Positions 1 to 64,000 of a DNA stretch of 64,000 nt are shown in pieces. The notes below the pieces were generated by a model, which did no database searches, was not told the DNA's origin, and saw nothing but the letters and a program-made list of their open reading frames with translations. A program made the translations under genes and the position numbers. Location of the stretch: NCBI GenBank assembly GCA_022316685.1, contig JAKJHU010000360.1, positions 1 through 64,000 on the forward strand. Direction: 5' to 3'. Within the stretch, counting starts at the first letter, position 1. The number at the start of each line of letters is the position of its first letter. The stretch is from Progne subis subis (lineage: Eukaryota; Chordata; Aves; Passeriformes; Hirundinidae).

Positions 1-593
1 CTAATTGGGGATCCTGCAACACTTGTTGACACCATGAGCAGAAGGCACAACACATGAGAGCGTTTTACCATGCGGAACTGCCATATCCCTTTTTTAATGG
101 CCCACACTGTCTGCACAAATCTCCAATTTGCTACTCCACCAAAATCTCCAGGAACAGGGTTAGGTATTCCCAACACTACCTGTGCTGCTTGATGAAAAGC
201 ACCAAGGGTACATTATAGCAATGGTAAACACAAACCACCCTCACACCAAAGCTTTAGTGTCTCTCTCCCAAATTGTGCACCACAAACTCCGCAGCTCACT
301 TCTATAACTATTACTCCCTGACACTGAGGACGCTCTTTTTCTTGCCACTCATGCAAGTCCTGGGAAAGTTCCAATGGTCCCAAGGGGCCTTGGTGACCAA
401 TAATGCACGCTACAACCCAGTCTGGGTCAGGAGGGTGTTGTTCACCAGCGGCCTCAACCACCACCTGTCTAGCAAGGACTTGATGATCCTTCTTCCTTCT
501 TTTCCTCCTTGCCGGCCGAGTCCATTTACTCGGTTCCCATTGTGGTCCAGATGCAAAGCTCAAAGGCTTGGGTGCAGCTGTTGGCAGATTCAC
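1..593 (-). pseudogene. Degraded Cys-X2-Cys ORF upstream of a retroviral env (block A copy)
   Basis: Reading on the minus strand, positions 593 to 213 keep an open frame, after which the frame is lost compared with the better copy at 46,465-46,995. The protein is basic at its N-terminus and contains two Cys-X2-Cys-type sites. The first cysteine of the first pair has become Arg here, and the third pair is lost through an indel near position 230. The window begins at the point equivalent to 46,465, so about the first 86 bases also hold the start of the env signal-peptide frame. I do not recognise the protein family. It lies downstream (minus strand) of the CEPT1 insert in the same provirus. Confidence 0.55.
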
Positions 594-1262
594 CTCAGAG
601 GTGCCCTGATTGCTGACCAGCAGGTTTCAGAGTGACAGATTCCAGGGCCCTTGGAGATCTGTCAGTCTGGGACGAATTTGAGATCAGCTGCTCTGGCCAG
701 AAGTGTTCCTCATCTTCTCCGGAACTGACCATCGGGCTTTTTATCTTCAGAGGGCTTGTGGTGTTCACTGCGTGCAGAAGGCTTACTGTGACCCTGTTCA
801 GCATGAAACCGCTTTGTCAGCAATGCACGAGTGAAAACCACCCCAGCTTGGCTCTTACTTGGCAGCTGCTGCAGCCACACAACTTAGTAAGATATCTTTG
901 GGTTTTCACCAGCTTAAGTCTTTAGTAAATAAATTCCAAGCGGACACTAAACAAGCATTTCACTAAGAGATGATGAAATGTTAAAATTAAAAGCAGGTCG
1001 GACTGCAGATGTAATTATACTACATTAGAAATTCCAGTTGGTGGGGATCCATTCACCATATAGAGAGAAATTAGTAATCAAGGTAATTACAAAGACAGAG
1101 CATTTGTTTCCTGCATGCTTTTCCAGGCTTGGAACCAACAGAGTTGACTACATGGAAAGTTGACTAGGGTGAACTCGGAACTCACTCTCTCAGACAGGAG
1201 ACCAGTTAAGAAGTGTTACTGATAAAAAAGAAGAAAAATTATACAACATTGATTATTACAAA

Positions 1263-1263
<1 letters not shown>
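594..1263 (-). other. Unassigned stretch between the CEPT1 insert and the env region
   Basis: A short minus-strand ORF (804-595, 69 codons) is present but matches nothing I recognise. The rest is AT-rich and lacks a convincing frame. It may be CEPT1 3' untranslated sequence, viral leader sequence, or both. At about 1,071-1,076 the sequence AGTAAT is the empty site for a solo LTR that is inserted in the block C copy at 47,551. Confidence 0.5.
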
Positions 1264-1301
<38 letters not shown>

Positions 1302-1346
1302 TACTGCTATTATTATTATTACTACTACTATTATTATTATTATTAC
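1264..1346. repeat. (TTA)n microsatellite with interruptions
   Basis: About 80 bp of TTA trinucleotides are broken by CTA and CTG variants. The equivalent site in block C is short and holds a solo LTR with the target duplication ATTATT, so this tract expanded or contracted after the blocks duplicated. Confidence 0.95.
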
Positions 1347-1444
1347 TTGGTTCTCATCTGCTTTTAGCTTTTTGTCTTACAAGTCTTCATCCATTCCTGT
1401 ACAAACCTAACTCTTTTTCCATTCCCCTCTGGCATCTCCCATCC

Positions 1445-2358
1445 CTAGTGATGGTTCGAGGGCATGGGGCAGCCCTTGATGCGGAACACGTGGATGTGCA
1501 GGTGGGCAGCAATTCTGGCTGCACACGCTGACACAGTATGGAGCAGGTCAGACAGGGACAGGATCAGGGCAATCCAGAGGACAATATACTTATCAATAAA
1601 GCTGTTAAAATGCTTGGTCAAGGAACAGCAATGCTGGCTTATGAATGCTGTGTCATATAAATACATTTCACTCTTGGTCATGTGGGCAACCACCAGTTGA
1701 TTTGTGATCTTGGCAGCCACAAAGCCAAAAGTCAAGACGTAGAGGCAGACATGCCTCTCAAAGAGCTGCACAGTAGATTTCTTGTAGATCATTGCAGCCA
1801 AGGCAATCACGGAGCCAATATGGAGAAAAGGTGAGAGGACACTTGTTCCTGCTGAAGTGGATCTATTTTTGCCAACTGCACCTGAATATTCAGTCTTGGA
1901 ATCAGAGACTGCTAAAAAGTGTTCTTCCAATCACTGCCAGTAAATGCATGATTATTATGAAGATTTGTACTTTAGTCACATCAATCATGCCGAAGCGCAG
2001 CGTTCTTGAGACGTACGTCTGTCAGTGTGCACAGTAAAACATGAATGTCACAGCAAAACAACAGAAGAACATCCAGTCAGGGTTGGTGTCCAGCTGCACA
2101 GCAATACAAGTTCCCAAAACCACAAAGACTGTGGACAATGAATCACAGCTATGATCAAAAAGCTCTTAATGGAGTGCTGCTATTTGTCCTTCTTGCTTGT
2201 TTTCCATCTGTAGCATCAGGGACTGGAATGCCACAGGCACAAGCAATGAATGTCCCGGAAGGCGTCTGCCTGTATCTGTTGGGCAGTAACATACTAATAA
2301 CAGAGTGTATATATTATTAACAGTTGATGATGGTGATCAGATGGGGGCAGTCCAGGCT
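1445..2358 (-). pseudogene. CEPT1: Intronless CEPT1-like sequence inside a provirus (block A copy)
   Basis: The minus-strand translation matches choline/ethanolamine phosphotransferase 1, an ER/nuclear membrane enzyme that makes phosphatidylcholine and phosphatidylethanolamine from CDP-alcohols. The match runs from the first membrane region to the natural C-terminus, which ends in Ser-Asn-His-His followed by a stop at 1,445-1,447. It crosses what are several exons in vertebrates without an intron, so it derives from mRNA. It is broken: a Trp codon after the CAH tripeptide has become TGA, there are frameshifts, and there is an internal deletion around 1,870. The N-terminal ~75 residues are absent. 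The 5' side joins retroviral gag at about 2,358. CHPT1 is a paralogue, but the C-terminal tail fits CEPT1 better. The call rests on recalled family sequence. Confidence 0.82.
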
Positions 2359-3460
2359 GATATCTGCAGTATGAATCCAATCTAACATTGTTCGAGCACT
2401 TTTCAGATTTCAAGCTGTGCTCTTTTACTGTGTTTTTTTTTTTTTTGCCTGTTGCAAGATTTTCCATTCATGCTGCTCACACACAGGATTGCCATCTCTG
2501 AACATGACAGGACACACTACAGGACATGCCATGTGTCCTGCGGGTTCCCACTGTCTTCTAGTACAGCATCACTATAATTTTGGACCATCGAGTCACGGGG
2601 GCAGGCAAAGGTGTTGCCTGGGAACTGCTTTCTGCAGTTTGTTCTAGCAATTGTTGCATTGGAGTTAACTGGGAGCTGAAAGATGTTGGCTCCTCATGAT
2701 TTTTAGCATTTATTGTAGATAATTCTTGGGCTTTTTCCAGCAGCAGCTTAGTTGCTGCTTGCTCGCTCCTTCAGGCGCTGCATCACTGCCTGAATTTGAT
2801 CAGTCAGTTCTTTTAAACCAATCAGGGTTCTGTCGGGTTCTGCTGGGGAAGCAGTGCTCCATCATCGAGGTCCTCCTCTAATTCATCCGGCAGCGAACAG
2901 CGTCTGGGGAAGGTGGTTAACAGCAGGGGTCACGGGTTCCCCTCTCTTGGTCGACCGGTGTCTCTTTGGGCACAGCCAGAAAGGGGGGGGCACATGGCAC
3001 ATGCGTAGTGGTAGCAGTAGGGCTGGGAGTGGCTCCGGAGGGTTTTGAAGCATTTTGGCTACTGTACTACACTGGGTTGCCGTCAAGCCTTTGATCGGGG
3101 GGAGCGCCTTGCTTCTGAGAAAAGCTCCAAGCCGGCTTGGTGGTGGTGGTGGCGGTGCGGGAGCAGCGCACCGGAGCTCAGGTGACGGGGATGGTCTGCG
3201 GGCCGGGAGCGGCGAGCCGGGCATCGGCCAGTGACGGTGCCGGGGCGCTGGAGGGGCGGAGGGCACGGCAGGGGCCCGCGCACCTCCCCAACTTCACAGC
3301 ATCAGGGGGTTGTTAAATGTCCATTTCCTGCGCCCAGTTAATCAGCTTTTGCAGTACTTTTTCTGCTACTGCTTTTCCTCTCTCAGAGTATAATAATAAG
3401 CAACTTCAATGCGGCAGCAAATTCGCACTCCATGCTTGCCATCGTCAATGGGGCAGGGAA
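2359..3460 (-). pseudogene. gag: Betaretrovirus-like gag, 5' part, fused to CEPT1 (block A copy)
   Basis: Minus-strand gag lies downstream of the PBS. In order there is a matrix-like start near 3,458 (Met-Ala-Ser-Met-Glu), a helical matrix end near 3,320, a long proline-rich segment (3,266-2,883), a Gln/Lys-rich coiled stretch, and the beginning of capsid with the Trp-Lys-Ile-Leu-Gln-Gln motif near 2,460. Several frameshifts break it, including at a 12-base A/T run near 2,433. Capsid stops abruptly near 2,358, where CEPT1-like sequence begins. No nucleocapsid, protease or RT follows. The assignment to a betaretrovirus-like lineage comes from the capsid N-terminal motif and the proline-rich p10-like region. 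Confidence 0.7.
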
Positions 3461-3710
3461 GGGAGTACTCAGAGCTTCCACCTTTTTTCAAAAAACTGCC
3501 CCCTGTTCCCCTTACCAGCTCAGCCTCGCACTCTTTGCAAGGATGGACGAGCTTCTATCTCAATGCTGATGCATCTCTCGGCAGATCAGTGTCTGACTGC
3601 TATTTTCTGGAGGGTCTCACCTCAAGTGCAGCTGCATCTGTCGGTGAGTTCAGCGTCCAACCTGCTCAGCATCCCACCGCTAATTTTCTCCTCCAGGTCG
3701 TCACCCCAAG

Positions 3711-3728
3711 GTCTGATGTTCAGCGCCA
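3711..3728 (-). promoter_or_regulatory. Primer binding site, tRNA-Lys-like
   Basis: Eight bases inside the 5' LTR edge, the minus strand reads TGGCGCTGAACATCAGAC. It starts with the expected TGG and resembles the Lys-1,2 primer site at TGGCGC and the following AAC. The block C copy (51,322-51,339) has the AACGT variant, which is closer to Lys-1,2. Confidence 0.5.
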
Positions 3729-3736
3729 ATTAAAGG

Positions 3737-4123
3737 TGATTTTGAAAAAACATGGGAGAACAGCCAGGAGTCAAACACCTTCTTCACAGAAGTAGTGGTG
3801 AACTGTCATTTTATTGAGGGTACACAGCGTTCTTTTATACATACATCATTCTAGTGCATAAGCTGTTCATACGGCATTTTACTACATGTCATTGGCTATC
3901 TCCTCATGTCCACGAGCTCCAGGCAGCTATACTATTGGATAGTGTTATCTGCATAAGTATTCCTTTGCAGTTACCTGTTACACTTTGTTGAGAGGCCATC
4001 AGCTTTGTTCCCAGGCTCTTTGTCCTGGTTCTCAGGCTCAACGTCCTCGGCAGTGCTGAAACAACAGAACTTTCCAAGCACTGGAAGGCCTCTCTGCTGT
4101 CTGTCTCCAAAAATCCTGCTACA
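3737..4123 (-). mobile_element. 5' LTR of the CEPT1-carrying provirus (block A copy)
   Basis: The minus strand starts TGTAGCAGG at 4,123. It contains TATAAAAG (about 3,835) and a CAATAAA polyadenylation signal (about 3,812), and ends near ATCA at 3,737, next to the PBS. It is nearly identical to 51,348-51,733 and alignable with the 3' LTR at 44,901-45,246. On its right it abuts plus-strand pol sequence beginning GTCAAGG. Confidence 0.8.
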
Positions 4124-6211
4124 GTCAAGGAACAAACAATCGTGCTTCAGCTGATTGTCATCAAAACAATCCCAAGACGCTCCACGAACTGCAACAGCTC
4201 TGTGGTTCCATTAATTGGGTTCGACCCCTTCTTGGAATTTCCTCAGAAGACCTCGCTCCGCTTTTTAACCTTCTGTGAGGGAGCTGCGAACTCAGTTCTC
4301 CTAGGAGCTTGACCCCTGAGGCAAGAAAGGCAATTACCTGCATCCAAGAGGTTCTGTCAGCCTGACAGGCCCACAGGTATGATCCACTCTTTGCCGTTTC
4401 TGCTTGCAGCGTTAGTAGAGTCCCACATTGGAGTGGACTGATTTTCAATGGGACCCGGACTTAAAAGACCAATTGCTCATCCTCGAATAGGTTTTCCTTC
4501 AAGCACAACCAACTAAAACAGTAACCACACCGCAAGAAACCATGACAGCAGTCATCTGTAAGGGCAGGGCTCGCTTCCGCTCTCTTGTGGGGTGTGACTT
4601 TGCATGCATCTACATGCCATTGGCAACTACCAAGGAGCTAGAGTTTCTGCTCCAAAATAATGACAACCTTCAGTTCGCCCTAGATATCTATCTAGGAAAA
4701 ATTTCCATCCATATCCTGGCCACAAATTATTTAAAGCAGAACTTCATTTGGTTCCCAAATTCATTCAAGGTAAAACTCCTCTTGAGCTGTGACAGTCTTT
4801 ACAGATGGCTCCGGGTCTTCTCATAAGTCAGTCATGACTTGGAAAGACACTAGGACACTGAAGTGGGAGTCTGACGTCCGAGTAGTGGAAGGATCTCCAC
4901 AAATTGCTGAGATGGCAGCCGTTGTCAGGGCATTAGAGAAGTTCAAAGACCAACTGTTTAACCTAATCACAGATTCAGCATATGTAGCTGGTATAGATAT
5001 GAGGGCTGAACATGCCTTTTTAAAGGAGGTGTCAAATAGAAACCTTTATAATTTGCTTTCTAAACTGTTTTATCTTATCTCCCACAGAAAGCAACCATAT
5101 CATGTCATGCATGTGAGGTCGCACACTGACCTTTCCCCGTGCTATCGTGGACGGCAACAAGAGAGCAGGACTCACTGGCAATGGCGGCACAAACACCAGC
5201 CCTCCCAGACACGTTCCAACAAGCCAAGCTCTCCCATCAATTTTATCATCAGATTGTCCCAGCACTAGTGAGGATGTTTCACCTCACCAGGGAACACGCC
5301 AGAGCTGTGGTAGGATCATATTTGCAATCATATCTGATGTGTCTGTGTCTGCCAATCATACCAGGTGCCCTTTTTAGACAAAGGCATCAACCCAGGAGGC
5401 CTCAATAGTAATGAACTGTGGCAGATGGATGTTACACATGTTCCATCTTTTGGTAGGCAGAAGTATATTCACATGTCAGTAGATACGTTCTCAGGCGCAG
5501 TTTTCGCCTCAGCACATGTGGGTGAAAGCATCTGCTTTGTTAAAAGACATTTCTTATTGGCCTTTGCAACTCTGGGAATTCCCCAGAAAATTAAAACAGA
5601 CAATGGCCCCGCCTACTCCTCAAAACAGCTAAAGGCATTCTTCCAAGATTGGGGCATCAAACATAACAAATGGATACTGTACTCTCCCACAGGACAATCA
5701 GTCGCTGAGAGGACACATCAGACTCTTAAGAGAGTCCTCCACCAATAGCAGGGAGGTACAGAGACACTTCCTCCCGTTGAGAGGCTCTGCAAGGCACTTG
5801 ATGTAATGAACTTTCTAAATTGTTCAAGCACTGAGCCTAATGCCCCTGTCATCAGGCACTTCTCGAATTCGGCCCGAGCTAAGCTTGAAGAGAAGCTGCC
5901 TGTGTTGATCAAGGACCCAGAAACACATCAAATACGAGGCCCTCTTCGGTTGATTACCTGGGGTAGAGGGTACACATGCATATCCATGCCTACAGGCCCT
6001 AGGTGGCTTCCTGCAAAGAGCATCAAACCTTACCTAGGACCCATAGATACTAATAAAGCCAATTCTGAGCAAAATACAGAGTCAGCAAAGGTGCAGCAGA
6101 CAGCCACTTGGAAGAGGAGGAGAAGATGGCCAGTCCCACAAAGGACAGCTCAGTGTCCTGTGACCAGACAACAGACAAGACAAGCAAGGCCTACCGGATG
6201 TAACAAAAACT
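4124..6211 (+). pseudogene. pol: Pol fragment: RT connection, RNase H, integrase (block A copy)
   Basis: The 5' part of pol is missing: sequence starts in the RT thumb/connection directly at the minus-strand LTR edge. RNase H follows (Phe-Thr-Asp-Gly-Ser near 4,797, then a Glu and Asp-Ser-Ala-Tyr near 4,974). Next come a degraded integrase zinc domain (about 5,225-5,330), an integrase core with Asp in LWQMDVTH (5,420), Asp in KTDNGP (5,598) and Glu in VAERTH (5,703), and a C-terminal DNA-binding domain (Leu-Ile-Thr-Trp-Gly, about 5,950). At least four frame breaks and in-frame stops (for example TAG at 5,746) make it non-functional. Motifs fit an avian alpha/beta-like lineage. Its upstream half and 5' LTR are not in the window. 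Confidence 0.8.
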
Positions 6212-6402
6212 AAGAAAAGAAGTGATTTCTTTCCTTACCCTTTATTCCTTACCCTTATTTCCTTACCCTCTCCCACAAAATCCTTTTACCCAAACTATGT
6301 TAACTTTATTTAAAAATATCTCTTCTATTTGTTAAACTACTAAATTGTTGTTTTTTATTGATATCAACCACTAACCCACCGTCCTGCAAAAAGAGACAAA
6401 GT

Positions 6403-7048
6403 ATGGAGACAAGACATATTCTCCTGCTGATTGTTTCTATCATCACCACCCAGACCGTGGTCCAGGCAATAGAACACCCAGAAACAGATGCTGCAGAAGA
6501 TGCTGCGATACGCTATTGCCCAGCATGACAAAAGTAATTACCATCTGTTCCCAAGCCAAATTGTAAAGGTCATAAAGGCAGAAAAGCAAGTTGCAGGAGG
6601 AATCAAATATAACATAGTGGTGAAATTAAAACAAGATTACAAGTATGAACTATGTAACTTAGTGGTATTTCATACACCATGGAAGAACTCAATACAAATA
6701 CTAAAAGACCAATGCCAAAAGAGTGAGCCCCCAACCAACACTCCTGATCCGAAAAAGACTGATACAAACACTCAAAACCCTCTAACAACTAACTTTAGAC
6801 ATAAAAGCAAAGACCAAGTCACAGAACAGATAGCTGCTGAAAAAATTTATAAAACTCCTTTTTTCTTTGTTATTACTGTAACCATTCTTTTACTGCCTTT
6901 ATCCATCTATCTTTATCATTTATATCATCGCAAGGATGTTATTAACGCTGTCTTTTCAGTTTTTCAACAGGGAGGGGAGAACAAACTAGACAAAGACAGT
7001 AAAGGATCAGAGGATGATCCAAATAACCTGCCAAACACCCCCCCTTGA
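6403..7048 (+). pseudogene. ERV-encoded membrane cystatin, frameshifted copy
   Basis: This is the block A copy of the cystatin ORF at 54,014-54,664. The ATG is at 6,403-6,405. A 5-bp deletion at about 6,497, between two GCAG repeats, shifts the frame inside the first cystatin helix. Everything downstream is preserved almost base for base: the QVAGG loop, PW loop, both cysteines, Pro/Thr-rich stalk, transmembrane helix and tail (open from 6,488 to 7,048). The lesion is recent or private to this copy, because block C is intact. Confidence 0.85.
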
Positions 7049-7173
7049 AGGGACAGCAGTTTAAATTTCTTTTATCTTACCCCCCTCAAAAACTTCCCCA
7101 GATACCTGTTTCCCATACCCCTTCTTTTCCTAAAGTTCCCTAGTGCCTAAATAATATGTTGATAGTTTAAACT

Positions 7174-7188
7174 AGTTTTTCTTTTTAG
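7174..7188 (+). promoter_or_regulatory. Probable env splice acceptor
   Basis: A pyrimidine run ending in TTTTTAG lies 27 bases before the env start codon, with an AT-rich branch-point-like stretch upstream. The same site is conserved at 54,791-54,805. It would place env on a spliced RNA separate from the cystatin ORF. Confidence 0.5.
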
Positions 7189-7215
7189 AAGCAAACCCCA
7201 AAGGACCCCTCTGAG

Positions 7216-7999
7216 ATGAGAGGCAGTTACCGTGTCACAGTGATGCGGATGCTCCTCACACTCCTCATGCTCCTCAACATCAAAGCATGGAAGATCGGAC
7301 AACCACCAGAAAATGTGTGGGTGACACTTGCCAAGACCCTCCGGCAAGACAGTTTGTGCCTGTCCATGGGCTCCGTCAGCAGTCCTCTGTCGTCGTGCCT
7401 GGTAGGAATCCCATTCGGAATCAACGAGCCATCACCTCTGCATCCCTTTGCAGGGAACTGGCCTGCCCTGCCCACCGCAGAGAAAGGACCAGCCCGAGGA
7501 GCCTGGGAACAGTGGGTGAAGCTCATACCCAAAGCTACAACAGACGCTCACAAAGAAAACCCAGTAGCAAACTCCGAGTCCCAAGAGCTTGATCTGCTTG
7601 TCTCAGCAAGAGCTAGTTATTGTTTTAATTTTTACTTTCAAAATACGACCTCTAGTTACAAAAATCAAAGTAAACCCCCTAAACAAAATTTACAATTTGG
7701 TCAACTGGTGCAACTACACAACAAAAATTCCATTTGACACTTCTGGCTTCCTTATTCCCAGGGCACTTCCCAAGGACGTGTTCCTAATTTGCGGCGATAG
7801 GGTGTGGGCAGGAATCCCTTCCCGCATCCAAGGAGGTCCATGCACCTTTGGCCAACTTACAACACTCACCCCAAACATTACTCTCTTACAAGAATGGAAA
7901 CAAAAGAATAAATTTGCCTGTCCAAAAGGATCCTATACCCAATTTGACGAAAATTTTGATGCCACCCTTTTTGATTGGTGTCCTTGGGTGACTTTATGA
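7216..7999 (+). pseudogene. env: env surface-subunit N-terminal part, frameshifted (block A copy)
   Basis: It begins with a signal peptide (Leu-rich stretch after the second Met) and a conserved surface-subunit start (Asn-Val-Trp-Val-Thr-Leu). It continues into a Cys-Gly-Asp...Trp-Ala-Gly-Ile-Pro segment and ends at 7,999 with a stop. One frameshift near 7,705 splits it (7,216-7,737 and 7,589-7,999). There is no furin site, transmembrane subunit or membrane anchor, because the sequence passes straight into LTR-like DNA. Confidence 0.75.
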
Positions 8000-8643
8000 T
8001 GCTTGTATCCCCAGTTGTCTGCTCTCTTTGTGCTGTATATTGAGTTCTGTGCCTTTAAGACTGGTTCTAAGAGAAAGGAGAAGCATGGAATTTGTTTTGA
8101 GAAAACTGCCTGACTCCTACACATTCTTCTCTGGTCGGGGTGTTCAGCAGAGAATTTTTTTAGCTTTTAGTTAGTTTCAGCTAGGTAAGGCAGAGAAGTT
8201 CCCTGGACTGTTTGGTTTTTTGTTTTTTTTTGTTGTTTTTTTTTCCTTTTTCTTGGAACTGTTTAAACCTGCTCTGGACTGAAAAACCCAGGGGAAGCAA
8301 CTGGGGGCTGCACCTGCGGCCCACCGGGGGCCTGGAGCTCGGCATTTTCCAGCAGCGCCGGAGGGACTGGGACTGAGGAGAGACTGAGAGAGAGCCGAGT
8401 TACACCCAGGGCAAGAACTTTCTTAATTTGCCATCTCAGTCCAGAAACGAGAGGTTTTATTGTTTAATATTATTCATTCTTTATACTTGTATGCACTTTG
8501 TTTGTTTAGTAAAATAGTTATTTCCACTTTTCTCCAAAGAAGTTTTTTACCGGACCGGTTGGAGGGAGGGACCACTTGGGTTTGCTTCCCAGAGGGATCC
8601 TATTCAAGGGGTTTTCTCCCAAATTTGTCCCTAAACTAGAACA
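8000..8643 (+). mobile_element. LTR fragment downstream of env (block A copy)
   Basis: Shared with 55,616-56,229. It has no coding potential and ends in ...AACTAGAACA, directly at the satellite. It resembles a widespread songbird LTR (TTTAAG promoter-like box near 8,060, T-rich centre, a conserved 3' third), recalled rather than searched. It is probably the 3' LTR of the pol/cystatin/env element with its start trimmed. Confidence 0.55.
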
Positions 8644-9999
8644 GAGTGATTGAGACCAAATCGACAGAGATGAAATAGGCACAATGAAAAAGGGACCAAA
8701 ACTTGCCAAAAGTACTCCAATTGAAAATGCTGCAATCAAGGCAAGAAGTGGAAATAAAGGAAGGAAGGAGAGAAATGAAATTGAGGAAATGCAAGCTTAA
8801 ATGAAAAGCAAAAAATGTTTAAAAGCATGTGAAAAGCAAAAAGTGAATGGGATGACAAGAAGTGGCAGGGAAAGGGGTTGAAGCTTGCCCAATTAATCTT
8901 CATTGAAATGGCAAGATTTCATTCCCTTTGGAAAGTCTTCCTTTCGGGAAAGGGAATGAAATCTTGAAAACAGGGAACAAAGTCTAACAAATGCTCAGGA
9001 AAGGAGATATTGTGAGAAACATTGCGAATGGAAACAACCGAGAATATTTGGAACCAGAGTGATTGAGACCAAATAGACAAAGATGAAATGAAGGTTAATG
9101 AAAAGGGGCAACACTTGCCAAACAGTACTCCAACTCAAATTCTGCAATTAGTCAAGAAATGGAAATAAATTATGGAGAGGGAAAAAAATCTAAAAAAATG
9201 AAAACTTAAAATGAAAAAGAGAAAATTTTGAAATTATGTGAAAATAAAAAAGTTGATGGTAATGAGAAAAAGGGATGGAAAAGGGATGGAATCTATCCAC
9301 ATTAATCTTCATTGACTTTGCAAGATTGCACTCCCTTTCCCGAAAGCAAAAGTGTTTCCTTTCGGGAAAGGGAATGAAAACTTGAAATCAGGGAACAAAG
9401 TCTAACAAACAATGAGGAAAAGGAGATGTGAGGAAAAACAATGCAAATGAAAACAACCGATGAAAATTTGGATCTGGAGTGATTGTGATCAAATGGACTC
9501 AGATGAAATAAGTGGCACTGAAAAGGACCAATACTTGCCAAACATACTCCAATTCAAATGCTGCAATCAGGCAAGAAGTGGAAATAAATGAAAGAGAGGA
9601 AAAGAAATGGAAGAAATGCAAGCTTAAAATGAAAAAAGGAAAAATTTTGGAAGCATATGAAAAGCACAAAGTGGATGGTATGACAAGAAGTGCAGGGAAA
9701 GGGACAGAAGCTTGCCCAATTAATCTTCATTGAAATGGCAAGATTTCATTCCCTTTGAAAAGTCTTCCTTTTGGGAAAGGGAATGAAATCTTGAAAACAG
9801 GGAACAAAGTCTAACAAATACTCAGGAAAGGAGATATGATGAGAAACAGTGCGAATGAAACAACCGAGAATATTTGGAACCAGAATGATTGAGACCAAAT
9901 GGACTGAGCTGAAATGAGGGGCACTGAAAATGACCAACTTTTGCCAAAATACTCAATTCAAATGCTAACATCAGGCAAGAAATGAAAATAAAAGAAGGA
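8644..9999. repeat. Satellite array, ~415-bp period, about 3.3 units
   Basis: The marker GCAAGAAGTGGAAATAAA-like sequence recurs at about 8,732, 9,152, 9,571 and 9,975. Units are A/G-rich on the plus strand. Most hold a hairpin in which ATTCCCTTTCCCGAAAG is followed by its complement CTTTCGGGAAAGGGAAT. Long minus-strand ORFs here are a by-product of low stop density and are not genes. Confidence 0.93.
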
Positions 10000-10515
10000 T
10001 GTTGCGGTTCCTTAAGCGTGGTCTCCACGCTCGCCCGGGCTAGCTCAGGCACCGTGGTGTGGAAAGGTACGGACAGCTGGCCGTGCCAGCTAACCCGATC
10101 CTGTGGGGCCTTGGATCCCACACGACCTCGGCAGCAGGCACAGGTGGTGCAGGGCAACGACGGTGGAGATAGAAATGCAGACTCTGCTGAACGGGTCACA
10201 AGATTTAATTGGAGCCCCGGCATGGGACCTCCTGACCTCCAGGTAACTGCCTAGGCAGAGACCCCCAGGCTGCTTGCCAGCAGCTTTTATCTGGGGGTGG
10301 AACCAGGAGAAGAGGCAGTGGGTGAGCAAATCAGGGATCACCGGGGAGGTGTCACATGGATGAATGATATTTTCATAAACCATACACGAATGATGAGGAG
10401 GGACCCCCTCTGGATCTGACCTATCACTCGATGCCCTTGGAAGAACTTTCTAGCTCCAGGGGAAGGCCCCAAGATGACAGGCAGACCCCAGAGGAGGGGA
10501 AGTGGGGGACTGAGA
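10000..10515 (-). mobile_element. Minus-strand LTR at the satellite edge (copy A)
   Basis: On the minus strand the LTR runs from a TGTCAATCCCC-type start (altered here) to CCGCAACA at 10,000. It has GATAAAAG (about 10,285) as promoter box, a GGGTCTCTGCC cap-like start, and AATTAAA (10,204-10,210) as a variant polyadenylation signal. The same LTR sits in the same place at 27,154 and 58,288. Confidence 0.75.
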
Positions 10516-11145
10516 TATAACAGTTGGAGGGGAGAAGAGCGGGGAAAGATCCTTAGGGGGAACAAACTGGGATACATAGAACAAACCATAAATTAATAGC
10601 ACATACAATAAAACCAAAACCAAATCCCACACCACTACAGAGCTCCCCACCAGCTCTTTTAAGGTGGTCCCGAGCTTAGACCAGGCTCCCTTGGAGAAGG
10701 ATTTCCAATTACAATAATGCATAATAAAAAGAAGCCAGCAATAGGAGGCATTCATAAAAGCTCCCATTGGAGTGCCAGCTAAAGGTAAAGGTGCCTGTAA
10801 AATGTCTTGTGCACAAGAACTGTGTGGGAAAACGAACTGTGTAAGTATCACGGGGTTGAGCAGGCGGGCAGCTGTATGTTTGTGTATGTGCAGAATATCT
10901 AAAATGGGGGCTGGTAGCCCAGACCCCTGAAGTGAGTGTGAAACTCCCAGTACCACGTTTTTGGCTCTCTGTGAGGAAACCGGCTGGGAAAGGAGGGAAG
11001 TGAAAAGAGAGAATGAGTGAGGTTCCCTGGGAGGGACTGGCAGGAAGGGTCCAGCCTGAGAACCCAGGGAAAGGTCCTCGAGGAGAAGGGAGCAATCTGA
11101 TCATGGGGGCAAGGTGAATAAGGAGGGGAGCAATTGAGTCAAGTT
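10516..11145 (-). pseudogene. env: Env tail-like ORF upstream of the minus-strand LTR (copy A)
   Basis: The minus-strand frame holds a single hydrophobic membrane segment (Val-Trp-Asp-Leu-Val-Leu..., near 10,600) preceded by a Cys-containing ectodomain-like part. The reading frame runs on into the LTR. This fits the transmembrane end of an env followed by its 3' LTR, but no CX6CC motif is visible and I cannot name the lineage. The copy at 58,712-59,431 is open for 239 codons; this one is split. Confidence 0.45.
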
Positions 11146-11398
11146 CAATTTTCCTTGAGAAGAAAATAGTTGGTAACTTTAGTACGAGACTAAGAGGGAT
11201 TGCGAGGGAAAGTGGCTAGAAGGATATAGTCAGGGAAGACAGATTGGGAGAAAGATTGGAATTAGGTGTGAGGCAAACAGTTGGCAAAAGACAAGATAGC
11301 ACAACAGAATAATAAAAGAGAGGATTGAAGCATGAAGTGAGTGAGGGAGACCAAGATTGTCCTGATACCGGCAGTTTCTTGATTTGTTGCCACCAAAA

Positions 11399-13030
11399 AT
11401 GGGTCCAAGGAAAATTAACTCCTTAGAACCAGGGGCTGTGAATTATGAAGGAAATTCACAAGACCCTGGTATACCTGGGAACTGTGAGGGGGGGTTTCAG
11501 AAGGGGAGCATCCCTCAGGACAGTCCACTGGGAATGATGTTACGATACTGGGATACATGGGAATCTCGAAGAAGAAAAAAGTAAGCGGAAAATGATTAAT
11601 TATTGTATGTTTGAAAGGACAAAGGAAATGATAGGGAAAGATAACATATATTAGCCAAAGTCTGGACCATTTGAAGATTTAATTTACCAGGCTTTGATTT
11701 GGTATGTGAATTCAAAAGAGCCATTCAATCAGGAAGAAAGTGACTATGCTGCTCTGTGCCTTCCCAGGGGAAAGGGTGAATTTGTTACTTGAAGGAAGGG
11801 AAGCAAAGGTCATCTGTTGTATCCTTTACAAACTAGAGGTTGAGCAGCCAAAAAAGATAGACACAAGCCCTAGGATCCGTTAGATCACCTCCCACCCCCT
11901 TATAGGCAACCTAATCAGCCCGTTCAACCCCAAGCCCCCGAGGGTCCTCCTGTAAATGCAAACACACCCCCTATACAGGAGGAGCCAGTAGCACATAGAA
12001 CTAGAGGTGGGGGACGGGGAGAAGTGATGATGGGGATGGGGAAGCAAAAATGGAAGATGGACTATACCCGCTTAGAAAAGTTCCAATGGCAAACCCAGAA
12101 CAGAGACCTATTGGTGATGTGAGTGTTCCCCTGAACACAGGGGATGTCAGGGAGTTTAAGAAGGAGATGGGCAGGCTGCTAGAGGATCCTCTTGGAGTGG
12201 CAGAGAGATTAGATCAGTTCTTGGGGCCAAATATATACACCTGGGTGGAACTGCAGTCTATCTTAGGAATCTTGTTTACCATGGAAGAAAGAGAAATGCT
12301 GAGACATTCAGGAATGAGGGTTTGGGATAGAGAATGTCAGGGGCCAGACCAGGGGGATCAGAAATGACCTATGCAAGATCCAGGTTGGAATAATCAGAAT
12401 GAAAGACACAGGCAGAATATGAGTGATCTCTGGTGGATGATTATCCGAGGAATCCGGGAAGCAGTGCCCAAGGGGCAGAATATAAGGAAAGCTCTAAGTG
12501 AGCACCAAGGGAAGGATGAAGCCCTGGCAGACTGGTTAGAAAGACTAAGAAAAGCCTTGCAGTTATATTCAGGTGTAGACCCCGACACTGCAGCAGGACA
12601 GGTCCTTTTGAAAACACAATTTGTAGCTAAGGCCTGGGGGCACATCAGGAAGAAGATGGAAAAAATAGAAAAATGGCAGGATAGGGGGCTTCAGGAATTG
12701 TTAAGAGAAGCACAGAAAGTGTATGTGAGAAGAGATGAGGAGAGGCAAAAGACAAAAACCGCAGATTTTAATGGCAGCAGTCAAGGAAACACAGACAACC
12801 ATGAATACAGAGAAGTGCTCAGGAAAGAACAAACAACAGAAAAAGGCAGGTCCCACCTCTGGGGATACGAGATCCACGTGTTTTTCCTGTCACCAGAAAG
12901 GACACTTACAAACTTCTTGTCCTACCTCCAGGGGTACAGGACCCACTTGTTTTTATTGCCACAAAAAGGAACATCTACAGAAATTCTGTAGAAAGAGACA
13001 GCAAGATAAGAAAATGTATCAAGAAGATTA
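11399..13030 (+). pseudogene. gag: Gammaretrovirus-like gag (copy A)
   Basis: The ATG at 11,399-11,401 gives Met-Gly, a possible N-myristoylation start. Matrix-like sequence is broken by an extra A near 11,580. A Pro-rich region keeps a PPPY late-domain motif (about 11,893-11,904), which is mutated in copies B and C. Capsid (12,050-12,760) has gammaretroviral-like helices, and nucleocapsid has two CX2CX4HX4C knuckles (about 12,870-12,990). There is a stop at 12,365 (TGG to TGA) and a frameshift near 12,760. No 5' LTR precedes it; the minus-strand LTR/env piece takes its place. Confidence 0.8.
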
Positions 13031-15476
13031 AGAGGGTCAGGAGCTCTATTTAATGAGGACTGAAAACCTAGAAGAGCCCTTGATAAAACTGAAAATAGGT
13101 CCTCAAAAGGAAGAAATCACATTTTTGGTGGATGGAGAAGCTACTAGGTCCACCCTAAGAAAACTATCACAAGGATGTGAAGTAAGTCGTGAATGTGTCC
13201 CAGTAATTTGGGATTTAAAGAAGAAGTTTTTCAGGTTCCTGTAATTAAAAATGTGCAGAATGAATTGGATGAAAAATTTAGACTGAATGATTTGGTATTA
13301 ATACCAGAGGCTGATTATAATTTATTAGGAAGGGACTTAATAATAGCCTTGGGGATTAAATAACACCCTGTGAAGGAAAACTTAAAATCCGTTCTTTAAC
13401 TGAAGAAGATAATTTCAAGATTAGCGACACTGTGTGGTATACTGGTGAAGTAGGAAAATTAAACATTCAGCCCATTAGCGTTGAAATACAGAACCCAGAA
13501 ATCCCCATTCGAGTAAAACAATATCCGATATCACTGGAAGGTCGGAAGGGATTGAAACCGGTCGTTGAGAATTGAGTACATCAGGGGGTGTTGGAGTCCT
13601 GTGTGTCACCACATCATACCCCCATCCTGCCGGTAAAGAAGCCTGATGGTAGCTACCGACTAGTGCAGGATCTCAGAGAGGTAAATCAAAGAACCATTAC
13701 CCGCTGTCCAGGAGTAGCTAAGCCAGATACCTCCTAATTACATTTGGTACAGTGTTGTGGATTTAAAGGATGCCTTTTGAACTCGCCCTCTGGATGAGGG
13801 CAGTAGGGATTGCCTTTGAGTAGGAGGACCCAGATACAGGTAGGAGAGAGCAATTAAGGTGAACGGTGCTACCACAAGGTTTTACAGAGGGACCAAATCT
13901 TTTTGGGAGGGCGTTAGAAAATCTTTGGAAGTCCTTTGAGTTACTCAAAGGAATTAAGCTGCTACAGTATGTAGATGGTCTGTTAGTAGCAGGAGAAACT
14001 GAAGAGGAAACGAGAAAGGGTACTATTAAACTTCTACATTTTCTGGGATAAAACGGGCTGAAGATATCAAAGTCAAAATTGCAGTTTGTAGAGTCAGAAG
14101 TGCGGTGTTTAGGTCATTGGATTAGTAAGAAAAAGAAAAAGCTAGACCCTGAAACGGTTCCAGGAATATTGAACATGGGACCCCCAAAGTCTAAAAGAGA
14201 AATAAAACAATTTTTGAGTCGCTTGGGTTATTGTAGACAAGAGATAGAAGGGTTTAGTAGAAAAGTAAAATTTCTACATCAGAAATTAACTACCAATCAC
14301 TTGGAATGGGATGAAAGGGATCAGGAAAATTTGGAGCAAGTTAAAGAAGCTCTACTGCAAGCTCCTGTACTGAGTCTTCCCAATTTAGACAAGCCTTTTC
14401 AATTATTTGTTAATACAGTTGATCAAACACCTTATGAAATATTGACTCAAGCTTGGGCAGGAAGCTAAAAGCCAGTAGGATATTATTCCAAATGATTGGA
14501 TCCAATTAGTAAGAGTTGGCCAACATGCCTGCAAGTTCTGGTAGTCACTGCTGTGTTAGTAGAAGAAGCCCGAAAAGTAACCTTTGGGGCACCACTGGAA
14601 GTGTACATCCCCCACAATATTAGGGGAATTCTTGCTAAAGAGGCCAAAACATGGTTAACATAGCAGAATATTAAAATATGAGGCTATCTTGATAGACTCT
14701 CCAGAATTAGAGCTGAGAGTGACAAATATACAAAGCCCCAATCAGTTCCTTTATGGAGACCCAGGGGAAGAATTAATACATGATTGCACAGAGGTCATAG
14801 ATTTACAAATAAAAAAACCACCCAGATTTAAGAGAACAAGAATTAAAAAGAGGAGAAAAACTATTTATAGATGGAACATCCCAAGTGGTAGATGGAAGAA
14901 GGAAATCTGGGTATGCCATAATTCATGGAGAAAAACTGGAAGTAAAAGAATCTGTTTCCCTTAGCCCGTCCTGCTCAGCACAAGCCTGTGAACTCTATGC
15001 ATTATTCTGTGCATTGCTGTTATTAAAGGATCGAGAAGGGACCATATACACCGACTCAAAATATGCCTTTGGGGTAGTGCATACATTTAGAAAAATTTGG
15101 AAAGAAAGGGGACTTATAAACACTCAAAGAAAAGGATTAGTGCACCAAGGATTGATAATTCAAATTCTTAAAGCTTTGAAGAGCCCAAAAAGATAGCAGT
15201 GGTTCATGTGAAAGGCCACCAGCGGGGGAGAGACATTAGAACAAAAAGAAACAATTTGGCTGATGATGAAGCTAAGAAAGCTGCCCTGAGGGAAAACAGC
15301 AATGTAATTATGACTTTTCAGGAAGCAGGAACACAAAATCAAACACCATACTTTTCTTTAGCAGAAGTAGAAACCATGAAAAACCTAGGAGCAAGTCTAA
15401 AAGAGGGACAATGGATTCTCCCTGACAAAACCACAGTTGAATGGCAGAAAAAGGCTAGACTCATGCTTCAAGGGTA
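13031..15476 (+). pseudogene. pol: Protease, RT and RNase H of the gamma-like ERV (copy A)
   Basis: The protease active site reads Val-Asp-Gly-Glu-Ala in place of Asp-Thr-Gly-Ala, and Leu-Leu-Gly-Arg-Asp follows near 13,325. RT shows the VKKPDGSYRLVQDLR motif (about 13,635), LPQGF near 13,868 and YVDG at 13,968 (catalytic YVDD altered). RNase H is recognisable from Tyr-Thr-Asp-Ser-Lys (about 15,047) and a VHVKGH motif (about 15,205). Many stops and indels interrupt it. Several, such as TGA at 13,573 and TAA at 13,735, are shared with copies B and C. RNase H passes into an Ile-Leu-Pro-Asp-Lys segment, and no integrase zinc or DDE core follows. Confidence 0.8.
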
Positions 15477-17150
15477 AAAGGACCTATACCCAATAAAGAT
15501 TGGAAAATTATTTTGACACCAGGAGACCTGAAAGTAAAATTAAAAAAGACTTAAATTTGATTAACCTTTATTGAAGTCCAAAATACAGTTTAAGTAAAAT
15601 GTAATTAATCCCCGACATTGGCTGAGGAGAGCATTTGGTGCCCAGAGGCTATAGCTCATATGGAAATCATTTTCGCCTGTGGATTTCACATAATGCTGCA
15701 ATTACATTTGGATGTTGCCACCCACATATTGAAAGAATAACCCAGGCCCAGGATATTCAAGATATCCTTAGTACAGAAAGGTCAGAAGCTGCCATCCCAC
15801 AGAGAGAAGTTCCATGTTCCAGCAAGGTTGCTGCAAACACGGTCATCAGTGTGAGCGGTGTAAAGCAGGGACCATGAAGTGGCTGAGACAAAGACATTGG
15901 CACAGAACAACTGTACCTTGGGACCAAAGAGATGTAGCTTTTATGATTAATTGTATATGATGTTTTAGTAGAGTAGAGTGAGACTTTAAAATGCAAATTG
16001 GGTTTTAGCACAGATCAGCATTTGATACTTATTTGGAACAATTTAGGATAAAAGATCAAGTACAAAGATCATTTATTTATTTAGCATATCACGTGGAATG
16101 ATTAGTGGCTTTGAGAATACAGCAAGAGAAGAAAGGATAATAGTAGTAAAATATGGATATAGTAATATACCCAGAAACAACAGAAGAAATTAATAGTCTT
16201 GCTTAACCTTGTCCAAACTATAAGAACTCCTTTGATAATTAACCATTAAAAATCTGGTTTTTTGTAATTGTAATTAACTTTATTTATTATGAAAAATTAG
16301 GCATTCTGGATTGGCTGTTGACTAGCAACTCCATTGAGTTTAGAGCAGAACAATGCCGATGGAAGGGATTCAGACACTTCCTTGATCAATGGGAACAGCC
16401 TGAACAGACTGAAAATCTTTTAAGAGGCCCTGAGCAACTAACATTAACAGATTTCATTGAGGAACTACAATTCCAGAATAAGAGACTGGAAACACCTGTT
16501 ACTGAAAGAGTCCAAGAACAAGTAACACACTGGGAATGTACTAAGCATGGCTTAGAGTGTCGCCATGGGTTTTGTGTTATTTGTGTGCTTTGCCTTAATT
16601 TGAGGTGGAGAATAACAAGAGCAGAAGAAAGAGAGAGACAATTGATTTGTTTAACTTGCTTAGATGGTGTCCATGAACAGTTAACTTTAAAAATCTTTTC
16701 CAGTGATTTTTTTGGAACACCTTTGAGATATGAATATGGAACCTTTTATGCAATGGTCCAAATAATAGAAAATTTAGACCAATGAGTTTTTACTATATTA
16801 GCTTTTGAGCAGGTGAGAGAGCAAACGATTCATAATATTATAGACCCAGTGTATCATAATAGACAGATGCTGTGGAGAAGGAATTTGTGTGCCACGCTAT
16901 AGACACATTTCTTACTGTGAATTGACATTGCGAATGTGCCTATTGGTGGTGACGAAGACTTAATAATAATCCCCAACTTTGGAGCAAAAAGCTACCAGAC
17001 AAAGTCAGGTTGTTAACTGAAGTAGTGAAAAAGCAAATCTTATTGTGGTTGGCACATCTCATGAGCTTTGCTGGTTTAGACTAAAAGAGGAAGTAGCTGA
17101 CTAACCCAGAGAGAGAGAGAGAGGGCGAGGGAGAGGGCAGTGCTGTGAGA
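15477..17150 (+). pseudogene. Unrecognised coding region replacing integrase (copy A)
   Basis: Between RNase H and env lie about 1.6 kb with protein-like frames that match nothing I know. The first (about 15,615-15,955) is the frameshifted copy of the ORF at 32,716-33,057. A second frame (15,960-16,150) is broken. A third is open from before 16,318 to 16,785 (155 codons) and rich in Cys/His pairs, including CxxC at the VIC/VLC and LTC positions. Reading appears to go on weakly to about 16,920. The third frame has no ATG near its start, so it may depend on splicing or be internal. Confidence 0.5.
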
Positions 17151-17184
17151 ACTGTGAGTAATCTGTGCCATCCTTGAAACAAAC

Positions 17185-19292
17185 ATGAGGCCAAGGGTAC
17201 CAGTGAGACCAAAGGCACCAGTGACTAGATCCCAGGATATAAACTTTGCTGCCAAGAATCCTGACATCTTGGCCCTTGGCTGCAACCCAAAGAGCCTTGA
17301 GGATGGTAGAAAGTCAAAACTGCTGAGGATTATTTTCACTGTGTTTGTCGGTGATGCCCTTGGCAACTGGCCAAAACTATGGAGCCACTCTGGACAGAGT
17401 CCATGAGAGAAGGGAATGAGCAATGCAGGAACAAACAATAATAAAACAAGCAGCACAGAGCGGCAATGAGAGAACAATCAATGTAAAACAAAGTCCCAAT
17501 AATGTTGATCCCTGTAATAAATGCCATCACTCCATGTGGGTCAAGACAAGATGGAATTTGTGTTCATGGCACATCCACATGTTAAGTGCTGCCTGCTACG
17601 AGTGCAGCAATTTTATAGAGGTGTGTGTTAAAAATAGAAAAATGGATTGGGATAGGGAAAAATTTAGGATTTAATTGACTGAGCTCCGTTATCCTTATAG
17701 TGATCAAACCTTGTCCTCAATATGAAAACTTTTTTTTGTTTTGAGAAAGATGAGAATGGGAATGATCCAAGTATAGGTATAGGAGGTACTAGCACTAAGG
17801 AAAAAAAAGAAGAAAAACTAAAAAGAAACAAACAAAAAGATGTAAAAAGGCCATAGGGAAAGAATTAAAGGAACAGTGATAAGCTGTATGAACAATTCAA
17901 ACAGCAGTATAGCAACTGGGATTTGACAACCTCAGCTAAGAAACTTTTTGTAGCTTTGATGCAAGAAATTGCTACAGAATTAGGAGTATCCAAATGCTGG
18001 ATCTGTGGGAGGACTTAGAATGGCTGAAAGATGGCTGTGGAGAGGTGAGAGTCTAGCTCCAGAACAATTTTTCAAATGGAATCATACTCAAATTTTCAAG
18101 ACATTAAAACGACCTGAAGGATTGATTTTGAGTCATCAAGTAATTGGAACAGTCTGTATAACTTGAGAAGGAAGGAAATATAATGAAGTAGTAGGATATA
18201 CTCCTTGTATATCTATTTTAGTAGTTAATTTGGATAATAAAACTAAGACCTGGCAACCAAAATCTTTTACTGGGTATTGGGGAATAACAAAGAAAATGAA
18301 TTGTGAGCTGAATAATCAAACTGATTTGTGCTGGCATAAAAGTCCTGGAGCTAACCTCTACCAATCCAAAAAACCCATAAAATCTTATTAGGAACAACAA
18401 GAAAAAACAGAGAGTAAATGGAAAGCCCCTGATGGAATATATTGCATTTGTGGGCAATGAGCATAGAGTGAATTACCTCAAAAGTGGGAGGGAACCTGTA
18501 CCTTAGGAGTTATACGACCCTCCTTCTTCGTCATACCAAGGTCTAGGAGCAATATGCTGGGAACACCACTTGATGAGACTCTGGAAAGGAATAAAAGAGA
18601 TTTAAACCTCAACTTCCCAAAGTCAGGGGGAAACCAGGAATGGGGGGAAGACAAATGGCCTGTAGAAAGAATCATAGCATATTATGACCCAGCAACTTGG
18701 GCTGAGGATGGATCTTGGGGATATAGGACCCCAATTTATCTATTGAATCGGTTGATAAGACTCCAGGCGGGAGTGGAGGTTGTATCAAACCATACTTCTG
18801 ATGCCCTAAAGTTACTGGCCAAGCAGCATTCACAAATGTGAGCATTTGTATATCAAACCAGAATTGCCCTAGATTATCTGTTGGCTGAAGAAGGGGGAGT
18901 TTGAGGAAGATTTAATGAATCTGAGTGCTGTGTAGAGAGAGATGATCATGGGGAAGCCATCACAAAACTTGCTGAAGAAATTCAAAGGAGTGGCACATGT
19001 ACCTGTTCAAAAGTGGAATTCTATTCTAAAAACGGATTGGTGGGATAACCTCTTTGGAGGAGCCTGGTGGAAGAAGGTGGGATTTATGCTGTTATGTTCT
19101 GGATTAGGATTGTTATTCTTACCATGCATGATTCCATGTCTTATTAGACTAATCCACCCAATGATACAAGGAATGCAAATTACAGCAATGCCCATTGATC
19201 CAGAATTGGCAGCAAAAGGGAATCCAAATTACTTTGCTGATATTAAAGCTAGACCTACTGCACACTCAAAAGAAAGGACCCGAAGGAGATGT
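17185..19292 (+). pseudogene. env: Gamma-type env (copy A)
   Basis: It starts with Met-Arg-Pro-Arg and a hydrophobic signal/anchor (about 17,315-17,375), followed by a fragmented surface subunit (Cys-Asn-Lys-Cys-His near 17,510; ORF 18,554-18,841). The transmembrane subunit has an immunosuppressive-type segment (near 18,860), the CX6CC region (first Cys now TGA at 18,902-18,904), and a membrane span plus tail (18,942-19,295). Multiple stops are shared with copy B. It would mediate membrane fusion in an intact virus; this copy cannot. Confidence 0.75.
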
Positions 19293-19508
19293 TGACTGAA
19301 CATAAAGAGACTACTCTAGCACAAGAGATGTCAAGCAAATTTGAGAAGGAATGTGAAAACTTGATGCAGCACGGGAGATGTTAGAAAAATTAGAGGCTGA
19401 AATGAGAGAGCGTGAAAACCTGGATTATTGGGAATATAGAAGAAATCGAGATTCAGTTTTAATTAAAAATCATGAATCAATATGATTAAAAAGAAAAATC
19501 GGGGAAAT

Positions 19509-20331
19509 TGTAATAAATTAAAATGATTCATGCTAATTGCAACTTATATAATATTTTAGAAAATATATATTATTAAAAAATATTTGTGATAAAGTAGTAA
19601 AGGAAAAAGTAGATGTGATTACTGTTACAAAGCAGATGGACCCCTTGGCAGATGCTACAGGAGGAAAAATAAGATACAGGATGCAGTTTGAGATAAGCAA
19701 GAGTTTCAAAGCTGGATTGGCCAAAGTTGGGACTACTCCAAGGTCAGGAGATGGGCCCTTTGCAGATGTGATGGGATACAGGATGTCTTAAGATAGAAGT
19801 GGCCTTGAGATGGACAAAGCTGGCACTGTTCCAAGGTAGGGAGCTTTGGTGTTGGTTTGATCCATGAAATAATTACTTTTTGGAACATAATGCTTAGTTA
19901 TGTATAACACAAAACTTAGAGCGCACGCGCAACCAGTAAGGTTATTCATAGGATGCAAGGAAGATGATGAGCCTTCATCTGAAGAAGACCACCAAAAGGC
20001 CAACATGACACCCTAACAACAAGTGGAGCATGTGCTATATAGTACAGTGACGTAGATTTTAAGAATTGAAAATAGGAGATTCACAGGAAATATTAATGAA
20101 TATGTATTAGCATACAATATATAAGTTTAAGTTGGATTACTTTGTTTTGTACGTGAGGTAGGGTGAGAAACCTTCCTCCGTACCCTGGTCAGTTTTGCTT
20201 ATGCTTTATCCAAACAGTACTTATCTTTAATTAATCACTGCTGAAATTTTGCATATGCTTGATTATAAAATGCTACTTAAATAAAATTGCATTGCTGCTA
20301 AATTCAACTTCATTGCATATTGAAATAAACA
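19509..20331 (+). mobile_element. 3' LTR of the gamma-like ERV (copy A)
   Basis: It follows a purine-rich tract (AAAAAGAAAAATCGGGGAAAT) and starts TGTAATAA. It has a TATAAG box near 20,121 and AATAAA near 20,280, and ends ...AATAAACA at 20,331. It is about 823 bp and matches 36,557-37,381. No matching 5' LTR exists in the window. The gap 19,293-19,508 holds a degraded cytoplasmic-tail frame. Confidence 0.75.
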
Positions 20332-20347
20332 TATAGAGCTTCATTTA

Positions 20348-20880
<533 letters not shown>

Positions 20881-22069
20881 GGGAGCAGGTGCCTTTACAA
20901 TCCCAAAATCACTGACACTCCACCTCAGCCCTGCACAGCACAGCACCTTAAACTCAGCCTTCCCAATTTCACTGCAACCTCCCACAAGACACTTCCAGTT
21001 CCCAAAATTCCTAAAAGCACCAGCAAGACATTAAAAACAGCTTCTTGATTTCCTTCCCTCCACTCCCCTACTCCAAGAGCCCAAACCACCCCATCCCCCC
21101 ACTGCAATCCCTATCCCTCCAAACTTTCCTACCACCTCCACACTGCAATTACACCCCACATTACACTGCCCCATCCCATCCCATCCCATCCCATCCCATC
21201 GCATCCCATCCCATCCCTTCAGGGCAAGAAGTCCCCTCCAACCAGCCCTTGCACACTTCCAGCCATTCCAGGGCAGCCACAGCTTTTCCTCCCACTCTGT
21301 GCCAGGGCCCCACCGCCCTCCCAGGGAACAAGTCCATCCCCACAGCCCAGCTCACCCTGGCCCCAGGCAGCGTCCAGCCATGGCCTGTGTCCTGGTGCTG
21401 CAGGCCCTTGGCAAGAGTCTCTCCCAGCCAGCAATTCCTGCTCTTCCCTGCTCTGGGGCAGTAGCTGCAAGTTGATTTGCTCCCTGGGCCACTGACCCAG
21501 CCCTAAGTAGGGACCTTTCCCCAGAGCTCTGTGGCCACTGCAATATTCACACCTCCAAGGTTGCTACAGCTCCAGGAGCCTTTGGACATCGCTCCAAGGT
21601 GATGCCCAGGCTGCCACTCTTGGCCTGTCTGTGCAGAGCCGGAAAATGCACTCTATGATCCTGCTGCCTCCTGCCCAATTCAACCTTCATGTTTCCTCCA
21701 GGTGCAGCCAGAGCTCTTGGGGCTTCCAGCATTCCCCTCTCTGGGACATCACCGTGCTGGCAGCTCCAAGGTTCCATTCTCTGTGACACCATGGTGGTGA
21801 CAGCTCCAACGTTCCCTGCCTGGAGACGCTCCAAGGGAAGCGTCCAGAGCCACAGCCAGACAGCAAAACTGAGCGGGCACTGAGCACCCCCGGCCTGGGC
21901 TGATGTGCATTGCTGTGCACACAGCTCAGGGGAAGGTCCCCCTGGCCACCTCCACAGTGCCACAGGCAAGTGGCACATAGACCTACAGAGCTTTGCCCAG
22001 AGCCAACAGGAAAAGTTCAAAAAAGAACACAAACAAAAGAACCCAACAGGAGCCTGCACTCCATGATCC
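20881..22069 (+). repeat. Repeat 'R', GC-rich non-coding unit (copy A)
   Basis: This block recurs at 37,486-38,559 and 39,660-40,373, and inverted at 22,934-23,622. Its fixed order is a CTTT tract, a C-rich leader, a CCCAT pentanucleotide tract (here about 21,168-21,216), then a Cys-free low-complexity GC-rich body. ORFs in all six frames change with small indels between copies, so I see no coding constraint. The tail junction at about 22,050 skips what is 39,420-40,355 in copy B. Confidence 0.85.
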
Positions 22070-22933
22070 TGCTGCCTCTTATTACAATCTGTTCATACAA
22101 TCAGGGGTCGTAATGGTTTGTTTACTGATCTCAGAATGTAAAACCAAGCACAGAGGGGATTTCAGTATGAATCAAAACAAATGCAGTTTTTATTGATTGC
22201 CCATAGCAAATGTGATAGAGGGATTAGGAGTGAGAGAAAGAGATAGAAAAAGAGAGAGAGGAAAAATGGGATATAGCTACCAAACGTGGAGATGAAATCC
22301 TGGTGTTCCTGTTGATGAGTGTGCCTTTCATGTTGGGGAGAGTCTCTCTCAAAATCTCTGGTTTACTCAGGGGTTTTTATTGTAGTCCTCCATTGCGGGG
22401 GGAACAAGTAATGCAAATAAGTCTATTGAAGCCACCGAGGGGGAACAGGTAGTCCATGTTCTCAGCAGTAAGCGAGAGCCATTGCCTTCTTGGTCCAACG
22501 ACCACACGTGCAGGCAAACATCTCGCTTTGGTTGAGTCAGCCCCAGTCCCCCATATTGGGGTTGTAGGGGTCTCATGTCTCAGTCCTTGAGAGGGGGCTT
22601 TGATCTCCATCTGTCACGGTGGTTGTGAAGCAGATGAGGGATTTTCTGTGGGGGACCACCAAAGTTACCCCAGAAAGTCCACTTGGCCAAGAGGTGGGGA
22701 AATTCATAGGCTATTGTCATGAAGCAGGGACCATGCAGCGAGTGCAATCTTCAGGTACAGAACTACCATTACACTGCTCAAAGCCAGTGTACTGTGGCGT
22801 GGTGACACAGGAAAATGCACCTGCAGACGATTGGCAAGCATCCACCTCGAGCAGGCCAGAACTGCTGTGGGGTCCTCGGAGTCCTTGTGACGATCATGAG
22901 GCAAATGAGGGGAACTTCAGATCAACTCTTACA
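22070..22933 (-). mobile_element. Solo LTR between inverted R repeats
   Basis: The minus strand starts TGTAAGAGTTGATC at 22,933. It has an ATAATAAAAAC-type box near 22,380 and AATAAAAAC near 22,190. It matches the 3' LTR at 40,374-41,273. The left edge is uncertain (22,070-22,080). I find no target-site duplication; the right flank is inverted R sequence, which suggests rearrangement at this LTR and not a simple insertion. Confidence 0.65.
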
Positions 22934-23622
22934 TCAAGTCGGAGGTGCTCAGTGGCTGGTCAGTTTGATGACTGTGTGTGGCTCTGGACGCTTCCCTTGG
23001 AGCATCTCCAATACATGGAATGTTAGAGCTGCCCCCAGCCATGGTGCCACAGAGAGGGAAAACTTGGAGCTGCCAGCACAGTGATGTCCCAGAGAGGGGA
23101 ATGTTGGGGCTATGCCACTCCTGACCTGGCCCCAAGAGCTCTGGCAGCACCTGGAGGAGACACCTAAGGCTGATCTGGGAGGGAAGCAGCAGGATCATGG
23201 AGTGCAGGCCCCTGCCCTGCACAGACAGCACAAGAGTGGCAGCCTGGGCATCCCCGGGAGCGGTGTCCAAAGGCTCCTGGAGCTGCAGCAGCCTCAAAGC
23301 TGTGAGCATTGCAGTGGCCACAGAGCTCTGGGGAAAGGTCCCGGCCCTGGCTTGGGGCTGGGCCAGAGCCCAGGGAGCAAATCAACTTGCAGCTGCTGCC
23401 CCAGAGCAGGGAAGAGCAGGAATTGCTGGCTGGGAGAGACTCTTGCCAAGGGCCTGCAGCGCCAGGACACAGGCCATGGCTGGACACTGCTTGGGGCCAG
23501 GGTGAGCTGGGATGTGGGGATGGACTTGTTCCCTGGGAGGGCGGTGGGGCCCTGGCAAGCTCCAATGTAATGTGAGGATTAAAGTCTGAAGGGTTTAGTG
23601 ATAGTTGGGAGAGGTAGGGATG
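22934..23622 (-). repeat. Repeat 'R', inverted partial copy
   Basis: The reverse complement of the R body and leader, ending near the CCCAT tract position and passing directly into satellite. With 20,881-22,069 it forms a large imperfect inverted repeat around the solo LTR. Confidence 0.8.
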
Positions 23623-25062
23623 ATGAAATAAGGGGCAGTGAAATGGACCAACACTTGCCAATATTTCTCCAATTCAAATGCTGTAATCAGGCTAGAAATG
23701 GAAATAAAGGAGGAGGGAAAAGATCTTGAAGAAATGCAAGCTTAAATTGAAAAATCGAAAAATTTGAAAGCATGTGAAAATCAAAAAGTTAATGGGCTGA
23801 CAAGAAGTGCAGGGAGAGGGACGGAAGCTTGCCCAATTTATCTTCATTGAAATTGCAAGCTTATATTTCCTTTCCTGAAAGGAAGTATTTTCTCTGAAAT
23901 ATTTAAAATAGGAAACAAAGTCTAACTCAGGAAAGGAGACATGATGAGAAACAGTGCGAATGAAAACTGACGAAATTTGGAACCAAAATGAGTGAGGCCA
24001 CATGGACTGAGATGAAATGAGCGGCAGTGAAAAGACCAACACTTGCCAAATGTACACCAATTCCAATGCTGCAATCCGTCAAGAAATGGAAAAAAAGGAA
24101 GGAGAGGAAAACACGTAGAAGATATTCAAACTTAAATTGAAAAAGGGAATATTTTGAAAGCATGTAAAAAGAAAAAGTGAATGGGATGACAAGAAGTACA
24201 GGGAAAGGAAGAGAAGCTTGCCCAATTAGTCTTCATTGAAATCTTGTAAACAGGGAACAACATCTAATAAATGCTCAGGAAATGAGTTATGCTGCAAAGC
24301 AGTGCGAATGAAAACCATGGGAAAATTTGGAACTGGAATAATTGAAAGCAAATGGTCTGAGATGAAATGAGGGGCACTGAAAAAAACCAACACTTGTCAA
24401 AAGTACTCCAATTCAAATGCTGAAATCAGGCAAGAAAGGTAAATAAAAGAAAGAGAAGAAAACAAATTGATAAAAAAGCAAGCTTAAAAGGAAAAAGGGA
24501 AAATTCACACAGAACGTGAAAAGTGGGTGGGATGACAAGAAGGGCAGGGAAAGGGACGGAAGCTTGCCCAATTAATATTCATTGAAATGGCAAGATTTCA
24601 TTCAGTATCCAAGAGGAAAGTCATCCCTTCATGAAAGGGAATGAAATATTTAATACAGAGAACAAAGTCGAACAAACGCTCAAGAAATTATATATAATGA
24701 AACTGCAAATGAAAACTAATGAGAAAATTTGGGACCAGAGAGATTGTGACCAAATGGACTGAGATGAAATGAGGGGCACTGAAAAGGACCAACACTTGTC
24801 AAAGTTACTCCAAATCAAATTCTGACATCAGGCAAGAAATTGAAATAATGGAAGGAGAAGATTAGAAACTGAAGAAGTGCAAGGTTAAAATGGAAAATAA
24901 AATAATTTTTGAAAGCACATGAGAAGCCAAAATCCAATGAGATGACAAGAAGTGCAAGGAAAAGGAAAAAAGCTTCCCAAGTAACACTCATTGAAATTTT
25001 GAAAATAGAGAACAAGTTGAGCAATCGCTCAGGAAAAGAAATATGATTGGAAACAGTGCAAA

Positions 25063-25141
<79 letters not shown>

Positions 25142-27153
25142 AGAAAACTGGGAATGGGAGTGATTTAGACCATATGGACTGAGATGAAATGAAGGGCACT
25201 GAAAAAGACCAGCCCTTGCCAAAATTCAAATGCTGCAACCAGGTGAGAAGTGGAAATAAAGGAAGGATGGAGAGAAAATGAAATTGAAGAAATGCAAGCT
25301 TAAAATGAAAAAGGGAAAATTGTGAAAGCCCGTGAAAAGAAAAAAGTGAATGGGATGACAAGATGTGCAGGGAAAGGGACAGAAGCTAGCCCAATTAATC
25401 TTCATTGACATCGCAAGATTTCATTCCCTTTCCCAAAGCAAGGTCTACCTTTCAGGAAAGGAGAATGAAATCTTGAATACAGAGAACAAAGTCTAACAAA
25501 TGATGAGGAAAGCAGATATGATGCGAAACAGTGCAAATGAAAACAACCGAAATAATTTGGAACAGGATTGATTGCGACCAAATGGACTGAGATGAAATGA
25601 GGGGCAGTGAAAAGGACCAACACTTGTCAAAATAATCCAATTCAACTGTTGACACCTGGTAGTAAATGTAAATAAAAGAAGGAGAAAAAATTAAATTGAA
25701 GAAATGCAAGCTTAAAATGAAAAATTTGAAAGTACGTGAAAAGCACAAAGTGGATGGGATGACAAGGAGTGCAGGGAAAGGGAGTGAACCTTGTCCGTTT
25801 AATCATCATTGAAATCTTGAAAACAGGGAACAAAGTCTAACAAACACTCAGGAAAGGAGATATGAGAAACAATGCGAATGAAAACAACCAAGATAATTTG
25901 GAACCGGAGTTATTGAGATGAAATGGACTGAGCTGAAATGAGGGATATTGAAAAGGACCAGCACTTGCCAAACATACGCCAAATCAAATGCTGCAATCAG
26001 GCAAGAAAATGAAACAGAAGAAGGAGAGGTAAAGAAATCAAAGAAATGCAAGCTTAAAATGAAAATGGGAAAATTTTGAAAGCATGTGAAAAACAAAAGT
26101 GAACGGGATCATACGAATTGCAGGGCAAGCAACTGAAAAAATTTAACAAACACTCAGGTAAGGAGATATGGTGTGAAACAACGTGAATAAATACAAAAAG
26201 GAAAAATTTGGAACCGGAGTGATTGTGACCAAATGGACTGAGCTGAAATGAAAGGCACTGAAAAGGACCAACACTTGCCAAATGTACACCAATTCAAATG
26301 CTGCAATCCGTCACGAAATGCAAATAAAAGAAGAAGATGAAAAGAAATCCAAGAAATGAAAGTTTAAAATGAAAAAGGGAACAATTTGAAAGAATGTGCT
26401 AATCACAATATGAATGTGATGACAAGAAGTGCAGGGAAAGGGACGGAGGCTTACCAAAGTAATCCTAATTGAAATTGCAATATTTCATTCCCTTTCCCGA
26501 AAGGAAAGTCATCCATTCAGGAAAGGGAGTGAAATAATTAAAACAGGGAACCAATAAGAACAAATGCTCAGGAAAGGAGATATGATGAAAAAGAATGCAA
26601 ATTAAATCAACCGAGATAATTTGGAACTGGAGTATTGTGGCCAAATGGACTGAGATGAAATGAAGGGCAATGAAATAGAAAAATACTTGGCAAACATACT
26701 CCAATTCAAATGCTGTAATCAGGCAAGAAATGGAAATAAATGAAGGAGAGGCAAAGAAATGGAAGAAATGCAAACTTAAAATGAAAAAAGGAAAGATTTT
26801 GAAAGCACGTGAAAAGCACAAAATGGATAGTATGACAAGAAGTGCAGGGAAAGGGACAGAAGCTTGCCCAATTAATCTTCATTGAAATGGCAAGATTTCA
26901 TTCCCTTCAGAAAGTCTTCCTTTCAGGAAAGGGAATGAAATCTTGAAAACAGGGAAGAAAGTCTAACAAACGCTCAGGAAAGGAGATATGATGAGAAACA
27001 GTGCAAATGAAAACGACCGAGAATATTTGGAAACAGAATGATTGAGACCAAATGGACTGAGCTGAAATGAGGGGCACTGAAAAGGACCAACTTTTGCCAA
27101 AATACTCCAATTCAAATGCTAACATCAGGCAAGAAATAAAAATAAAAGAAGGA
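23623..27153. repeat. Satellite array, ~415-bp period, about 9 units
   Basis: Same unit as 8,644-9,999. Marker positions are about 23,692, 24,080, 24,430, 24,832, 25,240, 25,660, 26,000, 26,310, 26,725 and 27,130, so units vary from about 310 to 420 bp. The hairpin arm pair is kept in some units (25,420-25,465, 26,485-26,530) and deleted in others. Nothing in it looks coding. Confidence 0.93.
25066..25139. repeat. A74 homopolymer inside the satellite
   Basis: A pure run of 74 A replaces the GAATGAAAACAACCGAG part of one satellite unit. There is no retrogene upstream of it. It may be a slippage expansion or an assembly artefact. Confidence 0.95.
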
Positions 27154-27670
27154 TGTTACAGTTCCTTAAGTGTGGTCTCCACGCTCGCCCGGGCTAGCTC
27201 AGGCACCGTGGTGTGGAAAGGTACGGACAGCTGGCCGTGCCAGCTAACCCGATCCTGTGGGGCCTTGCATCCCACACGACCTCGGCAGCAGGCACAGGTG
27301 GTGCAGGGCAACGACGGTGGAGACAGAAATGCAGACTCTGCTGAACGGGTCACAAGATTTAATTGGAGCCCCGGTGTGGGACCTCCCGACCTCCAGGTAA
27401 CTGCCTAGGCAGAGACCCCCAGGCTGCTTGCCAGCAGCTTTTATCTGGGGGTGGAACCAGGAGAAGAGGCAGTGGGTGAGCAAATCAGGGATCACTGGGG
27501 AGGGGTCACATGGATGAATGATATTTTCATAAACCATACACGAATGATGAGGAGAGACCCCCTCTGGATCTGACCTATCACTCGATGCCCTTGGAAGAAT
27601 TTTCTAGCTCCAGGGGAAGGCCCCAAGATGACAGGCAGACCCCAGAGGAGGGGGGAGAGGGGGATTGACA
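27154..27670 (-). mobile_element. Minus-strand LTR at the satellite edge (copy B)
   Basis: The ends are intact: minus strand TGTCAATCCCC at 27,670 to ...TGTAACA at 27,154. GATAAAAG (about 27,440) and AATTAAA (about 27,358) are in the same places as copy A. It abuts the last satellite unit at the same base as copies A and C. Confidence 0.78.
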
Positions 27671-28300
27671 TATAACGGTTGGAGGGGAGAAGAGTAGGGA
27701 AAGATCATTGGGGAGAATAAACCAGGATAGATACAACTAACCATAAATTAATAGCACATACAATAAAACCAAAACTAAATCCCACACCACTACAGAGCTC
27801 CCCACCAGCTCTTTTAAGGTGGTCCCGAGCTTAGACCAGGCTCCTTTGGAGAAGGAGTTCCAATTACAATAATGCATAGGAAAAAGAAGCCAGCAATAGG
27901 AGGTGTTCATAAAAGCTCCTGTTGGAGTGCTGGCTAAAGGTAAAGGTGCCTGTAAAACGTCTTGTGCACAAGAACTGTGTGGGAAAACAGACTGTGTAAG
28001 TATCACGGGGTTGAGCAGGCGGGCAGCTTTATGTTTGTGTGTGTGTAGAATATCTAAAATGAGGGCTGGTAGCCCAGACCCCTGAAGCGAGTGCAAACCT
28101 CCCAGTACCGCGTTATTGGTTCTCTGTAAGGAGACTGGCCGGGAAAGGAGGGAAGTGAAAAGAGAGAATGAGTGAGGATCCCTGGGAGGGACTGGCAGGG
28201 AGGGTCCCAGCCCAAGAACCCAGGGGAAGGTCCTCGAGGAGAAGGGAGCAATCTGATCACTGGGTGAGGTGAATAAGGAGGGGAGCAATTGAGCCAAGTT
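27671..28300 (-). pseudogene. env: Env tail-like ORF upstream of the minus-strand LTR (copy B)
   Basis: Open on the minus strand from 28,297 to 27,737 (186 codons), ending shortly after the membrane segment because of a stop. It has the same single hydrophobic span and Cys-containing ectodomain-like part as the copies at 10,516 and 58,712. Lineage unknown. Confidence 0.45.
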
Positions 28301-28553
28301 CCATTATCTTTGAGAAGTAAATAGTTGGTAACTTTAGTATGAGACTAAGAAGGATTTCAAGGGGAAGTGGCTAGAAGGATATAGTCAGGGAAGACAGATT
28401 GGGAGAAAGATTGGAATTAGGCATGAGGCAAACAGTTGGTAAAAGACAAGATAGTGCAACAGAATAATAAATGAGAGGACTGGACCACAAAGTGATTGAG
28501 GGAGACCAAGATTTTCCTGGCACCAGCAGTTTCTTTATTTGTTGCCACCAAAA

Positions 28554-30173
28554 ATGAGTCCAAAGAAAAGTAACTCCTTGGAACCAGGGGCTGCGAATTA
28601 TGAAGGAAATCACAAGAGCCTGGTATACCTGGGAACTGTGAGGGGGGTTCTCAGAAGGGGAGCATCCCTCAGGACCGTCCACTGGGGATGATGTTACGAT
28701 ACTGGGATGCATGGGAATCCCGAAGAGGAAAAAGTAAGCAGAAAATGATTAATTATTGTATGTTTGAATGGACAAAGGAAATTATCTGGAAACATAATTT
28801 ATACTGGCCAAAGTCTGGATCCTTTGAAGATTGGATTTGCCAGGCTTTGAATTTGTATGTGAATTAAAAGAACATTTTAATCTGGAAGAAAGCAAATATG
28901 CTGCTCTGTGGCTTCCCAGAGGAAAGGGTGAATTTGTCACTCAAAGGCAAGGAATCAAGGGTTTTCTGTTCTATCCTTTACAAACCAGAGGGCAGGCAGC
29001 CAAACAAGACAGACACGAGCCCTAGGATCTGTTAGAACACCTCCCACCCTCTTATAGGCAACCTAATCAGCCCGTTCAACCCCAAGCCCCCGAGGGTCCT
29101 CCTGTAAATGCAAACGCACCCCCTATTCAGGAGGAGCCAGTAGCACATAGAACTAGAGGTGGGGGACAGGGAGAAGTGATGATGGGGATGGGGAAGCAAA
29201 AATGGAAGATGGACTATACCCACTTAGAAAAGTTCCAGTGGCAAACCCAGAACAGAGACCTATTGGTGATGTGAGTGTTCCCCTGAACACAGGGGATGTC
29301 AGGGAGTTTAAGAAGGAGATGGGCAGGCTGCTAGAGGATCCTCTTGGAGTGGCAGAGAGATTAGATCAGTTCTTGGGGCCAAATATATACACCTGGGTGG
29401 AACTGCAGTCTATCTTAGGAATCTTGTTTACCATGGAAGAAAGAGAAATGATTAGACATTCAGGAATGAGGGTTTGGGATAGAGAATGCCAGGGGCCAGA
29501 CCAGGGGGATCAGAAATGGCCTATGCAAGATCCAGGTTGGAATAATCAGAATGAAAGACACAGGCAGAATATGAGTGATCTCTGGTGGATGATTATCCGA
29601 GGAATCCGGGAAGCAGTGCCCAAGGGGCAGAATATAGGGAAAGCTCTAAGTGAGCACCAAGGGAAGGATGAAGCCCTGGCAGACTGGTTAGAAAGACGAA
29701 GAAAAGCCTTGCAGTTATATTCAGGTGTCGACCCTGATACTGCAGCAGGACAGGTCGTTTTGAAAACACAATGTGTAGCTAAGGCCTGGGGGCACATCAG
29801 GAAGAAGCTGGAAAAAGTAGAAAATTGGCAGGATAGGGGGCTTCAGGAATTGTTAAGAGAAGCACAGAAAGTGAGAAGAGATGAGGAGAGGCAAAAGACA
29901 AAACCACAGATTTTAATGGCAGCAGTCAAGGAAACACAGACAACCATGAATACAGAGAAGCGCTCAGGAAAGAACAAACAACAGAAAAAGGCAGGTCTCA
30001 CCTCTGGGGATACGAGACCCACGTGTTTTTCCTGTCACCAGAAAGGACACTTACAAACTTCTTGTCCTACCTCCAGGGGTACAGGACCCACTTGTTTTTA
30101 TTGCCACAATAAGGGACATGTACAAAAATTCTGTAGAAAGAGGCAGCAAGATGAGGAAATGTTTCAAGAAGAC
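28554..30173 (+). pseudogene. gag: Gammaretrovirus-like gag (copy B)
   Basis: The start codon is at 28,554-28,556, but Gly2 has become Ser, which would abolish myristoylation. A 1-base deletion near 28,611 breaks matrix. From 29,202 the frame is open for 324 codons. It covers the capsid (Pro-Leu-Asn-Thr-Gly-Asp start, near 29,283), a charged linker and two CX2CX4HX4C zinc knuckles (about 30,027-30,068 and 30,093-30,134). The late-domain PPPY is PPSY here. The frame ends at the amber codon of the readthrough site. Confidence 0.82.
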
Positions 30174-30189
30174 TAGGGGGGTCAGGGGC
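30174..30189 (+). promoter_or_regulatory. Gammaretroviral-type UAG readthrough site between gag and pol
   Basis: Gag ends at TAG, followed in the same frame by GGG-GGT-CAG-GGG. This matches the purine-rich 3' context used by murine leukaemia virus for stop-codon suppression, and protease continues in frame. Copy A has TAA-AGG-like changes and copy C has lost the frame here, so only copy B keeps the site. Confidence 0.75.
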
Positions 30190-32555
30190 TCTATTTAATG
30201 AGCACTGAACACCTAGAAGAGCCCTTGATAAAACTGAAAATAGGTCCTCAAAAGGAAGAAATCACATTTTTGGTGGACACAGAAGCTACTAGGTCCACAG
30301 TAAGAAAACTACCACAAGGTTGTAAAGTAAGTTGTGAACGTGTCCCAGTAATTGGGGTTAAAGGAGAAATTTTTCAGGTTCTTGTAATTAAAAATGTGCA
30401 GATTGAATGGGATAAAAAATTTGGACTGAATATTTTGGTATTAATACCAGAGGCTGGTAATAATTTATTAGGAAGGGACTTAATAATAGCCTTGGGGATT
30501 AAAAGAACACCCTGTCAAGGAAAACCTAAAATCTGTTCTTTAACTGAAGAAGATAATTTCGAGATTAGCGACACAGTGTGGTATACTGGTGAAGTAGGAA
30601 AATTAAACATTCAGCCCATTAGTGTTGAAATACAGAACCCAGAAATCCCCATTCGAGTAAAACAATATCCGATATCACTGGAAGGTCGGAAGGGATTGAA
30701 ACCGGTCGTTGAGAATTGAGTACATCAGGGGGTGTTGGAGTCCTGTGTGTCACCACATCATACCCCCATCCTGCCGGTAAAGAAGCCTGATGGTAGCTAC
30801 CGACTAGTGCAGGATCTCAGAGCGGTAAATCAAAGAACCATTACCCGCTGTCCAGGAGTAGCTAAGCCAGATACCTCCTAATTACATTTGGTACAGTGTC
30901 GTGGATTTAAAGGATGCCTTTTGAACTTGCCCTCTGGATGAGGGCAGTAGGGATTGCCTTTGAGTAGGAGGACCCAGATACAGGTAGGAGAGAACAATTA
31001 AGGTGAACGGTGCTACCGCAAGGTTTTACAGAGGCACTGAATCTTTTTGGGAGGGCGTTAGAAAATCTTTGGAAGTCCTTTGAGTTACCCAAAGGAATTA
31101 AGCTGCTACAGTATGTAGAGGATTTGTTAGTAGCAAGAGAAGAGGAAACTAGAAAGGGTACTATTAAGCTTCTAAATTTTCTGGGAGAAAATGGGCTAAA
31201 GATATCAAAGTCAAAATTGCAGTTTGTAGAGTCAGATGTGTGATATTTAGGTCATAGGATTAGTAAGCAAAAGAAAAAGCTAGACCCTGAAAGGGTTCCA
31301 GGAATATTGAACATGGGACCTCCAAAGTCTAAAAGAGAAATAAAGATGATTTTGAGTCCCTTGGGTTATTGTAAGCAGTAGATAGAAGGGTTTAGCAGAA
31401 AAGTAAAAATTCTAAATGGGAAATTAACTACCAATTGCTTGGAATGACTGAAAGGGATCAGGAAAATTTTGAGCAAGTTAAAGAAGCCCTACTACAAGCT
31501 CCTGTACTGAGTCTTCCCAATTTAGACAAGCCTTTTTAATTATTTGTTAATACAGTTGATCAAACACCTTATGAAGTATCAACTCAAGATTGGGCAGGAA
31601 GCTAAAAGCCAGTAGGATATTACTCCAAATGATTGGATCTAATTAGTAAGAGTTGGCCAACATGCCTGCAAGCTCTGGTAGTCACTGCTGTGTTAGTAGA
31701 AGAAGCCCGAAAAGTAACCTTTGGGGCACCACTGGAAGTGTACACTCCTCACAATATTAGGGGAATCCTTGCTAAAAAGGCTGAAAAATGGTTAACTGAG
31801 AGCAGAATATTAAAATATGAGGCTCTCTTGACTTAATACATTATTAAAACACAATTAATACATGAATAATGCATGATTGCACAGAGGTCATAGAGTTACA
31901 AACAAAAATATGCCCAGATTTGACAGAACAAGAATTAAAAAGAGGAGAAAAATTGTTTATAGATGGATCATCTGAAGTGGTAGACGGAAGAAGGAAATCT
32001 GGGTATACCATAATTCATGGAGAAAAACTGTAAGTAAAAGAATCTGGTCCCCTTAGCCCGTCCTGCTCAGCACAAGCCTGTGAACTCTATGCATTATTCT
32101 CTGTGTTGCTGTTATTAAAGGATGGAGAAGGGACCATATACAGTGACTCAAAATATGCCTTTGAGGTAGTGCATACATTTAGGAAAATTTGGAAAGAAAG
32201 GGTACTTATAAACACTCAAAGTAAAGGATTAGTGCACCAAGGATTGATAATTCAAATTCTTAAAGCTTTGAGGAGTCCAAAAAAGATAGCAGTGGTTCAT
32301 GTGAAAGGCCACCAGAGAGGGAGAGGCATTAAAACAAGAAGAAACAATTTGGCTGATGGTGAAGCTAAGAAAGCTTCCCTGAGGGAAAACAGCAATGTAA
32401 TTATGACTTTTCCGGAAGCAGGAGCACAAAATCAAACACCATACTTTTCTTTAGCAGAAGTAGAAGCCACGACAAACCTAGGAGCAACTCTAAAAGAGGG
32501 ACAATGGATTCTCCCTGACAAAACCACAGTTCGAATGGCAGAAAAAGGCTAGACT
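30190..32555 (+). pseudogene. pol: Protease, RT and RNase H of the gamma-like ERV (copy B)
   Basis: The protease ORF runs to 30,719 with Val-Asp-Thr-Glu-Ala at the active site (Gly replaced by Glu) and LLGRDL near 30,466. It ends at a TGA shared by all three copies. RT has VKKPDGSYRLVQDLR (about 30,779), LPQGF (31,012) and YVED at 31,112 (catalytic Asp to Glu). RNase H is open from 32,103 to 32,552. Part of the connection region (31,840-31,870) is deleted relative to copies A and C. There is no integrase core. Confidence 0.8.
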
Positions 32556-32715
32556 CATGCTTCAAGGGTAAAAGGACCTATACCCTATAAAGACTGGAAA
32601 ATTATTTTGACACCAGGAGACATGAAATTAAAATTAAAAAAGTCTTAAATTTGATTAAACCATTTTATTGAAGTCCAAAATACAGTATAAAGCAAAAATG
32701 TAATTAATCCCCGAC
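32556..32715 (+). other. Junction between RNase H and the first novel ORF
   Basis: AT-rich, with short frames that do not continue RNase H. It holds no zinc-binding HHCC motif of integrase. Copies A and C have the same junction, so the loss or replacement of integrase precedes the duplication. Confidence 0.5.
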
Positions 32716-33057
32716 ATGGCTGAGGAGAGCATTTGGTGCCCAGAGGCTATAGCTCATATGGAAAATCATTTTCGCCTGTGGATTTCACATAATGCTGTAG
32801 TACATTTGGAGTGCCACCCACATATTGAAAGAATAACCCAGGCCCAGGATATTCAAGATATCCTTAGTACAGAAAGGTCAGAAGCTGCCATCCCGCAGAG
32901 AGAAGTTTCCATGTTTCAGCAAGGTTGCTGCAAACACGGTCATCAGTGTGAGCGGTGTAAAGCAGGGACCATGAAGTGGCTGAGACAAAGACATTGGCAC
33001 AGAACAACTGTACCTTGGGACCAAAGAGATGTAGCTTTTATGATTAATTGTATATGA
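32716..33057 (+). CDS. Novel ERV ORF, Cys/His-rich, 113 aa
   Basis: Starts at ATG in a good context (GACATGG). The 113-residue product is rich in Cys, His and Trp. Its central cluster, around residues 70-82, has the pattern Cys-Cys-Lys-His-Gly-His-Gln-Cys-Glu-Arg-Cys and could bind zinc. No membrane segment or signal peptide is seen. Copy A has a base inserted in the first codons (ATTGGC) and further indels; copy C is open as far as the window allows (63,895-64,000). It sits where integrase would be expected, or where a complex retrovirus would keep accessory genes. I do not recognise it and assign no function. Confidence 0.5.
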   Translation: MAEESIWCPEAIAHMENHFRLWISHNAVVHLECHPHIERITQAQDIQDILSTERSEAAIPQREVSMFQQGCCKHGHQCERCKAGTMKWLRQRHWHRTTVPWDQRDVAFMINCI

Positions 33058-34130
33058 TGTTTTAGTAGAGTAGAGCGAGACTTTAAAATGCAAAATTGGG
33101 TTTTAGCACAGATCAGCATTGATACTTATTTGGAACAATTTAGGATAAAAGATCAAGTACAAAGATCATTTATTTATTTAGCATATCACGTGGAATGATT
33201 AGTGGCTTTGAGAATACTACAAGAACAACAAAAGATAATATCAGTAAAATGTGGATATAGTAGGATACCCATAAACAACAGAAGAAAAGAAATTGTCTTG
33301 CTTAACTTGTCCAAACTATAGAACTCCTTTGATAATTAACCATTAAAGATCTGTGTTTTGCAATTCCAACTAACTTTAATTTATTAGAAAAATTAGGCAT
33401 TCTGGATTGGCTGTCAACAGCAACTCGATTGAGTTTGGAGGCAGAGCAATGCCAGTGGGAAGGGATTAGACACTTCCTTGATCAATGGGAACAGCCTGAA
33501 CAAATTGAAAATCTTTTAAGAGGCCCTCCATGACTAACACTAACAGATTTCATGGAGGAACTGCAATTCCAGAACAAGAGACTGGAAATACCTGTTACTA
33601 AAAGAGTCCAAGAACAAGTAACACACTGGGAATGTACTAAGCATGGCTTAGAGTGTCGCCCATGTCGCTTTGCTGTAATTTGTGGTGGAGAGTAACAAGA
33701 GCAGAAGAAAGAGAGAGACAATTGATTTGTTTCACTTGCTTAGATGGTGTACATGAACAGTTAACTTTAAAAATCTTTTCCAGTGATTTTTTTGGAACAC
33801 TTTTGAGATATGAAGATGGAACCTTTTATGCAATGGTCCAATTAATAGAAAATTTAGACCAATGAGTTTTTACTATATTAGCTTTTGAGCAGGTGAGAGA
33901 GCAAATGATTCATAATATTATAGACCCCTGTATCATAATTAACAGTTGCTGTGGAGAAGGAATTTGTGTGCCACGCTATAGACACATTTCTGATGTGAAT
34001 CGGCATTGCGAATGTGCCTATTGGTGGCAATGAAGACTTAATAATAATCCCCAACTTTGGAGCAAAAAGCTACCGACAAATCAGGTTGTTAACTGAAGTA
34101 GTGAAAAAGCAAATCTTATTGTGGTTGGCA
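33058..34130 (+). pseudogene. Further unrecognised frames between pol and env (copy B)
   Basis: Equivalent to 15,960-17,060. Protein-like frames include a stretch with Arg-Val-Glu-Arg-Asp-Phe-Lys (33,065-33,250) and the Cys/His-rich third frame, broken here near 33,530 and again near 33,660, with a last open part at 33,653-33,865. The frame that follows (33,866-34,030) carries several cysteines. Comparing A and B, different frames survive in different copies, which suggests a once-continuous coding region now decaying. Confidence 0.45.
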
Positions 34131-34246
34131 CATCTCCAGACCTTTTCTGGTTTAGAATAAAAGAGGAAGTAGCTGACTAACCCAGAGAGAGAGAGAGGGC
34201 AGTGCTGTGAGAACTGTGAGTAATCTGTGCCATCCTTGAAACAAAC

Positions 34247-36229
34247 ATGAGGCCAAGGGTACCAGTGAGACCAAAGGCACCAGTGACTAGATCCCAGGAT
34301 ATAAACTTTGCTGCCAAGAATCCTGACATCTTGGCCCTTGGCTGCAACCCAAAGGGCCTTGAGGATGGTAGAAAGTCAAAACTCCTGAGGATTATTTTCA
34401 CTGTGTTTGTGGTGGTGCCCTTGGCAACTGGCCAAAACTATGGAGCCACTCTGGACAGAGTCCATGAGAGAAGGGAATGAGCAATGCAGGAACAAACAAT
34501 AATAAAACAAGCAGCACAAGAGCGGGCAATGAGAGAACAATCGATGCAAAAACAAAGTCCCAATAATGTTGATCCCTGTAATAAATGCCATCACTCCATA
34601 TGGGTCAAGGGCAAGATGGAATTTGTGTTTGTGGCATATCCACATGTTAGTGCTGCCTGCTACGATCACAGCAATTTTATAGATGTTTGTGTTAAAAATA
34701 GAAAAATGGATTGGGTAGGGAAAACATTAGGATTCAATGGACCAGCTCCTTATCCTTATAGTGATCAAATCTGTCCTAAGTATGATTTTTTTGTTGTTGT
34801 TTTGAGAAAGATGAGAATGGGAATGATCCAAGTATAGGTATAGGGGGTACAGCACTAAGGAAAAAGAAGAAAACCCAAAAGAAAACAAAGAAATATGTAA
34901 AAAGGGCATAGGGAAAGAATTAAAGGAACTGGATAAGCTGTATGAACAATTCAAACAGCAGTATAGCCACTGGGATTTGACAACCTCAACTAAGAACCTT
35001 TTTGTAGCTTTGATGCAAGAAATTGCTACAGAATTAGGATTATCCAAATGCTGGATCTGTGGGGGACTTTGAATGACTGAAAGATGGCTGTGGAGAGGTG
35101 AGAGACTAGCTCCAGAACAATTTTTCAAATGGAATCATACTCAAATTTCCAAGACATTAAAACGACCTCAAGGATGGATTTTGAGTTATCAAGTAATTGG
35201 AACAGTGTGTATAACTTGTGAAGGAAGGAAATATAATGAAGTAGTAGGATATACTCCTTGTATATCTACTTTAGTAGTTAATTCGGATAATAAAACTAAG
35301 ATCTGGCAACCAAAATCTTTTACTGGGTATTGGGGAATAACAAAGGAAATGAATTGTGTGTGGAAAAATCAAACTGATTTGTGCTGGCATAAAAGTCCTG
35401 GAGCTAACCCCTACCAATCCAAAAAAAGTCCTAAAATTTACTGGGAACAACAAGAAAAAACAGACAGTAAATGGAAAGCCCCTGATGGAATATATTGCAT
35501 TTGTGGGCAATGAGCATAGAGTGAATTACCTCAAAAGTGGGAAGGAACCTGTACCTTAGGAGTTACACGACCCTCCTTCTTTGTCATACCAAGGTCTAGA
35601 AGCAATATACTGGGAACACCACTTGATGAGACTCTAGAAAGGAATAAAAGAGATTTAGACCTCAACTTCCCAAAGGCAGGGGGAAACCAGGAATGTGGGG
35701 AAGACAAATGGCCTGCAGAAATAATCATAGCATATTATGACCCAGCAGCTTGGGCTGAGGGTGGATCTTGGGGATATAGGACAACAATTTATCTATTGAA
35801 TTGGTGGATAAGACTCCAGGCGGGAGTGGAGGTTGTATCAAACCATACTTCTGATGCCCTAAAGTTACTGGCCAAGCAGCATTCACAAATGTGAGCATTT
35901 GTATATCAAACCAGAATTGCCCTAGATTATCTGTTGGCTGAAGAAGGGGGAGTTTGAGGAAGATTTAACGAATCTGAGTGCTGTGTGGAGAGAGATGATC
36001 ATGGGGAAGCCATCACAAAACTTGCTGGAGAAATTAAAAGGGTGGCACACGTACCAGTTCAAAAGTGGAATTCTATTCCAAAAACAGATTGGTGGGATAA
36101 CCTCCTTGGAGGAGCCTGGTGGAAGAAGGTGGGATTTATGCTGTTATGTTCTGGATTAGGATTGTTATTCTTACCATGCATGATTCCATGTCTTATTAGA
36201 CTAATCCACCCAGTGATACAAGGAGTGTA
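34247..36229 (+). pseudogene. env: Gamma-type env (copy B)
   Basis: The leader ORF 34,247-34,480 has a hydrophobic signal-like segment. A surface-subunit ORF (34,484-34,837) carries Cys-X2-Cys-His. A second ORF (35,073-35,513) is Cys/Trp-rich and glycosylation-prone. The transmembrane subunit follows with an immunosuppressive-type region (about 35,900), a CX6CC motif whose first Cys is TGA (35,955-35,957), and a membrane span near 36,130-36,190. The stops at the CX6CC motif and in the stretch before it are identical in copy A. Confidence 0.77.
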
Positions 36230-36556
36230 AAATTACAGCAATGCCCATTGATCCAGAATTGGCAGCAAAAAGGAAACCAGATGCTTTGATGATATTAAAA
36301 GCTAAACTTACATTCAAAAGAAAGGACCCGAAGAGATGTTGACTGAACATAAAGAGACGACTGTTGCCCAAGAGATGTCAACCAAATTGTAGAAGGAATG
36401 CAAAAAGTTTGGTGAAGCATGGGAGATGTTAGAAAAATTAGAGGCTGAAATGAGAGAGCATGAAAACCTGGATTATTTGGAATATTGATGAAATCGAGAT
36501 TCAGTTTTAATTAAAAAGCATTAATCAATAGGATTAAAAAGAGAAAGTGGGGAAAT

Positions 36557-37381
36557 TGTAATAAGTGAAAATGATTTATGCTAATTGTAACTGTATCAAT
36601 ATTTTAAAAATATTTACTTTATAAAACATTTGTTATAAAGTAGTAAAAGAAAAAGCAGATGTGAGTAGTGTTACAGAGCAGATGGGCCCCTTGGCAGATG
36701 CTACATGAGAAAAATAAGATACAGGATGCAGTTTGAGATAAGCAAGAGTTTCAAAGCTGGATTGGCCAAAGCTGGGAGTACTCCAAGGTAGGGAGATGGG
36801 CCCTTTGCAGATGTGATGGGACACAGGATGTCTTAAGATAGAACTGGCCTTGAGATGGACAAAGTTGGGACTGTTCCAAGGCAGGGAGTTTGGGTCGTGG
36901 TTTGACCCATGAAATAATTACTTTTTGGAACATAATGCTTAATTATGTATAACACAAAATTTAGAGCGCACGCACAATCAGTAAGGTTATTCATAGGAGG
37001 AGAGGAAGATGCTGAGCCTTCCTCTGAAGAAGACCACCAAAAAGCCAAGAAGACCCCCTAACAGCAAGTGGAGCATGAGCTATGTAGTATAGTGACATAG
37101 ATTTTAAGAATTGGAGATAGAAGGAGATTCATGAGAAATATTAATGAATATGCATTAGCATACAGTATATAAGTTTAACTTGGATTACTTTGTTTTGTAC
37201 GTGAGGTAGGGTGAGAAGCCCTCCCTCCGTACCCTGGTCAGTTTTGCTTATGCTTTATCTAAACAGTACTTATCTTTAATTAATCACTGCCCAATTTTTT
37301 GTATATGTTTGATTATAAAATGCTACTTAAATAAAATTGCATTGCTGCAAAATTCAACTTTGTTGCTTATTAAATAAGACA
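36557..37381 (+). mobile_element. 3' LTR of the gamma-like ERV (copy B)
   Basis: Starts TGTAATAAG after a purine tract (GAGAAAGTGGGGAAAT) and ends ...AATAAGACA. It contains a TATAAG box (about 37,168) and an AATAAA signal (about 37,330). About 825 bp, collinear with 19,509-20,331. Confidence 0.75.
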
Positions 37382-37399
37382 TATAGAGCTCCACTTAAA

Positions 37400-38559
37400 A
37401 CCCTTCCCTCCTTCTTTCCATCCTTCCTTCCTTCTTTGCTTCTGTCTTTCTCTCTCCTTTCTTTCTTTCTTTCTTTCCTTCTTGGAAGCAGGTACCCTTA
37501 CCCTCCCAAAATCACTGCCCCTCCACCTCAGCCCTGCACAGCACAGTACTTTAAACTCAGCCTTCCCAATTTCACAGCAATCTCCTACAAGACACTTCCA
37601 GGTCTCAAAATTCCTAAAAGCACCAGCAGCCTTTAAAAACTGCTTCTTGCTTTCCCTCCCTCTACTCCCCTACTCCATGAGCACACACGACCTCATCCCC
37701 TCACTGCAATCCCTACCCCTCCCAACTTTCCTGCCACCCTCACAGTGCAATTACACCCCAAATTACACTGCCCCATCCCATCCCATCCCATCCCATCCCA
37801 TCCCATCCCATCCCATCCCATCCCATCCCATCCCATCCCATCCCATCCCATCCCATCCCATCCCATCCCATCCCATCCCATCCCATCCCCTCTGGGCAGG
37901 AAGTCCCCCCAAACCAGCCCGTGCACACTTCCAGGGATTCCAGGCTGCCACAGCTTTTCCTCCCACTCTGTGCCAGGGTCCCACTGCCCTCCCAGGGAAC
38001 AAGTCCATCCCCAAATCCCAGCTCACCCTGGCCCCAAGCAGTGTCCAGACATGGCCTGTGTCCTGGTGCTGCAGGCCCTTGGCAAGAGTCTCTCCCAGCC
38101 AGCAATTCCTGCTCTTCCCTGCTCTGGGGCAGCAGCTGCAAGTTGATTTGCTCCCTGGGCTCTGGCCCAGCCCCAAGCCAGGGCCGGGACCTTTCCCCAG
38201 AGCTCTGCCGTCACTGCAATGCTCACAGCTGCGAGGCCGCCACAGCTCCAGGAGCCTTTGGACACCACTCCCGGGAATGCCCAGGCTGCCACTGTTGGGC
38301 TGTCTGTGCAGGGCAGGGGCCTGCACTCCATGATCCCGCTGCCTCCCTCCCAGCTCAGCCTTTGTGTCTCCTCCAGGTGCTGCCAGAGCTCTTGGGGCTG
38401 GGCAAGGAGTGGCACAGCCCCAGCGTTCCCCTCTCTGCACCATCACCGTGCTGCCAGCTCCAAGGTTCCATTCTCTGTGACACCATGGCTGGGGGCAGCT
38501 CCAACATTCCATGCCTTGGAGATGCTCCAAGGGAAGCTTCCAGAGCCCACCCAGTCAGC
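37400..38559 (+). repeat. Repeat 'R' with CTTT leader (copy B, first unit)
   Basis: A short CTTT tract (to about 37,485) and a C-rich leader precede the CCCAT tract (37,771-37,888, about 23 units) and the GC-rich body. It is cut at 38,559 by a solo LTR and resumes at 39,235. Long proline/serine/histidine ORFs are translations of the repeat. Confidence 0.88.
37771..37888. repeat. (CCCAT)n pentanucleotide tract
   Basis: About 23 uninterrupted CCCAT units. The copy A tract is about half this length and has two substitutions. Confidence 0.98.
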
Positions 38560-39234
38560 TGAGACACTAAATTTGAAGAATTAGGGATTTTTAGGAAAGT
38601 TAAGATAATAAGTTGCTGAAAGAGCTGAAGTAGATAGGCAAGCTTTGTTCACAGTTAACAGAAGACGGATCTTAGATAAGATACCCTGGATTTAGTAACT
38701 CATTGCTTGTCAGGTTTATGTTTATGTAGCTGTGCTTGTAATGAAAAACAAAATGTGGTCAATAAGATATAACTGCAGAATTCCTGCTTGAAGAACCCAT
38801 TCAATGCAGGAAACTATAAGTTTTACCAAGAATTCTTCATCACGAATGCATTGAAAAGGTAGAAATAGGTCAGGACAAGGAAGACTCATCTTACTTCCTC
38901 ATTTTGGGTGACCCCTCCCCAGAACAGACCCCCGACTCATTTTAAGAAACAAAGTACGCATGCTTAATAGCATTTTTGCCAATTAACATATGAAGCGAGG
39001 AATGGGAGGTGACAGGGGTATGAATATGCATTTGTATTTTGGGTATTCAACACTTTTGTAAATAAAAGGCTTTGTAATTACCTGTGAATTTTGCAGTGCG
39101 AATTAGGGAAATATCCCACGTGCTGCCTGGCCGTAATAAACATACACTTTCTAACTTAAAACTGTTAGAGAGTTTTTGTCCATCACAGTTGGGTATTGAT
39201 ACTAGATCAATACCCATATTTCTTTAATAAGTCA
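38560..39234 (+). mobile_element. Solo LTR with 4-bp target duplication CAGC
   Basis: The element starts TGAGACAC and ends AAGTCA. CAGC lies at 38,556-38,559 and again at 39,235-39,238. TAAATAAAAGG (about 39,059) and GTAATAAAC (about 39,131) fit the promoter box and polyadenylation signal. The 4-bp duplication is typical of gammaretrovirus-like elements. The uninterrupted R sequence is seen in copy A near 21,860. Confidence 0.85.
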
Positions 39235-39238
39235 CAGC

Positions 39239-40373
39239 AAACTGACCAGCCACTGAGCACCCCGGCCTGGGCTGATGTGGAATCTTCTGAACACAGCTCA
39301 GGGAAGGTTCTCCAGGCCACCTCCACTGTGCCACAGACAAGTGGCACATAGACTTACAGAGCTCTGGCCAGAGGCGACAGGAAAAGTTCAAAAAAGAACA
39401 AACACAAACAAAAGAACCCAACAACAACAACCACCAAGGAAAAGACCACTCTTCCCCCAGCAGAGCTGCTCCCTCCTTCAGGACTTTCAGCTGCACTAAC
39501 ACACAGCACCGGAAACTGCAAGCAATGACCATTCCTCAGACACATCTGCTGCACAAGTACCTTGAGGACAGCCTAGTAGAAGGATTCTTCTCTTCCCAGT
39601 GAAGGAAGGCCCCTTGGCTTGCTTGCTTGCTTGCTTGCTTGCTTTGTTTCTTTCTTTCTTTCTTTGTCCTTCCTTCCTCTTTTCTTTCTCCTGCCCTTAC
39701 CCTCCCAAACTCGCTGCCACTCCACCTCAGCCCTGCTACACAATTGCTACAGGCACCAGCAGCTTGTGCAAAACTGCCTCTTGCTTGCTGCCCTCTACTC
39801 CAACAGCCCAAAACACCCCATCCACCACTGCAATCCCTACCCCTCCCAACTTTCACAAAACCCCTCACACTGCAACCCCCACATTACACTGCTCCATGCC
39901 GTACCAGGCCATACCATGTCATGTCTTAGGCCACCAAGTCCCCTCCAACCAGCCCTTGCACATTTCCAGCAATTCCAGGGCAGCCGCAGCTTTTTCCTCC
40001 CACTCTGTGCCAGGGCCCCACCGCCCTCCCAGGGAACAAGTCCATCCCCACAGCCCAGCTCACCCTGGCCCCAAGCAGTGTCCAGACATGGCCTGTGTCC
40101 TGGTGCTGCAGGCCCTTGGCAAGAGTCTCTCCCAGCCAGCAATTCCTGCTCTTCCCTGCTCTGGGGCAGCAGCTGCAAGTTGATTTGCTCCCTGGGCTCT
40201 GGCCCAGCCCCAAGCCAGAGCCGGGACCTTTCCCCAGAGCTCTGCAGCCACTGCAATGCTCACAGCTTTGAGGCTGCTGCAGCTCCAGGAGCCTTTGGAC
40301 ACCACTCCCAGGGATGCCCAGGCTGCCACTGTTGGGCTGTCTGTGCAGGGCAGGGGCCTGCACTCCATGATCC
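39239..40373 (+). repeat. R tail followed by a second R unit (copy B)
   Basis: The tail of the first unit reaches about 39,595. A CTTG/CTTT tract (39,615-39,667) then opens a second R unit whose body matches 20,881 onward, but it has only scattered variants in place of a CCCAT tract. No coding feature is supported. Confidence 0.82.
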
Positions 40374-41273
40374 TGCTGCCTCTTATTACGATCTGCTCAT
40401 ACAAGCGGGGGTCATAATGGTTCATTTACTGATCTCAGAGTGCAAAACACAGCACAGAGGGGATTTCAGTATGATTCAAAACAAATGCACTTTTTATTGG
40501 TTGACCATAGCAAATGTGACAGAGGGATGAAGAGTGAGAGAAAGAGACAGAGAGAGAGAGGAAAAAGGGGATAAAGCTACCAAAGGTGGAGACGAAATCC
40601 TGGTGTTCCACTTGATGGGTGTGCTTTTCACATTGGGGAGAGTCTCTCTCAAAATCTCTGGTTTACTCAGGGGTTTTTATTATAGTCCTCCATTTTGGGG
40701 GGAACAAGAAATACAAATAAGTCTACTGAAGCCACCAAGGGGGAACAGTTAGTCCATGTTCTCAGCAGTAATTGAGAGCCATTATCTTCTTGGTCCAACG
40801 ACCATACCTGCAGGCAAATATCTCGCTTTGGTTAAGTCAGCCCCAGCCCCCCACACTGGGGTTATAGGGGTCTCATGTCTCAGTCCTTGAGAGGAGCTTT
40901 ATACAGAGGTCTCAATCTCAGTCCTTGGGAGGGGGCTTTGATCTCCGTCTGTCACGGTGGTTGTGGAGCAGATGAGGGATCTTCCATGGGGGACCGGCAA
41001 AGTTACCCCAGAAAGTCCACTTGGCCAAGAGGTGGGGAAATTCATAGCCTATTTTCGTGAAGCAGGGACCGTACAGCAGGTGTAATCTTCAGGTACAGAA
41101 CTGCCATTACACTGCTCAAAGCCAGTGTACCGTGGCGTGGTGACACAGGAAAACGCATCTGCAGACGATTGGCAAGCATCCACCTCGAGCAGGCCAGAAC
41201 TGCAGTGGGGTCCTCGGGGTCCTTATGTACGATCTGTGAGGCAAATGAGGGGAACTTCAGACAGACTCTTACA
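40374..41273 (-). mobile_element. 3' LTR of a minus-strand provirus
   Basis: The minus strand starts TGTAAGAGTCTGTC at 41,273. The ATAATAAAAAC box (about 40,680) and AATAAAAAG signal (about 40,495) support the orientation. The env of the same strand lies just upstream. It matches the solo LTR at 22,070-22,933. The left edge is not certain to within about 10 bases. Confidence 0.7.
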
Positions 41274-41583
41274 TCACCCTGTGACTCATGATTTTCTTTA
41301 AGGGAGCTTCACAGTGTCCTTCAGGACTCGTCAATGTTGGTAGTATATCCTGAAGAACAGAGACAGCATGTAGAGAGAGAGAGAGAAAGAAGGGAAAGGA
41401 AAAATAGAAAGGGAAAAGGAAACAATAAACAAATATCTAATTATTAAACAGAACATAAATAATCAAAACAATTATAACAATCAGTATTAATTAAAATAAT
41501 TCTTTCAAAACAAATCACAAAAAATCAAAAGTTATTTTCCTGAGATTACAAAAGAAAATCATTTCAAAACATACATTCAAATT
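41274..41583 (-). other. Untranslated stretch between env and 3' LTR
   Basis: Purine/pyrimidine-biased and AT-rich, with no frame. It holds a polypurine-like AAAGAAAATC close to the LTR on the minus strand, a weak candidate for the plus-strand primer. Confidence 0.45.
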
Positions 41584-43739
41584 TTATATTCGCCTTGTGT
41601 CAATAGCCTTGGGGATGTCCATAGGGGAGAGGATATCTGCCAAGTTATGAGCATTAATTATGGACGTCAACCGTGTTAACCGTTTCATCATTCTCCAGTT
41701 CATCATGAATAAAATTGCTGATAAAAGAAAACCAATTAAAACTAAAATCAAAAGGACAATGATGGGATGACACAATTTGTTCAAGGCACTTGTGGCAGTA
41801 GGTGACCACCCAAAAAGAGTATCCCACCTCCTGTGCTCGACATCTTTTCTTACCCTTCCTATAACACAATGTTTTTCTTTCACGTTATGATGAACAGTTA
41901 TCAGGGTTTTCTGTCCGACTTTCTTGATCTTTTCCAAAATTTCTATTAAGTCCTGGTGAAGCAACAATTGCTTTACCAAAGCAATTGTTCATTCCAATGG
42001 GAGTAGGTGATAGTTTGTGAATCAATGTGTAATTTGATTGCAAAAGGTAATGAGAGGTAACTGGAGTTTATAAGAAAAGTCGCATCCTGTGATTTTAGTA
42101 AAATTGCAAGCACAAAAATTTGAATGATTTTTAGTATCTACTACTACATTTTTGACAAATACAATATCACAAGTAGTTCTAAAGCATGCACAACCATTAC
42201 CTATATATATAAGGACTGTTTCTGGACCCTCGTTAGGATGAATTTCAAAATGACAGGTATTTTGCTCTGTATCCAGACAGATATCTTGGGCTATAATTGC
42301 ATTAATTTCACAGATAAACCCCTGTTGTTCTCAGACAATACAGGATTCTAAGTTAACAGTTTGCCATTTCTCACCAATTTGTTGGGCCCATTCCCTATGC
42401 TCAGAAGGGTAGAGAATAGCTTCATCATGATTCAATCCTAATGCAATGATAGGGAATATCAAATGACCTGAGGCATTACATATGGATAACACAAAAGCTG
42501 TGGCTGTGTTTGTAATGGGGTTGTAAGTAAAATTCACTAAGTTCCACCAGGATTGGAATTCTCTTTCAAAGTCAGTGGCATTGTCCCAAATTATTTTCCA
42601 TATTTCAGTAGGAAAAGTGCCTTCTTCACCTTCTCTTATAATAGAGGCAGCAACTGACTGCATCCACAATTGAGCCTGGATACAGCTGAGGGCCAAAGAA
42701 ACATTGTTTTGTGTAGCACTGAGTGTGTCAATTACCAATTTATGGTCATTCACATTTACCTTTTCCCAGTTTGGTAATATGTTTGATAACAACCACTGAT
42801 GTGTTCCCAAAGCCAAGAAGGACAACTGTAGTGGTTGTTGTAATTTAGTCAAGTCTCTAGTTGTGGCACCCAATTTATTCAGTATTACTTCTAAATCAAT
42901 ACTATTTAGAATTCCCAATCCTCTTCCCATAACACCAGTTATGTCTCTAAGTGTCTGCTTTTTAAAAGAGTTCCACTTTCGCAACCAGACTGTCCAACCG
43001 TCAAAGGAAGTCTGCAAGAAAGGTGAACAAGCTGGCTGAATTTCTGAGATATTATTTTGCATCAGCAATTTGGCTTGCTTTGAGAGACCATGCTGGATTG
43101 AACAGTATTTGTTGTTGTCCTGTCTTCCTAATTATATATGGTCTGATTTCAGAAATTCTCGGGCTAAGCATAACCGGTGGTTGGGTTGGAGTGTTGGTAA
43201 TATGAGCTGCAGTAAATTGGGCTATAACATTTATTTTAAATTTAAAAGAAAACCCTTGAGTATTTTTGGCCCAAAGACAAACTACTTCTAGAGTTTGTGC
43301 TAGTGTGAAATTGTGCCAACAATCCTGCACGCTTGGGTGTGTGCAGACCTCTTTGTGCTTATATATTTGGTTTGTCAGAACACTGATGGAGGTTGCCTTC
43401 CCATAGGTGGTTCCATTAATCATTTGACACCCTGTACTAATTTTTTCCTCCCACTATCCCTTGAAGCTACCAAGTTTTTTGTTTTTCCCATTCTTGCCTA
43501 GTATATACCTGATTTTAATGCATAACAACAGCTGAGAGGTTTAAGTCTTTCACATTTCCCATGGAGCCAGTAAAATGAACAAAAGCTTGGGACCAGGGCC
43601 ATTCAGTATCATATTGAAAAAAGGGGTTTTCAGTCTCTTTCACCTGTTGGGGGATGACTACTGTACTCAGTGTGGGCTTTGTTATAGGGTTTATCTTAAA
43701 TTTGTAAACTAGACCTTTAAAACCCAACGGATCCATCAA
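41584..43739 (-). pseudogene. env: env of the minus-strand provirus, 3' two thirds
   Basis: The frames in order on the minus strand are 43,739-43,515, 43,423-43,052, 43,068-42,331 (245 codons), a decayed stretch 42,330-41,980, and 41,979-41,584 (131 codons), which carries the membrane anchor (hydrophobic span near 41,720) and cytoplasmic tail. The 245-codon part resembles the long heptad-containing ectodomain of env proteins found widely in bird ERVs, with an Asn-Asn-Val-Ser-Leu-Ala-Leu motif. Lineage is uncertain. Frameshifts near 43,500, 43,060 and 42,300 disable it. Confidence 0.65.
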
Positions 43740-43740
43740 G

Positions 43741-44304
43741 TTATTTTGCCAACAGGCATGTCACATAAGTTGATTTGACAAAACCAAAACTATACCAACA
43801 ATCAGCTGGTTCATTATTACAATGCCTTGTAATTGCAATATTGTTGGTTCTGGGGCCTGAAGTGTAATTACCCACATGCTCTTGACGGCAGCACAGGGTA
43901 AGGGAAATTTGTTTAGTACAATTCCACTTTTTTGTAGGGCACAGTTCTGCTGTAGGGATATACAAATAGTTTTTTCCACCTGCTGCTAAAAAATTTCCAG
44001 CAATTGTAGTGGAGGAGGCTTTCTCATGGAGAGATCCTTCCACTTTTCTGCATGCTATCATATTTACTTCACCCACTGTTCCACTTAGGGTTTTGATCCA
44101 CTCTTTTCGATCCCATCCCCACTCATTTAGATGGTATGCCTCAGAGCCATACTGCACTACAGTTGCTTGGTTCAGATGGTGATCTTTGGGATAAGATCCT
44201 AAAACATTTGTGTGCTTGATGATAGCTTCAGACCATGGCCACTCTGAAGAATCCTGGCTGTGGTATTGTGGTAGGATGCAGAAAAATATCACCAGTTTTA
44301 TCAT
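43741..44304 (-). CDS. env: env surface-subunit N-terminal ORF, 187 aa
   Basis: Begins with a signal peptide (Met-Ile-Lys-Leu-Val-Ile-Phe-Phe, cleavage likely after residue ~17) and has about nine cysteines and several N-glycosylation sites. Near its mature start is Glu-Trp-Pro-Trp-Ser, a motif that returns in the next frame at about 43,600, suggesting an internal duplication of the receptor-binding part. It ends at a stop, and env continues in another frame below 43,740, so the gene as a whole is broken. Confidence 0.6.
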   Translation of the reverse strand: MIKLVIFFCILPQYHSQDSSEWPWSEAIIKHTNVLGSYPKDHHLNQATVVQYGSEAYHLNEWGWDRKEWIKTLSGTVGEVNMIACRKVEGSLHEKASSTTIAGNFLAAGGKNYLYIPTAELCPTKKWNCTKQISLTLCCRQEHVGNYTSGPRTNNIAITRHCNNEPADCWYSFGFVKSTYVTCLLAK

Positions 44305-44369
44305 GGTTCAGATGATCCTTATGTCCCTCGGGGTTCTTCTGTAAAAGTAAACAACAGAAAAATCCTGCC

Positions 44370-44893
44370 ACTAGGAGGCAGAGACAATGGTTAGAATGAT
44401 GGAATTATCCAGCGTGGATTTATCCAATGCTCTTTCCCTAGGGCATCAGAGGCTACCCGTGCATATTTATTCAGAGGGGTTTTTAGTACTAGGGGTACTT
44501 CCCCTGCAGTAGGAAGATCCACCGGAACCGGTCGTCCAGGGAAATGTGCAGGATTCTTAGGATCATCAGGTCCCTGTAGTGAAGGAATCATGCTTGGAGC
44601 TGTTGAGCAGAAAGCAGTGATTTTGGGACACCTGTTTAGTCCCCATCTACCATTCACTCCTTTAACTGCTTCCCATAACTGGACCTCCCAATTTCCCTCC
44701 TGTGGTTTCAAAAGTCATTTCAAGAGACCATTGGTCCTTTCTATGATCCCGTTAGCTTGAGGGTAGTAAGGGGTGTGAAAAATCCATTTAATTCCTTCAC
44801 TTTTTGCCCACTCCTGTACAACTCTAGCAGTGAAGTGAGATCTGTTATCAGACTGAATTTCCTGAAGTTTTGGGAATATTCCAAACCACTCCT
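44370..44893 (-). pseudogene. pol: Integrase core and C-terminus, truncated
   Basis: On the minus strand the frame beginning at 44,893 shows the second core Asp (Ser-Asp-Asn-Arg-Ser-His-Phe) and catalytic Glu (Gly-Ile-Ile-Glu-Arg-Thr) with normal spacing. A C-terminal domain (44,711-44,391) then ends in a Trp-Ile-Asn-Pro-Arg-Trp motif. The zinc domain and first Asp are absent, because the sequence is cut at 44,893 by the LTR of the CEPT1-carrying provirus. It belongs to the env just downstream. Confidence 0.75.
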
Positions 44894-44900
44894 GTCAAGG
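44894..44900. repeat. 7-bp direct repeat GTCAAGG, left flank of the provirus
   Basis: The same seven bases lie at 51,734-51,740 immediately outside the other LTR edge. This is consistent with a 6-bp target-site duplication plus one chance base. Confidence 0.6.
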
Positions 44901-45246
44901 TGATGTCTCGGGGAGCAGCCGGAGTCAGTCACACTCTTCACAGAAGTAATGGTGAATGCTCGTTTATTGCGGGTACACAGGGTTCTTTTATACATATAAT
45001 TCTTGTGCATAAGCTGTTCACATGGCATTTTGCTACTTGCTATTGGCTACCTCCTACGAGCCCTAAGAGGCTATACTATTGGCTAATGTTATCTGCATAA
45101 GCATTCCTTTGCAGTTACCTGTTTACAACTTTGTTCAGGGGCCAACGGCTCGTTCCCACACTCTTCGACCTTGGAGTGCTAAAGCAAACAGCATTTTCCC
45201 AACACTGCAAGGCCTCTCTGTTTCTATCTCCAGAAATCCTTCTACA
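44901..45246 (-). mobile_element. 3' LTR of the CEPT1-carrying provirus
   Basis: On the minus strand it starts TGTAGAAGG at 45,246 and ends CATCA at 44,901. TATAAAAG (about 44,992) and GCAATAAAC (about 44,968) are present. It aligns throughout with the 5' LTR at 51,348-51,733 but differs by many substitutions and short indels (346 versus 386 bp), so the insertion is old or the LTRs have recombined. Confidence 0.78.
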
Positions 45247-45324
45247 ATTCCTGCTTTTTCTTTTGAGCAAGCTAAGCATTAGATATTGTCTTATGCAACA
45301 TATTCTTAATACAAGACATTACAC

Positions 45325-45978
45325 TGTTGGAGTCCAGGGCATTCCTTTGGCTGCCCTGGAGGGTCAGAGACCTGGACAGGGGGGTCTGGGACCCCAGCCC
45401 AGAGCTCAGAGGGACACTTGCTTTGATCTCAGTCCATGGCAGAGGCTTCCAACACTGAGAGATGAATTACAGGCCACAAGAGTGTGAAAAATAGTAGTTT
45501 AGCTTATCACAGGGTGAAAAAACAGTAAATTTAGGTTTCTAGCATTGAAGTGAATGGGAGCAAGATGGAGGATTTGGGGTGTTGTCTCCTGCTTCTTCTT
45601 TCTTCTTCCCTCACTCCATTTCAGCTGTGACAGTGGCAGAAAGTAGTTCAAAGAGATAGGGTCAGAGTAGGTATGACCTGTTTAGTATAAGTGATAGACA
45701 TTGGCAAGTAATGATAAATAAAGAATATGTAGCAATTAGTATAAAAGATAATGACAGCCCAGTTCAGGAGGAGTCGGGAGTCAGAGTTGGAGCCCGAGCA
45801 GCTGCAAACATCTTTTGTGGGGCACTGAGAAAATTGTAAGATGAGAACAATAAACGAAGCATGCAACCTTGAAAAATCAGAACCTGAAGACTCCGTCTCT
45901 TTCTTCCGGTTGGCATAGAGTTTTGCAGAGGGCAAAAAGACTCTAAAACCACCTGAAGGTCGGGGAAAGCCCACGACA
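45325..45978 (+). mobile_element. Solo LTR inserted in the env end, target duplication TTACAC
   Basis: Starts TGTTGGAGTCC and ends CCCACGACA. TTACAC is at 45,319-45,324 and 45,979-45,984. TATAAAAG is at 45,740 and CAATAAAC near 45,846. It interrupts the cytoplasmic tail of the minus-strand env. The block A equivalent is outside the window. Confidence 0.9.
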
Positions 45979-45984
45979 TTACAC

Positions 45985-46552
45985 CACTTAGTACTAATAA
46001 TCCTACTAATACAAGTAATAATATAACAAACACTTGCTTAAAACCAAACTTCTACCATCCCGTAATCCCAAGGCTACTTAACTAATCTCTAAATGCATCA
46101 TCACTTTCTTTTAAATCATGTAATTTGTTCTTCATTAATTGCAATTTTTTTGGGAATTGATCCAGAATGGTCAGACAGGTTCATGCAGCACATTCCTTCA
46201 AACTCTTTACACCCACGGTTATGTGCTAAAAGTAAAAATCAATCGCAGAACAGTTTTGCAAAGCAGCATGATTAACACTGGTAACATCCACTGATAGCTC
46301 ATCAAAAATTTGGCTAGTCACATTCAATTCTGATTTTGTCCAGCATGCCATCTGCTTCAATGTAGTCATTGCTCTGGCGGCTGTTGCTCTTGGAATAAAC
46401 ATGGGTGTTAACACTGTCCCAGCTTGGGACCAGAATTTGGGATCTCCCACGTCTATACAATGAGCTAATTGAAGGGATCCTGCAACACTTGTTGACACCA
46501 TGAGCAGAAGGCACGCAACACATGAGAGCATTTTACCATGCGGAACTGCCAT
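45985..46552 (-). pseudogene. env: env transmembrane subunit without surface subunit
   Basis: The minus-strand ORF 46,552-46,226 starts with a signal peptide and passes, after about 20 residues, straight into the ectodomain of a transmembrane subunit with a Leu-Gln-Asn immunosuppressive-type segment. A frameshift at about 46,226 precedes a CX6CC motif (about 46,185-46,210), and the membrane span lies at 46,033-45,985. The surface subunit that binds receptors is absent. The tail continues beyond the solo LTR below 45,319. It belongs to the provirus that carries CEPT1. Confidence 0.75.
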
Positions 46553-46995
46553 ATCCCTTTTTTAATGGCCCACACTGTATGCGCAAATCTCCAATCTGCT
46601 ACTCCACCAAAATCTCCAGGAACAGGGTTAGGTATCCCCAACACTACCTGTGCTGCTTGATGAAAAGCACCAAGGGTACCACTATAGCAATGGTCACACA
46701 AACCACCCTCACGCCAAAGCTTTGGTGTCTCTCTCCCAAATTGTGCACCACAAACTCCGCAGCTCACTTCTATAACTATTACTCCCTGACACTGAGGACA
46801 CTCTTTTTCTTGCCACTCATGCAAGTCCTGGGAAAGTTCCAATGATCCCAAGGGGCCTTGGTGACCAATAATGAATGCTACAACCCAGTCTGGGTCAGGA
46901 GGGCGTTGTTCACCAGTGGCCTTGACCACCACCTGTCTCGGCAAGGACTTGATGATCCTTCTTCCTTCTTTTCCTTCCTTGCCAGCCGAGTCCAT
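46465..46995 (-). CDS. Cys-X2-Cys ORF overlapping the env start, 176 aa
   Basis: An open frame with a basic N-terminus and four CxxC pairs at residues 66-69, 79-82, 100-103 and 164-167, a pattern fitting one or two zinc-ribbon-like sites. It has no signal peptide or membrane segment. Its last ~29 codons overlap the env signal-peptide frame (46,552) in another phase, as accessory ORFs in retroviruses often do. The block A copy (1-593) is broken. I do not recognise it: it could be a viral accessory protein, remodelled env surface sequence, or another captured host fragment. Confidence 0.55.
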   Translation of the reverse strand: MDSAGKEGKEGRRIIKSLPRQVVVKATGEQRPPDPDWVVAFIIGHQGPLGSLELSQDLHEWQEKECPQCQGVIVIEVSCGVCGAQFGRETPKLWREGGLCDHCYSGTLGAFHQAAQVVLGIPNPVPGDFGGVADWRFAHTVWAIKKGIWQFRMVKCSHVLRAFCSWCQQVLQDPFN

Positions 46996-47544
46996 TTACT
47001 CGGTTCCCATTGTGGTCCAGATGCACAGCTCAAAGGCTTGGGTGCAGCTGTTGTCGAATTCGCCTCAGAGGTGCCCTGATCGCTGACCAGCAGGTTTCAG
47101 AGTGACAGATTCCAGGGCCCTTGGAGATCTGTCAGTCTGGGATGAATTTGAGATCAGCTGCTCTGGCCAGAAGTGTTCCTCTTATCTTCTCTGGAGCTGA
47201 CCATCTGGCTTTTTATCTTCAGAGGGCTTGTGGTGTTCACTGCGTGCAGAAGGCTTACTGTGACCCTGTTCAGCATGAAACCGCTTTGTCAGCAATGCAC
47301 AAATGAAAACCACCCCAACTTGGCTCTTACTTGGCAGCTGCTGCAGCCACACAACTTAGTAAGGTATCTTTGGGTTTTCACCAGGTTAAGTCTTTAGTAA
47401 ATAAATTCCAAGTGGACACTAAACAATTATTTCACTAAGAGATGATGAAATTTTAAAATTAAAAGCAAGTCAGACTGCAGATGTAATTAAACTACATAAG
47501 AAACTCCAGTTGGTGGGGATCCATTCACTATATAGAGAGAAATT
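46996..47544 (-). other. Unassigned stretch, block C equivalent of 540-1,075
   Basis: No convincing gene. It carries the same short decayed frames as block A. The sequence from about 47,400 to 47,544 is AT-rich. Confidence 0.5.
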
Positions 47545-47550
47545 ACTAAT

Positions 47551-48265
47551 TGTGGTGGTGCAAAAGGTTGATTTGTTATGTTTTACTTGTTATATAAAGT
47601 TTTTCTGTAAATTTTATATGAGATTTCATAATAGTATGTTCCATTGTACCCCCCTGTCCTTTGTAATAGTTCCTCCCCCGATGAGTTGTTATGTAAGAGT
47701 TCATTTCTTGTCAATCATCCCTCTCCCTCACCTGTCCCTGTCAATCCTCTCCCTCTCCTCTTGGGCGCCCTGTCTGTCACTTCGGGGCCCTTCCCTGGTT
47801 TCTGGAAAGATCCAGGGAGGGCGTCGAGTGATTGGTGGACGCCTGGGAAATCCCCCACCTCCTTCTTGCGATTGGATCCTGTTCAAAGGTTGACATCCTC
47901 TGTTACACCCCCTTATTCCCTCATTGGCTGGCCCGTTGTCGCCACCCCCAGTTCCACCCCCATTTAAAAGTTGTTGCACAGCCCTGCTCGGGGCTCTCTC
48001 TGGGCAGTGGCTGACTGAGGCGGAGCTCCTTGTCAGACTTCCCGCCAATAAACCATCCTGTTACCCTGTCAGAGAGTGCCGACTCTTTATCTGCCGCCGT
48101 GGTCGTGTCTTCATCAAAGCCCTGTCGCTGGTGTGGGGAATCAAGACCCCACAGGGAGGAGGTGGCTTGCCCAGCCTGCCACCCCAACCTCGCCACACGT
48201 TAGCCGCAGTGTGGGCTGAGCTAGCCTTTGGGCTGCGCCAACCGAGCGCAAAGGGCACTGCGACA
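47551..48265 (+). mobile_element. Solo LTR with target duplication ACTAAT
   Basis: Starts TGTGGTGG and ends CTGCGACA. ACTAAT lies at 47,545-47,550 and 48,266-48,271. Block A has the empty site (AGTAAT near 1,071). A TTTAAAAG box (about 47,963) and CAATAAAC (48,046) show plus orientation. The 715-bp length and 6-bp duplication fit an alpha/beta-type element. Confidence 0.95.
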
Positions 48266-48450
48266 ACTAATCAAGGTAATTACAAGGACCGAGCATTAGT
48301 TTCCTGCATGCTTTCCCAGGCTGGGAACCAACAGAGTTGACTTCATGGAAAGTTGACTAGGGTGAACTCGGAACTCACTCTCTCAGCCAGAAGACTAGTT
48401 AAGGAGTGTTACTGATAACAAAGAAGAAAAGTTATACAACATTGATTATT

Positions 48451-48839
48451 TGTCACCCTGGTTTTTCTGAGTTTTTTAAAGCCTTTTGATTGTTCATAAG
48501 ATGGAGTCAGACTTTTTAGCTACTGTACAATATTAGGAGCAGTTTTTGCCTTTTCTCACACATGTAACATAAACAAATCCTTTGTTTTTCATTCTCTGTC
48601 CTTTGTTTGCATATTTCTGACCCGAAAACAATTGTAACTGACAGTTGGTCTGGCCATTCAGCTGGGAGGTGATAACTCCAGAAGCCAATCCACAGCCAGA
48701 CCCACAAATGTATAAAAAGTAAGAAATAAACAGGCAGAGGGGCTCTCGGCCTTGGCTCAGCCTTGGGCTCTCTCGGAGGAACGTCTCTGCTCTGCGAAAT
48801 CTCTCGTCTCCGTGTGGTTGCTTTGCATGTCCGATCACA
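48451..48839 (+). mobile_element. Solo LTR with target duplication ATTATT
   Basis: Starts TGTCACCC and ends CGATCACA. ATTATT lies at 48,445-48,450 and 48,840-48,845. TATAAAAAG (about 48,711) is followed closely by AATAAAC (about 48,725). 389 bp. Block A has the TTA microsatellite and no LTR at the same point. Confidence 0.93.
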
Positions 48840-48950
48840 ATTATTATAAATTACTTTGTTCTCATCTGCTTTTAGCATTTGTCTCTTACAAGTTTTCATC
48901 CATTCCTGTAGAAACCTAACCCTTTTTCCATTCCCCTCTGGCAGCTCCCA

Positions 48951-49940
48951 TCACTGGTGGTGGTTCGAGGGCATGGGGCAGCCCTTGATGCGGAACACGT
49001 GGATGTGCAGGTGGGCAGCAATTCTGGCTGCACACGCTGACACAGTATCGGAGCAGGTCAGACAGGGACAGGATCAGGGCAATCCAGAGGACAATATACT
49101 CATCAATAAAGCTGTTAAAATGCTTGGTCAAGGAACAGCAATGCTGGGCCTATGAATGCTGTGTTATATAAGTACATATCACTCTTGGCCATGTGGGCAA
49201 CCACCAGTTGATTTGTGATCTTGGCAGACACAAAGCCAAAAGTCAGGCTGTAGAGGCAGAGGTGCCTCTCAAAGAGCTGCACAGCAGATTTCTCGTAGAT
49301 CATTGCAGCCGAGACAATCATGGAGCCAATATGGAGAAAAGGTGAGAGGACACTTGTTCCTGCTATAGTGGATCTATTTTTGCCAACTCTAATTTGCACA
49401 GGAGAATATGGTTCCTGCCACAGTACAATGAGCTGGGGGTATTTTTACCTGAATGTTCAGTCTTGGAATTAGAGATTGGTAAAAAGGTGTTCCTCCAATC
49501 ACTGCCAGTAAATGCATGATTATTATGAAGATTTGTACTTTAGTCACATCAATCATGCCGAAGCGCAGTGTTCTTGAGATGTACGTCTGTCAGTGTGCGC
49601 AGTAGAACATGAATGTCACAGCAAAACAACAGAAGAACATCCAGTCAGGGTTGGTGTCCAGCTGCACAACAATACAAGTTCCCAAAACCACAAAGACTGT
49701 GGACAATGAATCACAGCTATGATCAAAAAGTTCTCCTAACGGAGTGCTGCTATTTGTCCTTCTTGCTTGTTTTCCATCTGTAGCATTGAGGGACTGGAAT
49801 GCCACAGGCACAAGCAATGAATGTCCCGGAAGGCGTCTGCCTTTGAAGATGTTGAGCAGTAACATACTAATAACAGAGTTGTTATTAGTATGTTATTAAC
49901 AGTTTGATGATGGTGATCAGATTGGGAGCAGTCCAGGCTG
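48951..49940 (-). pseudogene. CEPT1: Intronless CEPT1-like sequence inside a provirus (block C copy)
   Basis: This is the better-preserved copy of 1,445-2,358. Reading on the minus strand it covers the Ala-Pro-Asn-Leu-Ile-Thr-Ile-Ile region (about 49,930) and the complete CDP-alcohol phosphotransferase signature DG-x2-AR-x8-G-x3-D-x3-D (in the ORF 49,865-49,590). The membrane segments follow, and then the C-terminus, whose stop is TGA at 48,951-48,953, one codon beyond the natural end. It is intronless. Lesions: stops near 49,880, Trp to TGA after the CAH tripeptide, loss of about 9 codons before Val-Gly-Lys-Asn near 49,385, and a frameshift at 49,150. It joins gag capsid at about 49,941 with no poly(A) tract or target duplication of its own. 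Confidence 0.87.
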
Positions 49941-51060
49941 CAGAATTGATACTGCAGTATGAATCCAATCTAACATTGTTCGAGCATTTTTCAGATTTCA
50001 AGCTGTGCTCTTTTACTGTGTTTTTTTTTTTTTTTTACCTGTTGCAAGATTTTCCATTCATGCTGCTCACACACAGGATTGCCATCTCTGAACACGACAG
50101 GACACGCTACAGGACATGCCATGTGTCCTGCGGGTTCCCACTGTCCTTCGAGTACAGCATCACCTATAATTTTGGACCATCGAGTCACGGAGGGGGCAGG
50201 CAAAGGTGTTGCCTGGGAACTGCTTTCTGCAGTTTGTTCTAGCAGTTGTCGCATTGGAGTTAACTGGGAGCTGAAAGATGTTGGCTCCTCCTGATTTTTA
50301 GCATTTATTGTAGATAATTCTTGGGCCTTTTCCAGTAGCAGCTTAGTTGCTGCTTGCGCTCGCTCCTTCAGGCGCTGCATCACTGCCTGAATTTGATCAG
50401 TCAGTTCTTTTAAACCAGTCATGGGTTCTGTCCAGGGTTCTGCTGGGGGAAGCAGTGCTCCATCATCGAGGTCCTCCTCTAATTCATCCGGCAGCGGAAC
50501 AGCGTCTGGGGAAGGTGGTTAACAGCAGGGGTCACGGGTTCCCCTCTCTTGGTAGACCAGTGTCTCTTTGGGCACAGCCAGGAAAGGGGGGGGCACATGG
50601 CACATGTGTAGTGGTAGCAGTAGGGCTGGGAGTGGCTCCGGAGGGGTTTTGAAGCATTTTGGCTACTGTACTACACTGGGTTGCCGTCAGGCCTTTGATC
50701 GGGGGGAGCGCCTTGCTTCTGAGAAAAGCTCCAAGCCGGCTTTGTGGTGGTGGTGGCGGTGCGGGAGCAGCGCACCGGAGCTCAGGTGACGGGGATGGTC
50801 TGCGGGCCGGGAGCGGCGAGCCGGGCATCGGCCAGTGACGGTGCCGGGGCGCTGGAGGCGGCAGGAGGGCACGGCAGGGGCCCCTGCAGCTCCTCTCAAA
50901 CTTCACAGCATCGGGGGGTTGTTAAATGTCCATTTCCCTGCGCCCAGTTAATCAGCTTTTGCAGTACTTTTTCTGCTACTGCCTTTCCTCTCTCAGAATA
51001 TAATAATAAGCAACTTCAATGCGGCAGCAAATTCGCACTCCATGCTTGCCATCGTCAATG
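49941..51060 (-). pseudogene. gag: Betaretrovirus-like gag fused to CEPT1 (block C copy)
   Basis: Matrix start at about 51,052; matrix end (Leu-Ile-Asn-Trp-Ala-Gln-Glu) near 50,945. A proline-rich p10-like ORF (50,906-50,532) follows, then the ORF 50,422-49,991 with a Gln/Lys/Glu helix and the capsid start (Arg-Trp-Ser-Lys-Ile-Ile, Trp-Lys-Ile-Leu-Gln-Gln near 50,055). A T17 run (plus strand, about 50,020-50,037) shifts the frame. Capsid sequence resumes to about 49,941 and then changes to CEPT1 sequence without nucleocapsid, protease or RT. Confidence 0.75.
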
Positions 51061-51321
51061 GAGCAGGGAAGGGAGTACTCAGAGCTTTCCACTTTTTTTC
51101 AAGAAAACTGCCCCCTGCTCCCCCTACCAGCTCAGCCTCGCAATCTATTTGCAAGGACGGCGAGCTTCTATCTCAATGCTGATGCATCTCTCGGCAGATC
51201 AGCCTCTGACTGCTATTTTCTGGAGGGTCTCACCTCAATGCAGCTGCATCTGTCGGTGAGTTCAGCGTCCAACTGCTCAGCGTCCCACGGCTAATTTTCT
51301 CCTCCAGGTCGTCACCCCAAG

Positions 51322-51339
51322 GTCTGACGTTCAGTGCCA
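51322..51339 (-). promoter_or_regulatory. Primer binding site, tRNA-Lys-like (block C copy)
   Basis: The minus strand reads TGGCACTGAACGTCAGAC, eight bases from the LTR edge. With the block A copy, the shared form is TGGCGCTGAACGT, closest to the Lys-1,2 primer site among the standard sites. Confidence 0.5.
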
Positions 51340-51347
51340 ATTAAAGG

Positions 51348-51733
51348 TGATTTTGAAAAAAAACACTGGGAACAGCCAGAGTCAAACACCTTCTTCATAG
51401 AAGTAGTGGTGAATGTTCATTTTATTGAGGGTACAAAGGGTTCTTTTATACATACATCATTCTAGTGCATAAGCTGTTCACACGGCATTTTACTACATGT
51501 CATTGGCTATCTCCTCCTGTCCACAAGCTCCAGGCAGCTATACTATTGGATAGTGTTATCTGCATAAGTATTCCTTTGCAGTTACCCATTTACACTTTGT
51601 TGAGAGGCCATCAGCTTGTTCCCAGGCTCTTTGTCCTGGTTCTCAGGCTCAACGTCCTTGACAGTGCTGAAACAACAGAACTTTCCAAGCACTGGAAGGC
51701 CTCTCTGTGTCTGTCTCCAAAAATCCTGCTACA
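51348..51733 (-). mobile_element. 5' LTR of the CEPT1-carrying provirus (block C copy)
   Basis: Minus strand TGTAGCAGG at 51,733 to ...AAAATCA at 51,348, with TATAAAAG near 51,446 and CAATAAAA near 51,422. GTCAAGG lies directly outside (51,734-51,740). Confidence 0.82.
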
Positions 51734-53722
51734 GTCAAGGAACAAACAATCGTGTTTCAGCTGATTGTCATCAAAAACAATCCCAAGACGCTCCATGAAC
51801 TGCAACAGCTCTGTGGTTCCATTAATTGGGTTCAAACCCTTCTTGGAATTTCCTCAGAAGACCTCGCTCTGCTTTTTAACCTTCTGTGACGGAGCTGTGA
51901 ACTCAGTTCTCCTAGGAGCTTGACCCCTGAGGCAAGAAAGGCAATTACCTGCATCCAAGAGGTTCTGTCAGCCTGACAGGCCCACAGGTATGATCCATCT
52001 TTTCCATTTCTGATTGCAGTGTTAAGTAGAGTCCCACATTGGAGTGGACTGATTTTTCAATGGGACCCAGACTTAAAAGACCAGTTGCTCATCCTCGAAT
52101 AGGTTTTCCTTCAAGCACAACCAACTAAAACAGTAACCACACCGCAAGAAACCATGGCAGCAGTCATCTGTAAGGGCAGGGCTCGCTTCTGCTCTCTTGT
52201 GGGGTGTGACCTTGCATGCATCTACATGCCATTGGCAACTACTGAGGAGCTAGAGTTTCTGCTCCAAAATAATGACAACCTCCAGTTTGCCCTAGATATC
52301 TATCCAGGAAAAATTTCCATCCATATCCTGGCCACAAATTATTTAAAGCAGAACTTCATTTGGTTCCCAAATTCATTCAAGGTAAAACTCCTCTCGAAGC
52401 TGTGACAGTCTTTACAGACGGCTCAGGGTCTTCTCATAAGTCAGTCATGACTTGGAAAGACACTAGGACACAGAAGTGGGAGTCTGACGTCCGAGTAGTG
52501 GAAGGATCTCCACAAATTGCTGAGATGGCAGCCGTTGTCAGGGCATTAGAGAAGTTCAAAGACCAACTGTTTAACCTAATCACAGATTCAGCATATGTAG
52601 CTGGTATAGCTATGAGGGCTGAACATGCCTTTTTAAAGGAGGTGTCAAATAGAAACCTTTATAATTTGCTTTCTAAACTGATTTATCTTATCTCCCACAG
52701 AAAGCAACCATATCATGTCATGCATGTGAGGTCGCACACTGACCTTCCCCGTGCTATCGTGGACAGCAACAAGAGAGCAGAAGCACTGGCAATGGCGGCA
52801 CAAACACCAGCCCTCCCAGACACGTTCCAACAAGCCAAGCTCTCCCATCAATTTTATCATGAGATTGTCCCAGCACTAGTGAGGATGTTTCACCTCACCA
52901 GGGGACACGCCAAAGCTGTGGTGGGATCATGTCCGCAATCATATCTGACGTGTCTGTGTCTGCCAATCATACCAGGTGCCCTTTTTAGACAAAGGCATCA
53001 ACCCAGGAGGGCTCAATAGTAATGAACTGTGGGAGACGGACGTTACACATATTCCATCTTTTGGTAGGCAGAAGTATATTCACATGTCAGTAGATACGTT
53101 CTCAGGCGCAGATTTCGCCTCAGCACATGTGGGTGAAAGCATCTGCTTTGTTAAAAGACATTTCTTATTGGCCTTTGCAACTCTGGAAATTCCCCAGAAA
53201 ATTAAAACAGACAATGGCCCGGCCTACTCCTCAAAACAGCTAAAGGCATTCTTCCAAGATTGGGGCATCAGACATAACAAATGGATACTGTGCTCTCCCA
53301 CAGGACAATCAGTCGCTGAGAGGACACATCAGACTCTTAAGAGAGTCCTTCACCAACAGCAGGGAGGTTCAGAGACACTTCCTCCCATTGAGAGGCTCTG
53401 CAAGGCACTTGATGTAATGAACTTTGTAAATTGTTCAAGCACTGAGCCTAATGCCCCCGTTGTCAGGCACTTCTCGAATTCAGCCTAAGCTAGGCTTGAA
53501 GAGAAGCTGCCTGTGTTGATCAAGGACCCAGAAACACATCAAATATCAGGCCCTCTTCGGTTGATTACCTGGGGTAGAGGGTACACATGTATATCCATGC
53601 CTACAGGCCCTAGGTGGCTTCCTGCAAAGAACATCAAACTTTACCTAGGACCCATAGATACTAACAAAGCCAATTCTGAGCAAAATACAGAGTCACCAAA
53701 GGTGCAGCAGACAGCCACTTAG
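51734..53722 (+). pseudogene. pol: Pol fragment: RT connection, RNase H, integrase (block C copy)
   Basis: Same extent as 4,124-6,211. Open parts are the RT thumb (to 51,889), RT connection (52,154-52,405), RNase H plus integrase zinc region (52,360-53,019), integrase core (52,976-53,488) and C-terminal domain (53,513-53,722). The RNase H residues (Asp of FTDGSG, Glu, Asp of DSAY) and all three core residues (Asp of WETDVTH, Asp of KTDNGP, Glu of VAERTH) remain. The zinc site has Cys-Pro-Gln-Ser in place of Cys-Pro-Gln-Cys. Frameshifts at about 52,395 and 53,000 and a TAA at 53,486 disable it. Confidence 0.82.
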
Positions 53723-54013
53723 AAGAGGAGGAGAAGATGGCCGGTCCCACAAAGGACAGCTCAGTGTCCTGTGACCAGCCAAGAGACAAGACAAGCAAGG
53801 CCTACCAGATGCAACAAAAACTAAGAAAAGAAGTGATTTCTTTCCTTACCCTTTATTCCTTACCCTTATTTCCTTACCCTCTCCCACAAAATCCTTTTAC
53901 CCAAACTATGTTAACTTTATTTAAAAATATCTCTTCTATTTGTTAAACTACTAAATTGTTGTTTTTTATTGATATCAAACACTAACCCACCGTCCTGCAA
54001 AAAGAGACAAAGT

Positions 54014-54664
54014 ATGGAGACAAGTCATATTCTCCTGCTGATTGTTTCTATCATCACCACCCAGACCGTGGTCCAGGCAATAGAACACCCAGAAACAGAT
54101 GCTGCAGCGCAGAAGATGCTGCGATACGCTATTGCCCAGCATGACAAAAGTAATTACCATCTGTTCCCAAGCCAAATTGTAAAGGTCATAAAGGCAGAAA
54201 AGCAAGTTGCAGGAGGAATCAAATATAACATAGTGGTGAAATTAAAACAAGATTACAAGTATGAACTATGTAACTTAGTGGTATTTCATACACCATGGAA
54301 GAACTCAATACAAATACTAAAAGACCAATGCCAAAAGAGTGAGCCCCCAACCAACACTCCTGATCCGAAAAAGACTGATACAAACACTCAAAACCCTCTA
54401 ACAACTAACTTTAGACATAAAAGCAAAGACCAAGTCACAGAACAGATAGCTGCTGAAAAAATTTATAAAACTCCTTTTTTCTTTGTTATTACTGTAACCA
54501 TTCTTTTACTGCCTTTATCCATCTATCTTTATCATTTATATCATCGCAAACATGTTATTAACACTGTCTTTTCAGTTTTTCAACAGGGAGGGGAGAACAA
54601 ACTAGACAAAGACAGTAAAGGATCAGAGGACGATCCAAATAACCTGCCAAACACCCCCCCTTGA
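54014..54664 (+). CDS. ERV-encoded, membrane-anchored cystatin (216 aa), intact
   Basis: A cystatin-superfamily domain, a cysteine-protease (cathepsin) inhibitor fold, in a retroviral genome between integrase and env. Predicted signal peptide at residues 1-22. The helix and strand that open type-2 cystatins follow (about 32-62), with the first inhibitory loop Gln-Val-Ala-Gly-Gly (64-68) and the second loop Pro-Trp (94-95). Cys86 and Cys106 match the C-terminal disulfide. About 23 residues holding the first disulfide of ordinary type-2 cystatins are missing between 77 and 83, and the N-terminal Gly of the trunk is absent. A Pro/Thr-rich stalk (109-150), one transmembrane helix (about 154-176) and an acidic cytoplasmic tail follow. 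The frame is open 15 codons further upstream, but this ATG is directly before the signal peptide. A branch-point-like CACTAAC lies just upstream. Activity is untested. Confidence 0.9.
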   Translation: METSHILLLIVSIITTQTVVQAIEHPETDAAAQKMLRYAIAQHDKSNYHLFPSQIVKVIKAEKQVAGGIKYNIVVKLKQDYKYELCNLVVFHTPWKNSIQILKDQCQKSEPPTNTPDPKKTDTNTQNPLTTNFRHKSKDQVTEQIAAEKIYKTPFFFVITVTILLLPLSIYLYHLYHRKHVINTVFSVFQQGGENKLDKDSKGSEDDPNNLPNTPP

Positions 54665-54790
54665 AGGGACAGCAGTTTAAATTTCTTTTATCTTACCCCC
54701 CTCAAAAACTTCCCCAGATACCTGTTTCCCGTACCCCTTCTTTTCCTAAAGTTCCCTAGTTGCCTAAATAATATGTTGATAGTTTAAACT

Positions 54791-54805
54791 AGTTTTTCTT
54801 TTTAG
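54791..54805 (+). promoter_or_regulatory. Probable env splice acceptor (block C copy)
   Basis: AGTTTTTCTTTTTAG, 27 bases before the env ATG and identical to the block A site. It lies between the cystatin stop and env, so each would be reached by a different spliced RNA. Confidence 0.5.
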
Positions 54806-54832
54806 AAGCAAACCCCAAAGGACCCCTCTGAG

Positions 54833-55615
54833 ATGAGAGGCAGTTACCGTGTCACAGTGATGCGGATGCTCCTCACACTCCTCATGCTCCTCAACATCAA
54901 AGCATGGAAGATCGGACAACCACCAGAAAATGTGTGGGTGACACTTGCCAAGACCCTCCGGCAAGACAATTTGTGCCTGTCCATGGGCTCCGTCAGCAGT
55001 CCTCTGTCGTCGTGCCTGGTAGGAATCCCATTCGGAATCAACGAGCCATCACCTCCGCATCCCTTTGCAGGGAACTGGCCTGCCCTGCCCACCGCAGAGA
55101 AAGGACCAGCCCGAGGAGCCTGGGAACAGTGGGTGAAGCTCATACCCAAAGCTACAACAGACGCTCACAAAGAAAACCCAGTAGCAAACTCCGAGTCCCA
55201 AGAGCTTGATCTGCTTGTCTCAGCAAAAGCTAGTCATTGTTTTAATTTTCACTTTCAAAATACGGCCTCTAGTTACAAAAATCAAAGTAAACCCCCTAAA
55301 CAAAATTTTCAATTCGGTCAACAGTGCAACTACACAACAAAAATTCCATTTGACACTTCTGGCTTCCTTATTCCCAGGGCACTTCCCAAGGGTGTGTTCC
55401 TGATTTGCGGCGATAGGGCGTGGGCAGGAATCCCTTCCCGCATCCAAGGAGGTCCATGCACCTTTGGCCAACTTACAACACTCACCCCAAACATTACTCT
55501 CTTACAAGAATGGAAACAAAAGAATAAATTTGCCCGTCCAAAAAGATCCTATACCCAATTTGATGAAAATTTTGATGCCACCCTTTTTGATTGGTGTCCT
55601 TGGGTGACTTTATGA
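54833..55615 (+). CDS. env: env surface-subunit N-terminal ORF, truncated, 260 aa
   Basis: An open frame with a Leu-rich signal peptide (about residues 8-25), then a surface-subunit domain with Asn-Val-Trp-Val-Thr-Leu, several cysteines, and a Cys-Gly-Asp-Arg...Trp-Ala-Gly-Ile-Pro segment near residue 190. It ends in Trp-Cys-Pro-Trp followed by a stop, where LTR-like DNA begins. It lacks the rest of the surface subunit and the whole fusion subunit. If made, it would be a secreted fragment. Block A has the same end, so the truncation is older than the duplication. Confidence 0.75.
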   Translation: MRGSYRVTVMRMLLTLLMLLNIKAWKIGQPPENVWVTLAKTLRQDNLCLSMGSVSSPLSSCLVGIPFGINEPSPPHPFAGNWPALPTAEKGPARGAWEQWVKLIPKATTDAHKENPVANSESQELDLLVSAKASHCFNFHFQNTASSYKNQSKPPKQNFQFGQQCNYTTKIPFDTSGFLIPRALPKGVFLICGDRAWAGIPSRIQGGPCTFGQLTTLTPNITLLQEWKQKNKFARPKRSYTQFDENFDATLFDWCPWVTL

Positions 55616-56229
55616 TGCTTGTATCCCCAGTCGTCTGCTCTGTTTGTGCTGTATATTGAGTTCTGTGCCTTTAAGACTGGTTCTAAGAGCAAGGAGAAGC
55701 ACGAAGTTTGTTTTGAGAAAATTGCCTGACTCCTCCACATTCTTCTCTAGACGGGGTGTTCAGCAGAGATTTTTTTTGCTTTTAGTTTCAGCTAGCTAGG
55801 GCAGAGAAGTTCCCTGGACTGTTTTTTTTTCTTTCTTTTTCCTTGGAACTGTTTAAACCTGGTCTGAACTGAAAAAACCCAGGGGAGCACTGGGGGCTAC
55901 ACCTGCAGCCCACCAGGGCCTGGACCTCGGCATTTTCCAGCAGCGCCGGAGGGACTGGGACTGAGGAGAGACTGAGAGAGAGCCGAGCTCCACCCACGGC
56001 AAGGACTTTCTTAATTTGCCATCTCAGTCCAGAACGAGAGGTTTTATTGTTTAATATTATTCATTCTTTATACTTGTATGCACTTTGTTCGTTAAGTAAA
56101 ATAGTTTTTTCCACTTTTCTCCAAAGAAGTTTTTTACTGGACTGTTTGGATGGAGGGGTCAATTGGGTTTGCTTCCCAGAGGGATCCCATTCAGGGGTTT
56201 TCTCCCAAATTTGTCCCTAAACCAGAACA
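55616..56229 (+). mobile_element. LTR fragment downstream of env (block C copy)
   Basis: Collinear with 8,000-8,643, including the TTTAAG box, a T-rich stretch (55,822-55,845) and the AACCAGAACA end at the satellite. Confidence 0.55.
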
Positions 56230-58287
56230 GAGTGATTGAGACCAAATCGACAGAGATGAAATGAGGCACAATGAAAAGGACCAAAACTTGCCAAAAGTAC
56301 TCCAATTGAAATGCTGCAATCAGGCAAGAAGTGGAAATAAAGGAAGGAAGGAGAGAAAATGAAATTGAGGAAATGCAAGCTTAAAATGAAAAAGCAAAAA
56401 ATGTTTAAAGCATGTGAAAAGCAAAAAGTGAATGGGATGACAAGAAGTGCAGGGAAAGGGGTTGAAACTTGCCCAATTAATCTTCCTTGAAACCTTGAAA
56501 ACAGGGAACAAAGTTTAACAAGCGCTCAGGAAAGGAGATATTGTGAGAAACAGTGCGAGTGAAAACAACTGAGATAATCTGGAACCAGAGTGATTGAGAC
56601 CAAATAGACAAAGATGAAATGAAGGTTACTGAAAAGGGCCAACACGTTCCAAACGTACTCCAACTCAAATTCTGCAATTAGTCAAGAAATGGAAATAAAT
56701 GATGGAGAGGGAAAAAAATCTAAAAAATGAAAACTTAAAATGAAAAAGAGAAAATTTTGAAAGCATGTGAAAAAAAAAGTTGATGGTATGAGAAAAAGTG
56801 ATGGAAAAGGGATGGAATCTATCTACATTAATCTTCATTGACTTTGCAAGATTTCATTCACTTTCCCAAAAGGAACACTTTCCTTTTGGGAAACGGAATG
56901 AAAACTTGAAAACAGGGAACAAAGTCTAACAAACAATGAGGAAAGGAGATATGAGGAGAAACAATGTGAATGAAAACAACTGAGATAATTTGGAACCGGA
57001 GTTATTGAGATCAAATGGACTGAGCTGAAATGAGGGGCACTGAAAAGGACCAACACTTGCCAAACATATGCCAATTCAAATGCTGCAATCAGGCAAGAAA
57101 TGGAAATAAATGAAGGAGAGGAAAATAAATTGAAGAAATGCAAGCTTAAAATGAAAATAGGAAAATTTTGAAAGCACATGAAAAGCAAAAAGTGAATGGG
57201 ATAATAGGAAGTGCAGGGTAAACAACTGAAGCTTGCCCAATTTATCTTCATGAAAATCTTGAAAACAGAGGAAAAAAATAACAAACACTCAGGAAAGGAG
57301 ATATGGTGTGAAACAACCTGAATAAATACAAAAAGGAGAAATTTTGGAACCAGAGTGATTGTGGCCAAATGGACGGAGCTGAAATGAGGGGCACTGAAAA
57401 GGACCAACACTTGCCAAATGAACTCCAAGTCATGTGCTGAAATCCGTCAAGAAATGGAAATAAAAAAAGGAGATGAAAAGAAATCCAAGAAATGCAGGCT
57501 TAAAATGAAAAAGGGAAAAATTTGAAAGAATGTGTAATTACAAAATGAATGCGATGACAAGAAGTGCAGGGAAAGGGACAGAGGCTTACCAAAGTAATCC
57601 TAATTGAAATTGCAATATTTCATTCCTTTCCCAAAAGGAAAGTCGTCCTTTTGGGAAAGGGAGTGAAATATTAAAATCAGGGAACCAATAAGAAGAAATG
57701 CTCAGGAAAGGAGATATGATGAAAAAGAATGCAAATTAAATCAACTGAGATAACTTGGAACTGGAGTGATTGTGGCCAAATGGACTGAGATTAAATGAGG
57801 GGCACTGAAAAGGAAAAATATTTGGCAAACATACTCCAATTCAAATGCTGTAATTAGGCAAGAAATGGAAATAAATGAAGGAGAGGAAAAGAAATGGAAG
57901 AAATGCAAACTTAAAACAAAAAAAGGAAAAATTTTGAAAGCACGTGAAAAGCACAAAATGGATAGTATGACAAGAAGTGCAGGGAAAGGGACAGAAACTT
58001 GCCCAATTAATCTTCATTGAAATGGCAAGATTTCATTCCCTTCAGAAAGTCTTCCTTTCGGGAAAGGGAATGAAATCTTGAAAACAGGGAACAAAGTCGA
58101 ACAAACGCTCAGGAAAGGAGATATGATGAGAAACAGTGCGAATGAAACAACCGAGAATATTTGGAACCGGAATGATTGAGACCAAATGGACTGAGCTGAA
58201 ATGAGGGGCACTGAAAATGACCAACTTTTGCCAAAATACTCCAATTCAAATGCTAACATCAGGCAAGAAATGAAAATAAAAGAAGGA
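56230..58287. repeat. Satellite array, ~415-bp period, about 5 units
   Basis: Markers at about 56,323, 56,685, 57,095, 57,450, 57,870 and 58,263. The hairpin pair is visible at 56,856-56,900, 57,620-57,665 and 58,033-58,075. This array has about two more units than block A. Confidence 0.93.
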
Positions 58288-58804
58288 TGTTGCGGTTCCT
58301 TAAGCGTGGTCTCCACGCTCGCCCGGGCTAGCTCAGGCACCGTGGTGTGGAAAGGTACGGACAGCTGGCCGTGCCAGCTAACCCGATCCTGTGGGGCCTT
58401 GGATCCCACACGACCTCGGCAGCAGGCACAGGTGGTGCAGGGCAACGACGGTGGAGATAGAAATGCAGACTCTGCTGAACGGGTCACAAGATTTAATTGG
58501 AGCCCCGGCGTGGGACCTCCCGACCTCCAGGTAACTGCCTAGGCAGAGACCCCCAGGCTGCTTGCCAGCAGCTTTTATCTGGGGGTGGAACCAGGAGAAG
58601 AGGCAGTGGGTGAGCAAATCAGGGATCACCAGGGAGGTGTCACATGGATGAATGATATTTTCATAAACCATGCACAAATGCTGAAGAGAGAGCCCCTCTG
58701 GATCTGACCTATCACTCGATGCCCTTGGAAGAACTTTCTAGCTCCAGGGGAAGGCCCCAAGATGACAGGCAGACCCCAGACGAGGGGGGAGAGGGGGATT
58801 GACA
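58288..58804 (-). mobile_element. Minus-strand LTR at the satellite edge (copy C)
   Basis: Minus strand TGTCAATCCCC at 58,804 to CCGCAACA at 58,288, with both ends canonical. Promoter box GATAAAAG near 58,573 and AATTAAA near 58,492. Confidence 0.78.
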
Positions 58805-59431
58805 TATAACGGTTTGAGGGGAGAAGAGTAAGGAAAGATCATTAGGGGAAACAAACCGGGATACATAGAACAAACCATAAATTAATAGCACATACGATAA
58901 AACCAAAACCAAATCCCACACCACTACAGAGCTCCCCACCAGATCTATTAAGGTGGTCCTGAGCTTAGACCAGGCTCCCTTGGAGAAGGAGTTCCAATTA
59001 CGATAATGCATAAGAAGCCAGCAATACGAGGCATGCATAAAAGCTCCTGTTGGAGTGCCGGCTAAATGTAAAGGTGCCTGTAAAACGCCTTGTGCACAAG
59101 AACTGTGTGGTAAAACGGACTGTGTAAGTACCATGGGGTTGAGCAGGTGGGCAGCTGTATATTTGTGTGTGTGTAGAATATCTAAAATGGGGGCTGGTAG
59201 CCCAGACCCCCGAAGCAAGTGTGAACCTCCCAGTACCGTGTTTTCAGTTCTCTTTGAGGAGACCAGCTGGGAAAGGAGGGAAGTGAAAAGAGAGAATGAG
59301 TGAGGTTCCCTGGGAGGGACTGGCAGGGAGGGTCCCGGCCCGAGAACCCAGGGGAAGTTCCTCAAGGAGAAGGGAGCAATCTGATCACTGGGCGAGGTGA
59401 ATAAGGAGGGGAGCAATTGAGTCACGTTCAA
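58805..59431 (-). CDS. env: Env tail-like ORF, longest copy (239 codons with LTR extension)
   Basis: Open on the minus strand from 59,431 to 58,712, crossing the LTR edge. There is no ATG at its start, so it is a 3' fragment. It contains a Cys-bearing ectodomain-like part, a membrane span (about 58,890-58,960) and a Ser/Pro-rich tail encoded inside the LTR. It is probably the end of an env. The family is not recognised and CX6CC is not visible. Confidence 0.42.
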
Positions 59432-59681
59432 TTTTCTTTGAGAAGAAAATAGTTGGTAACTTTAGTACGAGACTAAGAGAGATTGCAAGGGGAAGTGGCT
59501 AGAAGGATATAGTCAGGGAAGAGAGATTGGGAGAAAGATTGGAATTAGGCATGAGGCAAACAGTTGGTAAAGGACGAGATAGTGCAACAGAATAATAAAT
59601 GAGAGGACTGAACCACGAAGTGAGTGAGGGAGACCAAGATTCTCCTGGTACCGGGGTTTTCTTGATTCGTTACCACCAAAA

Positions 59682-61292
59682 ATGGGTCCAAGGAAAAGTA
59701 AGTCCTTATACCCAGTAGCTGTGAATTATGAAGAAAATTCACAAGAGTCTGGCATACCTGGAAACAGAGACAAGGGTTCTCAGAAGGAGAGCATCCCTCA
59801 GGACAGTCCACTGGGGATGATGTTACAACACTGGGATGCATGGGAATCCTGAAGAAGAAAAAGTAAGCAGAAAATGATTAATTATTGTATGTTTGAATGG
59901 ACAAAGGAAATGATTGGGAAAGATAATTTATATTGGTCAAAGTGTGGATTGTTTGAAGATTGGATTTGCCAGGCTTTGAATTTGTATGTGAATTCAAACA
60001 AAACTTTTAATCCAGAAGAAAGTGAATATGCTCCTCTGTGGCTTCCCAGGGGAAAGGGTGAATTTGTCACTCGAAGGCAGGGAAGCAGGGATTTTCCATT
60101 CTATCCTTTACAAACTAAAGGGCAAGCAGCTAAACAAGACAGACATGAGCCCTACGATCCGTTGGATCACCTCCCAGCCCCTTATAGGCAACCTAATCAG
60201 CCCGTTCAACCCCAAGCCCCCGAGGGTCCTCCTGTAAATGCAAACACACCCCCTATTCAGGAGGAGCCAGTAGCACATAGAACTAGAGGGGAGGGGACGG
60301 GGAGAAGTGATGATGGGGATGGGGAAGCAAAAATGGAAGATGGACTACAGACGCTTAGAAAAGTTCCAATGGCAAACCCAGAACAGAGACCTATTGGTGA
60401 TGTGAGTGTTCCCCTGAACACAGGGGATGTTAGGGAGTTTAAGAAGGAGATGGGCAGGCTGCTAGAGGATCCTATTGGAGTGGCAGAGAGATTAGATCAG
60501 TTCTTGGGGCCAAATATATACACCTGGGTGGAACTGCAGTCTATCTTAGGAATCTTGTTTACCATGGAAGAAAGAGAAATGATTAGACATTCAGGAATGA
60601 GGGTTTGGGATAGAGAATGTCAGGGGCCAGACCAGGGGGATCAGAAATGGCCTATGCAAGATCCAGGTTGGAATAATCAGAATGAAAGACACAGACAGAA
60701 TAGGAGTGATCTCTGGTGGATGATTATCCAAGGAATCTGGGAAGCAGTGCCCAAGGGGCAGAATATAGGGAAAGCTCTAAGTGAACACCAAGGGAAGGAT
60801 GAACCCCTGGCAGACTGGTTAGAAAGACTAAGGAAAGACTTGCAGGTATATTCAGGTGTAGACCCTGATACTGCAGCAGGACAGGTCCTTTTGAAAACAC
60901 AATTTGTAGCTAAGTTCTGGGGGGACATCGGGAAGAAGCTGGAAAAAGGAGAAAATTGGCAGGATAGGGGGCTTCAGGAATTGTTAAGAGAAGCACAGAA
61001 AGTGTGTGTGAGAAGAGATGAGGAGAGGCAAAAGACAAAAACACAGATTTTAATGGCAGCAGTCAAGGAAACACAGACAACCATGAATACAGAGAAGCGC
61101 TCAGGAAAGAACAAACAACAGAAAAAGGCAGGTCCCACCTCTGGGGATACGAGACCCACGTGTTTTTCCTGTCACCAGAAAGGACACTTACAAACTTCTT
61201 GTCCTACCTCCAGGGGTACAGGACCCACTTGTTTTTATTGCCACAAAAAGGGACATCTACAAAAATTCTGTAGAAAGAGGCAGCGAGACTGA
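59682..61292 (+). pseudogene. gag: Gammaretrovirus-like gag, nearly complete (copy C)
   Basis: The ATG at 59,682 gives Met-Gly, a likely myristoylation start. One TGA at 59,850-59,852 (CGA in copy B) is the only break in a 536-codon frame. From 59,874 it is open for 472 codons through matrix, a Pro-rich linker (late domain PPPY changed to PAPY), capsid (about 60,390-60,990), a charged linker and two CX2CX4HX4C knuckles (about 61,156-61,270). It stops early by 7 codons compared with copy B, out of frame with protease. It is the best gag in the window. Confidence 0.85.
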
Positions 61293-63890
61293 GAAAATAT
61301 TTCAAGAAGATTTAGGGGGGTCAGGAGCTCTATTTAATGAGGTCTGAACACCTAGAAGAGCCCTTGATAAAACTGAAAATAGGTCCTCAAAAGGAAGAAA
61401 TCACATTTTTGATGGACACAGAAGCTACTAGGTCCACAGTAAGAAGACTACCACAAGGATGTGAAGTAAGTTGTGAACGTGTCCCTGTAATTGGGGTTAA
61501 AGGAGAAATTTTTCAGGTTCCTGTAATTAAAAACGTGCAGATAGAACAGATAAAAAAATTTGGACTGAATGATTTGTTATTAATACCAGAGGCTGATAAT
61601 AATTTATTAGGAAGAGACTGAATAATAACCTTGGGAATTAAAATAACACCCTGTAAAATAACACCTATTCTTTAAGTGAAGAAGATAATTTTGAGATTAG
61701 TGACACTGTGTGGTATACTGGTGAAGTAGGAAAATTAAACATTCAGCCCATTAGCATTGAAGTACAGAACCCAGAAATCCCCATTCGAGTAAAACAATAT
61801 CCGATAGCACTGGAAGGTCAGAAGGGATTGAAACCAGTCATTGAGAATTGAGTACATCAGGGGGTGTTGGAGTCCTGTGTGTCACCACATCATACCCCCA
61901 TCCTGCCGGTAAAGAAGCCTGATGGTAGCTACCGACTAGTGCAGGATCTCAGAGCGGTAAATCAAAGAACCATTACCCGCTGTCCAGGAGTAGCTAAGCC
62001 AGATACCTCCTAATTACATTTGGTACAGTGTCGTGGATTTAAACAATGCCTTTTGGAACTTGCCCCCTGGATGAGGGCAGTAGGATTGCCTTTGAGTAGG
62101 AGGACCCAGATACAGGTAGGAGAGAGCAATTAAGGTGAACGGTGCTACCGCAAGGTTTTACAGAGGCACCTAAATCTTTTTGGGAGGGCGTTAGAAAATC
62201 TTTGGAAGTCCTTTGAGTTACCCAAAGGAATTAAGCTGCTACAGTATGTAGATGATTTGTTAGTAGCAAGAGAAGAGGAAACTAGAAAGGGTACTATTAA
62301 GCTTCTAAATTTTCTGGGAGAAAACGGGCTGAAGATATCAAAGTCAAAATTGCAGTTTGTAGAGTCAGAAGTGCGGTATTTAGGTCATTGGATTAGTAAG
62401 CAAAAGAAAAGGCTAGACCGTGAAAGGGTTTCAGGAGTATTGAACATGGGACTCCCAAAGTCTAAAAGAGAAATAAAGCAGTTTTTGAGTCTTTGGGGTT
62501 ATTGTAGGCAGTAGATAGAAGGGTTTAGCAGAAAAGTTAATTTTCTGTATCAGAAATTAACTACCAATTGCTTGAAACGGACCAAAAGGGATCAGGAAAA
62601 TTTTGAGCAAGTTAAAGAATCCCTATTGCAAGCTCCTGTAATGAGTCTTCCCAATTTAGACAAGCCTTTTCAATTATTTGTTAATACAGTTGATCAAATG
62701 GTTTATGAAGTATTGAATCAAGATTGGGCAGGAAGTCGAAAGCCAGTAGGATATTATTCCAAATTATTGGATCCAGTTAGTAAGAGTTGGCCAACATGCC
62801 TGCAAGCTCTGGTAGTCACTGCTGTGTTAGTAGAAGAAGCCTGAAAAGTAACATTTGGGGTGCCAGTGGAAGTGTACACACCCATAATATTAGGGGAATC
62901 CTTGCTAAAAAGGCTGAAAACTGGTTAACTGATGGCAGAATATTAAAATATGAGGCTATCTTGATAGCCTCCCCTTAATTACAGCTGAAAGTGACAAATA
63001 TACAAAGCCCCACTCAATTCCTTTATGGGGACCCAGGGGAAGAATTAATACATGATTTCACAGAGGTCATAGAGTTACAAGCAAAAATATGCCCAGATTT
63101 AAGAGAACAAGAATCAAAAATAGGAGAAAAATTATTTATAGATGGATCATCCCAAGTGGTAGAAGGAAGAAGGAAATCTGAGTATGTCACAATTCATGGA
63201 GAAAAACTGGAAGTAAAAGAATCTGGTCCCCTTAGCCCGTCCTGGTCAGCACAAGCCTGTGAACTCTATACATTATTCCCTGCATTGCTGTTATTAAAGG
63301 ATCGAGAAGGGACCATATACACCGACTCAAAATATGCCTTTGGGGTAGTGCACACATTTAGAAAAATTTGGAAAGAAAGGGGACTTATAAACACTCAAAG
63401 AAAAGGATTAGTGCACCAAGGATTGATAATTCAAATTCTTAAAGCTTTGAGGAGTCGAAAAAAGATAGCAGTGGTTCATGTGAAAGGCCACTGAGGGGGA
63501 GAAGCAATTAAAACAAAAAGAAAAAATTTGGGTGATGATGAAGCTAAGAAAGCTTCCCTGAGGGAAAACAGCAATGTAATTATGACTTTTCAGGAAGCAG
63601 GAACACAAAATCAAACACCATACTTTTCTTTAGCAGAAGTAGAAGCCATGAAAAACCTAGGAGCAAGTCTAAAAGAGGGACAATGGATTCTCCCTGACAA
63701 AAGCACAGTTCGAATGGCAGAAAAAGGCTAGATTCATGCTTCAAGGGTAAAAGCACCTATACCCAATAAAGACTGGAAAATTATTTAGACACCAAGAGAC
63801 CAGAAAGTAAAATTAAGAAAGTCTTATATTTGATTAAACTTTTTTACTGAGGTTCAAAATACAGTTTGAAGTAAAACTGTAATTAATTCA
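61293..63890 (+). pseudogene. pol: Protease, RT and RNase H of the gamma-like ERV (copy C)
   Basis: The protease ORF 61,337-61,621 has Met-Asp-Thr-Glu-Ala at the active site. RT has VKKPDGSYRLVQDLR (about 61,911), LPQGF (about 62,150) and an intact YVDD at about 62,245-62,256, the only copy with the catalytic pair. RNase H is open at 62,991-63,494 with Asp-Gly-Ser-Ser and Thr-Asp-Ser-Lys. TGA at 61,849 and TAA at 62,011 are shared with copies A and B. The frame ends at the same non-integrase junction (63,731 onward). Confidence 0.8.
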
Positions 63891-63894
63891 CGAC

Positions 63895-64000
63895 ATGGCT
63901 AAAGAGAGTATTTGGTGTCCAGAGGCTATAGCTCATATGAAAAATCATTTTTCGCTGTGGATTTCACATAATGCTGTAGTACATTTGGAGTGCCACCCAC
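63895..64000 (+). CDS. Novel Cys/His-rich ORF, start only, cut by window end
   Basis: The ATG at 63,895 starts the copy C version of the ORF at 32,716. The first 35 codons are open and differ from copy B by a few replacements, with no stop. The rest lies beyond the window. Confidence 0.45.
   Translation, partial: MAKESIWCPEAIAHMKNHFSLWISHNAVVHLECHP

What the first reader, a model, noticed from the sequence alone, without database searches (positions are those of the whole stretch)
53969..54664. A retrovirus that carries a membrane-anchored cystatin
Seen: an intact 216-codon ORF between integrase and env with a signal peptide, a cystatin domain (QVAGG loop, Pro-Trp loop, C-terminal disulfide pair), a Pro/Thr stalk and a transmembrane helix. 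Known: cystatins inhibit papain-family cathepsins; type-2 cystatins are secreted and have two disulfides. Unusual: the first disulfide loop has been precisely removed, and an anchor has been added, so the inhibitor would sit on the infected cell or virion surface. I know of no retrovirus with such a gene. Inference: it could block endosomal cathepsins that activate or destroy envelope proteins, give superinfection resistance, or dampen antigen processing.
Basis: partly seen in the sequence, partly recalled or inferred. Interest (0 to 1): 0.97.

Follow-up and report, generated by a model that had tools for sequence, protein, structure and literature searches.

The report
Retroviral membrane-anchored cystatin in an amplicon
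Copies or pieces of an extra gene lie at 97 or more places in this bird genome, inside a broken retrovirus fragment in the places we checked; it was likely captured from the host's egg-white cystatin and is predicted to make a membrane-anchored, protease-inhibitor-like protein, a kind of retroviral gene that our literature searches did not turn up.

Summary
An open 216-codon frame (54014-54664, +) lies between integrase and a gp85-type env. It encodes a hydrophobic start, a cystatin domain (Pfam above cut-off; predicted fold within 1.2 A of chicken cystatin), a Pro/Thr stalk, one membrane helix and a tail. The beta3-beta4 insert of type-2 cystatins, with the first disulfide, is missing. The gene has no introns and is nearest the bird egg-white cystatin gene. 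In 43 of 50 compared copies a splice-acceptor AG precedes it, separate from env's.

Main correction: the 97 or more places are not separate provirus insertions. 19 of 20 fetched flanks are shared, with a 411-bp satellite, so the places are most simply copies of a large amplified unit; variation among copies shows no purifying selection on the gene. The retroviral origin rests on gene order, splice sites and a 39%-identical open relative (P0001, source unnamed), which keeps anchor and tail best but has altered inhibitory loops. Cathepsin inhibition is plausible but untested. Real; a new variant of a known kind (host-gene capture); function open.

The parts
51764..51886 (+). Fragment of reverse transcriptase thumb; 5' limit of the recognised pol here
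   Evidence: Pfam RVT_thumb 43.1 bits, residues 32-72 of frame 51671-51886
52360..53016 (+). RNase H and integrase zinc-binding domain
   Evidence: Pfam RNase_H 49.8 and Integrase_Zn 27.3 bits; this frame ends before the integrase core, which is read in another frame
52976..53485 (+). Integrase core (rve)
   Evidence: Pfam rve 65.5 bits; best solved relatives 5cz2 and 3jca, 133 and 132 bits (MMTV, as I recall; not named in the output); RSV integrase 1c0m 73 bits
53489..53719 (+). Integrase C-terminal DNA-binding domain, end of pol
   Evidence: Pfam IN_DBD_C 31.4 bits
53930..53978 (+). Splice-acceptor-like site before the cystatin gene (T-rich tract); the AG is present in 43 of 50 copies and absent in this one
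   Evidence: reading of the sequence
54014..54664 (+). Membrane-anchored cystatin gene: predicted signal peptide about 1-22 (cleavage site by eye), cystatin domain 23-108, stalk 109-151, membrane helix about 154-175, tail to 216
54770..54805 (+). Splice-acceptor-like site before env (T-rich tract and AG)
   Evidence: AG present in 49 of 50 copies, 1 of 50 not alignable
54833..55615 (+). env, surface subunit and start of the transmembrane subunit, truncated
   Evidence: Pfam Avian_gp85 56.1 bits
6491..7045 (+). Second copy of the cystatin gene (residues 32-216, 98% identical) in another unit of the window
56205..58287 (+). Tandem repeats of about 411 bp that follow the retroviral fragment in the amplified unit

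Best explanation
The ORF at 54014-54664 encodes a cystatin-domain protein with a predicted membrane anchor, lies between integrase and env of a broken retroviral fragment, and was likely captured by a retrovirus from spliced mRNA of a bird's egg-white cystatin gene. Shown: the domain, gene order, absence of introns, missing beta3-beta4 insert, and a second open relative (P0001) of the same build. Inferred: before the two known lineages split, the gene lost that insert, gained a stalk, membrane helix and tail, and was expressed from its own spliced mRNA. Inferred and untested: the protein would sit on the infected cell or virion with the cystatin wedge outward and bind cysteine cathepsins at the surface or in endosomes, more weakly than the host cystatin or with a changed target range, because the glycine arm is gone while Gln, Gly and Pro-Trp of the two loops remain. 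Later the provirus became a fragment inside a large repeat unit that was, most simply, amplified as DNA; there the gene drifts.
Against: No LTR pair or complete provirus was found around the gene, and 19 of 20 downstream flanks are shared, so copies do not testify to separate infections. Mean dN/dS among copies is 1.50 for the cystatin gene, so nothing shows upkeep in this genome. This copy lacks the acceptor AG. P0001 has QVKGN and LW where the window has QVAGG and PW, and neither shows the glycine arm; a gene kept for protease inhibition should keep these. P0001 is not matched by Pfam's Cystatin profile at E up to 0.1 and reaches chicken cystatin at E 0.006; it is tied to cystatins by its match to the window and by 12.7-34.7 bits against the 120 listed cystatins. 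Its organism and neighbours are unknown. The confident model was built on an alignment that already held 42 cystatins.
Confidence: 0.5

Rival explanations
1. The cystatin fold was kept as a scaffold for binding something else (a receptor, Env or an immune protein), and protease inhibition was lost; the anchor and tail are the working part.
For: Membrane helix and tail are more conserved than the cystatin domain between the window and P0001; loop residues differ in P0001 and the glycine arm is missing. Cystatin-fold binders of non-proteases appear among the structural matches, for example engineered Affimers.
Against: In 25 copies without frame break or stop, the Gln, Ala, Gly, Gly of loop 1 and the Pro-Trp do not vary (position 65 differs in 1 of 25), while 28 of 85 domain positions do; but the copies are few and were picked by similarity.
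Confidence: 0.25
2. The cystatin cDNA entered an already dead provirus fragment inside the repeat unit and was never a viral gene.
For: The compared copies look like descendants of one unit; no complete provirus with the gene was seen.
Against: Own acceptor AG in 43 of 50 copies, coding strand and place between integrase and env, hydrophobic start plus anchor plus tail in one frame, and an open relative far too diverged to date from the recent amplification.
Confidence: 0.12
3. The host has co-opted the amplified gene as a membrane-anchored inhibitor of its own or of viral proteases.
For: 34 of 49 full-length matches have no stop; variants shared by three or more copies are rich in amino-acid changes (49 to 10, neutral ratio 2.58, P about 0.04), as could arise under diversifying selection.
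Against: env shows the same excess (50 to 10) although only 5 of 47 of its copies lack a frame-breaking indel against the window. Copies free of such indels are as many for the cystatin gene (30 of 50) as for integrase (29 of 50). Recent copies are expected to be still open.
Confidence: 0.08
4. The protein acts on legumain through the second cystatin site rather than on papain-like proteases.
For: An Asn (window N47) lies on the loop after the helix, is kept in P0001 and does not vary in 25 intact copies; legumain-inhibitory cystatins use Asn39 on that loop (PMC6109925, passages).
Against: N47 lies one column before the Asn of bird cystatins, where the window has Tyr48. The same passages place a legumain exosite loop between strands beta3 and beta4, the stretch missing here.
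Confidence: 0.03

Closest known systems
Avian egg-white cystatin (type-2 cystatin; MEROPS label I25B recalled)
   Same: Cystatin fold, best sequence match, C-terminal Cys pair, Pro-Trp loop, exon order without the introns
   Different: The window protein lacks the beta3-beta4 insert with the first disulfide and the N-terminal glycine arm, has Ala for the middle Val of QxVxG, and has stalk, membrane helix and tail
Bracovirus (polydnavirus) cystatins of Cotesia wasps (PMC2553070; abstract start and passages seen)
   Same: Cystatin genes carried by a virus; [quoted passage not shown]
   Different: Modelled there as type-2 cystatins with both disulfides and a full wedge, in a virus associated with wasps; no anchor is described in the passages seen
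Phytocystatins (insert-free cystatins)
   Same: No insert between these strands; several match the window in one continuous block
   Different: Lower scores than bird cystatin (31 bits or less against 45); a signal-plus-anchor build like this one is unknown to me there (recalled)
Retroviral host-gene capture (oncogenes, walleye dermal sarcoma virus cyclin; recalled, no call)
   Same: A host mRNA copied into a retroviral genome as an extra gene

Membership tests
Cystatin superfamily | Cystatin domain by profile and fold | tested here: met
Inhibitory cystatin | N-terminal conserved glycine arm | tested here: not met
   The nearly invariant Gly column of bird cystatins, and the Arg and Leu columns before it, are gaps in the ORF
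Inhibitory cystatin | QxVxG loop | tested here: not met
   QVAGG: Gln and final Gly kept, middle Val replaced by Ala; P0001 has QVKGN
Inhibitory cystatin | Pro-Trp second loop | tested here: met
   PW at 94-95, invariant in 25 intact copies; LW in P0001
Inhibitory cystatin | Inhibits papain-like proteases | not testable with these tools
   Needs purified protein
Type-2 (secreted) cystatin | Two disulfide bonds | tested here: not met
   C86 and C106 align with the invariant C-terminal pair; both columns of the first pair are gaps
Type-2 (secreted) cystatin | Signal peptide and no membrane anchor | tested here: not met
   Hydrophobic start present, but a second hydrophobic stretch lies at 150-176
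Retroviral accessory gene | On the coding strand between pol and env, with a splice acceptor of its own | tested here: met
   Order in 29 of 30 loci; AG in 43 of 50 copies but not in the window copy; splicing itself not observed
Retroviral accessory gene | Carried in a provirus with two LTRs | tested here: inconclusive
   No LTR pair recognised around the fragment in the window; 19 of 20 other flanks share the window's

The most novel reading that the evidence does not exclude
A class of bird retroviruses with beta-like pol and alpha-like env carried a spliced accessory gene for a membrane-anchored cystatin, rebuilt from the host's egg-white cystatin and kept through at least two long-separated lineages, with a conserved helical tail, acting on endosomal cathepsins or on Env at the virion and cell surface.
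Probability: 0.35. Interest if true: 0.85.

Novelty: new variant of a known kind. Interest (0 to 1): 0.7.

Why it matters
If the viral-gene reading holds, a retrovirus gained a surface-anchored, cathepsin-directed tool by capturing a host gene, which ties retroviral biology to endosomal proteases and offers a natural, loop-trimmed cystatin on a membrane stalk. It would widen the known range of host genes captured by avian retroviruses. The amplified state also shows how a captured gene can persist as many open frames after its provirus is broken, without detectable selection.

Tried and rejected
Rejected: assembly error (97 or more places on 90 contigs; Hirundo models). Rejected: separate proviral insertions, which I first assumed; shared flanks in 19 of 20 and the repeated units of the window speak for amplification, although a larger mobile element that includes the satellite is not excluded. 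Rejected for lack of support: host co-option under purifying selection. Rejected as donors: host pieces on C446 and C1112, which look kininogen/fetuin-like and stefin-like (labels recalled); only eight pieces of 171-261 bases were compared, and in that run the egg-white gene itself matched by exon 3 alone.

Led nowhere: two scans of viral contigs (none confirmed of 103 and 20 stretches); a second protein search with the two-row alignment (the same four proteins); Rfam on 44000-64000 (none); tRNA scan (none); a search of the genome with P0001 for a second lineage (203 matches, list cut; those listed lie, compared by eye, on contigs). The tree of the domain groups window and P0001 (97/93) on very long branches, so the donor bird group is not resolved. 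Fetuin-B, latexin and monellin also match the model, as expected of the shared fold; P0001 gave a weak, sub-cut-off Pfam match to another family. No unbiased set of copies could be made because the genome search with env did not complete: the 50 copies compared (the window's own among them) are 30 best by cystatin score and 20 that I picked from the list. Paper searches gave nothing that I used.

Full report

Loss and gain against the host gene. In this genome the egg-white cystatin gene lies on C2231 in three exons, 83-95% identical to the house sparrow protein, so the genome is a bird's, probably a passerine's. The window gene runs through both exon junctions without introns. It lacks about 20 residues at the end of exon 2, and the match resumes about where exon 3 begins (by eye). 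On the model this is the turn between strands 69-79 and 82-93. There, by PMC6109925 (passages), legumain-inhibitory cystatins carry an inserted exosite loop. The columns of the first Cys pair and of the N-terminal glycine are gaps in the ORF. PMC2553070 (passages) names an N-terminal glycine, QxVxG and Pro-Trp as the contact sites and cites a 5000-fold drop in papain affinity of chicken cystatin when the residues before the glycine are removed. The window keeps Gln and Gly of loop 1 (middle Val replaced by Ala) and Pro-Trp. An inhibitor of lowered or changed affinity is therefore likely, but this is inference. The place of signal cleavage was judged by eye.

Neighbourhood. Upstream lie RT thumb, RNase H and integrase zinc, core and C-terminal domains; downstream lies a gp85-type env, truncated. 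The RNase H frame ends before the integrase core, which is read in another frame, so pol is broken here. The integrase core is nearest 5cz2 and 3jca (133 and 132 bits), which I recall as MMTV, and less near RSV integrase 1c0m (73 bits); hence beta-like pol and alpha-like env. Of 50 copies, 43 have an AG at the expected acceptor before the cystatin gene (the window copy is among the 7 without), and 49 have the AG before env, 1 being not alignable.

Copies. The genome search scored 150 of 191 candidates, so all counts are lower bounds. The matches lie at 97 distinct places on 90 contigs, fragments included; 49 places give a full-length match and 34 of these have no stop (by the search's own alignment, blind to indels that it bridges). 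Integrase lies upstream in 30 of 30 and env downstream in 29 of 30 of the best loci. Against the window, 49 other copies are 95-99% identical in the main aligned piece, about 3 to 3.7 kb long in most (L006 only up to window 54717; several are interrupted, with later pieces at 90-96%). Of 20 downstream flanks fetched, 19 share the window's sequence beyond env into the 411-bp repeats (L064 for only 142 bases before the repeats) and 1 (L068) shares none. The window itself holds partial units at about 1-20, 23-41 and 46-64 kb, two of them with the cystatin gene. The copies are thus most simply the product of amplification of a large DNA unit; why, and on which chromosome, is not known. Some contigs look like assembly duplicates (C655, C718, C737), so places are not loci of the bird.

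Selection. Mean pairwise dN/dS is 1.50 (cystatin, 50 copies), 0.76 (integrase, 50), 0.81 (RNase H, 49), 1.11 (env, 47). Copies without a frame-breaking indel against the window are 30 of 50 (cystatin), 29 of 50 (integrase), 7 of 12 (RNase H) and 5 of 47 (env, where up to 32 copies differ from the window at one place). Copies with neither such indel nor stop in the cystatin gene number 25 of 50. This fits drift after a recent amplification. Variants shared by three or more copies are richer in amino-acid changes than neutral in the cystatin gene (49 to 10, P about 0.04) and in env (50 to 10, P about 0.03), and poorer in integrase (41 to 25, P about 0.06); over all variants none of the four departs (cystatin 118 to 35, P about 0.09). 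With several tests and linked copies I do not build on it.

Relatives. The protein search over 5.8 billion sequences found four of 158 candidates. P0002-P0004 are gene models of Hirundo rustica rustica on three contigs; each holds the first part of the cystatin gene joined to sequence of the pol region, and two of the three also to env sequence. P0001 (source marked lgn, contig 2107 bases, no organism given) is 39% identical over the whole length and open, with the same insert missing and the same anchor and tail, but QVKGN and LW in the loops. Pfam's Cystatin profile does not match it at E up to 0.1; it reaches chicken cystatin at E 0.006 and the 120 listed cystatins at 12.7-34.7 bits. Identity is 28 of 40 aligned positions in helix and tail, 34 of 85 in the cystatin domain, 9 of 24 in the stalk, 7 of 22 in the hydrophobic start, 7 of 22 at the C terminus. 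Neutral drift to 44% identity left 6.0 stops on average and none in 2 of 300 simulations (substitutions only), so both genes were probably kept open by selection for most of that time, before the amplification seen here.

Donor. In the genome 83 stretches match the cystatin profile (105 candidates scored); 10 are host gene pieces (6 on C446, 2 on C1112, 2 on C2231) and the other 73, compared by eye, lie at places of this gene. Among the host pieces compared, only the egg-white gene matches the window protein beyond noise, by exon 3 (35.0 bits against 15.8 for the next); in the reverse search with the sparrow protein the only other matches were copies of this gene. Against the 120 listed cystatins scores are 33.9-54.4 bits with many near-ties, so the donor group is not resolved.

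Literature. Searches for cystatin with retroviral terms (the last listed 10 of 159) and for viral cystatins listed no retroviral cystatin; bracovirus cystatins are the viral ones found. Seen: search listings with abstract starts, and passages of PMC6109925 and PMC2553070. Subscription journals are mostly missing, so this is not proof of absence.

Verdict. The mechanism is plausible but untested, and the copy number is most simply due to DNA amplification rather than to infection. On checking, the legumain rival was lowered from 0.05 to 0.03 because the loop Asn lies one column off.

Noticed in passing
window 59874-61292: Open 472-codon gag-like frame with Gag_p30 (64.0 bits) and two zinc-knuckle-like motifs (by eye), of another retroviral group, in the same amplified unit.
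   Followed up: partly
window 1-20429, 23622-40900, 46465-64000: Three partial copies of a large repeat unit (spacing about 17.1 and 31.1 kb); the middle one lacks the cystatin fragment.
   Followed up: partly
window 20313-20800: Array of about 8-bp tandem repeats in a stretch of strong GC skew.
   Followed up: no
window 44986-45127 and 51446-51594: Two similar stretches (79-83%) that look like LTR ends on the minus strand, the second just before the pol fragment.
   Followed up: no
window 52976-55615: Mosaic of an integrase nearest entries recalled as MMTV and an avian gp85-type env in one fragment.
   Followed up: partly
G000 C655, C718, C737: Three contigs with identical coordinates and scores of matches, probably assembly duplicates.
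   Followed up: no
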